Made by a program: the position numbers and the translations under genes | Notes under the pieces: generated by a model | Databases searched by the model: none | What the model was told of the DNA's origin: nothing | Seen by the model: only the letters and a program-made list of their open reading frames with translations | Shown: positions 1 to 64,000 of the stretch, piece after piece | How positions within the stretch are numbered: the first letter of the stretch is position 1 | Layout of the letters: every line of letters starts with the position of its first letter | From: Pagrus major | Lineage: Eukaryota > Chordata > Actinopteri > Spariformes > Sparidae | DNA: 64,000 nucleotides | Reading direction: 5' to 3' | Assembly (NCBI RefSeq): GCF_040436345.1 | Contig: NC_133223.1 | Coordinates: forward strand, 17,399,113-17,463,112

Positions 1-2522
1 GTACATTTTTAGACATGAATTACATATATTCATATGCTTTTAAAGTAGAATCTCCACATGTGAAAAAACAAAATCGTGGCCACATGAAATTAGCCTTTTC
101 ACAGCGAATTCCACATTTTCATATGCGGTTGTCTATTTTCACACCCCCCCAAAAAAATGTAACATGAAAATAAAATAATATCAGAAATGAATGGGTTAAA
201 GTGAATCATCAGGTTTCGCACAAGCTTGTGGAGTCCATGCTAGCTCGACTGTATGATGTCATAAAAGCAAAAGGGGGACATACCAAATAAATCTTTTCAA
301 CAAAATTCAGCTTTTCACTCAAATTGTTAAGCTTATATTATCATTTGTAAAGTGTAAACAGTGCTACATTCAAAACAAATGAAAAAATAAAACTATTTTT
401 GACTGGTGGTCTACTGGACTGAATGTGAATATGTGACTGGAGCATGTGGATAAGAATTTCCACATTTGGAAATGCTGTGCAGATATCTGGTATTACTGTC
501 ATTCATCATCACATCCCATTAAAAACTGTCTGTTAAAGCATCAGATTATTTGTTTTGGATGCAAAGTTCATGCTCCGCTTGTTATTCAGGGAGCGAGTGG
601 TGAGTGTGGAAACTGGATTAATTAGGAACATCTAAGCAGAGCATAAAGATGAAAGTTCTGTTTTATAGGTAAACAAAAGTCTGTGTGCAAAGATCAGATG
701 TTGTTTTGACAACGTAATTACATGATTTATGCTCTTTTTTCTAATCTAAGTCAGGGATGGCCTCTCTGTTTTTGCTGATTCATAGGGAAAATACACCAGG
801 ACAGATCAGATGAATTGCCTTTTTCTCAAAGTCGAGTTTGTCTAAATAAGACCGCTGTGATCAATCTTCAGTCTTTCAGTTAAGTTTATTGTCGTGACTG
901 GCTCCTCGTTGTCTGAGTAATCGCTTGGCAGTTTTCGAGGAGCTGATTACCTCATCACGCTGGGGCAAATCTGTTATAATTTGAGTGAGCAGGTATACAT
1001 CTCACTGCCTCATGCAGCCAAAATAAACACAGAAGATAAGACGTGTAAATTCTCAGTGTAATTCTGCATGCAGAAATATGTCAAAACCTAAAAACCATGG
1101 CAGCAAAATTGTCGTATGCTGGGGAAATCACAGAAAGCAGGAGAGAAGTGGAGGACTCATGGGAGAAATTTCTCTCTTTTTGTTCCCAAATGCACTGAGC
1201 TGTTCCCCGTGTATGGTTGCAAGGCATACATTAATTATACCGCTTACAGGAATTGCTCCACTGCCATTGTCACCGAATTACCGCCTTTCGCTACAGATCG
1301 GCTTTCTCTTCTTTAATGTGCCATTTAATGCAGTTTCTCCTAATCCAGTTCATAGATAGAGGTGAATGGAAATGGTGCTGTGTGTGTTTTATGCAAATTG
1401 CAAGACGAGGTGATTAATTTATAATGGGTTTCAGTGCAATTGAAGGCAGCGGGAACTGATCAAGGGCAAGGACATTATAGAATGGTACAGGCTGCATAGG
1501 GGTGGCTCTGCTTGTTCTGCACTGTACCACAGCATGACAGTATCTCATTACATCTAGACAAAACACCTCCCCCATTGATAATGAGCATTTTTCATGAGGA
1601 GGGACCGTTTTCGTCTCTTGTTGTATTTTCCTGTACTGAGCTGCACATCATTCTTCATCTAGCTAAATCATGTATTGATCCGGCACTATGTCTCATATCC
1701 ATGCACCGTAATGTGTTGTGTACTGTGCACGCAAAGGCGCCTGAGCCTTTTTGAAATCAAGCCACTTGGAGATGTTCTTGTTTACTGTGGGTGAGACATT
1801 TGAACTGCAATGCATCACCATCCACAGTTTAATAACAATAGTCTTTACATGAGCTAAATAAAATGTATTTCATACTGATGTTGGCAAGCTCTTAAAAAAC
1901 ACTCATGCACAAAAACTAACATTATTTTCTCTTATAGACTCTCTCTCTCTCTCTCTCTCTTGCATGCACGCTGTTAATGGAACTGTATAGACTGCTTAAT
2001 ATAATTTCCTTGCCTGGGGAGATACGCCTGGGAAACTCTGTTCTTATATTTGATGCCATTCATTGCTGATTGCGAACTGTTGAGCAGGCCAGGACAGATT
2101 CAGTCGAGATTTCAGCTTCTGTCTGATGGTTTCCAACATGTTCTCTGGCATTATTATTGTCAAATCTTTTGATTAATATTTCCACAATTATTCAAATATA
2201 CAGAATCTGATGCAGCTCCAACCAGCTGCGATGATCTGTCTCACAGTTAGTTGATCATAACACACAGTATGTTAGTATTTAAAACCCTCCGGAGACCGTC
2301 TATTCATCTGGGAAGACACTGAGCATGCTTTATTTATAGTAGCAGAACTTCATGTAGGGACAAACTACTGAACTACTTCGCAGTGTCTCATTTATGTCTG
2401 TGGACAAAGAAATGCTTAAAAATGATCAACATTTATAGTGATTTATAAGCATATATTGGCTTTGAATGAAAAAGGCACAAAAACGAGTTTGGATAAGTCA
2501 CTTTACATGTGTATTAACTGCA
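1..2522. other. Gene desert, left end
   Basis: No convincing gene; open frames are short and lack family features. A short (CT)n run lies at 1939-1960. The block at about 880-1020 (GATTACCTCATCACGC and neighbours) is less AT-rich and looks like possible conserved non-coding sequence. Confidence 0.5.
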
Positions 2523-2525
2523 TTA

Positions 2526-3349
2526 AGGGCTGTCCACACCAAAAATTATCAAAACAAACTATAACGATAACTATAAATAGTTATTTTTCCACAGTCCACA
2601 GCACAACTACATATTACGACAGTGACAGTAGGGGACGATATCGTTGAGATCACTTCAGGATCAATTTGATGAGCAACAGGAACACTGACAGTCAATCAGA
2701 ATACACACAAAAATACAGGGCCATCAATCAGCTTGATTGTGGGGACATTTTCCTACAATATAATGTCGCAGGAGTGCTTATAATATTGGTTTCTAACTGT
2801 GCAACCTCTTTTATGTTAGCTAATTGATGCCATTTAGGAGACATTTTTAGACGATCTACTCTAATTACTCTTGGACATTTATCCAACTTATTAAACGCTT
2901 ATATAACGTATATGAGGCTGGAAAAATAACACATGAAAAACATAATTTATAGAGAGAGACATATTCATTCATGGGGTCTCTGAAGTTTGCTTTGATGTCC
3001 TTTAAAACAATCGCCAGGAGAACTGATGTCGACTCTGCCAAAAGAATGAATAAAGTTTGTCTTCAGTAGATCACAACTCTCCGAACAGAGTGCTGGATCC
3101 TCCCAACTTCACATCTTTGAAGAATTTGTAAAACCATATTCTTCTGAGGGTTTTTTTTTAGTTTCTTTGTACAACATGCAGCAGTAACAGGTCATTAATA
3201 TCCATTTTCAAAGCTGCCAACACAGCTGGAGCGCACAGCGCATGCTCAGCACCACTGTAAACAGAACGTTATCGTTCATCAGAGTGGACGCTCACATTGT
3301 TATTGTTCTAGTTATAGTTCTAGTGATCGATCTTGGTGTGGACAGCCCT
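2526..3349. mobile_element. Non-autonomous DNA transposon with terminal inverted repeats
   Basis: The left end reads AGGGCTGTCCACACCAA and the right end is its exact reverse complement. Both ends are flanked by TTA (2523-2525 and 3350-3352), a 3-bp target duplication of the type made by PIF/Harbinger elements. The 824 bp interior has no transposase frame. Family name not assigned. Confidence 0.75.
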
Positions 3350-3352
3350 TTA

Positions 3353-6300
3353 TAGTTCAGCCTAGTATCAAGGCAGTTCATGTAATAGTAATGTGTCTAT
3401 GGTCAATTTTGTCACTATTTCTAGAACTGATTTAAACACATTAACAAAATCACAATATTTCCCGACCTTAACCAAAGTGAATCCTACAGATTAAATGTTG
3501 TGACTGCTTCAAAAATTTAAAATATCCTTTACTAACCTCAACCAAAGTGCCTTTGTTGCCTAAACCTAACAACAGGCTGGATGCTAATCCTGGATTCCAG
3601 TGTCACAATCCTCAACTTGGTACATCCACGATCCACCCTGACTTTCTCCTCCCTGTGACGCCAGCACAGTTCATAAATGTTGTGTTTCGTTCAGTCAAAG
3701 AAACATAGAAATATAGTCATGCCGACAGTTACAGCAGTGACCATGTACAGAGATCCTGTAGTGATATTGTGTTGTTTTGTTTAATGTCTTACATTTTTCT
3801 GCAGTATTTGTGGGAATAAATAGTGAAACTATGTTTCTTACAACCTTGAACTGTTCTATAATGATATTTTGAGAAATTATGCTATCACTATCACAGTTAT
3901 TTTCATGTATTCTGGACACAGCTTAACAGTGAGAAGTCAAACTTAAAGCTGAGTTTGTGCTTAAAAAAATATACCATACATGTGGTGAAAGACAGTTTAA
4001 AAGGTGCCAAACAAAGACAAGAATGAATACATAGAAAGTCTGCAAAAATGAACCAAATAAACCTGGACCTTAGAGGGTTCAAATTGCATTTTATGACTGA
4101 AAAACATAATAACTTAACTGGAGGAAAAGACGAGTCCTTGCCCTCCAAAGTGCCATTAAAACAGTATTATTTTAATATCACCTAAGGCCTGCTGGCTCTC
4201 TGTCCCTGCTGCTTCTCATGAGTTCATGGTATTAAATATTTACCACTGCTTTAACAACAGGGAGATGATGCCATTTCCTAAGCATTCTTCAAAGCAGTGT
4301 GACTTGGCTGCTGGTGAGCAAAGTGTGCGCCAGTATAGTTACTATTACTGTTTAATTACACGACTGGACTTGTGATTTTTGCACATATGCAAATGCAAAT
4401 GCAGAGGCCCGACAATTTAAAACCATTATAGTGATTCATTCCTCCTTGCTTCTTGGAGAAACGTTGCGTCATATACTTTTTAGCAAAGAGAGCAGGAGCC
4501 CTGAACAGCCCGAGAGGTTTAGCAGAGAGACACAAAGCAGCAGTGGCACCGCTCATACCTTCAGGTGACAGAGTGCTGATGATTATAGCAAGGACAATGC
4601 CCTGCATGTGTCAAACAATTGGCAAATAATTTATGTCATCTTTTCCACTGTTATTTCCGTGGAGGGCACTAACTGTGTTGCCAATATCAAACCTCCTGCA
4701 GAGGAGAGGCAAAAAAAACAGGACGTGCTACAAAAGACTGATGGAGGGAGAGAGGAAGAGGGAGCAAGAGGAGTGGATTGGGGGAGGGGAAGAAGTGCCA
4801 GGCTCAGCTTTTTCCTGACTGAAGATGCACAGCCATCTGTGAGGAGACTAACACACGTATGGCCATCATTTGTCCAACATCTTACGTGATGTGAAGGCTT
4901 TTCACTCGCCATGCCAACCTGTGTGGCAGATGATGTATGTGTTTCTTCAGTCCCGTGATTACTAGCATGGAGCTGCAGAGCAATGCTCTTCACCTCATCA
5001 GTTCCACAGGCTGCGCTCCAAGGTGGGTGAGGGATTCGCTGCAAGATGGCTTCTGACACACAGCACAACCAAGGCGTACCAGCATGAATATTATACAGTG
5101 CATTTCACCACAGCCACCCACTGTGAACAGATCAATCGAGGTGGATGAGGTGAATTAGAATTTTAATAGAGTGCCTAGGTGCAGTAATTAAAAAGAATGA
5201 TTATATTTTCCCTAAATGTATGAAAAAGTGGATTGTCCATCGGGGTGGTGCTGGCTGCTTTGATCTTATATATAGTGTACACTGCCTATTTGTTTCTAAT
5301 GTGCTCTTTGATGGAAACTTTTAAGTATTATAATAACGTGTATCTGTATTAATTCCTTTTTTCTCCGTCTTTTTTTTTTGTTCATGGTTAATGTTTGTAT
5401 TTATATCCAGTATTATTTTAAAAATGCTTTGTTTATCTACCATTAAAAGCAGTTGACCTGTACATACAGAACATTTTTGCCTGGTCTCCTCACAGCCATT
5501 AATCACTGCCAGCGTTTAGGCGAGAATTATTAAGTTTCACTTAATTTGGAAAATTAAGCCCATTGCTCCTTTTGGTCTATAATTGTCTTTCATGGCCGGT
5601 GGGTGATGCATAACAGGTTCATATATATAACTAATACAGCAGGAAGGAAAAGGTAAATACAAAGACGAAGGGGATGAGAAACAGAAGCCGAGGCAACAAC
5701 ACGGTGTCGACAGACTGAGCTGAGAGACAAGCAGGTGATAATTGTTGTGGGAGCCATGGGAGCAATAGGCTCTTTGAGAGAAAGGTAACAAACCAGCGAA
5801 ACAATAGAGATGAATCACACTGGAGGATCTGCTGCTGCAGTCTACCCTCCACTGAGGCCCTATTAGAGTCGGCTCACAAGCTCTGTGTTTCAGCCACAGA
5901 CTTCTGATTACAACTTTGAAGCCCAAGACTTCAACTAAACCTATTTTTTGAAAGTTTTTGTTGATATTCTGTTTAAGTTTTTCTGTGCAAGTGGAATTCT
6001 TTACTCAATTTACCAGGGGCAGAGGGAAAAATGTATTCTTCGATGCATCGCAGTTCTGTCTTGAAAGATTATGTCTCGATGCAGAAAAGGCAGTAATTTG
6101 AAATTTAAAACCTAATTCTCAACATAATGGTCACCTGTCAGAATTGTGTAAGACCAGGATGTAGGCTGCTAAGCTGACATGCCAGATGTTTTGTTACACA
6201 GAACAATCTGGGAAAAAGCAGAGCCCTTGAGTAGAGAGAGTCGCGTCATCTCTGTTTACAGCAATGGACCATTGTTTTTACTGCAATGGTGAATCAAAAA

Positions 6301-9300
6301 GCCTCTCAGTAGTTTCTGGAACGCAAATACTAGCAGCCCAGTAGAGTTGTTGCGGAGCAAACAGTTTAGGATGCTTATTTAACCAGAAGAGAATCAAGTT
6401 TATTATTACATCTGAATCAAATTAATGAACGTCGGGGAACTATCAGAAGTCTCGTGGATCACCTGACAACCAAGCATTTTGAACTTCTGTTGTCGTGACT
6501 CTTCTCTACTCTAGTGCTCTGTGGAAAAAAGGCAGGCACTTTCAGAGACTACTTGGCCCATGATCAAATGAACCATCTCTCTATCACTGTCGACCACAGG
6601 CTAACTTCAACCAATCAGATCAACAGTGGAAGCGTGATACCACCAGCAGAGCCAGTTGGTAAATCAGACTCTTACCAAAGCCAGTCGGGAAAAGAGCAAA
6701 TACCATTAAATCTTCAGTGGCATCCATTTTTCAATGAAACATACTCTCTATAGCAACTACGCTAACCACCTGAGGAGCCACCATTGTTGACTTTCAAACA
6801 AACAGTCGCCTCTCTCGCTCATCATCACATCCAAACAATGCCAGTAGCGGCCAGTAGTTCCTCAAAGGACGCTGATCTTCCGAACCACTGTGGTTTAGCC
6901 ACAGGTACGTATTTTGAACCTTGGCAAGATGTATTCTCGGGTTCATGTGATCATGGCAAGGTAAGTATGTTCCTTACGGCCAAACCAACTGGATGGTCAA
7001 AGGTAATGGACGTAGACGTGTTGCGTTGGTGTTCTAAGCTAGGCTAGTTCTTCATTTTTGGTGACAGTGGTTGTGTGTGTGCAAAGAAGTTGGAAGTAAA
7101 TTCTAACCCTAACCCTGTTTATTTTTATTATGGATCATTACAAATGCACTATAATTTAAGAGTTGCAAGTAGTCACATAGTGAGAAAAGGTCAATTATGT
7201 ATAGAAATCAAAACATTTAAGTATCAAAATGAATTGATAATCATTTAATAATCCCATCATAGCCCTTTGAATCAGAATCGTGAGGTGCCTAGAGCTTCAC
7301 ACCCCGACAATTTACTATCAAATATAGAATAACTGAGCTCTAGAGATGAGACAATGTGCCCCGACACATTCCTTAACAGAACAAGTCCCTTGCTAAGTTG
7401 AACAGCAGGACAGGGAGGACGTTATTACTTTAAAGTTCACTACAACATCTTCCCCTGTGATGCAAGTGAGCTTAGTCTCAATAAGAGCACCATGGGCTGT
7501 CTGTCAACCAAAATATCTCTATTGTTTGGTTGCTTCATCCAGAGAGAGAGGCATGTTTTTGTAGGGTGACCTGGGCAACTATGCTGTGTCAACTGGTGTC
7601 AGGCTACAAGTGCAATATACCAGCTTGCCCGCAGGCTAAACCCTGAACGAGGCCCCTTGTGTCCCAAACAACACGACAAAAGATAAGGTTCCAAGCCTCC
7701 TCCTTGACAAATATCTCTGGTTGAAGAGGTGACACAGCCACGGTGACTAGACAGGAAACCGGTCAGCCAACCTCTGTTTGGTATGTCAGCAGATCGCCAT
7801 TGAACTGGAGAGCGTGCATGAACATGGGTGCAGAAAAGACACTTGAACAGGTCTCCTTTTTAGGCAGCGGGACTATATCCACAAAAATGATCATCTTCTA
7901 ATGACGCTTAAGATTTGTTCCTTTGTTCCTCCAGGGCAGAAGTCGAGGGTTCTCCTCTAATGGGACCCTGCACCACAGGGGAAGCTTTGTCTCATCAAAG
8001 AAGAGGAAGTCCTCTGCTGCTGCTGCTGTAACTACGCCGTGCCTCTCAAGAGTGCACGTTACAGACGACGCAACATCTTTCATGTTCCAGTTAAGGGGAA
8101 GAGGAACAAGTGAACAACCCAACCTTTAACCCTCACTTGACTTTTTCAGAGAATGTGGTGATTTGTCTAAAGTTTGAGCCCTCCGAAACAATGACCAATC
8201 ATTCACTGACCATAATGAATCCTTTTATTTGAATCTGGGATCGGGTTTGATTTTCTGAGGGTCTAATTAATTTCCCATGAAGTTCTTTATTTTTTTCATG
8301 CCTTTTGGATACAAACCAGGCCATCCAGTTCAGTGGTTCCCAAAATGGGACGCAGGAAAAACTCATTAGGTTTCCCCTCACCTCCCTCAGCTGTGGTTGA
8401 GCTACAGCAGGTTAAGTGTCACTCAGAAATTAGCGTTCTCCTGGTAGAGCAGTGGACGCCACATCAGCTGCTACCATTTTTGTAACTACATTAAACAAAC
8501 CCTCTGAAGGCCTCAATGATGCATGCAATCTTAATTTTTATTACAGCAATTTATTATACACTCCCCGAGCTTATGACAGCCCCGACTGTCATTAACAGAT
8601 TAATTATAATTTCCCCCTGCGCTCAGAGTTAAAGAGAAACGTGAACACATACAGGCGCCCCCTAAAAACAATGAGAGTTGGGTAACCATGTTTCATCATT
8701 CCGGTGGCTTTACCCTTCACCCTGCCTGAAAGTAAATGAAATGAGGGAGCCAGGGGTCTGCTCCTGGGGTCCTTCCTGCAGCTACTGTGCATAACAAAGT
8801 GCTCAGACACAAACTGATGCAGTTCAAAGAGGAGAATCTCCTCCCAGTTCATCATGTGCCAGGAAACTCAAACAGGACCAACGTGAAAGCTGCCTTTTGC
8901 TGCCACCTCTTTTGTGTCATTGTCCAAAGAATAAGGTGGCAATCATGTACAGTGACAGTAAGGGATGTTCATCACGACTAATTTCTCCGCTGTTTGAACA
9001 GAACTTAAAGCTAAGACTAGTTTACTAGTCTAAGGAAACACTCAGAAAACAGTCAAAATTGACTACATTTTAATTGTAAGACATGATATTTCGTTGAAAA
9101 TTAAGTAAATCTGTGATTTAAACTGACTATAGGCCACTATTTTTTACTTTACTTATAATTTTGAAGTAATTACCGAGTGCACAGTGTAATTGCTGTACAA
9201 ACACATTTGTACGTGACACCATCCATGTATAGATCTGTTTTCTATAAGCCTTTCACTCTGTCTTCCCGTTTTCCCCGGTCACTATCCCCAGGTAACAGTG

Positions 9301-12300
9301 GAAACCCTATTACAACCAGGTGTTTTAAACTGCCCTTTCATAGCACTGACATTGATGTCTCTTGGTGAAATTGTTTTAAGCTTCGGACAGTAGCCAGGCT
9401 GCTGATCGTGCACATCCCTGGGGCTACTTAGATTTCCATCAAAGAAAGTTACGATTGCCTCTAGAGAAGGTGACAGCACACATGCTCATAAACTTACAGC
9501 TGCTATACATTCCCAACGCAAACTTCTCAGCAGCCACAGTGACTCTTGAGATGCTTCTTATTTACACATACAAAGATTACTGCACTTCAAAAACTCTCAT
9601 GTCATAGTACCAAATTAATGGTAAAAGAATGCATAGCTCTTTAACAGGTCAGAAAAACTCAGTGGTGGACTGAGTTTTGTTAGATTGGGGCTGGGAATCA
9701 AAATTTTAAGCATCATTTCCTGCCATTTTAGGATTCTGCTGTGGTATGGCAACACCACTTGGACAAACTACACACAGAACAGTAGTACACCGAAATATGG
9801 TAGTAATAATAATGGCAATTTGGGATGGTGATGCATGATTACACGTCGTAGCGTAGCATTTCATTTGTTTGCTTTTTATTTAAACTAATATATCAACACA
9901 TTTGAAACATATTTTAATGTTAGGGAGACATTAGAATTTTGGCCCTGCATGTGAGAAGCACATAAAGGTGCTGCGAACCAGCAGCTAACATGAGCAGCTA
10001 TTCATCGAAGGTCTGTCCCCTGCAAATTAAAGCAAGCACAGCGAGATATTGAGGTCAGGGTAAGTTTAGCTAATTTGTGTTAAAGGCTGTAAGGCAAGAC
10101 CATTAAAAAGCTAGTTGGGAGGAAGGTAATAGCCCAATATTAGACAAAGGTGGGGATTAAACTCATTAGATCACCCTTAATCATCTCTAATGACCCTCAC
10201 CTGTAATTTGCACCTCATAAAAGTTCCTCCATCTCAGAATTCATCATCCTGTGTTAGACTGATGAATTTTAAAACACAGTAAGAATGAGAGAGAGTAAGT
10301 GTTGGTCTATGACATATACAACATGTTACATGTAAAAAAAGCTTAAATGGTTCTTGGAAATATTAAATTGTTATGTGGCGATCACGAAAAATAGTGTCTG
10401 ATACACCTCAAAGATAGGTCTACTCACAGTTTAACCCTAAATCAATAGGAAGGCTACATAGACGAACATCAGTAGGTATATAGACAAAACAAACAATCAA
10501 GGATGGGAAATAAATTGTCACAATGTCATGATAGTTAATATATGGACAAGATTTTAGAGGTGAATTTGTATGATGCACGCCATTGATAGACATCTGCCGT
10601 CTCTCGCTAACATTGCAAGTGCAGTTTCAGTGATAAATGGCAACTATAATAGCAGCAGCTATCACACTTACTGAGACTAGACAGAGTGAGCTCGATGGGC
10701 AGTGAGAAATAGTCTGTGTAAGTCCCAGACCATCAATAGGCAGCACAGGTTGAAAGGACTGACGCACACACGAGTACCGTTAGCACAAAAAGGTAACATT
10801 AGCATGCGGAGAGTCCTGTTGTTTATGATCAAAATATACCAGACATTAGAGAGCTCTTATGGATATGTCTTACTTTAGTTCAAGACCTGCTGCTGCCTGT
10901 GTGTGTGTGTGTGTGTATGTGTGTATGTTAAACAACAAAAAACACAGAACAGTTTAAGCTGTCTTACACTAAAAGTAAGGAGTTTCTTCATCATTGCATG
11001 TACCACACGTAACACGATAATACAACGAAAGCCGGTGGGGGGTTGCCGGACGACGGAGCAAAACTGTACCGGAACGCAACGTACATGCATCCAGTGGAAT
11101 CTTTGGGTAAGGATTGCAGCATCCTGAGGATGTTTCGCAAAATAACAGAATTGATAAATGGTTCTTAGCTGTCACATAAACACACACAGCCCACCCATCT
11201 CCACATGTTTGTAACATGCTCTCACTTGCAACTCTTAAAATATGGAGTCTTATGTGCAGTCTTATGTATATCCCATCCACCCTGTCTGCCCCCTGATTTT
11301 AACTTTTTTATTCTATTTTTATTCTTTTTTTATTCTATTCTTTATACTACTACACTAGAGGGGCACTTCAAGAAGTAATGGTAGAAGAATAACATTGGGC
11401 CACTGACTGGGTCGTGTATTTGACACATTGGGAGGGAGAACACGCTGGTATTCATGTATGTTGCTAGCTAGCTACAGCGAATGTTACAGTTGGTAAATTG
11501 ATTGGTCGCAATTAACTCGTCTGCACCCAAAAACAAAGGATCCCGGATCGGAGCATAGCTTTACTCAACAGCATGGTGTGTAATTCATAGATACGCTTAT
11601 AGGGCTGGTAAATGTTTTGAAAAACAATCATTGTTTCTCACATTTACCTTTGCAGAAAAAAATTAATTCTCAAAGGGAGTTTTCATTGAGCCACAGAGGC
11701 TGGTCGAACATTGGCTCGGCTGGAGGTCAGGACTTTGGCACAGTGTTGAATGAATTGAGTTAGTCTGTTCTGGTCTGTTTCAGGCTACTTTCTACACGAA
11801 TTATATGAATTGGTCTTTAAACATCAGCTGCACATTTGAGGCAACAAGAATAGCTCTTAAAGTCACATACAGTATTTTCAAAATTCATTACATCCATAAT
11901 GCAACAACTTCTCCCTACTTCAACAACTTCATTACATGCATCCAGCAGCATTTTCAGGTACTGATATAACTCCTTACAGTACTTTACTATTTATGGCACC
12001 AGGCTTATATAAACAATGTATGGAGCTCTTTTTTGACTAATGCTCCAAAGTACAATGTTTCATTTATGAGCTGCAAGACACAATAGTAAAGAGAGCCACA
12101 TTTCATTAAATTTTAATTAAGACAAATGATCTGAGAAGGAACACCATCTCTTCGGTGGCTCTCCCACATCATGTGACAACCAGCTGGACACAACCGCTGG
12201 AGAGGAGCGGAGGGAGGCGCTGAGAAGAGGAAATCATGGCAGCCAACTAATGGATGACGATAAATTTGTTATGAGTTACACATACATACACCTCAAACCA

Positions 12301-15300
12301 AAACGGCAAAACAGGGGTGGTTGTAATAGTTTTGTGTGATGCAACATCCCACTGGTAGCTGGGGTGATTTACGATGGGATGACTGTAATGAGAAAAGGTT
12401 AGCAACATGTCATTAATGAGATTTCAGAGTGCCACAGTAGAAAGGCATGCTGTGTTTCTGTTGTGTAGATACTGTAGTCATGTCTTTATATTGATCATCA
12501 AATGGCTTGAATTATAACTATGACAGGTTTACGGTTGTCTCGCTTTTTTAATGTATACTGTAATGTCATAGGTTGTTGTTTGTCAGGTTGCCAAACTTCA
12601 ACAGGTGTTATCTAATACGAACCTGTCTGAGGACTATCTGTGACGATATTTAAAGTTGTTAGCAAATGCTTTTTTTACACGGCCAGCTGGTACAGAGCAA
12701 AAGTATCATTTACTTGCTGTCGTGTTTCTGGCCACGTTTTACGTAAAGTCCAATATTCACTTTCTTTAGAACTCTATTTTGGTCTCCACCACCTCCATGG
12801 GGAAATATTTGGCTCATGAGCAGCTAAATGTTTCACTACATTCAGCAGCTAGTTGCTGACTGTGGCTGCATTCACATATGCACTACTACCCTGAACTTGT
12901 CCGCAAAATCCCAGACAAGAGGTGTAAACGCAAATGTCTGAATCAGTTGTACCAGACATTATCTGGACTTTACTCTGCCAGCTGTCTAGTAGAGCTGGTC
13001 ATTGTCTGGAGAATTCACTGCAAGCAAGATTGAGAAATTTTGCAGTGTAGCTGCTTTCCATTCTGTTTGCCTGTATATTGCTTTCCACTCTTTTCTTGAT
13101 ATTACAATACATCCAAATTCATGTAGTATTGATATCAGTGCAAAAACAGACATAAGTCATCCTTATTATTATTATTCTGCATGTTCTACCCAGGTGCAGG
13201 AGGAGTATTTCAAGTAGGAGAGAATGCGTCTGACATGGACAATATCCTGTTTTGTGCTACCCCAAGCTTCAAACTATGACGCTCTACCTATGGGTCAATT
13301 TTGGATCTGAAGGGCTCCGAGGTCAAGTTAGCAAGGATACGTAATATGCAACATCTGGTAAGACATTAACGGATTAACAGATTGCAAAGTATGACACATT
13401 ACGACTTTAGGAATGTTATTAACATTGTCAAACCGTCACAGTTTGGATAGGTTTAGGAACAAAAACAACTTGGTTAAGTTTAGGAAAAGATCATACTTTG
13501 GACTAAAATAACTTTATTCAATCTCATAACAAAAGTTACGTAAGTAACTGTATACATGTCCCGTAACGTCAGTGACATTGCTTATGTTAACTTATTTACG
13601 CTGCATAAATGTAAAACAAATCACTCTTGACTCTTCATCACAAACTGGACACAAATCTCGGTCAACGGAGAGAAAGTCCTTCTATGACCCATCCAACACC
13701 CCCTGCTTTCGACTTGTTTGTTTGTCATTAAGAACAACAACGGTCGCATTACAGGCATGACTGTAGCTACTAATGACGACACTGAGGTCATGTCCTCAGA
13801 AATTCTCTCTAGGAATTTGGGTGTTTTAGAAACCCGGAGGGAGTTCACATTATACACTGATATACTGATAGGTATATTCTAAGGTGATTATGGTATTTTC
13901 TTTTTTAGACAAATTCTAAAAAAAAAATCTCCTATGTCCTTGTCTGAATAATAAGGATAGTGGACTTGCAGTCCAGACCTCAGTATTTCAAAAATCCTGG
14001 CTACAGCCTTGATTACAAGTAGTCTTTTGATCCTCTGTTCACAAAAAAATACATCAGCTTTAAGTAAGAGACACTAATGAAGTTATTGATAATATTTTTG
14101 CATCACTTTTTGCTGATTTGGCTTTTTCCCCGGTATATAAGAAGCAGAAAGACACTCAGTTGGTCTCTCTGGGAGTTTAGGCAGGTCAGATTCTGAGTAC
14201 ATGGAGCGTGATATAGTTATGCTCAATGAGACAAAATATTATGCAGCGTTGCTCTGTGCACAGATTCAGTATGAAGAGACAGCTCCGAATGTGAGTCACA
14301 TTAGTAGAAAATCACATCCTTCCAACCCTTGAGTAAAGAAGTCTAATGTCAGCACTTCCCAAGAAGAAAATCATGTCATTTATTTTCCTGTCAGTCAGAC
14401 CTGACTCGAGCGCTGTCAGTCACCATAAGAGGAAGAGCCATGAACACACTGCTCTGCTACATACCATTAGGGTTGGAAACAGTCACATTTTCAAGAGTTA
14501 CTTCACGCAGGCTGTCAGCAACACATTTTTCATGAAGGAGCTTTACTCGCAGCCTTTTGGACATAATCCAGTCGTGCTGCTTCAGGAGGAGAGGTCTGTA
14601 GCACAGCATGGGATGATTCAGAAATCGCAGCTGGAACAATAAAGAGTTAGAAGGTTGATTTACTTATTTCTGTAAATGCAACCGAGAATTTAAAAGGATT
14701 TCCACAATTTTTTAAAAGAAACGGCACATTTCATTTCAGCAAAATGATAAAAAGATGGTTATGTTATGTATGCAGTCATTAGAGGCACTGCAGACCAGAA
14801 GGAGATTGATGGATTTTTGCAGCCCTGTGCGGTCTGTGCTGCCTGGTCATACTAAGGCGAGCTCCTTACAGTGCTTTCCCCTGGGCGAGCGAGACTATTG
14901 GTCGAAGTTCAGATATAACTTCATTTTCCATGTGGATGAAATGCACCTTAAGGGCAGAGGCAGCGGGTGGAGGGGGGGAAGGGGCTGGGCAGACGCTGTG
15001 TTTCCCGCTCACACAGATGCTCGGTGAGAGTCAGAGGCTAGGGCATAAAAGAAATCCATTGTGGCTGTGGAGCCTGACTGCTGACAGAAATTAAATTGTG
15101 TCCACAGACTTTTCATATAACAACCCAGGGTCTATGTCAATAGTGCCAGAGTCTCAGTACCGTTACCGAGCAGGCTAAAAGCCTTTTGGTTTGTACTCTG
15201 AATGTCAACCTTTTACTTTCTTTTATCTCTCTCTCACAATAAAGCAAGAGCATCATAATGTCTAAAGATAAATATCACTTCAGGATGATCAACATTGTGT

Positions 15301-15689
15301 TTACATCAGGTAATACCTAATAAACCTGCCTGTGTATGATTTTTGCTTTCTGCTGTTTGAACAGCATGTTGCAATAGCATGCTAATTAAATCAACAAAAA
15401 TAATGATGTATGATGATGAATGCTGAAAATATGTCATGCATTTTCATCCTGACGATAAGATGCCAATGATAAATGTAATATTAAGTAAGAAAGTAAAAAT
15501 CAAATCTGTTGTTATATTATCATTGCTAAAAAAGAAGAAAAAAAAGATCTCAGCACAGCGTTTACAGTTGTGTCTCATTCTGTCTCTAGAATGAGGTCTA
15601 CTTACATTTAAGTTCACAATTCTCGTGAATTTCCATTAAAAAATATAATATGTAACATTTACACAAAAACAAGTTAAAAATTGACTGGA
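3353..15689. other. Gene desert with motif-dense blocks
   Basis: No supported coding sequence. Noted items are a tandem octamer (ATGCAAATGCAAAT, 4387-4400) and a TCF-like/TAAT block at about 5100-5280. At 8515-8620 a block combines TGACAG/CTGTCA with TAATTA. At 10130-10240 a block has GGGATTA and several TAAT words. A GT run is at 10899-10926. The enhancer readings are inference. Confidence 0.4.
13430..13590 (+). repeat. TTAGG-rich degenerate repeat fragment
   Basis: Words such as GATAGGTTTAGGAACAAAAAC and TGGTTAAGTTTAGGAAAAG recur. Inverted related words (TTGCCTAAACCTAAC) are at about 3560 and 22970. It looks like a dispersed fish repeat. Confidence 0.4.
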
Positions 15690-16070
15690 CATTTGTTATA
15701 TATTTTGTTGAGTTGTGTACTTCTTGTTGCATCCAACAATGTTCAAACACAGAGAAATGCATAATTTTATTCAAGGTAACGGTGCGTTTAGAGTGTGTCA
15801 GAGGGTGAGGAAGGAAGTTGGTGAACGTGACTAAATGTAGCGTGAATTACAATTTCATACATTACCTCATCCGTGAGCCACGTTGACAGACTTTCATCAG
15901 CAACGGTGGTTGTTTATCAGTGAAGGCAACAACTCCCATGATCCCACGTTACTTCACGACATCATCAAAGTACTTTTTTTGTTTATATTGTTTTGATTGA
16001 GACGGGTACAATTCCTGATTAAAAATGAAAAAACAGCTTGCATTAAAGCTAACTTTCAAAGGTGGTGCTT
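15690..16070 (+). repeat. Dispersed repeat, copy 1
   Basis: Shares ordered blocks with 20480-20860: GAGTTGTGTA, CCAACAATGTTCAAA, ACAACTCC.ATGATCCCAC, TACTTCAC and ATTGTTTTGA.TGAGA. The copies are diverged and the type is unknown. The two lie 4.8 kb apart in the same orientation. Confidence 0.65.
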
Positions 16071-19000
16071 AACCTGAGTGTTTCTGCACATGTATCAGAA
16101 TCCTACAACAATATAACATGTTAGCGTATTAAGTGGTAGCCAGGTCTCAATATCTAACCTAGCTAACTCACTACTCACGTAAACTACCATAAAACATGCT
16201 AGTCTTACTTTGAGGACAAATAACACAATAACAATAAAGACTTGAATCTTGAATCTCTTGCACTAACAGTAACGTGTCTTTCCTAACAGTTTTTTAAAAG
16301 GCACTAGTTACCAGCAGTAATGACAGGTGTTACGAGATCAACCAGGAGAAACCTCGGAGGTTTGGAGTCATTGAAAGAAAAGAAGGAAGACTTACAACTA
16401 AGAACATTAATGGTGACTACATTGGATATTTGTCTAATGAGGTTGTGCTTGGTGTACAAACTGACACCTCTGTCTCTTCTGTCAAAGATTTCCCATTTAC
16501 GCAAATAGTAAGACACCAAAGCCATGCATTCAGAGAAGTAGTTGCAGTATGTCAGTAATATACGCAAAATGTTTTCTTTTAATTTTTCTTGCTGAATGTT
16601 AGATAAGAAGATCGATACCACTCTCATCTCTGTCTCGTACCCTCTAAGCCGGTAAGTGTCTTAGCACAAAGACTGGAAACCGCTAACTTGGCCCTATTGT
16701 AAGGTAACAGCAAGTTATATCTTGTTTGTTTATCTGAATAAAACGTATTTATTAATAAGCTGTAAGGGTATTGGTAAGTGGGAGTGCCTACTGCCTACCA
16801 TTCTACTACTAGTATTAATCATAATTAATTAGTATTAATTAAACATTTAAATGTAACATTGGTGCAAATAATGTCCCAAAAGATGTCAGTACAGCTGCAC
16901 TAGAAACAGTGTTGTTAAATGCAACTATCAGAAAAATAAACCCCTGGAAACCCCCCTTTTTTGTCAATATGCTTTATGACCATGTAGAACAACAGCAAAT
17001 CACCTCAAGAGCAAAAACAAAACTTTATTTTCATTCAGAACTGACTATGATTGAATGGCCGATAATCCTGTTTGACTATGTTTGAGTCTATTCCTGAAAA
17101 AAAGTGGCTTCGGTTTGAAATATAAACGTAAGGCATGGCTTTCTTTTACATCATACTTTTATCCCTGTATCCACTGTGTACCATTGTATGTAAATTTTTT
17201 GAATATATTTTTTTTACGGACTGCGCAGTAAAATCTTGATCCAAGAAGACAAGCTATCACAAAATTCCCAGCTCTTTCTTAGTCTTGAGACCCGATTGAA
17301 TCTTTGGAGACAGATACAGTGCTCAGACGAATATCAGATTGACAGATTGATACATGAGGATGCTCGACGTGTTGATAGTAGCAATCTGTATGAAACACAG
17401 GCCAGAGCAGCGCAGAGAAATTATTTTTTTGATGCATGGGTCCTTCTGTTGAGCCTAGTTCATGGAAAGTTCAGTTGAGCAGCAGGCTCTGCGGTGATCC
17501 TTTTGAATGGATTCACTCTCCGCTATCTCTCTGGCAGGCCGAGGGTAATGGATGAGGTGCAAGGTTCTAACAAAAAGCACATCTGCATCCACACGATAAA
17601 GTGTTTCACAAAGGAGAGGCAGGTTTCTTTGAAGGAGGACCCTCTTGGAGTTTCCCACACATGGTCCTCATAACCAGTCGAAGTCCAGAAGAAACCAAAA
17701 TGTTCCTCTGATAAGGTAGACTGTTGAAAATAAAGGCAACCACAACGTTAAAAAAAAATTTGTTTATCTTGGTGTTAAAACCTGATATAAAATCTCACAC
17801 TTCTCCCAAACCTGTCTCCTAGAAATTGTTTTTCATATACAAAATCATTTTTCTTTTTTTGGGCTTATGTTCGCAAGAAATGTGTAGTTTTTTGAGTGAA
17901 TGACACCCTCAGTCATGGGTGGGATGGTGGGCTGCCTGACCACAGGGGCTGCCGCTTGAGTCTTAGGTTAAGGAAACAAAAGCACTGAAATGTTATCATG
18001 TCATGTTATGTCTGGAAACAGCAACTGTGGCACAGCCCCTTAGAATTACGATGAACAACGATCACCACCAGTATGTTCTCTCCTGCTTGTCCGAAACTCA
18101 TAAAATGCAGACGGTATTAAATGACACGGGAAAGGCTTTAAAATGCATGACACGACACGCATGACATGACATGACATGACATGACATGACATGCCATCCA
18201 GTGAGATTGCATTGTATTTAATAACAATTCCTCATTGTGTTAAAGCTTGTGTTGGTAAGACAGTTCATTTTTGAGTCTCAATTCCAACTCATCAAATACC
18301 AATGCTTTCGGAAGGTGGACGACCTGACCTACAATCCCCACACATCAGTATTACTATCTTGCCAACAGGAGCTTTAATAGAAAACTTCATCCAGGTAGCA
18401 TTTTGTTTCCTTTACAACGTCTATGCTGTTGCAAATTGGTTGTATATAATCATTATTTCTATGGGAGACAGGATTACTACTGCAACCACAGACACATTCA
18501 TTCATTTTCACAACTGACTACAGCACCATATGACACAATGATGATATCCGACCAAAACTATTCTAATAATGGCGTGGCCACTGTTATAAACTGTTCTGAA
18601 ATGTGTTTCCTCTTTGCCTTTGGTCCATTATTGAGCACATGTCATTGTTCAGGGTAGACAGTATTGTGTAATTGACTGGCTGGCCCTGAGGCAACTGGAG
18701 ATGTTAGGCATCTCTGTGGTCACACCTCAGTGCCTCACAGTTGGCAAGGCTGGGCTTGCAACAAATCACACTCCACTGACAGCCGCGCTCGTCTTTCGCT
18801 GCTCGCATCCTGTGGAACTGCAGCAACAGCAACAAAAAGGCCTGGAAGCCAAGGACAGCAAATTTAAATATTACTCAGCATCAAAAATCTAGCCCAAGTC
18901 TATCTGCAAATAAGGACCAACGAGTTCCGATCAGATCAGAGAACTGTGAGCACATGGTGGAGGCATTTACCCCGCTTGTAACCTTAGAAATGGCTTGGAA

Positions 19001-20479
19001 ACCTCTGCTCCGGCAAATGGGGAGGTCTGGCGGGGGAAATGTATTGTCTGGGCACTCCGGAGAGAGGGAACAGATGGGGACGTGCTCCTGTTGTTGGGCC
19101 AACAGGACACTTGAACAGACAGATTGCACATTTACATTTACGCCTCGGAACTGGAGACATTACGAGCCGTTGCTTTATATCGAGTAACATTGATCGTTTC
19201 ATCCAACATAAAGCAGGCGCAGCAGATATACACAGCTGTCAGTGCATGAATGTACAGGTTTACAAATTCAATGCAGACGTTAAATAAAAAGTATCTATAT
19301 GTAATCAGTTGTTCTATCCGGAGGCTGGTAGGAAACAAGCAGAAACAATTGCCAGCGTTGTTCCTGGGGACACAAATGTATTCAGATTATGCCTGGTGGT
19401 CAGAGTGCATCCCAAAATCCTCTAGTTTGATTTTATCCCATCTATCATTATTCTCTTTGGCAAACACAATGCCATTTATTCCCAGAAGAATTATAGGGCA
19501 GCACTGCAGAAGACAAACAATTTACTGGCACTTTGCCTCACTGAACAGCACTGTCAGCCTGCCAGGAGCCATCCATTTTAAACAATACATGTTTTGCTGC
19601 TGCACATTTCTTGGACACAATAACTCACAGCATCCATGGAAGCATTCAGGTTAAGCCAGCTACTTTTAATAATAGAAGCGATTTAGACACTGGGAATCCG
19701 TGCTCTCATTACACAGATTCCATTTTATGCTTAATGAAGTTAGATAAACAAACGTAGATCTGATGAGCAGACAGGATGTGCTGGAAATATACCATCACCT
19801 CTATTCGATATGGTGCTCTAAACTAGCTCACCTTTAAAGAGGGAGAGCAGATAAGATCCTTCTTGGCAGGCTCCTCTGCATTAACTCCCTCTCCTACCGG
19901 AGTGTAAATTAAGAGGGGAGCCAATGCAGTGTGCCGAGGCAGGAATGTGGGCCTGAGGCAGAGTGGAGCAGAGCAGCGGGATGCTCCACGGGAGCTGGAG
20001 GCCACATTATGCTGCAGCAGGGCCGGGGAGCTCGGTGTCTGACAGCACCGCGCCCTCAGTGGACACACCAGGACCACTGCCACCGTATTCTCAGGACATT
20101 TACATTATTCAAAGATAAATGCATTGTCAATTTTGTGTCTCCCAACACTAGATATGTGTGCCGCTTCACTCCTCCCACAGCCAAAGGTGGGCTCACCTCC
20201 GCCCGCCGCAAGACACAGTACAAATGAAATCAAATGTCTTTCTCAGTGGTGCAGAATTACTTAACCCTGCACGCTGCCACTGTGCTCTTGGATTTTAGAT
20301 TGTTATGCAGAGGCCTGTAGGTAAGGTGAACAATGGAGGGAAGAAATATGTCTTTGCATTTGGGTAGTTTGAAAATGTGCGATTCACATTGTGGCTGAGA
20401 TTTAACACAGAATGAGGATTGTAGCAACAATAATACATTAACATTTCTGCAATAGAACGTCTAAAACCAATTAGACCTT
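16071..20479. other. Gene desert
   Basis: No coding gene recognised. Only the ATGAC microsatellite and low-complexity A/T stretches stand out. The block at about 19640-19760, with several TAAT words, may be non-coding regulatory sequence. Confidence 0.4.
18161..18193 (+). repeat. (ATGAC)n pentanucleotide microsatellite
   Basis: About six consecutive ATGAC units in the desert region; no coding context. Confidence 0.85.
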
Positions 20480-20860
20480 TGATATATATTAGGTTTTGAG
20501 TTGTGTAGTTACCAGATATTTCCAACAATGTTCAAAGGTACATTTGGTCGCCTGTCTCTGTGACTTCTGGGTAAATACCAGATGATGCATCAGAGAAAGG
20601 AAGTCAATGACCATGACACAACAAAATGTGAACAAAACTTGAATAATTACCTTGTCTATGAACATTTCTCCAGGAGAAGTCCAGTAGATTTTCACCGGTA
20701 ATGGTATTTCTTTTAACAATAAAGACAACAACTCCTATGATCCCACAGTACTTCACAACGTCATAAAACTACGTCTTTTGTATTCATTGTTTTGACTGAG
20801 AGACCCCTAGCAGTTAATCAGATTACCAAAAGCTTTGTCTGTTAAAGCTTGTCATTGTTT
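20480..20860 (+). repeat. Dispersed repeat, copy 2
   Basis: Second copy of the family at 15690-16070, in the same orientation, sharing CCAACAATGTTCAAA and ACTCCTATGATCCCAC. No coding content. Confidence 0.65.
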
Positions 20861-21068
20861 TATGTTACTTCGGGTCCGTTTTGAGGTTAGCAATCCATCC
20901 CTCCTCTCTACATTACTACACTTGCACAACGCCTTTCCTTTTTTCGAGGCAGCTGTCTTAGCCTCATTGTTTGGCCTTTTTGGTAATATAAGCGCTCACC
21001 GGGAACACTGATATTAGTAGCTCTCCCTGTTCCACCATTGCCAGTAAACAGGAGGGTCCTACTCTCTA

Positions 21069-22070
21069 TAGCCCCATTCACACTGCCCTTTCAGTGTGGG
21101 AATCATGCGGCGATTCTCCACATCGGCATCTGTGTGAAAGTTTCAGATGCGGAGAGGGTGGGCAGTTTTGCTGTGGCTCTGATGCTCCTCCGGAGGTAGT
21201 ATCAGAGCCGCAGCAGAGGCGAGACGGCGTCTGTGTGATTGGAAAAGTAGATCAGGGGTGTGTCGGTCTGATGGTGTTCACAGTCTGACAACTAAACAGA
21301 TCCTTCACTCATCAAATAAAAGAGAAATGCCCCACACTTCAACCCACAAAGCAACGTTACAGGACCAAACAACAGTAATGTGGTAACTGGTCGTGTCTTT
21401 GGCAACTTATATGAGGAAAAAAATACCACATCCATACATGGAAAAGCCTCTGTCGTCCTGTCTGTCCTACTGACTCTTTGTTGCATTTCTGCCCAAAAAA
21501 CAGCGTCTGTCCCGGCAGAGAGCCAGGTGGTTCCCGCAGTGGACTGGCAGTGAATATGAACTAACCATGTGTTTACCTCCTTCCACTATTGTGTTGTTGT
21601 AGTTACTGTCTCTGGCAACTTGTATTGAAAAAATCACTGTGATGGTCAACCCTCCCGACCGAGACTTCAGTGAACATTCCCCCAGAAAACAGCATCCATC
21701 CCTGGATGAGAGAGTCAGACAGCGTCTGCTGTTTACTGATGGTGATTATGTAATTATGTAATTTAGGGCAAAAAACTTCTCTTTGACACTTTCCACAATG
21801 CATGGTGGGTCAGGATCTCAATCACAACACATAATAACTGCATCCATATGATTATAAATAGTCAGCCAATACATGTTTAGATTAACAGGAGGACATTAGG
21901 GAAAAAAACATGGATCTCAACATCATGATGTGTACCATCAAGCCTCTTTCGGATCCACAGCACCGGCGTGCTGTATGAATCGACACACTGGTGCGGCTTT
22001 ACGCTGGGGCTGCTTCATTCAGTGTGAACGAACAAAGGTGGAGAAAGAGTCTTTGTGTGAAAAGGGCTAA
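21069..22070. mobile_element. Possible 1-kb non-autonomous DNA element
   Basis: The left end (TATAGCCCCATTCACAC) and the right end (GTGTGAAAAGGGCTAA) form an imperfect inverted repeat with TA at the outer edges. The interior has partly repeated blocks but no transposase frame. Boundaries are approximate. Confidence 0.4.
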
Positions 22071-25000
22071 TGTGTTCATGAGCAGACAGGACCGCCTCTT
22101 GATGACGTTCTCTGTACTGATTGGATAAAATGGACAGGGATACCAGAAAAGCAGGTTGAGAAAATACATGGGTTACTGATCAAACACTATAACAATGATT
22201 ACTGTTGGAATATAGAGCTATTAAACATTCATTTTAAGATAAACTAATGCTTACAGCAGCTTTAAGTCACATCAGCTTTGGTAAATAGGAGTCATGACAA
22301 GGTTCACTTCATAAATAATACAATATAAATTGAAATATTGTGGCTAAATAGTAAAGTACCAATTCTTACCAAGATATATACATTAAAGAAATATTCTCTT
22401 TCTTATCTGTACTGAACTGTCTATTACTTGAAATGTGAAACTCAGGGAAGACTTGTTTTGTAAAGACTGAATTGTTTCAGGGAAAGTAAAATATTTGTAG
22501 CAAGTTGTACATTTATGTTAAAGCTGTCAAACTTGATCTAGATGTCAGAAAGTAAATGATAAAATGCAGTACAACTTTACATTTTAAGATTGTGATAAAT
22601 ACAGCATCACACTATGTAGGGTGCTGTAATACACAGAATATTTATAATGTGTAAGTGACCCAAAACATAGTCCTTCCCATTTAGTTCTGCGGAAAACAGA
22701 TGCATCCGAATACCACACGTAAAAGATGTCAGTCGACATGGTATAAAGAGCTAGAAAGTTCAAGCAGGGTGATGGTTGGGGTTGATGTAAGGGTCAAACA
22801 AACACAGGACTTTAACGCAGGAAGCCAGAGTTTGTGCCAGATGTAAAACCAAAAGTCAATGTTGAACTGTTTTAACTTGTACCTGTAAGTAAACAGATGT
22901 AACATATGCAACCTGCATAATTTGTAATATCATATCTTCTTGAACTTAACCACATAGTTTTGTTGCCTAAACCTAACCCAACAGTGACCTTTGTTTATTT
23001 TTGTTACCACTTTAAATACTACTTTTTGTTTTTCTCTTAGTCATCTATTTCAACTTGTTAAACATGCAAACATTAAAACAATTGTTTTTCTTATCACATC
23101 AAATCTATTTTCAATTATATTTAGATTTTATTATTTAGATTTTTTGTGAAGATTGTAGTTACTGCACTTTGCTGTTGCACTACCTATATATCTTTTTCAG
23201 GTAATACAACGACAGAGTGAGGAATTTGCATTTTTAGTGTCATGGGTCAAATTACTGGTTATGATTTTTAAGACATGAAAATTACTTGAAGAATACGTAT
23301 TTATAAAGAAGATAATTCCTGTTCTACCTGTAATACATTTGGCTGGATAGTCAAAAAACTTAAACTCCATTTTTCTCAGTTTCCTGGTTAGCATAGCTGC
23401 GGTTAGTCTTTGTACGGCCATGTGGATGACGATAAAGGCCACCTGACTATAGATATACTTTCCACATATGTTAACCGTAAAGATTGGCGTATGCAGTGCA
23501 TGCAATTTGAAAATCTGTGTGTCATAAACTTCCATTATTGTCCAGAACTATTAACGAAACACATCAGTGAGCCACACCGTTACACTGCATGATAGGTTTC
23601 TTCATGGCCATGAACATGAACTCTGTAGTTTATTTTAAGTTAATCACATACACCTTCTGCTGCTATGAATACTTGCTAGAGAATGTGTATTAATCCGCCC
23701 CTGAAAATAGTCCTTAACAAGTTTGCTGTTTACTCCTGTTTGAATAACATTATAAACGTTATAAACCACAGTGGCCAGGTGTTTGAGGAAATTGTCTAGT
23801 CTTTTATAAAAAATGAAATTTTGTATTTGTCATAGGTATAAAGATTTACATCTTCAGTTGGAAGAAATGCAGTGGGGGGCTGAGTGCCCAAGCTTTGAGA
23901 GAGGGACTAACTCATTGTAGATTTGGTCTTTTCAGGGGATTTGTCAAGAAGTAGAAAAATAGCCTTATCCTATAAATGTGCATTTCTATTGATTTTAATG
24001 CCACACACTCCAAGTCAATCTTTATATTTCAGATATTGTTTCTCTACAGTAAATTTTCCATCACTGTGTGTCAGACTGATAGAGATCTACCTCACATTCT
24101 CAGCAGACCTCCGACGAAGCAGGATCCAGTTTCCACGCTGCCGTCGGCTGTGAAGGGAAAAGTTACGCGGGGCAGACTGAGGGATCAATGTTGAAACTTC
24201 CTTCCATGGATGAATTGTTAACTTTAATACTGAAACTTATGAATATAGTTATTCATTCAACAATCCATCTCTCATATCTAAAAGTCACAGACTATTTTAC
24301 TGAAATAATGTGTCTGGGATTACAAATGAAAACCACACAGGATCATTCTTTATCCAGCAGACAGATTAAATTCCAAACCCTGTTACTGTAATAGGCACAC
24401 TTGTAGCTTGCCATGAATTAGAGCTCTAATTATATTAGGTACTATTTTAAACAAAATAACACATTTCTTATGATCCATAGGTGTAATTTATAGCAAAGCC
24501 AGGTTCATTTTCCTGGGCAATCAATTTCGTGGCGTAGCAGAAGACTAATATAATTATGTAAAGCGCTGAGAGCTGAGTATCGCAGTCAGCACAGAAGGGC
24601 TTTTCGAAGATAAATGAAGATGCAATTTATTCACTCATAATTTCATACAGAAAATGCCGTGAAAGAAATCCATATGAGCATCAGAAAAGGGTAGAGGCAC
24701 TAATACTTTTTGATATAGTCTACCAGAGCATTGTAGTCAAGGCTTGGGTAATGTATGAGTTACTTCAGGTTTCCTCACATCAGTGAGCTATCTTTCACAT
24801 GAGGAAGGAGGAGAAGAGCCTTTTGGCCAAACCCTCTAAATCATACCCGCAGGAGGGAGTCATTTATTATAGTTACAATTATATCAATATCACTAACACA
24901 TAAGAGCTGCCATAAATCCACGCACATCAGTTTCTGCGACAACATGCATGATCAATGTAGGGGGGTTCTTCAGCTGCTGTTACTCTGAGCAGTTTGGTTG

Positions 25001-25484
25001 CAGTTTTGTCACAGTTTTATGAATCAGCAAGCCTCCACACACATCAGAGAAAGTGTGTGTTAAAGGTTAAGATCTGTAATTTAAGTCTTTATTCATTTGT
25101 CATCTTTCTTCACGGCTCCTCTGTATATCTGCATGATCTTCATGGAAACACTAACCCATAACCCTGCTGTTGTGGCATACTGTGTGCGCAAAACAAAGGA
25201 CCACCTACACGTCACTGGAAGTCCATTTTAGTCAGCTGCAGGGGCCAGTTGGAGGAGAGGAGGAGCTGAAGAAGGGGCTTGAAATGTAAATGGGGAGAAA
25301 ACCTACATCAGTCGGTTGTTCCTCAGTTGTTTGCGTCCAGCACTGCAGTCTTATTTCAGGCTCTCCACCTTAAACAGTTTACATCAACCGCTAAATAACA
25401 GTATTTTATTGTAATAAATAAAGCAGTGTATACTTTTGTTTTTACAGAAGCACTGTCATTCAAATTACACCCAGGCTCGGGGAG
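22071..25484. other. Gene desert with a TAAT-rich block
   Basis: No gene seen. The stretch 24400-24660 is dense in homeodomain-type words (TCTAATTAT, ATAATTATG, TCATAATTT) next to CTGGGCAATCAATTT, and is the best enhancer candidate here. Confidence 0.35.
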
Positions 25485-25805
25485 TAATGGAATACATGTA
25501 ACGTGATTATGTATTTAGGATACAAAAAAAGATAACTTTATTCCATTATACAGAAAAAAAAATGTAATTGGATTACAGATACATATACTAAAAAGGGGAT
25601 TACTGACAGGATTACAATTTTAAAATAAGGCATGATATACTAGTAAAATGTGATATACTTATTGATATTTCTTTTAACTTCTTTTAACTTTGCATGTTGA
25701 TATTGAGGTAATCCAAAAGTAATGGAAAGTGATCAAGTAACTTAAATTACTTTAATATTGTGATACTTGGATTAGGTTACTGACTACATTTTTAACAGGT
25801 AACTA
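25485..25805 (+). repeat. Fish-type dispersed repeat with alternating ATTAC/GTAAT motifs
   Basis: Contains GTAATGGAATACATGTAACG, ATTGGATTACAGATAC and AAGTAACTTAAATTAC, a pattern of repeated GTAA/TTAC words familiar from teleost interspersed repeats. Ends not resolved. Confidence 0.35.
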
Positions 25806-26045
25806 GTAGCTGTTTGTGAATGCATGTTTTAATTAACCCTCCCAAGCCTGAACCACATGTCCATGACAGTGTAAGACTTCATTATACGGTATGCCAGTAA
25901 ACGGTATAATACTGTACATAAGCATAGTAAAACATTACACAGTAATAGTGTACTTCATTATACAATATGCCAAAAACTACTGTAGTTAGTTTTACTGTAT
26001 TTTACCGTGATATGAAATACAGCAACTACTCAATAACTGTAGCCA

Positions 26046-26361
26046 TTAAAGGTGCAATATGTAAGAATTGACCACCTGTCAAATTCAAAACAAAAAGGGG
26101 CAGCATATCGCTAGAGTAACTGCTAACTGTTGCTAACTAGCTGCTGTTAGCTTATCAGCTCACTTAGCTGTGCATCTAGCTGTCCAGACAGAGATTTCAG
26201 AAAGCCGGGGGAGTGTTGGCGTATACACCACTAGCACACGAGCTGGTTAGCATGCTAACTTCAGTATATATCTTTGCAACACAATACATAGACGTCATAG
26301 ATCAGAACTGTTGTTCACATTCTGTTGATCATTTTAATTTGTTGTCATATTGCGCCTTTAA
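26046..26361. mobile_element. MITE-like element with TTAAAGG-type ends
   Basis: Begins TTAAAGGTGCAATATG and ends with the inverse (CATATTGCGCCTTTAA), about 316 bp, with no coding capacity. The interior is rich in GCTAAC/TTAGC strings often seen in fish repeats. The ends resemble, but are not the same as, those of the family at 28.9, 33.7 and 44.8 kb. Confidence 0.65.
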
Positions 26362-28947
26362 ATTACTGTTATTTTGATAAACATTGTTTAAGATTAAACT
26401 GTTTATTTGGTCATTAAATGATGATTTTACTTTGGTCAGTGTGTATGTGGACATTTATTTCCCATGCAATATCCCCTCTCTAATAATATACCAGGAACAA
26501 GACAGATGGAGACCTCTGCAACCTATAAAACAAGTAATGATTACTCACATGGCTGTGATGTAACCCTGCAGTGGTTGTTTAGTCTGTTTCCTCTCAGAAG
26601 GAACAGGCTTTATGAGTTGCCAAACAACACAGATGCCCCCTCCACTCCAGCAGAGCTTCTGCCTCCTCTGCTCATACACCTCCACACTGTGTGGGGAATC
26701 CTTAATGACAGCCGAGGCCAGAGAACAGGAAGGACTTGTGACAATGGCGTCCTCTAACATTCACATCCTCTGTCAGTATTTACAGATGGTCAGGGTGTGT
26801 GAGACAGATCAGTTTTCCAGACTGCTTGTGGTGTCTGATAGCACAGAATTACTGAACATCGACACAAATGAGGCTCTGTGTGAAGACAGAAATGAAATGC
26901 TGACTGTCAGTTTAATGTACTGGAACAGAAATTAGGATATAAAACCACCTGCCCTCTAGGTAATATCTGCACTGTGCAGGTGAGAGTATGAATAGTTTAT
27001 ATGAGAAAACTGATGAGTAAATGAGCATCAGATGGGGGGAAAAAAACACAATTTTGAGGCAAATTGATTCCTTTATTTGACAAAATATGACTCTTTCATA
27101 TATTAATACATTCTCTTTTTATCAATATACATAAAAATTCAACGACGTAATTTTATTTAGCAACTATTACATCACATAATGGCATAATAACAGCAGGCAG
27201 TACATTTATAATAGCATCGTGTTATCTCTGGAAACATCTATACATGGAATTAAACACACAATTAGTATCAAACTTCATATTTAAATGGTTTTGTTGTTCA
27301 GACAGAAAGAGACATAAAAGTATGTAAATAAACAAGTAAAAATCAATCTAATCTAGAACCTTTACCTTGATTTAAAGGACATTTCCATCAGCATACACAT
27401 TAGGCTAAGTTAAAGCATATTACTCTGAAACTGTATCCTGCAATATGAGACATAAGCCATTTGTTGTGCATTAGCTGCTCTGATTTGATTTAACTTTTGC
27501 AAACATTAGAGTCACAAATCAACAACAATAATAGAGCATGCACTTTACAGGAAGAAAAGAAACAACAGCTATTGCTCGATTAGAGGAAATGAATGAGTCG
27601 AGGGCTGCTGTGATACAAACCAAAGCAGACCTCCAGGCCCCCCTTTTATTTCACGTCTCCTGCTCCTCGCCACATCAAACTGCGGCTTTATGTCAGGTTC
27701 TGCTGAGCTGAAAATCCTCTCTGGTTGTGAAATTCAGTCTTGATCCGATCATAATCCACAGTGTCTTCATTCGGTGCCAATGAAAGCCCTGATGCGACGC
27801 GTTTCATACAAATACAAAAAAAAAAAATCAAAGAGACATTTTCTCACTCGTCTTAATTTCTTCTGCAACGTTTTCACAACTCGTGCTCTCCTCCTCTTGT
27901 CTCTCGAGCCAGCGCGTGTAAAAAAAATAAAAAATAAATAACAGCCCTCTTGGGATGGAGATGAATGCTGCTCACTTGCACACAGAGGAATCATCGCGAT
28001 ATGTTCTGCCAGAGCCGACGCAACTTTCTCAGAGGCTGATTAAAGGATTGTGTTGTGCAGTGGAAAGAGATATTTCTGTGGTCATAAATAAATCTAAGAC
28101 GCTTCTCTGACTCTCCCTCTTTTTTTTCTCTACTTCACTTTGAATGAAAGGGTGGCTCTCTCCCGGTGGTCCAACATCTACAGGCTCTCTGTCCATCACC
28201 TCAACAACAGAAGAAGAAACAAACAAACAAAAAAATAACCAAATGTTTTAATTGAATAAACCGGTCTTCTTCTGCTCTTCTGTTGTTGGGATGTCCTGAG
28301 AAGAGATGGCTGTTAGCACCTCTTGTTCTCATTAATAGTTAGCCTACAGTAGGGCTACAGCTACTTCCCCATATGTAAATATTAGCCTCCACTGAGCAGG
28401 CGTGGTCTGCTCTGCCTTTTATCCAATCAGGAGGACAAAATGAGCTCCCAGCTGCACTGACTGCTCCAACAAAGCTCCTCTAGGTTTACACATTCATGGG
28501 TAACATTTATTTGTTATTTATGCAGTTTAATGGATGATCTAAAGTCCAAATCCTAATTGAAGAAGAACATAAAACAAGTGCATATAGTCATTTTTTGTTT
28601 TGTCCATGGCAGCTCATTAACAGCAAAAGACTTAAGTAAAGTGAGTGGTGTCATATAGTTTTCTAACCAGAATTTATTTGTTTTGCAGAGGTGCTCAAAT
28701 TAAAGGAACTGTGCTGCTGCTATTTCCAATTGGGTTGAAACTTCCTGTTTGCATGCAAGATTGTTGAATTTGATCCCAGCTACACCCATGTTCAATTACA
28801 GAGTCAGATGGTGAGGATAAAAATCTGAAACTCCATTCGTTCCATTTGGTGCTACAGCAGTGAGGTTCTGACTTTTATTTATCCCCATTTGATTACATCA
28901 GAATTAAGAGTTTATCACGATGATCAAATGAATGAACTATTTATGTG

Positions 28948-29246
28948 AAAGGTCCACTGTGTAGTTTTATGGCTTAACAAACTGAATAAACAAACTATCT
29001 TTGTTTTGTTGACTGAATAAACAAACTGACCTTAAAGGACAACATACTGTTTTACTTTGTTTATATGTGGCGGACCCTGCCACCTTTCTAGCTTCAAACA
29101 GTGTTCTGGGACCTTATTTTCTTCTGAGAACAGCTTGTTTATTCAGTTATGGAAAAAAAAATGTTTGTATTATTACCTCATATATATTATAAATATTACA
29201 ATTCTGGGTTTGAATTTCTTCTCCAAAAACTACATAGTGCCCCTTT
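28948..29246 (+). mobile_element. MITE family A, copy 1
   Basis: Starts AAAGGTCCACTGTGTAGTTTT and ends CTACATAGTGCCCCTTT, an imperfect inverted pair about 299 bp apart. The interior shares GGCGGACCCTGCCACCTTTCT and GAGAACAGC with copies at 33743 (same orientation) and 44848 (inverted). No open frame of note. Confidence 0.75.
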
Positions 29247-30023
29247 AGAATTAAAAATGTGATCCTCTCAAAGCATAAAGCTGTTTTATTCTACACTGAA
29301 TAATTGAACTTGTCTTCAATGCATTTTCATTCAAATCAGCTCATTTTCATACAGAATTATGCAGATCACATAAAATATTTAAATGATTGTATTAAAAGTC
29401 AGCATGTTTTAGGGAGGAAAACACTTTTTGTTCAAAATTTCCAAATGTTATTACATTACAACTATTTTAAAGGCTTGATACATGAATAGGTTGTGCGGTG
29501 CAGGGAGCTGCAGTGGGGGAGATGAAAGAAAGAAAGAGCTCACCCAGGGTTAAAATGGCCGCCATCCACTGACTACTGAGGTGATTTGTAGCCCATTGTA
29601 GTAGCTCATAGCCAAAATCCATGAATGAAACAGGATGAAATCAACTTAAAAGCGACGCTATTGGAGGATTTAGGGTAATACTCGCGTGCTGAGTCACATT
29701 CAGTTAATTGTCTGAAACTTTTCTGTGTGACCGAGAGACCTGCACGGGTTTAAAGTCGCTGATGATTTCTGATGCGCTCTCAAATCCGAGGATGTATCAT
29801 CTCAGAAAATGTGAACACAGAAGGTTTTTTTTCTTTCTTTCTTTTTCTTTAAACTCTCCCCACCATTACAGATTGGGGCTGCTCGGTTTGAAATGTGTTA
29901 CTTGGATTTGGAATGCAAATGCTTTGTTCACAAGGAGGAGGGATCAGCGAGGAGCCTGAAAGCGACGAGTTTTTGATTAATGAGCTTTGAAATGGCTCTC
30001 CAGGAGCAATAAAGGATGAACTG

Positions 30024-30064
<41 letters not shown>

Positions 30065-30089
30065 GCACACACACACATATATACACACG
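30024..30089 (+). repeat. Compound (CT)n(CA)n microsatellite
   Basis: CT run followed by CA run with a few interruptions, 3' of the hoxd3a poly(A) candidate. It produces only low-complexity open frames. Confidence 0.9.
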
Positions 30090-30240
30090 CACATCCATCG
30101 TTGCATCATTCCCAAAGTCAAAGCATGTTTTTTTCTTTCTTTCTTTTTGTTTTGTTTGTTTTTTTGTTTGTTTTATTGTCACCAATCTGCTCTGCCAGAC
30201 ACAGGACACATTTCTCTACTTCCAATTTATAAAAAAATGA

Positions 30241-30610
30241 TTTTTGAAGATGAGTCTCAGTGTGCACCAATCAATTAGACAGCCAGTGATTAGGCTTATA
30301 GGAAAATGGAGCTTATATTCTCTTGTCCCGGCTCATGGGGAGGTAATCATGTGGCCGAGACTAAAAAAAAAAAAAAGATAAGTGACATGTGGAAGATGCA
30401 AAAGGCCCTCATCCCAATTGAACATCAATAACCTGCAGAGGCTTTTCTACCGCTGAAATGCACTTTGCATTGGAAGCATAGAGCCGTCTGATGAGTTTTA
30501 GATATCCTGGTGTCTAATTATTGATCGGCTCTCCCTGTTTGGACCGTACAGTACAGCTGTGGAGTCAATAAGAGTCCTCTGTATTGTTGCCTGACAGTTT
30601 CAAAAGGAAT
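30241..30610. promoter_or_regulatory. Candidate conserved non-coding element 3' of hoxd3a
   Basis: High information content and dense in Hox/Pbx/Meis-type words: ACCAATCAATTAGACAG, GTGATTAGG, CTAATTATTGATCGG and TGACAG. It lies just beyond the hoxd3a poly(A) candidate. Conservation itself cannot be judged here. Confidence 0.4.
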
Positions 30611-30683
30611 GAAAACAATCAGAAACAAACAAACAAACAAAAAAAGATCAATAAAATGCAATAAAAAATACAAGTTTGAGCAC

Positions 30684-30689
30684 TTTATT
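30684..30689 (-). terminator. Candidate hoxd3a poly(A) signal
   Basis: AATAAA on the minus strand followed by GTGCTC and an A/T-rich stretch, about 960 nt after the hoxd3a stop. Other weaker matches lie between here and the stop, so the 3' end is only a candidate. Confidence 0.45.
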
Positions 30690-30998
30690 TACAAAATGTT
30701 AAACACAATAAAATATAACATTTCAATATCATTAGGGTTTCATAAATTTATGGATATCCAACTGAATGGAATAACAATGGAAGACGAAATAAAGAATAGC
30801 AATGGACTACACGAAATGACATGCTGGTGTGTATAATATTTCATACTTCGATAGTCTACGTTTTGTTTAAGGTTTGACACAAGATTAACCATGGACATAT
30901 AGTGGTGTTTATACACTATAAAATGCCCCATTTATCCCAGATTTACAATTAGAAATGCTCTTTATCAACAATACACTGCGAGTCATAGCATTTTCCAA

Positions 30999-31005
30999 AC
31001 CCTGT
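30999..31005 (-). promoter_or_regulatory. miR-10 7-mer target site in the hoxd3a 3' UTR
   Basis: The transcript reads ACAGGGU followed by U, a 7mer-m8 match to the miR-10 seed, about 640 nt after the hoxd3a stop and before the candidate poly(A) signal at 30684. Group-3 Hox genes are reported miR-10 targets in zebrafish (hoxb3a). Confidence 0.5.
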
Positions 31006-31566
31006 TTTGCCAACACTTTCCAAGTGCACTGATCTGTCCAATCTTACAAAAAACTCCACACTTATAAATACTCGCATAGAAACGATAAATAATGTGCAAT
31101 ACAAAAGTTATTAAATAATAAATATGCTATATGCTAGTACGAAAAGATTATGCCAAAAAAAATAAAAATAATACAAAATAAATAAATAGGAGGATGCCCG
31201 TGAGGAGAGTGAGATCCTGACAAACAGACGAGAAAATTTCCCCTAAAAGTCCTTCTTCTCTAAAGATGAGCTTCTACTTTTCGTGATCTACAAGACTTAC
31301 CTTCAAGTAACGGCATGAAATATTCAGTCAAAAAAAAAAAATTTGCGCATTGCACTTAAGAAAAACCCAAAAAAAGTAACACCAGGCTAGTCTGCCTCTG
31401 CGCATCCTCAAATATTCAAGAGAAATGGACAAAGCTGTATTATTTAGAAAATAATTACACAATAGCATTAATAGTAATATCAATAATACTGTAATAATAC
31501 ACACGACTCGCTTGGAGTGTAGTTATTAGACTAGTGAGGTAATAAAAAGAGCGCAACATAATTTTG

Positions 31567-31634
31567 GCACACATACACACACGCGCGCACGCACCCACAC
31601 GCACGCACGCACACACACACACACACACACACAC
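31567..31634 (+). repeat. (CA)n/(CG)n microsatellite in the hoxd3a 3' UTR
   Basis: CA-rich run with GC interruptions, beginning 13 nt after the hoxd3a stop codon on the transcribed strand, so it is part of the 3' UTR as a GU-rich run. Confidence 0.85.
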
Positions 31635-31646
31635 CGGAACCACATA

Positions 31647-32490
31647 TTACAAATGCGTGAGTTTAGGCGCTTCCTGAATCCTTCCCTGAGACGCTTGGTG
31701 AGAGGTGAGGTCTGTGTATGTGGGATGGGGATCACAGGGTCCATGATGGTGGTTTCCTGGGATCTGAGCGGCACAGCTGTAGTCCACGCTGGTGGATGAG
31801 GGGTGGGGAAGATGGCCGAGGTTGAACATGGGGCCCGAGGCTGGCATGGAATCAACAAAATTCCCACCCACGTAAACGGGGCTGCCTTGCAAATTGGCGT
31901 TGGCAAAGCCGCCGTTGCTCTGCATGCCGTGGTGTTCGTACTCGGCGCCCGGGTACCTCTTCTGTTGCGGGATGCAGCCACCCAAGGGCGCCGTGTACGC
32001 GGCCAAGCCGTACATGTTCTGCTGGGGTTTGGCGAAGGACGGGGGCGAGGGCGCGTCATAGCTGAGGCCGTTCTGGAGCTGGCCCGAGTATCCAATGTGA
32101 TTCGGGCCACTCAGCGGCGGGCTTCTGTCCGGGGAGTGTCCCAGGGGAGAGTGTGCGAGTCCTTTAGACTTCTGGTCCTTTTTGTATTTCATCCTCCTGT
32201 TTTGAAACCAGATCTTTATTTGGCGCTCGGTGAGGTTCAACAGATTCGCCATCTCCACTCTCCGAGGGCGACAAAGGTAGCGGTTAAAGTGAAACTCCTT
32301 CTCCAGCTCCACAAGTTGCGCGCTCGTGTAGGCAGTTCTGACCCGCTTGGAGGCTGGTCCCGGCGGGCTCTTCTCATCACTCACCTCTCCACCACCTGTG
32401 AAGGAACACACAGAGCCATTTTATTACCAAAGCAATCATAAACTGTAAGCACAACAAGGCCCAGTCCACCCCCACCCTCCTCTTCCCTCT

Positions 32491-32538
<48 letters not shown>

Positions 32539-33003
32539 TCCATCCTGATCTCTACCTGAGGTGGTGCAGTTGTTGCTCTTCTGCTTGGCGTTCTGCCGGG
32601 TCTCCTTCATCCAGGGGAAGATCTGCTTGGTGAGGGCAGGTGTGGCGCTGTTGGAGGCGCCGCCGGATGGAGATTTCTTCTTCTGGGTTGCAGAGCTGTT
32701 GGAGCTGGGAGAGGATGCGGACAGCGGAGGAGCCTGCTGCTCCACGATACTCGTTGCCTGGCTGCTGCTGCTGCTGCTCTGACTGCTGCTCTGCCGCATG
32801 CAGTCCCCGTTCAGGTCACTGTCTTTGAGGGTCGGTGGCCGGACAGAGGAGGTCTGGATGGGACACACCGAGCCCTGGTAGTCACTGTCGATGTTAGCAG
32901 TAGGGTAGGACTGGTGAGCGGGGCCATAGTTGTAGGAGTCAGGTTTGGGGTAGGTGTAGCCTCCAAAAAGTCCAGAGTTATCGTAGTATGTTGCTTTCTG
33001 CAT
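31647..33003 (-). CDS. hoxd3a: Homeobox protein Hox-D3a (two coding exons)
   Basis: Proboscipedia-class (Hox3) homeodomain transcription factor acting in hindbrain and neural-crest or cervical patterning. Exon 1 runs 33003-32556 (donor CTCAG|GTAGAG) and exon 2 runs 32395-31647 (acceptor TTCACAG|GTGGTGG). The split codon becomes glycine and the product is 398 residues. The start [20 protein letters not shown] matches vertebrate Hox3. The hexapeptide IFPWM is at 128-132. The homeodomain is about 165-224 and carries the Hox3 hallmark [21 protein letters not shown]. The long C-terminal region keeps HOXD3 blocks ([37 protein letters not shown]) and ends EAPKLTHL. A serine/glutamine run near residues 73-85 is CTG/CAG encoded. 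The intron is only 160 bp, and 42 bp of it is an AC/GT dinucleotide run. Predicted non-coding 5' exons lie at about 35.0 and 36.9 kb. Confidence 0.97.
32494..32535 (+). repeat. (AC)21 inside the 160-bp hoxd3a intron
   Basis: Perfect AC run of 42 bp, read as GU in the pre-mRNA, starting about 20 nt after the splice donor. It makes up about a quarter of the intron. Confidence 0.92.
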
Positions 33004-33105
33004 TTTGTGGATTCAAAGCCAATAAGGAAGTGCAACTCTATCCAATGGCATGGATGTTGTTTATTCACGTGATTGGTGTTTCCCACCGTTGCTCCAGTCT
33101 GTGAC
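33004..33105 (-). other. hoxd3a: Predicted hoxd3a 5' UTR part of coding exon 1, with splice acceptor
   Basis: Immediately upstream of the hoxd3a ATG, a good acceptor reads TTTCTCTTTATAG|GTCACAG on the minus strand, placing the exon boundary at 33105. A plausible branch site (CTCTGAT) lies about 20 nt before it. This fits vertebrate Hox3 genes, which have several non-coding 5' exons. A proximal promoter inside this same stretch (CACGTGATTGG at 33066-33076) is the alternative reading; both could be used. Confidence 0.6.
33066..33076 (-). promoter_or_regulatory. hoxd3a proximal E-box/CCAAT module
   Basis: CACGTG directly followed by ATTGG (an inverted CCAAT box), about 63 bp upstream of the hoxd3a ATG. 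E-boxes of this type bind USF and CCAAT boxes bind NF-Y; both factors are established regulators of the Hoxb4 promoter. Confidence 0.5.
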
Positions 33106-33742
33106 CTATAAAGAGAAATACATCAGAGTCGTCTGGGCACACATGAATAAGGCCCACACTCATTATAGCTGCAGCTTCCTCAACATCAATCCACCGACTG
33201 GCTGAGATTCATGCTTTAAATAATTCACAATAAACCAGGAGAATCACTCTACTTGGCCCTCTAGATTATCTATTAAATTATAAATCACCAGCTGCCTCTA
33301 CAGTGTCTGGAGCAGTGACACATCTCCCAGCTCCAGATCTGAGCCCGTCCGACTCATTTCTTTCTTGGCACAAAACAGTTAAAGTTTAACTTGCGCTAAA
33401 AGCGACCCTCTGGGAGGCTTTAGGAGTCCCTCACAAAATGAGCTGAATCAGCATTTGACACACACATACACACAATACCCTTTTCACTAATCACAAGGCC
33501 TGACAAAGCCCGTCATGCATTGTTCCCTGTAGCAAGAAATATATAGCCCACCAACCAAGGCCGCGCGCATGCGTTTGGATCACATGTTTACGCACAGAGA
33601 GAGGCTCGATATTAATCCTCCTCCTCTGGTGTTTGTTATTAATGTTAATATCAAAAGAGAGAGATAGAGAGGGGAAGTAAATATGATGTTTCATTAGACT
33701 CAACACAGATATTTCAGCTGCTTGTTCATGCAAAATTAATTT

Positions 33743-34098
33743 TTAAAGGTGCACTCTGTAGTTTTGGGGAAGAAATTTAAAGCAGAAGAGAAAGATCTTC
33801 ACTGACTGATTTTAAAAAAAACTGAATAAACAAACTCTTTCTTTTCATGGCTGAATAAACTGCATAAACAAACTGATTTTAAAGGACAACACAGTTTCAT
33901 ACTGTTTCACTTTGTTTATATTTGGCGGACCCTGCCACCTTTCTATCTACAAACCATATTTTCCTCTGAGAACAGCTCGTTTATTCAGCTATGGAGAAAA
34001 TAAATATGTATGAGTTTGTATCATTACCTCATTAATATTGTAAATATTAAAATTCTGAGTTTGAATCTCTTCTCCAAAACTACATAGTGCCCCTTTAA
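33743..34098 (+). mobile_element. MITE family A, copy 2, upstream of hoxd3a
   Basis: Ends TTAAAGGTGCACTCTGTAG and CTACATAGTGCCCCTTTAA are inverted repeats about 30 bp long, with TTAA at both outer edges. It lies 740 bp upstream of the hoxd3a start codon, inside the predicted last 5' UTR intron. The internal core is shared with copies 1 and 3. Confidence 0.8.
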
Positions 34099-34993
34099 TT
34101 CTAAACAAGAACATTTAATTATTGTGATTCTGGTGGATATTTTCTATGTCAGCCACGTTTGTTTTAAGAATATAAATAAGTAACGCTTGCTTTGTAACTA
34201 AGCTGAAACAGAAATATCAAAGGGCCCTGCTTGCTTGCTTGCTTGCTTGTACTGTATGTTGGTGGCTTGAGGAGGTGCAGCCCGCGCCGTGCATAACAAT
34301 TGCACCTGTCAGTGTGGACCGCGGCAAAATTTATGACCGCAAATGTTATGGTTGTAAACGGCCTCAGAGAGGAATGAAAAGCAAAACACTCCTCGAGACT
34401 CGCAGCCCCTCAGAAGTGTAAAACTAAGCGTAGGAGGAAGGCAAGGGAAAGAATTTCATACTCGGCGACTTCTCCCGTGCAGAGGCTCGGTTTATAAATG
34501 ATGCCTCCATTCTGGCTCAGCGCGAGTCTGCAGCCAAACGAGCCGGGGCGAGGTGAAACACTGGAGATATTTCAGGCAGGGGATGTTTGGTGAGGACGCG
34601 TTAAAATGTAGAGAAATCCAGGGATGAAGCGGTGAAACTGTTCCTGATTTTATTACTTTTATAATTTGCATGTTTTTCAGTTAATGTGTGAGAACAATGC
34701 AAAGATTATTCATGTTTTTTTTTTGGTTTGTTTGTTTGTTTTTACAGTTGTTTTTCTTGTGGATAAATAGTTTTAGGCTTTTTTTTTTTTTTTGAATGGG
34801 ACTCTGGCCTGCGCAAATAATTACCCGCACAGGCTGTGTTAAAGTCATCCCTCATGTCTGTTTTGGTGATTTAAGCCTCCTGTGCCACACTGTGAGCGTT
34901 AATATGTAGCCTAATAACAAATCACCCCTTCACCTTGTTAGCAGTTGGCCGTGCTGCCTTGTCCACTCCCTTCATTAAAGAAATGTTACTCAC

Positions 34994-35053
34994 CGAAATC
35001 TGCGCAAATCTGTTTTATATCCTTCACGCATTCATCACTGCTGCCACCTCGAC
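34994..35053 (-). other. hoxd3a: Predicted 60-bp non-coding internal exon of hoxd3a
   Basis: On the minus strand a very strong acceptor (TTATTTCTCTTGCAG|GTCGAGG) is followed 60 bp later by a very strong donor (GATTTCG|GTGAGT). The two together define a small exon upstream of hoxd3a. It would splice to the acceptor at 33105. It contains two overlapping ATGs. The second (35031-35029) opens a frame that, after splicing, stays open past the hoxd3a start codon to 32811. The splice sites are seen directly; use in transcripts is inferred. Confidence 0.6.
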
Positions 35054-35422
35054 CTGCAAGAGAAATAAAATAAGTGTTTTTTCCCCTTTTTAATTCACAT
35101 TCAAACATGGGCCTCCAATTCGACGCATACAAGCAGAATTTATACAAAGAAAATAAAGATCAGGACAATTATTCTCCATCATTTAAAAAACAAAGCTCAA
35201 GTAAAAAAATATATATATTTTAATTCAAATTATTCCTGAGCTAATAAGATGTATTTTCTCATTTCATCTGATGTTTTCCCTTTTTTTCATTTTGCTAAAT
35301 TGGACCACGTATGGCACTTTTTTTAAAAGTGAAGAAAGAGAGAGAGAAAAGTCTTACATGTGCACTTTTTTTTTTTCAGCACAAAGAGCCAGCCCAAATA
35401 TTTAGCAGTCATAAGCTTTTTT

Positions 35423-35439
35423 AGGTGACCTTTGGGTCA
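35423..35439 (+). promoter_or_regulatory. DR5 retinoic-acid response element
   Basis: AGGTGA, a 5-bp spacer (CCTTT), then GGGTCA: a direct repeat with spacing 5, the classic RAR/RXR site. It lies about 6.9 kb 3' of hoxd4a and 2.4 kb 5' of the hoxd3a start. This is the region where the mouse Hoxd4 3' neural enhancer carries a DR5 element of the same half-site type (first half-site AGGTGA). It may set the hindbrain boundary of hoxd4a and/or drive hoxd3a. Confidence 0.65.
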
Positions 35440-36555
35440 TTCAGCATTAAGTCAAAGTTTAATGAACAACGAGCAGTTTGGCTTCAAGTAGCCTCAAGTC
35501 TGAAACTAAATTCAAAGCAGCTTTTCAGCGCTGACTGAAACACAGGACCCGGCGGCCAGAGAGCAGAAATTAAACCTCAGAAAATCTTTTTTTTTCCTAA
35601 ATGTGTGAGTGAGAAAACTCTTCTGTTTTATTATCTCATCTGAGGATATTTGCTTGAAATCTCAGATTCCTTCGATGTGGGAATATTTGTTAAAGCTGGT
35701 CGATAATCTGCGCCTGAAGTGCTTTTTAAACACACTGGGCTACTAGTAGCAGACATGGTCCTCTTTTCAGACAGCAGTGTTTTTCGCCTACGCGTTGTTA
35801 CGGTAAGTTTGGTTCACACAATGGGCCGGACTCGAGTGTCGAGTGTTTATTATCCCTGTGAATCGTTTTTCTGCGGCTTAGCCCTCCAAAATCTGCTCAT
35901 ATTAACAGCTAAAACAGGCGAGAGAGGTTGAGAGTTATTGTTGGAAAAATGTTTGCTGCGTCCAGTTGATCATTGTGAGATTAAAGCGTCGATTTTATTG
36001 TAATAACATGTGTCCAAGGTCTGTTTTACGTGCAGATAAATGCGAGCTGCTCACATAATACGAAACCACAAGTAGGTTTCTGCTTTTAGTAAAAATCGGT
36101 AGAAATTCAGCACAGACGCCCCATCACGAGTATAATGTTTATAAAGATGTGGTGCACGTAAATTAAACGTTTATCCATTAAAGTGTCAGCAGATTGTTAG
36201 TAAAATGTAGAATAATCAACTTAAACATAAGCTTTTATTGTCTTTGCGACTCAGGCCTACAGAAAAATATTCACATTCAACTAAATACAAGTGAGCCAAA
36301 AAAAAATAAAAAATAAAAAACGTCTCCAAATAGAAAGAAAATCTGAACTATTTGCCTTTATCCTTGGTCACTATCCAGCCGGGCGATCCTTTCAAACATC
36401 AAATATGAATTCATGTATAAATATAACGTTGCAGCTTAACAAAGCCATACAGCTGAAACCACATAAATCACCGCAAACGCCACTGTGACGATAAGACAAC
36501 AAATTAATGTGATTTACGATCCAAGAGCCAAAAAGAAAAGTTCCTCTCCTCTCTC

Positions 36556-36599
36556 TTCTTCTTCTTCTTCTTCTTCTTCTTCTTCTTCTTCTTCTTCCT
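36556..36599 (+). repeat. (TTC)n microsatellite between hoxd3a and hoxd4a
   Basis: About 14 TTC units. Related GAA/TTC runs occur at 38043-38070, 38230-38249 and 38633-38685, all in the same intergenic interval. Confidence 0.9.
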
Positions 36600-36864
36600 C
36601 CTCCTCGGAGCCGCTTCTCATCGAAACGTGAATTCAGCTGAAAAAAGCGCAGGACTCAATCTGTCGATAATATTTGAACGCGCTTTCTCACCCCCCAAAA
36701 AATATGAATGTGCTGTAGAGGAGCCGGCTGTGTGGACTCCATATCCACCACACGGTCTCCGACATTAACAAGCATCGCCTCCTTGAGTGGAATAAATCAC
36801 ATATATTTCCTTGCATTATATTAACCCGTGGTTAAAGGTTGCTTTCTGCCATGCAGTTGCTTAC

Positions 36865-37266
36865 CTGCGAATCAATTCATCATAAAGCAGTCCCCCTCTC
36901 AGCATCAGTTCCTTTCCACGCAGTCTCTAGAATAAATCCTTCACCCTTTGTCTGTAGACAATGCTGTCCTAAACCTGATCTTGCTGTTTTTCAGACATTT
37001 CCATATACCAATGGAGACAGTATTCCCGAAAGAATGGAAGGACTCGCATTCAACTACCAATAAAAAGCGAACAAGGTATCCTTATTCCAGAAAAAAAAAA
37101 TCCCTGGCAATCAATCACCCATTGAAATATACAGGAATTCAGAGCAGGATAGGCCTGAGCACATTTGGAGCTTTAACATTAGGAGATTTTGGGGTGTTTC
37201 GGAAGCTTTGTGATGACAAATAAAGGCGCTGCCTTAAGATACAGGCATATTTGTTCACGTGATTGT
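36865..37266 (-). other. hoxd3a: Candidate distal first exon and promoter of hoxd3a
   Basis: A strong donor on the minus strand (GATTCGCAG|GTAAGC) ends a possible exon at 36865. About 390 bp upstream, at 37257-37266, is CACGTGATTG, the same E-box plus ATTG string found in the hoxd3a proximal promoter. The 5' boundary of the exon cannot be set from sequence. The adjacent intron holds a long TTC/GAA microsatellite (about 36556-36599). The donor is good, but the exon assignment is inference. Confidence 0.35.
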
Positions 37267-38632
37267 TCTCTTCTTCAACCGAGCCTTACCTCACCAATCC
37301 ATTTTGATAAAGGGTGGCGTTTATTTCCTCATCTGAGCTGTGTGAAAATGTTGCACTGCCTATTTCTTTTCATCTCCTTCTGAATTTTGTGAGGATTGGA
37401 GCTCGCCTGCACTTAAACACAAGCATTACGTGCTATTTGTTGAGGTACTGAGGATGAGAGATGCTGTCTCAGAGAGGTGGCTTCAGCGTCTTTAGTGCAG
37501 CGTGTGTGCCTATATTTTCACCAATTTATGTGCAATTTAAGTGTGATTGCAGCTTTTAAATTTTTTTTGCATTTTCTCCTATATAAACAGTCCGCAATTT
37601 CACAATAAAACGCGTAAAGTGGGCCTTAAACGCACCACATTGAAGTATTTACGGATAATATTCTCAAACGCTACTAATTACACTTTCTGTCTGTGTCCTA
37701 TTAAGTCGCCCAATGATGTTTCATGTGCACTTCTTTTGTTTTAAAAATGATTCATGAAATAAACGACATGTGGTGTTGTTTTTTTTCTTCTTCCAGCTGG
37801 GACTGGATTGTATTCAAATAAACCACATTATCATCTTTTGTTTGTTGTGTCTGTCCTCACTCAAACGCTGCTGAAACACAAAGGGATGGAGAGAAGTGTC
37901 CTCTCCTGCATTGTTTTTCAATATTAACAATAGCACGGTTTGATATCCAATAAATAAATATATTGGGAAAAGACCAGGATGAATTGGAAGAGGAAGAATT
38001 CGGAGCCGCAGAGAGCGTCGGCTGTGTTCAGCGGTGGGTTATCTAAGAAGAAGAAGCAGAAGAAGAAGGATGCAGGACTGGTAGCGACGCAGCATATGTT
38101 CAGAGGGGTAATAAAAGTGAAAGATTTACAGTTTTCGCCCGGCCCCCCAACAGCCTCGCACCCTTTCAGGAATTACTGGGAATGATTTACAAGGAGGCAG
38201 AACTGTCAGCCTGCCCCAAAACTTCAGAGACTTCTTCTTCTTCTTCTTCGACTTGGAAAATCAGAATCAAATCTCCCCCCGCGAACAATAAAAACAGCAG
38301 AAATCGACTCTCACGCAAAGAAGCAAAATAAAAACAAGCTGCTGTTTATCTCGTGTTGAAAACTTGCACAACATAAAAGACACGTTCACTTATACTTTGC
38401 GAGCAAGATACAAGAATGTTGAATTTTACTTGTCTTTAAAAAAAATAGAATAAAAATTGTTAAAATGATTGCGAATAAAGACTGAGTGGGCCCAGTGTGT
38501 CCGAGAGAGCATCCATAAATACATGTCACTACCCTTTAGTTTTTACCATTTATCCTATCAGTCCCTTTCGACATATACAAGCGAGCTCAAAAAAGAAAAA
38601 AAAAACTACCATTTGTGATATATTAAATCAAA

Positions 38633-38685
38633 AAGAAGAAGAAGAAGAAGAAGAAGCAGGAGAAGAAGAAGCAGAAGAAGAAGAC
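38633..38685 (+). repeat. (GAA)n microsatellite
   Basis: GAA-rich run with GCA interruptions; opposite strand sense to the TTC run 2 kb away. Non-coding. Confidence 0.85.
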
Positions 38686-38810
38686 ATGCACACAGCGACT
38701 AAGCACAGCCTCAGAGCGCACACACCAAAGGCAGCAATTTATCAAATATCACGACATTTGATATCGTCATTTACCAGCTCGGCCAACATGGAAAATGCTG
38801 AAATATTTAC

Positions 38811-38997
38811 CTACCCAAGCATCCATCGGTTCGGATGTGTCGCTAAAGTGCGGGGCTGTAACGCTTGAAGCCGGGTATCGGATATTATTTTCTTGGGGGA
38901 TCTCTTCAGTTTTCAAGTCTGATAGAGTCCTTGCGATTAATGACGACGCCGTGTTTCTAGGGGGACGTGCTGCATTAATTATTTAGACAATCACGTG
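38811..38997 (-). other. Candidate alternative distal promoter and exon of hoxd3a
   Basis: An E-box in the context ACAATCACGTGGTC (CACGTG at 38992-38997) resembles the hoxd9a promoter string ATCACGTGGTC. On the minus strand, about 180 bp downstream, a possible donor GGGTAG|GTAAAT ends at 38811. The interval is moderately GC-rich and contains no coding frame. This may be another 5' exon of hoxd3a or simply an enhancer. Confidence 0.25.
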
Positions 38998-39440
38998 GTC
39001 GAGAATAGAGAGCGGAGTGGTATAGTCTCTGGATTATATCTCTGAATGCAGACAGCGCACTTTAATATATCTTAGGGGGGTTGTCTGGCTTCGGAGAGGC
39101 TTCTGCGAGAAAACAGCTGGAAATCAAATATGGCCGGATGGAGAGCGACGACGTTGTATTCCTGCACTGGGTGCAGTGTCATTGAAAATGGCACTGCCTT
39201 TGGCTCCCATTTATTGCTGTTCAGACATGTAGGTCAGTGTGGCTACACACTGTACGTTGTAGTAGGCTGCTCTGACCTGATAACTGCTGGAGGAAACTGG
39301 GATGTGTTTTCATTTGATTTCACGTTTGAATAAAAGAGAAAACCACAGCTTGTGTTTGATATGAGACGGATTTAAAATAAAAAACCTTATATTAAATATA
39401 TGTATATTAGTTAGATTAGTTGTCCAATTGTGCCAATAGC

Positions 39441-39535
39441 ACCCCCCCCCCCTCCCCTCCCATCCCCCACTCCTCTCACTCATCCCCCCCCCCCTCCCTC
39501 CCTCTCTCCCCCCCTCTCCCTCTCATCCTCCCCTC
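39441..39535 (+). repeat. 95-bp polypyrimidine tract with G-quadruplex potential
   Basis: Almost pure C/T with C-runs of 4 to 12. The minus strand therefore has many G-runs, consistent with G-quadruplex or triplex structure. It lies about 450 bp from the E-box at 38992, between hoxd3a and hoxd4a. Confidence 0.85.
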
Positions 39536-41309
39536 AGCATCTATGTGCAGATCATTTATGGCAGGATGGTGGATTGGAAGCATCACTTTGTCTCAGCTTC
39601 TCTCTGAATCTATATATGACACGAGCCTCCACTTTTTACACGTACACAGGCACATAAGAGCCCGTGCACGCCGTATGGGCCCGCGCGTGCTCAGTGGGGA
39701 TCAGACAGTGGTCACTGGGGATGAAAACAGCGCTGAGAGGCTCGAGATTGTCTTTCCACATGTCTGTTTATGACCACTTTTGTTTGTGTCACAACTGATT
39801 GTGTAGCGTGGAGGGTCGGAGGTCAGAGCTGCAGTGGGTCATATTCAATAAAGGTATAAGTTGTGGAGCACGAGGGGAGTTTGATATCAGATTGATATAG
39901 TTATATAGTTGTTTATTTTGTGTGTGAAACAGTTTGTGATGAATGCCGCGTAATCTGGTTTTGGAGCAGGAGCAGCCCCTCTGACAGAGTTTTTGTTTGT
40001 CAGTTTGAACATTTGTGTTTCTATATAATAAAGACTTATGTGATTCTTATGTGACTCAAGTCAAAGTCTCAGTTTTCACTGAATAAAATCACCTTGAGAA
40101 GCTCCACTGAGAGCTCATGAGGATGTTTTTTTGTCGCGCAACCAAGCCGCTCGTTTCCATATAAGAGCTAATGAATGAAAATTAAGACAAAGAATAGTAT
40201 AAACTCATTATTTAATGGTTTTAAAAAAAATATTTGCTTCACTTATCGTGGAGGAATAATATTTTTGCTCGTAAATGTCACCCTTGACGCAGGAGAAGAG
40301 GCTGAATTTGCCCATGCAGCGCACATTTGGTGCATCTGTGAATGTTTGGTAAAAAAAAGGGGGCTCAAATGGCTCCACGTGCTTAGAAGAAAGACTCCTT
40401 TCCCATCAAACGTGATCCTTTTGTAAATGGCGCAAAACGAATGACGAAATAACCCCATAAAAATGAAAATATAATACGTTTTTGAGCAATTTGGAGGAAT
40501 TATAAAATACCACAGTGGCGCCGGGAAAATCCATTTCCTCACAATCAAAATATTTCTGAGAGGAGAAATTAAAAAGAAATCTCGACAAAGTGCCCACTGC
40601 AAACATTTAAATGCATAATCAGTAGAAATCTTTATTTTTTTCCAATATACTTCTCGCATCTCAATGCACAATACAAGGTAGAAAGCATGTACAAAAATAA
40701 AACCAAAAAGATTGCATATTGACATGAGGAGACAAATGCACAAATCAGAACCTTCTGGGGGCTTCGACCTGATATAAATACTGTTAAAACTGTGGGATTC
40801 ACGCACTGACTCTTTGCTTTGAATGCTTTGGCTTTCTTCTTTTTTTGTTTTCTTGAAGTGTGGAAAAAGCGCTCCAAACCAAAGCGAGCAGCGCCTGGGA
40901 GAGAAAATGCTGCTTGTCCGGCGGGTCAGGGGGTGTTGGGGTCAGTCCTTGCGGCTGAAATGTGTCCCCTGGATGAACCTGCCACTGCTGCTTTGTCGAC
41001 CTTCGGCTGAAATACCTTTTCAAGCTTCTCATCGTGAAGACTTCAGAAAGAAGACCTCCTCGGACTGGGAGAGCTTTGGGGCTTTTTTGTGTGTGTGTGT
41101 GTCCGAAGACAATGACGGTAGAAAACCAGAAATATCTGCCTTGAAAGGTGACGTGAAAGCCCCCCTCGGTTTTAGCTCGGTGTAAATGAAAAACTCGGAA
41201 GATTCCCACATTTTAACTAAGACTAAAACTTTGCATAAAGCCATGCTAATAATGCACATATTTTTTTTTTTTAGATTAATAAAAGTTTAACGAATACTTT
41301 TAATTAGAA

Positions 41310-41310
<1 letters not shown>

Positions 41311-41342
<32 letters not shown>

Positions 41343-41354
41343 TGTGTGTGTGTG
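41311..41354 (+). repeat. (TG)n microsatellite 3' of hoxd4a
   Basis: TG run with one interruption about 350 bp beyond the first hoxd4a poly(A) candidate. No other feature. Confidence 0.9.
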
Positions 41355-41654
41355 CTATACGAAAATGTACACGTTTCTTTTTAAACAAATAAATAATGAC
41401 GTAAAAAATCATATTATGAAAAATAGACACTTCTACTCCTAAGTAACCTGGATTTCCGATGAGAAACATCCAATATCAATCCGATGCCATGCAGGAACAA
41501 ATGATCTTTCATATCAGAGTTTCGAGAGAGCCTCTGAAAATGTACACTGTTTACACAGATGTCAGGAGAGATTTATAAGGGCACTCAGAATAGTATGCAC
41601 ACAGGAATGTCTTGCTTTTTGGGAATAATATTTAGGCTCCGAAAATTTCAAAGC

Positions 41655-41660
41655 TTTATT
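41655..41660 (-). terminator. Candidate hoxd4a poly(A) signal
   Basis: AATAAA on the minus strand about 650 nt after the hoxd4a stop codon. Additional AATAAA matches occur further on (near 40.63 kb), so longer 3' UTRs are possible. Confidence 0.4.
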
Positions 41661-42305
41661 GTACAAAATAAGTTAAAAACATAAAGGAGTCACAAAGATC
41701 TGAGGGATTCACGGGTTGTTGGGTTTTTTTGTCTTTGTTTTTTTGCAGCTAAACGAAAGTAGGTTGTGTTAGGCGTGCTGTGTGGAAATAATGCTTCCTT
41801 CAAGTATATATATATATGTATAAATATATATTGTGCGTTTTAATGTGAAGATTCAATCGGAGAAAAAAAAACTGAAATAACGAACGAAGGACTTCCCTGT
41901 TCATGGTGAAGTAATTAAATGTTTCAACCAGCGTGAATCCACGTGAGAGGAGCAGAAACACTTTGTTTTAAACCCATGAAATCAGCCGAGGTTTGCTCAT
42001 TAAACGTCCACAGAGGGGAGGGAAACGTCCAAAACAAATTAAATACCCAAAAAAAAAAAAAAAAAAAAAATCAAAGGCTTGTTTCGATGTTTTTGAGTCT
42101 CTCAAGAAAAAGAGGCTCAACTTTCAAACTCAAGGCTGATTGATTTTTTTCTGACTCTGTCTTGAGTCAAAAAAAACACTGCTGGGGTCATTTTTGTTAA
42201 ATAAAAAAAAGGCTAAAAACGACATCAGTCCATGCAAAAGTCAGATGCAACCCAAGTCTCTTTTTTATGTACAGTTAATTTCTAAAAGCCACCTCTCTCC
42301 TTGTC

Positions 42306-43441
42306 TTATAATGACGTGATATCAGTCTGGCTGTCCTTCTGAATGCTCTGCAGATGGCTGGAGGCTGGTGCAGATCTGCCCTTGGTGTTGGGCAGTTTGT
42401 GATCTTTCTTCCATTTCATCCGTCTGTTCTGAAACCAGATTTTGATCTGCCTCTCGGAGAGACAAAGAGTGTGGGCAATCTCAATCCGCCGCCGCCTGGT
42501 CAGATACCTGTTAAAATGAAACTCCTTCTCAAGCTCCAGAACCTGCTGCCGGGTGTAAGCTGTTCTGGACCGTTTGGGCTCGGATCCTGTGTAGTCCGGG
42601 TTCACTGGGAGAAAGAAAACAGAAGAGGAGGAAGGAAAAAAAAAGAAAGTCACCAAATGTGGCCAAAGCAGCATGCAGGCAAAAAACAATACAGCATGAG
42701 GAGTCTCTCTCTCTGCACCCGGGGCGCTCAAACTTTAAGGAAACGCACAAGGAAGAGAGGCGAGGAAATAATGAAGGATTTAAGCTGAATTTAAGCAGAT
42801 TTGCTGCAGATTTAAGCTCCATTACAAGCGGTCAATATGTGTTTTCAGGAGCTTTCAGGCGCTCACCTAGCGGCCTATTTCCTGAGCTATAAAAATTTAT
42901 GACTTGTGTAATTGGCGAGGCCTTTCAAAGACTCTCATAAATATTACACTGAATGATTCCTGAAGTACAGGTCTCAGCTGCTCCATAAGAGAAGTACTAG
43001 TAGCCTAGTAGTAGTAGTAGAAATCTTACCGGTAGTTACGTGGACTTTCTTCATCCAGGGGTAAACTACTGCAGGCTGCTTGGCTTGTATCCCATTTTGG
43101 CTCTTTGTGTTTTGTTGCTGTCCACAAGTCCGAGGTCCGGACACTTGGACCGGGGGCCCTGGCTCAGTCTGTGCGTTAAAAGGGCTCGACTGGCCGGATC
43201 TCTCTTGCACATGACCCCGTGGCTGCACTGTGCTGGAGTCCTGCACAGTGTTGCAGCTGAAGGGCTGCTCCGTGTAGTTTGACCGTGGGTAGATCCCTGC
43301 ATGGTGAAAGTCTGTGTCCTGCGTTGGACTGAAGTAGTCCGAGCCCTGCTCAGGTATATAGTTATTTTGTGAATATTCCTCGCACGGAGGAAATTTGGGA
43401 TCCACATACTTGGAGTTCACCATATACGAACTCATGGCCAT
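42306..43441 (-). CDS. hoxd4a: Homeobox protein Hox-D4a (two exons)
   Basis: Deformed-class homeodomain transcription factor that sets hindbrain (posterior rhombomere) and cervical identity. Exon 1 runs 43441-43030 (donor ACCG|GTAAG) and exon 2 runs 42604-42306 (acceptor CTCCCAG|TGAACC). The junction codon is valine, the intron is 425 bp and the product is 236 residues. The chosen start gives [20 protein letters not shown], a near-perfect Hox4 N-terminus; the reading frame stays open 20 codons further upstream. The YPWM Pbx-binding hexapeptide is at residues 127-130 ([11 protein letters not shown]). The homeodomain is about 147-206 with the Hox4 basic stretch [19 protein letters not shown]. 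The tail LPNTKGRS is typical of group 4, but the poly-serine tract of human HOXD4 is absent. mir-10b lies about 1 kb upstream on the same strand. A strong splice acceptor 6 nt before the ATG suggests that some transcripts start further upstream. Confidence 0.97.
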
Positions 43442-43447
43442 TAATTT
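43442..43447 (-). other. hoxd4a: hoxd4a 5' UTR splice acceptor abutting the start codon
   Basis: The minus strand reads ATTTTCTACCTTCAG|AAATTA followed directly by ATG, an acceptor only 6 nt from the hoxd4a start. It would let upstream exons (candidates end at 47235 and 50406) splice onto the coding exon, making mir-10b intronic in such transcripts. Unspliced transcripts from the proximal promoter at about 43.55 kb would simply read through it. Confidence 0.55.
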
Positions 43448-43543
43448 CTGAAGGTAGAAAATACTAATTTTTCTCGAGTTGTCTTTTTTTCCTCCCTCCA
43501 TAAAGCCCTCCTACTTGGTGTCAACTGAATAAAGTTAGCGAAC

Positions 43544-43564
43544 CATGTGACCAGATCGGCCAAT
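43544..43564 (-). promoter_or_regulatory. hoxd4a proximal E-box/CCAAT module
   Basis: CATGTG (43544-43549), then ACC, then CCAAT (43560-43564) on the plus strand, about 100-120 bp upstream of the hoxd4a ATG. It has the same order as at hoxd10a (CACATGAC..CCAAT). This fits the USF/NF-Y pair known from the Hoxb4 promoter. Confidence 0.5.
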
Positions 43565-44414
43565 CGAGGTGATGCTGGTCCATAAACGGGTAAACATACA
43601 ACTAAAAGCAATTTCGTCTAACTTAGGAGGAACCAGAATTAGACCCTGGTGGAAAAAAACAAACAAATATCGACCCGAAGCATCTGCGTGCGCATTTTGG
43701 ATCATAAAATCGCGTTCTGGAAAAATAATTAAAAACACACGTAGCTCCAATTTACTTTAATATTTAACTTTAAAAATGATAAAAACAAATAAACATGGGA
43801 AATAAGAAACAGAAGGTGTTTTTATCCGAGCGGAAAAAAAAGAAATATATCTCAGTTTCTCAGCTCTAACTTGAAGGCATGGAGTTGAACAGAGACAGCA
43901 ACAAAAGCTACAAAAAGCCCCGTGGCATAAAAGCAGCGAATAATGACTGAGGACAATTGATGGACACTGTCTTTGTCAAGAAGGGGTCATCCAAAAGTTA
44001 CACGAATCTCATCACTTCATCTGCTCCCATCCCTTTGAAAAAAAAAAGAGGATCCTATTGGCCAGCAGCAGCAGCAGCCTCTGGGAATCAATAATGTAGA
44101 GACACAAACGACTCACAGGAGGGAGAAGCTACAGCTGGAGTGTTGTTGTGGCTTTCTTTTTAGCAAATACCGCTCTGGTATTTCATCCAAACACAGAGAA
44201 ATAAACAGGAAATAAAAGCCCCCTCTTGATTATGTGTGTTTCATGTGAAGCATTCTGCGGATTAAAGAGTTGAAACACGCCCCTGAGCTCTTATTCTGAA
44301 ATATGTGCTGCTGTCAGATTTACGCCCTCATTCATAACCTGTCACTGTAGCTTCTGACAGCACATGCGCACCAGGCACCTGATAAATGGCAATAAGTCAA
44401 TAAATCGAAGTTTT

Positions 44415-44500
44415 TTCATCGACCATATACTCCCCTAGAATCGAATCTGTGACTGTGGTTTCATCACACAAATTCGGTTCTACAGGGTATATATAGACGA
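44415..44500 (-). ncRNA. mir10b: microRNA mir-10b precursor hairpin
   Basis: Read on the minus strand, the 5' arm carries the miR-10 mature sequence. It occupies 44489-44468, begins TACCCTGTAGAACCG, and the A at position 12 gives the 10b form rather than 10a. The 3' arm carries a complementary star strand at 44450-44429, containing GATTCGATTCTAGGGG. The flanks pair further (CTATATA with TATATGG-type sequence) to close a stem of about 35 bp with a short loop. Vertebrate miR-10 genes sit just upstream of group-4 Hox genes, and miR-10b is the HoxD-linked form. Here the hairpin lies about 1 kb upstream of the hoxd4a start codon on the same strand, which supports the HoxD assignment. Likely targets within this window are hoxd10a and hoxd3a. 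Confidence 0.97.
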
Positions 44501-44847
44501 CGGCAAGCGACACCGGCCACTCTTTAGCAACACGACCGCAGGAGCTTTATTTGTGGCCAAGCAACATTCACAAAGTGGCTCAGAGTCAGGATAAACAGAA
44601 ACATCAGAGGAGCAAGGTTACATGAGGAAAGAAGAGGGCGAAAATGCGCTCTGGGGAAGTCTTATTACAGGCTGTAATAATGTCTTTTAACACATTTTGA
44701 TGGTTTCCTTTCTCTGACATAAGCATCTCCTTGAGTTTAGAGGCTTCTGTGATCTTTATGTTGTTGGTTTGAACCAAAGTTGGCCGCACAGTAGCTTTAA
44801 AAGTCATGTCAGTGGGCCACAGGCTCCATTTGCAATCCTCTGCAATT

Positions 44848-45172
44848 TTAAAGAGGCACTATGTAGTTTTAGAGAAGAGGTTCAAACTCAGAAGTGTAAT
44901 ATTTACAATATTAATAAGGCAGTAATACAAACTCAGAAATGTCTATCTTTTCCATAAGTGATTAAACAAGCTGTTCTCAGAGGAAAATAAGGTTTGAAGC
45001 TAGAAAGGTGGCAGGGTCCACCAAATATAAACAAAGTCAAACAGTATGAAACTGTGCTGTCATTTAAGATAAGTTCGTTAATACAGTAATGGAAATAAAA
45101 AGGGTTTGTTTGGCATAATAAAATCAGTCTACCAGTCTCTTTCCTCCCCAGAGCTACATGAGGCACCTTTAA
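44848..45172 (-). mobile_element. MITE family A, copy 3, next to mir-10b
   Basis: Inverted copy of the same element: the core GAAGCTAGAAAGGTGGCAGG is the complement of copies 1 and 2. Ends read TTAAAGAGGCACTATGTAG and CTACATGAGGCACCTTTAA. It lies about 350 bp upstream of the mir-10b hairpin. Confidence 0.75.
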
Positions 45173-47234
45173 GCAGAAAAATGAGAAGAAAAAGACAGAA
45201 ACTATCAGCCAGTGTCTCAGGTCAACCGAGGTTTCACTCCAGTAGGTCATCTTCCCTCCATCAAGTTCACAAGAGGAAGAAAAACACCTTCTTTAAATGA
45301 TCAAAACAACTTTCCACTGGTGTGAGCTGTCACCTCATAATCAAAGATAGCCTCACAGTAACGAAATAAACTCAGATAACTGATACTTGCTGCTAATTCA
45401 GAGGAGCTTATCACCACTGCCCCTCCTCGAGAGATGAGGCTGGAGGCCGCCGAGGTCAAACTAAATCATTTACAAACTTATCCAGAAGTTCAATTATTTT
45501 GGGGCCTGGTGACAGCTCAAAGGGTGCAAAAGTTTACCAATTCCCCGTCAGCCATTAACTAAAGCTCCATGACGGCCGCTGCAGCTCCCTCTGACACATC
45601 CTCACGAGTCACACCAAGCTGGGACGAGTTCAGATATTTTACAAAATAACCAGGACGAGTAGAATTATTTCTTTCAAGTACATGAAAGTAATATTATAAT
45701 AATGTAATTTCGTTCATATTGTATATCAGCCTCGGTGGGAGAGTTTACAGTCTGATATGTTACATATTCATGGCAGCTACATGGCGCTTTGACTCAGTCA
45801 CTGTCTAAATTAAATGATTTAATTGTAATGTCAGGTTTGAATTTAGGTCCTTTTGATTTGAGGCACTGGGTTTCCATCACTGTGGGAAAAGCTTTAATAA
45901 AGGTTGAGTCAGACGTGTTTTCTTCCTCTTCTAATAAGAAATAAAGGCACGTAGGAAGACCTTAACCAGCTGATTATATTCAGGATGACGCACCAAGTCG
46001 TTTAATTTAACGTGACGTTTTGGCCACAGTTATATTTGAGCGTGATTCATCTTGTCAAGTTGAAAGTTATAAATAAAAAATACAATAAATTGATAAATAA
46101 AACAGAAGGGATCGATATGAGCGCAGTCAGGACGCATGCGTGTCTTTTTTCTGCTTTACGCTCAAGTTTGAACAAAAACGTAAAATATTCGTTTCAACCA
46201 CAGTCAAAAAACAAATGAGAGAATCTGTAAAAACTCGGTCTTGATCTTCACATTTCAATATTTGTGAGACAGCCTGACCTGTCTTTCACCTTCCCCTGCC
46301 AGTCCTTCAGACGGGTCAAAGCCGAGAAACACAACAAAAGAATGATAAAGTCAGCGTTTCCTGGCAGCTTGTGTTCAACCAAAGGCCAACTAGTCCAGCT
46401 TCAGTCTTTTTTCACTACGATTCCTGGATTTTACCGTGAAAAAAGCTGCAAATTGAGAGTTTGAGAGCGACAGAAAACACGAGGCCTATTTAATCTAATT
46501 TGCGGGCGAAGTGAGGGAGCATTTCTGACTCATAGAAATGGAAAATAGGGCTTAAATTCCCCCTCTACTTTGAATTCAATATTATTTAACGATTATTAGA
46601 CGTGTTTTCCATCAGTGAGTGGTGGAATAAATCATTTAAAAGCCCTGCAGAAGAAATGCACCAGGCCTGCAGCGAGTAACAGCCACATAACGTGACAAAT
46701 AAAAATGAAATATTCTTGTAACCTCGGTGCTGTTTTTAGCTGTTTATTAATTTCGATGTAATTAAAGCTGAAGCTCAGATTGTCACAAAAACGAATTGTG
46801 AGCTAGGAAAATTGCAACAGAAGCAGAATTGGCACGTGTTTTATATATATACACATAATTAGGCCTTCCAGATATTTCAACAAATCCTTCAGAAAATCTC
46901 AAACAACAGCAGTCTGGGGGACAACAGGTTGATTTCTCCGCCTCCAAGCAAACAAGCACCACAAAGCTATGATCTATAACGACATCATGTAGCAGAGAAG
47001 CAGAGCAACAACTTGAACAACACACATCCAACAAAGCATCGATTGAGTCTTAAAAGGTTTAAACCCAAACCGAGCGCCGTAATGAGATTAAACACCATTT
47101 CCTTACAGCAGCGCATCATCTAAAGCATCTCTGTTCGTCCTGGACACGCACTGTGGCCGCTTTTAGAGGCAGGAAACAGTGTAGTGTGACATCACACGCC
47201 CATAGCACGAGCATAATGATAAAACGCAGCTTAC
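45173..47234. other. Intergenic, upstream of mir-10b
   Basis: No coding sequence recognised; mostly A/T-rich unique sequence. Transcripts from the candidate exons at 47.2 and 50.4 kb would cross it as intron. Confidence 0.4.
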
Positions 47235-47424
47235 CGCCGAGCCCGCAACACATGGCACAGCACCGAGGAGCAAGCCCGCCGCAGGGAGAGTCCGCCCGGT
47301 CCAGTCCGCTGCCAATTGACGCTCTATTCCAACCCATCTGGACCGTCTTACTAATACACAATGAGAATTATATTTTGGCTTGTCAAGTCCCGGGCCATAA
47401 AACAAACTTTAATGGCATCACGTG
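47235..47424 (-). other. Candidate distal first exon of hoxd4a/pri-mir-10b
   Basis: On the minus strand a GC-rich stretch ends in a strong donor (CTCGGCG|GTAAGC, exon end 47235). Upstream of it are an inverted CCAAT box (47312-47316) and an E-box CACGTG (47419-47424), and beyond those ATAAA-type caudal/Hox motifs (CCATAAA near 47395 and 47460). The arrangement resembles a promoter with a short non-coding exon. The nearest good acceptor on this strand is the hoxd4a one at 43447, with mir-10b inside the intron. Inference from splice and promoter motifs only. Confidence 0.35.
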
Positions 47425-48595
47425 TTTCCTCGCAGCCACTCACAACACCGCGCAGGCCCATAAATAACCCTCAAAGTTGCACTTACTCAATAACGCCGAT
47501 TACACTGATGTGCACTGAGGAAAAGTCGTGGAGAGGAAGAGAGGAAGCTGGGAGTTTATAGGAAGGTCGCAACTGTCAGGATGTTACTGGGAATAGAAGT
47601 GCACTTGGATAAAAAAGAAAGTATTTTATTTTGGTAGTCCATTTATTTGCACATTATACTTATATACAACTAATAAAATGCTTTAACTCAAAACAAAGTC
47701 TGCTACTTAGACAACTGTGTCTCTGACTGGTAACATTTATCATTTTATGACCTGTTGTCCATTTATTTAAGTCAAGGATTATTTTATTTTTTTATTCATT
47801 TTTTCGCCCCAGATCTGATTCTATCATCTCACTGAAGCCTGTTGACCTCTAACAGTGCGAACAAAAACACGCATGCATGATCTGTGCTCAAATACATTAT
47901 TTCTCTCCCCAGTGAACCTGACACAATAAGACTGATGTCATTCATTCATCCGGGCCAATCCCAGAGCGCACAGCACCGCTGCCCCTCCTCTCCTCTCCTC
48001 TCCTCTCCTACTGCACAGAGCTGATGTGATGATGTGGGGCAGGTATGATAAATGGAAGGGCATCAGATCAGAGGCTTGTCACTTTTTACATGCATGTACT
48101 CATAAAAAAGGAGATTTCCCCTGCAGGTAATTAGTGGCCTCCTCGGTGTTTTATAAGTAGCTGAACTCACATTGTTCCCGCTCTAATACGAGGCCTGTGC
48201 AGTTTTAAATGCAGTCATTTTGCTTTCAGCCTCAGCAGCATTCATAAAAACCACCTCCTCTGACATCAGCATGAGGAGGATGTCATGCAAACTCTCATGA
48301 ATCTGTGTGAAGATGTTCAAACAGCTGAAGTCAGTGAAGCTACAGCTTGTTTAGCATCTTTAACTGAAGTGGTCTCTGCTAATAAAGTCTCCTCTGATTA
48401 ATTAATGACAATAAACAGCTGTTTGCTTCTTGCTGTAGAACAACTAATGGGTTTGTGGAGCACGAGAACACTTAAAGATCCCACAAAACACCAAATGCGG
48501 CAATAAAAAGGCAAATAAATCACACACAAATGCTGAACTTGGTGATCTTTTTTACACACAGAGCTCCAAAAACCACTTTCAAAAGTGAACCACGT

Positions 48596-48620
48596 CACGT
48601 GACCACGTGTCTCAGCCAAT
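48596..48620 (-). promoter_or_regulatory. Orphan E-box pair plus CCAAT module
   Basis: TCACGTGACCACGTGT holds two overlapping-type E-boxes (48596-48601 and 48604-48609), followed by CCAAT at 48616-48620. The arrangement matches the proximal Hox promoters in this window, but no coding gene lies just downstream on the minus strand. It falls between mir-10b and hoxd9a, where tetrapods have hoxd8. It could be a distal hoxd4a/mir-10b promoter or a relic. Confidence 0.4.
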
Positions 48621-50405
48621 CACCGTGCTCAGGAAAAGCCTGCTGAACGTGTCCAGAGAGGCAGACTGTTGGGCAACAGCGCCTTCTGCTGGCACTTTAA
48701 CGACCTCTCCTCTGTTCCACTGCAAAAAATGTCCAACAACACTGACAAATACTTTCACTTTATCACGGGTTTGATGGAAATATGGAAGAAATGTGCAAGA
48801 CGGGAGAAGAAGCTGCAAATTCTGCATGCGAGTTAGTTCATTTCAATATTATTTGAATTAAATAGAGGTGTCTTAATTCAAGAGGGCTGATGAGTCTTGA
48901 TGAGACTGGGTTTAATTAAGCTCTAGATAGATAGATCAATAGCTTTATTAATTCCCGAAGGTAAATTAGGTTCATTTAAACCAATGAAACTGCACGTGAC
49001 TCAAGAGAAATCATCTCAGCCTTTCGCAAAATTATTTTCCTTGTGGTTTTTTTGTAATATGTTGAAAAAATAGAATTCAACAGAGTGTCGTGCAAATGTT
49101 TTGCAGTGTAGATGTTTTTATTGCTTGTGATTATGCCGATGAAGCGAAATAAACTCGTGTCTCGTGATGATTTTGATGTGAACACAGAAACTTGTCAATG
49201 AACGAGTCATTTCGTCTCACTGCAAAACGAAAAGAATGAAGAGGTAACACAAATAACAGCTTTTTAAAAACACCTTTTAGGTTTAATGTAAGCTAACAGG
49301 AAGAAATGTTTGTTTACTCTGTTTCACAATAATCCAAAAGAGTCTAATTTTGGACTACAACAAGTCTGCAGGGGGTTAAACGAGGGTGGAAAGGGGAAAC
49401 CACATCCATTCATGCAAACTATCTGTTCTAATGTGAGCAGGGCCTGCGGTCAGACATCGTTCTACATAATAAGAAGTTAGAAAAACACACAGATATCGTG
49501 TGGGATATCCACATTGTCAGATTACACAACAGTGTAAAGCCATGTCTAATTTGCTCAGGCTTCTTCTTGCGCCTCTCTCCTCTCTCAGGGTCCATTTTGC
49601 CGCATTGCAGTAAGGCTGTAAATACTTTCGCAGCTGCCTGTCAGGCCACAGTGAAATACTGTCTTTGTCTAGTTGGCCCCATCTCCAAGCAGCTGAACAC
49701 TGCTATGAAAACTCAACTTCTTCTGCCAGACTCGCATATGTGGAATAAAGCAAGGCAAACATTCTTCTGTGTGAAATTCTGTGCAGCATTTTAGCAAGTG
49801 AGCAAGTGTGGGGGGAAATACAGTGTCTTCATGAGACCAGTGCAGATATTCTGGAAGCTAAAGAAATGCTAAATGATAAAAAAAAAAAAAAAATGTGGGA
49901 TCACTGCCATCTTAGAAGCTAGAGGATAATAAAAGGTTTGTCGACGTGCAATAAGGAGCTTCAAATTGGAAACGAAAGGGGAACTCTGTGGTTCAATACA
50001 TGGAGCTCTCTTCTAAATAACTGCATCAGAAAAATACAGCTCAGACACCATCATCACAAACACAAGATACATTTCTGCAGAATAATCTAGAAATAAAAGG
50101 TGAGAGCCACGATGAAGAAACATGAAAACATGTCATAATAAAGTTGATTATTACTATAAAGAAAATATTTCTCTTTGATTCTTGCCACATAAAGGCACAT
50201 TTTCACTAATACCAACATCATTATTAGCCTTTTCTGCGTTTAAACTACAAAAGCTTTGTATTTCAACACATCCAGCAACGTGTGAAATTACCCGAAAGCC
50301 CTTACCCTGCTGCTAATTTACATGACTAATGAAACAGGAAGCTGTCAAACTTCACATGCAGACACACGCGCGTAAATAAAGTCCATTATGACACAGAAAG
50401 CTTAC

Positions 50406-50494
50406 CTATAGCCGGGAGGTAATCCATGTTCATTCTCTGAGGTTTACCTCTGCGGAACATTTTTGATAAAGCTGTGAAGAGCAAGATCTGCTTC

Positions 50495-50528
<34 letters not shown>

Positions 50529-50789
50529 TCTGCTACTTGCATGAAGATGTCAGATCTGTAGAAAAGTTGAAACGCTCCTCTTGTCATCCAGCAGAACGAG
50601 CATCTCAGTGCCGCAAATATGCGCCGATCGGACGTTTTATGAGACGAATGCGATTTTTAAGAAAGCCGACCGTGGCGCATCGGTTTGAACGCCATAGACT
50701 CAGAATGCAGTGGGAAAAAAATCGCCTGGGAAATCAGGAAAAGAGCCATGAAGACGTTTGCCTCTCACACATGACCAGTGGCATCCAAT
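50406..50789 (-). other. Candidate distal promoter and first exon upstream of mir-10b
   Basis: The plus strand reads CACATGACC (E-box 50768-50773) and then CCAAT (50785-50789), the same order and spacing class as the hoxd4a and hoxd10a proximal promoters. About 360 bp downstream on the minus strand is a strong donor GGCTATAG|GTAAGC (exon end 50406). A short open frame (MFRRGKPQRMNMDYLPAIG) runs up to the donor; it would not be in frame with hoxd4a after splicing to 43447. This may be the fish counterpart of the mammalian distal Hoxd4 promoter. Usage is unproven. Confidence 0.4.
50489..50530 (+). repeat. (CTG)n trinucleotide run in the candidate distal exon
   Basis: About eight consecutive CTG units plus CTTCTG variants, within the proposed distal hoxd4a/mir-10b first exon. 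On the transcribed strand it reads CAG. Confidence 0.85.
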
Positions 50790-51794
50790 GACAGGCGATG
50801 GAGGCACATAAAAAGGTCTATTACCAAGTTGTAAATTGTCCCCGCACAAAAAGGAATTTCGACTGCAGCAATTCTCCCCATCTTTGCTGCATAATGGCAG
50901 AAGCCCCTCCATGTCCTCTGGAGGAAAACAAGAGGGGCTTTCCCTCCTGTTTTTTTTTTCCTTCTTCTTTTTTTGTTTCTGTCACACAACTATGAAATGT
51001 TAAATCTTAGAGCCCTTAGATTTTAGCCTTGAAATGTTTCAGCTTCATCATAACGCACATTCTTTAGCAGAACAGAAAATAGAAGATTTTAAAATGTAAA
51101 ATGTGCCACTTTTCCTTGAACATATGGCAGAATCATGATGACGCAACGTTTTTGCTTCGCTCAGGATGAAAGTCGACATATTTTATTTAATAAAAAAATA
51201 AGAATTCATTAGATTTTTTTATCTGAGCGGTTTTTGCGTCGAATTGAAGCTTTTAGCGCGACGGAATTAATTACTTTCTTTTATTTTTGTTGCTTTTCAG
51301 GGAGCGGCCCTTACACCGACTGTTAACAAAATGTCACATGATACAACCAGCTATTTTATTCGGATTTATTACGACTAAAACTGGTGCGTAAAAATGTGCG
51401 TAAAATCATCAAAAATAGCCTAAAACTGAGACATTGGCCTTCTCCGAGTTGTTGCTCCACTATTGCTCGAGACGACAAAATATGTTTTTAAATCGATCTG
51501 TGTGTTTCCTGCTCCACATCATCGCTACAGGCCTGCTGTTATTCATACATATGAGGACGAAATGAGAGAGAAATAAATGATGATATATGAAAACGTTTCA
51601 CACTATTGACCCTCGAGATTTAAAGGCTAAATATTGCAGCTGCAGCTCTCCTCCGTGTGTACACTTCTGCAGCAGCATAAAAGGAATTTCTTTCATTTCA
51701 TTCTCGTTCATCTGGTCGCATGCCAGAGTCAGCACTGTGCGATTTATAGTCAGGCTATGGCTCGCTCTCTGGTTTCCTGTCTTATAGCTTTGTG

Positions 51795-51796
<2 letters not shown>

Positions 51797-51845
<49 letters not shown>
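51797..51845 (+). repeat. (TG)n microsatellite
   Basis: Uninterrupted TG run of about 48 bp in the hoxd4a-hoxd9a interval; no linked feature. Confidence 0.9.
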
Positions 51846-51846
<1 letters not shown>

Positions 51847-54214
51847 GCAAGAGATCAGGATTTGTTGCATTGCTGTGACATTGTTGTAAGTAACTCTAGT
51901 CCAGTTTCGTCCAGTGGGGAGAGGCCATTCTTCTGTTGGAGGGGTTAGAAAAAAATCTGGATTAACGTCGCTTTAGTCGCGGTGTAAAGAGATGAAGATA
52001 GAGGACTATTTGTCCGCGCATTTTTCTTACATGATGCTCTCGTCCGATGTTTGAGGTCACTGATGGTCAGAGAGCAGCCACGTTGCACTGGTCGGTTGGT
52101 GTTAGTTCCAGTATGTGATGTGGTGGAGGAGTAGTGCACAGTATGAGTGATGGAGAGGCAAAGACAAATCTATGAAGCTCACACTGGCCATTTCCTTTGA
52201 TTAGGGGTAACACATGGTGTCTGCTGCAAGTCTGCTGGTGCGAATCAAATATTTAAACTGTGCACTTTTAACAAACCTGACTCATAAATTAGTTGGATAG
52301 TTCTGATATCGGCATATTGGCCGATAAATGCATATAGGCTACACACACATGCACATTTTATTTTTTATTTTTTATTTATTTATTGCAGTGATCCTTCAAA
52401 TGGTTATCAAACACTTGTGATAAAGATATGTAATGGACGCAGAATATGTTATTGTCTAAAATGTCATCAGTGCACTAAAACAGTAAACTTACAGGGAATT
52501 TAATATTTAGAAATGACCCCAAGGAGCTTTTTTTGCTTATATTATAACCCCTTAAAAAAATATCAGAGGCCGATAAAGAAGTATCTGCGATAGGCCAGTA
52601 TTGCTCTATAATATCTGCAAATATCTCAATATATCTGTCAAGGGCTAATAAATAGTTAGCTAGATAGCTAAATAGCTAAATAGATAGATGTCCTTGGTTT
52701 GTAATAACAAAAGGAAACTAGATTTTGCCAGCATCAGCTTACAGTGTTTGAGTCCAGAATTCCTGACTGATATTGGGATAAAAAAAGACATAGGCCTATG
52801 AAAAAGACATGGCATTGGTGGGTGGGGTTGGTAGGTTACACACACAGCTGCAACATTGTTAGACACCTAGAAGACCAATAAAAAATGGTGGCAACAACCA
52901 GTACACCACGTCTCATCGTGAGTCTGGTGGGCTTTTCTGTCTGTCTTCCTGTTCTCTCCAACTACCTCGGTTTAAAAACAGGCCATAAAGCCAATTTGGC
53001 TTACTTTCAATCCCGGCGAAAGGAATAAAGCCACACATCCAAATTAACGGCTCAGCACAGTAAATTAGTTGCAGTTGTAGCCTGTGTGCGCGTGCGTTGC
53101 TTTGAGTTGTCTGCTGACATCTAAACGTGATTTAAAAAAATAAAAAAACATCATTATTTTTAGTGGAGAAAATTCAAATAAGCTTTAAATTTTGACTTTA
53201 AAACCTTAAGTCCAACAGGAAAGTAGGCCTATGCATTGTGGTAATGTGATATTATCAACTTAGGCTCAAATGATGTGGTTTACTTTGATCACAGAGCTCT
53301 GATTGTGGTTTCCGCACGGCCTGATTCGCCTGAAATTAGGCCTAACCCAAATACGCAGAGGCCGTTATATAGCCTGGCTGCGCAATAGAAGAAGGCCAGT
53401 TGGTGGATTTTATAATGATAATTATTATTATTGTTGTTCTTGTTTTGTTTTTACATCATGTTGGTTGCATTGACTATTTTGATTTTACTAGCCACATGAA
53501 TCAGAACTTGGAGCCATCATTTCAAAAGTCTGTTGCCATGGAAGTACCCAATGACTGATTCAAGTTTGCACGCGAACACGTGATTGTGATGATGTCATAA
53601 CACAACATCCAGTTAGTAAACACACACACACAAAAAAAAAACTATACGGACAAATCAATCAATAATCAAATCACAACAATAAAAGTTTCATGGCGGAGTG
53701 GTGCGTTCAGGAGTCTCACAAGCCTGAGGAATAAAGAGTGCCATAATGGCCAAGATCATGAACTGACTGATCAGTTATGATGATTTAATTATTACAAATC
53801 CGTTGTTATAGCAACCGCCCCAGATCCAGTGTGGACATCCACCTCATCATTTCACATGTGCACCATATTACTTTACAACTTTGTTGGAATGACGCCATTT
53901 CATTCTGGGCTGCTCAGTCTGTCTCTCTGTCTCGCGCATAGGAACACACTGTAGAACCTCCGGGGTTCTTCAGAACGCGAGACGTCACAGTTCACTCTGG
54001 ACTCCGGAATACCTGCTTGTCAAATTGCGTCATAGAGCTGAAGTATTTCACAGCTGCTGTGGTTTTGGTTGTGAACAAAAAAACGACAAGCAGGAAAACA
54101 CCGCGAGATTTTAAAATGTCACAATAAGGCGAGGTTGGTTTAACGTCAAGAGAGCCTATAGGCTGGACAACAAGGTTTACTGAAGTAAGGTTTCCAGTCA
54201 TAGGTTCAATTCAA

Positions 54215-54302
54215 CACACACACACACACACACAGAGTGAGAGAGAGAGAGACAGAGAGAGGGAGGGAGGGAGAGGGAGAGAGAGAGAGAGGGAGAGAGA
54301 GC
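54215..54302 (+). repeat. Compound (AC)n(AG)n microsatellite
   Basis: AC run followed by a long GA-rich run with GGGA interruptions, in the hoxd4a-hoxd9a interval. Confidence 0.9.
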
Positions 54303-56854
54303 AGCAATTCTCCTGAAACCAGCCCAAGTTTGTTCCCAAATCGTTGACGTAAACTGTTATGTTGGCGTGTAAATGGAGGTAATGTGACTGCAGCTAATGG
54401 CCAGAGTGAAATAGTTGACCCCATGGCCTCTAAAGAAAGAGGCACATGACTACCCATAACTGTAAATCGATTATGACTGCGTGGACATATTGACAGAAAT
54501 CCCCTCGTTATCAAAGAAAATGTTTCATCTGGTTATTGTGCGCGTGTAATCGACACATATGTCTTGCTGAACATTGTCACTATGAGGTCTGAAGTTATTC
54601 GGCCCTGATCGTCTCCGTCTCCTCTGCAGTCTACTGTCTTTATCACACATACACAGCTCGAGACATCAGGACGTCGCATCTCTTAAGATGCAAATAATCA
54701 ATCCAGCATTTTCTCTAATTGCTTCAATATTTTCGCATCCATCTTGTGCTCTCTGCGCGCCGCCATTGGCTGCCAGTGTTTGGATGCTTCACACAACTGC
54801 AAACCTCATGACAATCATAATTTTAATGGCGATGAGTGAAGTAATGTTCACACCAGCTCCTCAGGACACAGCGAGGGAGGCGCCTCTTACTCTTCCTCTG
54901 CAGACTGAATTAAGAAAAACACACTGCTGCACTGCTGCGTTCTCATCAGATGTGTCAAACTGGAGTCCTGCGGTGTTTAAAGCTCCGAGAATCTGCTTTC
55001 AACTGCAAGTTAACGACTGTGAGGGTTTATCAGATGCCTCAGGCCCTGAGCTGGATGGTCAGAGGGTTTTGGCATCAGATAATGGAAATTAGGGGCCTCT
55101 TTTAATTATTCTAATTCCTCTTATCGTACTTTTCAAATTGTAAATTGTTTCTGTGCTGTGTTGATTTATTTGTTTGTTTCACTGACCTGGCTTTTAAAGA
55201 GGGGAAAACATATAGCTATTTTCTTCCACAGGCCCAGTATAGCACTGCTGATGTAAGTCACTTAAACATAAACATTTGAATTTGAAGTATTTTTAGCATT
55301 GTGGGGGGAAAAAAACACACAAGGCATGTGTTGGGCATGTTTAGAAGCTCCAGAGCCAAAACAGAGCTTACGTATAAATATTAGTCTACCATCAAAGGAC
55401 ACAAGTACAGGGACAATAAAATACATTTAGAATTAATCGATTTAATAAAGTTTTGAAGAAAATTGATGGTGTTTTAAAGGGGAGATTTAGAGAAATACAT
55501 TTTCTAAAGTTGACTATAATTGTCTCTGTTGTTTCCATGTGTGCAGGATGATGAGGTGAGGCTGAGGACTTCTTTAACCCTTTACTGTGTCGATGAAAAG
55601 AGGCTGCTCTTCTGTGAAAATGTATATTTCTGAATTGTTGTTTGACGGATGTAAATTAGCACTATGCCCAATCCGGCATGTTTACATCGTGTGTTTAATA
55701 ACGTGCTCTGTCCCTATCCAATAAACAAATAAAATTAGTTACTATGTATTTTTTTTGATTGCTCAGATTTGGGGTTTTAACATTATTAATGGACCGTTTA
55801 TTTTATTTGAAAATAAAACATTTTTTTAAACTGCAATGGGCGATTAAAAAACATAAATTAGGACTTTTAATTGTTTAAATCAACGTGATATTCTTTTTTT
55901 TTCGCTCCCACAAAACAACAGCTGTCGACTCAGGACCTAAAATTGTACCATAATTGTTTACAATGCTGTAAAATCGACCCCCACACTTTTCACTCCTCAC
56001 ACTCTGGACTTTTGAGACGTTCACAATCCAAAAACCTCGACTATTATAAAGGACATTCAGAGATTCAGCCCACAGTATGTTTTCTACACTTTCTTCTCTG
56101 ATTTTCATACAACTCAGTGGATCCATGAGTGCATGCTGAATGGTTTGCTGCATGTGTTGCCTTCACGTTCCAGCTGTGAATGAACTGCAGTAACTGAGAC
56201 TAAAAGGACAATATCGCCCTCTAGCGCTCTCGTCACTTCCCCCCTGAAGCTCCAGCAGAGATAAAGTGATTGTATCTGTTTTGGCACGATTCAGGGTTTT
56301 CCCCATTTTGATCTGACTCGTGACTTTAAAATTGTTTCACTGATTTATAGGCAAAAGATCAATAAAAAAAAGATTGATGTCTGCTTCAGTAAAAACACTT
56401 AGTTTTCTCTGATTTTGCCTTCATGGGGTCAAAACCAGCACACACGGCCTGGTTTAACATTTCAAAATAAAATAAAAGCATCTGACTGTAAGGCTGCACC
56501 GGACACCAGTCAACGTGAAGTTTTTTTTTCCCATCAGTGGGAAGTGCAGTTGATGAATAAACCTGACCATTAAGGTTGGGGGGTGATTTCCTCTGAAACA
56601 ATTCATCGACCAGACACCCTGTGGAAAAGTGTCTACATTCTGTTTGTCAGCAACAGACGCGAACGCCCGAGAAAAAAGGGGGTTTCAAAGGAGAGTGTAA
56701 TTACTGGCCAGGGCCATAAAGTCATTTAGGCCAGACGTCTAGCCATTTCTATAGCTTTATTGGACCGCGTTTCTTCCTGCTTTAAAGTAATTATTCGTAC
56801 AAGTTGGACAATAAATTGGAAATCCGCCGCAACACCTCTCCCAATCGTAAACAC

Positions 56855-56860
56855 TTTATT
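56855..56860 (-). terminator. Candidate hoxd9a poly(A) signal
   Basis: AATAAA followed by GTGTTTACG on the minus strand, about 970 nt after the hoxd9a stop. An earlier AATAAA near 57.2 kb is an alternative. Confidence 0.35.
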
Positions 56861-57771
56861 ACTCGTTTCTTCTGCGTTTACAAAATCCAGCGTTGAAAAA
56901 GAGTTAAATCAACCAATAATGTAACTTCTACTTCTACTACTCTGATTTAAAGGGGACTTTAAATTCATATATTTTGTGCAGATGCATTTGTAGTCTGCAA
57001 TTAAGAAAATGTAGGCGTCAAACGCTCAAAAAAACAAACAAAAAAAACTGTTGTGTTACATTTTGTGTTGTATTTTTCTAGTAGTCGTCACGGTTAAAAA
57101 AAAACAAACAGGCCTCCAGGAGGATTTCCTGATTTTTAAAAAATTAAAAAACTTAAATAAAAAAGGCTAAAGTCGGCCGAAACATGCAGAGAAATGTGAT
57201 ATATTTATTAACGCTGACGTTAAGTGGATCATTTCCAATTCTCCAAGCAAAACGCAGAACTATTTTTCAGTCCATGTTTTTTTTTTTTTTTTTTTTTACC
57301 AATAAAGAAAATAGGGGTTGAACGCACGCTTTACTGACGCAGCATCTCCGTGTGTGTATACTGACAGAGACAGAAGTCAAAGTAGTTCAAGCTGTGAAAA
57401 TGTTTTATATACAACTCCACATTCTTAACAACTATAAAAGCAATACACATAGGCACGTTTACTGTGGGAGGGGGTGCTGGACTCATCTGAGAGGCTGCTT
57501 GAACACCCCAGTGTGTGTTTGTGAAATCAAACAGATCATTTCAGATGAACTGAAACTGTATTCTTTTTTTTTTAAAGAATCCGTGTCTGTATATCCGGAC
57601 AAACTCCTGCACGTTTTGATGCATATTCGGCCAAACACGTTCTGACACTGACACGCTAGAAAAAAATAATAATAATAATAATAATAATAAAACGGCTACC
57701 TTGGCTCCTACCAAAATAAATGTAAATAGTTCAGATGGCTTCCTTGGTACAAACATGAAACTGTGTGAGTC

Positions 57772-57773
<2 letters not shown>

Positions 57774-57818
<45 letters not shown>
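57774..57818 (+). repeat. (CAG)15 in the hoxd9a 3' UTR
   Basis: Fifteen uninterrupted CAG units on the plus strand, that is CUG repeats in the hoxd9a mRNA, starting about 10 nt after the stop codon. Confidence 0.93.
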
Positions 57819-57820
<2 letters not shown>

Positions 57821-57828
57821 GGGATGTT

Positions 57829-59109
57829 TCATAGGTGATCCTTTCCGCTCCTCTCTCTGTTCATCTTCTTCATTTTCATCCTCCTGTTCTGGAACCAGAT
57901 CTTCACTTGTCTCTCGGTTAAACTGAGTATGCGGGCCACCTCATAGCGCCGGTCTCTTGTCAAATACATGTTGTAGAGGAACTCCTTCTCCAGCTCCAAA
58001 GTCTGATATTTTGTGTACGGGCACCGCTTCTTTCTCGTCGAGCGGGCGTGAATCCAGTTTGCCGCAGGGTTGCCTGCAAAAAAAAACAACAACAAGGGGG
58101 AAAAGATATATAATAAGATACATGTGATGAGGGTGTTTTGGATTTGAAACTTTAATGGCTTCAGTAAATGGTTGCCAGATTGGGGCTCGGGGACCTGTGA
58201 GGACACTGGTGTGGTTACAGGGAATCAAAAGCACCAAAAAAAGGAGGAAATAGTTTAATTTGAAGGAGTGTTTAGGTGATATGTTTCCTTGTTTTTTACA
58301 CACACATCAAAATAAATCACATCAGGTAAAGTCTCATCGACTCTGAGCGTTGTGTATCTGTTTTGGGTGTCCTGTGACATGCAGAACTTCAGGATCCCCT
58401 GTAATAACCCGTGCAGGGCGGGTTTTTTCCCCTTCCCGAGCCGCGGTATAGTACGAGACACTTTTATAGGTTAGTAAAACCTCCAGTTTTACACACCCAG
58501 CTCATACAGTTCTTCAGGGTTGTAAATCAGCACCGGCTATTTCGTTTACTTACTTGGGTCAAGTTGTTGTTGTTTCTCCTCTTTGGGCTCGCTGTGGCTC
58601 GAAAGCTCACTTCCACTGAGATCCCTGTTCGCCTTTTCTGGACACTCCGACGCTCCGCACGCGAACTCACCGGCGAGCGGCCGAGCCTCTGCCTCCAAGG
58701 CGTCGCACTCCGCAGCTTTCGGTGGCAAGACCTCCGGCTTGGTCCCGTACGGCCGACCGCCGGAGTGAAATCCGGCGAACGAAACGTGGTTGGAGATGGG
58801 GTCCATCCAGGAGCGGACGCCGACATATCTGCCGTCCGAGGCGGGGAGATGGGACTGGTGGTGGTGGTGGTGGTGCACGTACGGATGATAAATCCCCTGC
58901 GGGTGAACCGAGGACCAAGACGACGAGAAAACGGCGGACTTTGGTGCAAAATTGCAAGAGGAGAAGTCTGCGTTGTCCGCCCCAGCACCTGCCGGCCTCG
59001 GGGTCACCATGTGTGGAGCCTGAATAAAGCGAGCACCGTACACATCCTCCGGCTCCTGCCCCATTATAGCGTCCACATAGCAGTTACTGAGAGTGCCACT
59101 GGAAGACAT
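57829..59109 (-). CDS. hoxd9a: Homeobox protein Hox-D9a (two exons)
   Basis: Abdominal-B class homeodomain transcription factor. Exon 1 runs 59109-58554 (donor CCCAA|GTAAGT) and exon 2 runs 58073-57829 (acceptor TTTGCAG|GCAACC). The split codon becomes serine, giving 266 residues and a 480 bp intron. I chose the ATG at 59109 ([13 protein letters not shown]), the family start, over an in-frame ATG seven codons upstream. Hox9 N-terminal blocks are visible: [21 protein letters not shown] and the RSWMDP motif. A six-histidine run follows HPYV. The Pbx-contact motif ANWIHARS carries W at about residue 192. The homeodomain spans about 198-257 and begins [20 protein letters not shown]. The protein is shorter than human HOXD9 because it lacks the alanine, glycine and serine-rich central expansions. 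Fifteen CTG units follow the stop codon in the 3' UTR. Confidence 0.97.
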
Positions 59110-59208
59110 TTTTGATCCCTTCCTACTCATATAATAAGGGTTGCACTGTTACGGGAAGCTTCCCTCTATGAACAATCATAGTATTTTTGCTGGCCTGCAT
59201 CTACAGGG

Positions 59209-59244
59209 ATTGGTTACATGGATCACGTGGTCATATTTACCAAT
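59209..59244 (-). promoter_or_regulatory. hoxd9a proximal CCAAT/E-box/CCAAT module
   Basis: ATTGG (59209-59213), CACGTG (59224-59229) inside the palindromic string GATCACGTGGTC, and CCAAT (59240-59244), about 100-135 bp upstream of the hoxd9a ATG. Two CCAAT boxes flank the E-box. Confidence 0.5.
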
Positions 59245-59279
59245 ACAGCGAGTAAATCAATCCTGCCCTGCTGCTCTCT

Positions 59280-59319
59280 CTTTTTTTTTTTTTTTTTTTT
59301 TTTTTTCTTTTTTTTTTTT
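59280..59319 (+). repeat. Poly(T) tract upstream of hoxd9a
   Basis: About 39 bp of T with one C, roughly 170 bp upstream of the hoxd9a start and just beyond its E-box/CCAAT module. Confidence 0.9.
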
Positions 59320-60846
59320 GGTCGTCAGGTTTAATTTAGCTTTTCATTTCACAAATAATAAAAAGCCCCATCAGATGTGACTGGGGGGAGAAAACATTCG
59401 CTCAAATTGGATTCAAATGTTTTTTTTTTGTTTTTCGTGCGGGTGGCTGCAGGACGCTGCAACAATACAAGCAACTTCAAAAAAAGAAAAAAAAAAAAGA
59501 AAAAAAGGAAAAGTCACACATAATCCAGACCAAAACGGATTCACTGCATCTTAATGTTTGAGAACAACTCTTATAATATCGTCCTGATACCCTCAATGCT
59601 AGTAAAATGGTTTATAGACTTACGGAGTCCTCGTAAAATAGATGTAATAACATGTTGTAAAATAACAGACGCCATTTCCGTTCACAATGCGGCGTACGGG
59701 CTTTATCCATTGTTAATATTCGGCGAGGAAACATATTTTCTGGGCTGGGTTTTAATTTTTAAAGCTAAGCCGGAAACGGCAGTTGTGAAATGATTGTGCT
59801 CATTCAAAGGAGGGCAATAATGTCTTTATGTATCAATAAATGTTTTATGAGGTGCGTGTGATTATACATGCCGTCAATAAAATAAAAAGAAAAGACTTGG
59901 AGGAGCAGGAGTCCATCTGTGTGCTGCCATCTGAAAGGTGCACTTTAAACCTAATATAGATGTTATATTTTTATTTTTTAAGAAGTGAACTTTAAGTTGT
60001 TTGTTTTTATAGTTTCTTGACCTTCAGTCCAGAATTAAAAGAAGAATTTCCAGGAAGATATTCTCAATATTTAGGTCGAACCTCCACACAGGATCACACT
60101 GACAGCTGCGCGTCATTTGTCGCATATAATCCCATCACATGAAGTTATTCTGGACTGTGAGGAGAGACGCGACGTGGCTGCTGAGGCCTCGGAAGGAAGG
60201 AAGAGCTGATTCTCGCCTGTGAATTTGTGCTTGGACGTATAATTCGGCCCCGTCCTGATAGTCCTGACAGAGTATTAGTTTAGACACAAACAAGAGCGTC
60301 TTTATTTGATGAAAGCGTCGCGCGTCTTTGCGCACGCACAGAAATAGACCTTTGGTAGACAGCAGAGGAGGCTGCGGCATTTTTTTTGGGTTTGCTTTGG
60401 ACTATTTTTAGCGCTTAATTTCACAAATGTAACTTAATTTTTCTTCAGCGAGCTGGATCATCTTTAATAACAGGTTAGGTGTTGTATGAAACCCGCGTAC
60501 GTCTAAACTGCGGCAGCCCGCAAACAAAATATTTTCACATTTTTAAGGCTCATCGCGTGATGACTTTAGAGCATAATTGTAGATCTAGTTAAATTAGAAA
60601 CACATGTCAGGATCCACTTTGGAGCACCGTTTCTTCTCTTGCAGCAAAGTGCGACAGGCGCTTTGAAAACATGTCTTTTTCTCGCGTTTTCCCTCCTGAT
60701 TTTACACATTTTAAGCAAAATATTTCCTGCGTCAGAGCGCCTGATACCGCAGATTTGATGAGACTGGTCTGGCACTGGCCCAGGTATTTGTAGACCACAG
60801 GCTTTGATAGCCACAAACAAATGCAAAAACAAAGATTATTTGACAA

Positions 60847-60852
60847 TTTATT
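60847..60852 (-). terminator. Candidate hoxd10a poly(A) signal
   Basis: AATAAA on the minus strand about 480 nt after the hoxd10a stop, beyond the miR-10 site. No stronger match was noticed between the stop and this point. Confidence 0.45.
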
Positions 60853-61121
60853 GCAAGATAACATGCCACAAACATGCAGTAAATTCACAGATTAACATCG
60901 TTTCTTGTCACTTTAAAGGCTCATACATTTCACTATTGAGCAAATGGCTTGCACTTACTGGAAAAAACAAAAACAAAACAAATGTTGCACTATTACACCA
61001 CAATAAAATGTGCTTTCATGACTGAAATAGAGTAACTTTTTTTTTTTTTTTTTTTTCCAAACAGCGAGACCCAACAGAGGATCAATGTCTACTGGCAATA
61101 ATTTAAGACCAAAAAGTGAGT

Positions 61122-61129
61122 TACCCTGT
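61122..61129 (-). promoter_or_regulatory. miR-10 8-mer target site in the hoxd10a 3' UTR
   Basis: The minus-strand transcript reads ACAGGGUA, a perfect match to miR-10 nucleotides 2-8 plus the A opposite position 1. It is about 200 nt after the hoxd10a stop codon and before the candidate poly(A) signal at 60847. HOXD10 is an established miR-10b target in mammals. Confidence 0.75.
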
Positions 61130-61329
61130 GATGAAACAAAACAAACAACACGACGTCACACAAAGTACTAAATTGGCATATACATATATTTATATTTATA
61201 TATATATATAGTCACAGTTTCGTTGAAATTGAAGATAAACGTCCAATGCCGCTGAAGCATCAAACTGAGTATGAGAGGAAGAAGAAGAAAAAATAATAAA
61301 AGACAGCTAAACCACAAATACATGCGAGC

Positions 61330-63185
61330 TCACGAAAAGGTGAGATTTGAGGTCAGTTCACGGATGCGGTTTTCTCTGCTCATTTTCTTCAGCTTCATCC
61401 TGCGGTTCTGAAACCAGATCTTGACCTGCCTGTCGGTCAGGTTGACGCTCCGGCTGATCTCTAGGCGGCGCTCTCGGGTCAGATACATATTGAACAGAAA
61501 CTCCTTCTCCAACTCCAAGGTCTGGTGCTTCGTGTAGGGGCATCTTTTCTTTCTGCCACTTTTTGCTGTTAACCAGTTGCTCGTTGGCGGGTCACTCTTG
61601 CAGCCTGTAACAGATGACACACACACACACACACACACACACAGTGTTTTAACGCTGCTGCTGCTGCTGCAAACTCCTCACCTGCTGATTTGGATTTCAC
61701 CTCTGGGAAATAACACACAATTATAAATGTTTTCCCAGAATAGATAAAATAAAAAAGCAGGGGATGTTATTAGTCACGTACATGCCAACACTAATGAAGT
61801 AGAAATGAAATTAAACCCCAGCTGATCAGACCGCACCCTACGATCTTTGTACAGCTGGAAACATTAGCAAAAAATAAATAAATAAATAAATAATAAAAAA
61901 TCTATTAATTTCATAAAAGCTTCAAATGAATTAGCAGGTGACAATTGATTAAATTGTTAAAATCGTCAGCTTTTAATTTAACTTGTAACTTCTGATTTAG
62001 TTAAAGATGCAAAACTATCCAGCACAATTATCCTGGAGATGTTGGAGTGATTACATTTTTGCAGTTGTACAACAAATATGGCTCTCATAAAAGCGCCTCG
62101 CGTTACACTTCTAGTGTCTGCAAACCGTGACATGTGCCCCAAAATATAACACAACACGTTGAGAAAATATTTTTTTTAAAAATTGCAGCTTATTTGACTT
62201 TAAATGTGTGAGGACAGAGCGACGCACAGTGTGCATGCTGCATGGTAAAACCATTCTCTGTTGCCTGTTACTGCAACCTGAGAAAGACTCTCATTAAACA
62301 TTACGACTTTAGGGTTGTTTGTGTTTTATACTTGGTTTTATGATGCTGGAGCCTTCTCAGCACCGCAGCGCCACGAGATAAAAGCTTTCATTGTGTAGCC
62401 AACCCACCTTTCCCTTCCTCGTGGAGCAGCTCAGGACTGGACACAGGCGCCTCCATGGGGCAGCTCTTCTCCCCGGAGCTGCTGCTGGACTTCGGGCTTT
62501 CCGCTGCGGGGACCGGCGTCCTTGAGGTGTCGGGTTTTTGCGGGACGTCCTCACTTTTCTTTTCCACCTCTGCGAAATTCGAAGACGCCGAAGAGGAAGA
62601 AGAGGAGGAGGAGGAGGGTTGCGGTTTCGGAGTGACCCGGCTGAGTTGCATCAGTGTTGGGTTTGGACTCGGCGGATCATGGCAGTAGTTTTCCTGATGT
62701 TTCCCGTTCGCGTAAGTTTGGCTCAGTCTGAAATAGCCCGGAACCGGGATCTCTGGACCGCCATCGACTGGACACGACTCGGGAATAACGTCAGAATATG
62801 CGGGGACGTCTGACGAGCTGACTTTTTGCACTCTCTTATCCGAGTACATGCAGCAGTTACTCTCTTCCTTTATGCTCTGTGAAAATGTACAGTTTGACAT
62901 CTGACTGGACGACTCTATCCTGCAGGGTCTGCTCGGATCAGTCCAGTTATCTATTTGAGGTATGTAAGAGTGGACATTCATGCCCATATTTTGGTGGTTG
63001 ACCTCCCCTCTTTTGCCGAAAGACGGCAGGAGTCCACAGGTTTGCATTCCGTAAGTTCCCATTTCAGAGCCGGCGGACGGCATGTACATGTTGCTGTTGG
63101 AGTAAAAGCTGTCCGTCCTGCACGCCCCAATTAAAGAGTCCACTAAAAATGTGTTGGCCGCAGGAGAGCTACTGGGGAAGGACAT
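61330..63185 (-). CDS. hoxd10a: Homeobox protein Hox-D10a (two exons)
   Basis: Nuclear homeodomain transcription factor of the Abdominal-B class that patterns the posterior trunk, spinal cord and paired appendages. Exon 1 runs 63185-62408 (donor AAAG|GTGGGT) and exon 2 runs 61604-61330 (acceptor TTACAG|GCTGC). They join in phase 1 to give 350 residues across an 803 bp intron. The N-terminus ([18 protein letters not shown]) and internal blocks such as [15 protein letters not shown] and [12 protein letters not shown] are Hox10 signatures recalled from vertebrate HOXD10. A Pbx-contact tryptophan lies at about residue 270 (SNWLTAKSG). The homeodomain spans about residues 276-335 with [11 protein letters not shown]-type helix 3 ([14 protein letters not shown]), and the tail ends [11 protein letters not shown] serine run encoded by TCC/TCT-type codons near residue 200 is a low-complexity insertion. 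The next gene downstream is hoxd9a, on the same strand. Identity as group 10 is certain; the D assignment rests on the protein blocks and cluster context. Confidence 0.97.
61617..61643 (+). repeat. (AC)n run in the hoxd10a intron
   Basis: Short AC run directly upstream of the hoxd10a exon 2 acceptor (GT-rich in the pre-mRNA). Similar to the dinucleotide run in the hoxd3a intron. Confidence 0.85.
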
Positions 63186-63282
63186 TTTGGGGGGTAACGT
63201 TTTTTAAGAGGAGAGAGATGTCCTCTGGAAGCTGACATATCTAGGAAAAACAATCTCCGTGTAAGTCAGGATGCCTCCCGAC

Positions 63283-63302
63283 CACATGACAAGCCCACCA
63301 AT
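63283..63302 (-). promoter_or_regulatory. hoxd10a proximal E-box/CCAAT module
   Basis: CACATG (63283-63288), AC, then CCAAT (63298-63302) on the plus strand, about 100-117 bp upstream of the hoxd10a ATG. It resembles the hoxd4a module and the orphan modules at 48.6 and 50.8 kb. Confidence 0.5.
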
Positions 63303-63832
63303 GAGATTTGAAAATGGCCTTGAGACGCAGCCTCCTCTCCCCCCTTCAGCCCCCCACCCACCCTCAACCCCTGCACGCGCTCGCACTGCGGATGCAGACG
63401 TGGTCAACAGCGACACCTACGACGCGGACTTGAAATTGGTTTTTGCTCGTGACTCGTGCAGGCGAGAGGCAACCCAACTGAAACAATGACATTTTTTAAA
63501 AAAAAAAAAAGACGATTTGGACTGACACCAGGAAATAGTCCAACTTTGTTTGGATGTTAGCTGCTCAGCAACAGAAGCTCTATGATTATTATTATTTGTT
63601 GTTTTTTTTTCAATGTGCAAAATGATTCAGAGGATGAGTGTGTTTTTGTGTGAGAGAGGGAGTGTGTGTGTGTGTGTGAGTGTGTGTGTGTGCGTAAAAT
63701 GTTGCCTACATGACGCACAGGCGACAACTGCAGACTATTTGAAAGAATGTAAGCACCTCTACTGAATTCAACGTGTTTCTGTTCATATTAACCATTTCCA
63801 TGACTCCCAGGACCACCAACGACAGAGTCAGC

Positions 63833-63839
63833 ACTCACC
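63833..63839 (-). other. Candidate splice donor upstream of hoxd10a
   Basis: The minus strand reads CAAACACG|GTGAGTGC, a strong donor about 650 bp upstream of the hoxd10a ATG. A TATTTAAAATA string lies just upstream of it. It could end a non-coding first exon of hoxd10a or belong to a hoxd11a transcript that begins outside the window. Confidence 0.3.
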
Positions 63840-64000
63840 GTGTTTGCACGTATTTTAAATACCCCGTGTAGGATCTGTGAAATAAAACAAAAATGGAAAG
63901 CCAAAGAATAAAGATGAAGAATTGTAAATATGCTGTTTGCTCTCACATTGTCTTTCTTTTCAATCCAGGGGTTGAGGTTTATTTTGAAAGGATTTTGTTC

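What the first reader, a model, noticed from the sequence alone, without database searches (positions are those of the whole stretch)
44429..61129. mir-10b and its own cluster neighbours form a putative feedback circuit
The window holds the mir-10b hairpin, a perfect 8-mer seed match (ACAGGGUA) in the hoxd10a 3' UTR at 61122-61129, and a 7-mer match in the hoxd3a 3' UTR at 30999-31005. HOXD10 is an established mammalian miR-10b target; the hoxd3a site is an extension to the anterior neighbour. No such site was seen in the hoxd4a or proximal hoxd9a 3' UTR, though one match lies at 56616-56622 beyond the hoxd9a poly(A) candidate. One microRNA would thus act on genes both 5' and 3' of itself.
Basis: partly seen in the sequence, partly recalled or inferred. 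Interest (0 to 1): 0.72.

Follow-up and report, generated by a model that had tools for sequence, protein, structure and literature searches.

The report
miR-10b target sites in HoxDa cluster
A fish-type Hox gene cluster carries the microRNA gene mir-10b and, in the neighbouring gene hoxd10a, a good candidate binding site for it; this resembles microRNA-to-Hox repression already described in fish and mammals, while a second, weaker site near hoxd3a could easily be chance.

Summary
The window looks like a teleost HoxDa cluster (species not identified), genes on the minus strand. mir-10b matches Rfam RF00104 at 44422-44496. hoxd10a has the 8-mer ACAGGGTA at 61122-61129, 200 nt past its stop and before an AATAAA. 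hoxd3a has a 7-mer-m8 at 30999-31005, about 640 nt past its stop. Window-wide the 7-mer is not enriched: 8 found, 6.54 expected. In the candidate hoxd10a UTR an 8-mer arises in 0.14% of shuffles; in that of hoxd3a a 7-mer arises in 4.5%, and 13 of 84 recalled miRNAs have one there. Human HOXD10 responds to miR-10b through a CAGGGTA site (PMC4258287). In zebrafish, miR-10 repression of hoxb1a and hoxb3a, with an autoregulatory transcript, is published; the same paper finds no seed in HoxD3a (PMC2148072). Conservation in fish could not be tested. 'Feedback' is unsupported: nothing seen has hoxd10a or hoxd3a acting on mir-10b. Most likely an ordinary, one-way repression of hoxd10a; the hoxd3a site is doubtful.

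The parts
44422..44496 (-). mir-10b precursor hairpin (RF00104)
   Evidence: 73.1 bits, E 1.3e-16; folds at -30.3 kcal/mol
44467..44489 (-). mature miR-10b-5p
   Evidence: exact complement of the miR-10b morpholino printed in PMC2148072
61122..61129 (-). 8-mer miR-10 site ACAGGGTA in the candidate hoxd10a 3' UTR
60830..61329 (-). candidate hoxd10a 3' UTR (stop codon 61330-61332, AATAAA 60847-60852)
   Evidence: the 3' end is inferred from the poly(A) signal
61330..61605 (-). hoxd10a homeobox exon, coding part with stop (5' limit approximate)
   Evidence: ORF; Pfam Homeodomain; nearest solved chain Hox-A9; the name hoxd10a rests on recalled HOXD10 protein sequence
62388..63185 (-). hoxd10a exon 1, coding part (3' limit approximate; ATG at 63183-63185)
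   Evidence: ORF, ATG; assignment by recalled HOXD10 N-terminus; no Pfam match
30999..31005 (-). 7-mer-m8 miR-10 site in the candidate hoxd3a 3' UTR
   Evidence: near chance
30670..31646 (-). candidate hoxd3a 3' UTR (stop 31647-31649, AATAAA 30684-30689)
   Evidence: the 3' end is inferred
56616..56622 (-). 7-mer-m8 match beyond the candidate hoxd9a 3' UTR; probably intergenic
42306..43441 (-). hoxd4a coding region (two exons; ATG 43439-43441, stop 42306-42308); mir-10b lies about 1 kb 5' of it
   Evidence: ORFs; start and stop codons; homeodomain; name by recall

Best explanation
This is a teleost-type HoxDa cluster in which miR-10b, made from a transcript upstream of or shared with hoxd4a, damps hoxd10a mRNA through one canonical 8-mer site in its 3' UTR. 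It would act in the trunk and spinal cord where the two overlap, a one-way post-transcriptional trimming of hoxd10a. The hoxd3a 7-mer is at most a weak extra site. Shown here: the hairpin, the seed match, its place between stop codon and poly(A) signal, and its rarity under shuffling. Inferred: transcription of the UTR, co-expression, repression, conservation.
For: Hairpin and mature sequence; 8-mer site before the first AATAAA; 0.14% of shuffles; miR-10 is the only one of 84 recalled miRNAs (82 distinct seeds) with an 8-mer in the candidate hoxd10a UTR, 10 of 84 having any 7-mer or better there; a human HOXD10 3' UTR reporter is repressed by miR-10b-enriched exosomes and not when its site is mutated (PMC4258287), and PMC5029620 reports reporter repression of HOXD10 by miR-10b; miR-10 represses Hox genes in zebrafish and the miR-10b probe stains most strongly caudal to the hindbrain (PMC2148072).
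Against: Over four UTRs and 84 miRNAs there are 11 8-mers in 336 cells, so one 8-mer alone is weak evidence. The site is predicted less accessible than usual: opening costs 7.1 against a median of 3.28 kcal/mol for 60 random stretches. Flanks do not match the human site: 2 of 8 upstream bases. No fish comparison was possible. miR-10b inhibition left HOXD10 unchanged in HTR8 cells (PMC5413012), and PMC5029620 saw little protein change on miR-10b knockdown. Vertebrate miR-10 is said to target Hox1-3 preferentially (PMC3394115), and PMC3290615 reports no major effect of three Drosophila Hox miRNAs on their Hox targets (title).
Confidence: 0.66

Rival explanations
1. Both sites are chance seed matches with no regulatory effect; the window holds about the number of ACAGGGT that its composition predicts.
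For: 8 found, 6.54 expected; 13 of 84 recalled miRNAs, miR-10 included, have a 7-mer or better in the candidate hoxd3a UTR; low predicted accessibility at hoxd10a.
Against: UTR shuffles (0.14% for the hoxd10a 8-mer; 0.48% for two 7-mer-m8 over four UTRs); only 2 of 420 same-composition 7-mers, this one included, reach two UTR hits; prior from human HOXD10.
Confidence: 0.25
2. miR-10b also represses hoxd3a, through a long primary transcript that holds mir-10b and the hoxd3a coding region, so that the miRNA limits its own precursor's mRNA, as published for zebrafish miR-10c and hoxb3a.
For: Zebrafish hoxb3a/miR-10c autoregulatory transcript (PMC2148072); a mouse Hoxd3 transcript from the Hoxd4 P2 promoter could encode miR-10b (PMC3185001); the hoxd3a site is predicted open, 1.7 against a median of 3.65 kcal/mol.
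Against: Only a 7-mer-m8, near chance; no seed 1-7 in zebrafish HoxD3a; no transcript evidence here.
Confidence: 0.1
3. A true feedback loop in which hoxd10a or hoxd3a protein regulates mir-10b, closing the circuit.
For: None found here; Hox cross-regulation is common (recalled).
Against: No call gives a return edge and none of the passages read reports one; no literature search was aimed at this question.
Confidence: 0.03

Closest known systems
miR-10 repression of hoxb1a and hoxb3a in zebrafish (Woltering and Durston 2008, PMC2148072)
   Same: Hox-cluster miR-10 acting on genes of a Hox cluster that holds it; sites in 3' UTRs; a shared primary transcript for one of them
   Different: HoxBa cluster (miR-10c) and anterior targets; several sites per gene, tested in embryos; here one 8-mer in a posterior gene, untested
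Mammalian miR-10b to HOXD10 (site as given in PMC4258287)
   Same: Same miRNA seed, orthologous gene (by recalled protein), 3' UTR site with CAGGGTA
   Different: The human site is preceded by G (7-mer-A1), the fish site by A (8-mer); upstream flanks differ at 6 of 8 bases
miR-196 and HoxA7/Hox-8 paralogues (described in PMC2148072)
   Same: Hox-embedded miRNA with targets near it in the clusters
   Different: Other miRNA and paralogues; miR-196 lies 5' of its targets (PMC3394115)

Membership tests
mir-10 microRNA family (RF00104) | Covariance-model match above the gathering score | tested here: met
   73.1 against 47.5 bits
mir-10 microRNA family (RF00104) | Position 5' of a Hox-4 paralogue on the same strand | tested here: met
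   hoxd4a coding 42306-43441 (-), mir-10b 44422-44496 (-); the name hoxd4a is by recalled protein sequence
Canonical miR-10 target (hoxd10a) | Seed match of 7 or 8 nt | tested here: met
   8-mer
Canonical miR-10 target (hoxd10a) | Site within the expressed 3' UTR | tested here: inconclusive
   between stop and first AATAAA; no transcript data
Canonical miR-10 target (hoxd10a) | Accessible site | tested here: inconclusive
   predicted opening cost above the median (7.1 against 3.28 kcal/mol); a folding prediction only
Canonical miR-10 target (hoxd10a) | Conservation of the site in related fish | not testable with these tools
   no fish sequence found; own-genome search not answered in 8 tries; the single human site printed in PMC4258287 shares CAGGGTA but not the flank
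Canonical miR-10 target (hoxd10a) | Repression that depends on the seed | not testable with these tools
   needs a reporter or mutant
Canonical miR-10 target (hoxd3a) | Seed match more frequent than chance | tested here: inconclusive
   4.5% of shuffles; 13 of 84 recalled miRNAs
Feedback circuit | Target gene acts back on the miRNA gene | not tested
   no evidence in the window or in the passages read; no search aimed at it
Autoregulatory pri-miRNA/Hox transcript | One transcript holding mir-10b and the target coding region | not testable with these tools
   reported for zebrafish hoxb3a, possible for mouse Hoxd3

The most novel reading that the evidence does not exclude
In this fish lineage one HoxDa microRNA trims both an anterior neighbour (hoxd3a, in cis through a shared primary transcript) and a posterior neighbour (hoxd10a), with the hoxd10a site a full 8-mer where the human one is a 7-mer-A1, so that miR-10b bounds the cluster's output on both sides rather than serving posterior prevalence alone.
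Probability: 0.08. Interest if true: 0.4.

Novelty: new member of a known kind. Interest (0 to 1): 0.18.

Why it matters
If conserved, the hoxd10a site would carry to fish an interaction that the papers opened here test in human cells, and would bear on why a Hox-4-linked microRNA targets a gene posterior to itself. It would not change the current picture of Hox-embedded microRNAs.

Tried and rejected
Window-wide enrichment of the seed: rejected. miR-10b-3p sites in the four UTRs: no GAATCTG in any; one AATCTGT in hoxd10a, not pursued. Pairing energy as a discriminator: -14.9 (hoxd10a), -14.7 (hoxd3a) and -13.9 (beyond hoxd9a) kcal/mol, so it does not separate the proposed sites from the intergenic one. 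Special structure of the hoxd10a UTR: none, z-score 0.03. Homology of flanks with the human HOXD10 site: not seen, 2 of 8 bases. A duplicated element behind the 7-mers at 30999 and 24377: they share a 14-mer, but wider similarity does not stand out (46 of 1987 random pairs score as high). Other fish sequence: mature miR-10 pattern in viral contigs and genome contigs, 0 hits each; hoxd10a homeodomain in viral contigs, 10 pattern matches, none confirmed. Papers: nine searches answered (one search listed 20 of 44); no title or abstract start listed names a test of a fish hoxd10 miR-10 site; 13 papers were opened, by passages (one also by the first of seven parts), the rest seen as listings. Yekta 2008 and Ma 2007 are recalled and were not read.
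Full report
What was claimed and what is there. The window holds, all on the minus strand, hoxd3a (stop at 31647-31649), hoxd4a (stop at 42306-42308), mir-10b (44422-44496), hoxd9a (stop at 57829-57831) and hoxd10a (stop at 61330-61332). Paralogue names beyond 'homeodomain', and the call 'teleost HoxDa', rest on recalled protein sequences and gene order; DUF4074 at the end of the hoxd3a product is recalled as a Hox-3 feature. The species was not identified. The mature miRNA is the exact complement of the miR-10b morpholino printed in PMC2148072.

Is it more than chance? For the window as a whole, no: 8 matches to ACAGGGT against 6.54 expected, 31 of 100 shuffles reaching 8, and one of the 8 is the miRNA gene itself. 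For the UTRs the answer differs by gene. I took candidate 3' UTRs from the stop to about 15-20 nt past an AATAAA (the first for hoxd3a, hoxd4a and hoxd10a, though hoxd4a has an earlier ATTAAA; the third for hoxd9a), 3237 nt in all. In 5000 dinucleotide shuffles an 8-mer fell in hoxd10a in 0.14%, in any of the four UTRs in 1.9%; a 7-mer of either kind fell in hoxd3a in 4.5%; two or more 7-mer-m8 over the four UTRs occurred in 0.48%. Of 420 7-mers of the same composition, 2, this one included, have two UTR hits; of the 420 with an A added, 5 have one hit. Of 84 miRNAs whose 5' ends I recalled (82 distinct seeds), 10, miR-10 included, have a 7-mer or better in hoxd10a but only miR-10 has an 8-mer; 13, miR-10 included, have a 7-mer or better in hoxd3a, six of them (not miR-10) an 8-mer; 3 of 84 (miR-10, miR-26, miR-135) have a 7-mer-m8 in at least two of the four UTRs. 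So the hoxd10a site stands out moderately and the hoxd3a site does not.

Site quality. Duplex energies are -14.9 (hoxd10a), -14.7 (hoxd3a) and -13.9 (the match beyond hoxd9a) kcal/mol, and so do not discriminate. Opening the site costs 7.1 kcal/mol in hoxd10a (median of 60 random stretches 3.28), 1.7 in hoxd3a (median 3.65) and 7.6 beyond hoxd9a. The first is a mark against the hoxd10a site; the UTR as a whole folds like its shuffles (z 0.03).

Known biology. In zebrafish miR-10 represses hoxb1a and hoxb3a, and a hoxb3a transcript that contains miR-10c is autoregulated (PMC2148072; part 1 of 7 and passages read). That paper states that no seed is associated with zebrafish HoxD3a; its seed is nucleotides 1-7, and the site here lacks the A at position 1 and would not have counted. 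The term hoxd10 does not occur in that paper. Human HOXD10 is repressed by miR-10b through a site whose sequence, TCGTAATGCAGGGTA, is printed in PMC4258287 (passages). That is a 7-mer-A1, whereas the fish site is an 8-mer; 2 of the 8 upstream bases agree, so homology of the site itself is not shown. PMC5029620 (passages) used HOXD10 as a miR-10b control in reporters, but saw little protein change on knockdown of the miRNAs; PMC5413012 (passages) saw no HOXD10 change on miR-10b inhibition in HTR8 cells. PMC3541083 (passages) lists HOXD10 and anterior HOXA/B genes among targets of miR-10 and miR-196; PMC3394115 (passages) stresses preferential targeting of Hox1-3 by vertebrate miR-10 and notes predicted targets on both sides for Drosophila miR-10. 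[quoted passage not shown] no miR-10/Hox-10 pair is named in the passages shown. [quoted passage not shown] PMC3290615 (passages), PMC9525239, PMC5567286, PMC2080641 and PMC12144657, all by passages, gave no evidence on a fish hoxd10 site.

Mechanism. The simplest reading is one-way repression of hoxd10a by miR-10b through an 8-mer in its 3' UTR. The only loop with a precedent would be the hoxd3a one, if hoxd3a mRNA came from the primary transcript that yields miR-10b; no transcript evidence is available here. A feedback circuit needs hoxd10a or hoxd3a to act on mir-10b, for which nothing was found; I did not search the literature for it specifically.

What could not be done.

Verdict. Observation confirmed; interpretation partly supported; an ordinary member of a known kind. 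On rechecking, confidence in the best explanation was lowered from 0.68 to 0.66 (and chance raised from 0.24 to 0.25) because the knockdown result in PMC5029620 and the preferential Hox1-3 targeting had been left out of the evidence against.

Noticed in passing
window 29012-29252, 33859-34098, 44844-45087: Three copies, 80-87% identical over alignments of 219-253 columns, of a dispersed element (the third inverted), one about 350 bp from mir-10b; each carries a miR-10 6-mer (CAGGGT). [quoted passage not shown] Family not identified.
   Followed up: partly
window 57773-57819: A perfect 15.7-copy CTG run (sense strand) starting about 10 nt after the hoxd9a stop, in the candidate 3' UTR.
   Followed up: no
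window 31568-31634: A GT-rich microsatellite-like tract (sense strand) in the candidate hoxd3a 3' UTR, starting about 12 nt after the stop.
   Followed up: no
window 24377-24383 and 30999-31005: Two 7-mer-m8 sites share the 14-mer AACAGGGTTTGGAA, the longest match among the 15 pairs of six sense-strand sites; 46 of 1987 random pairs of stretches score as high, so probably coincidence.
   Followed up: yes
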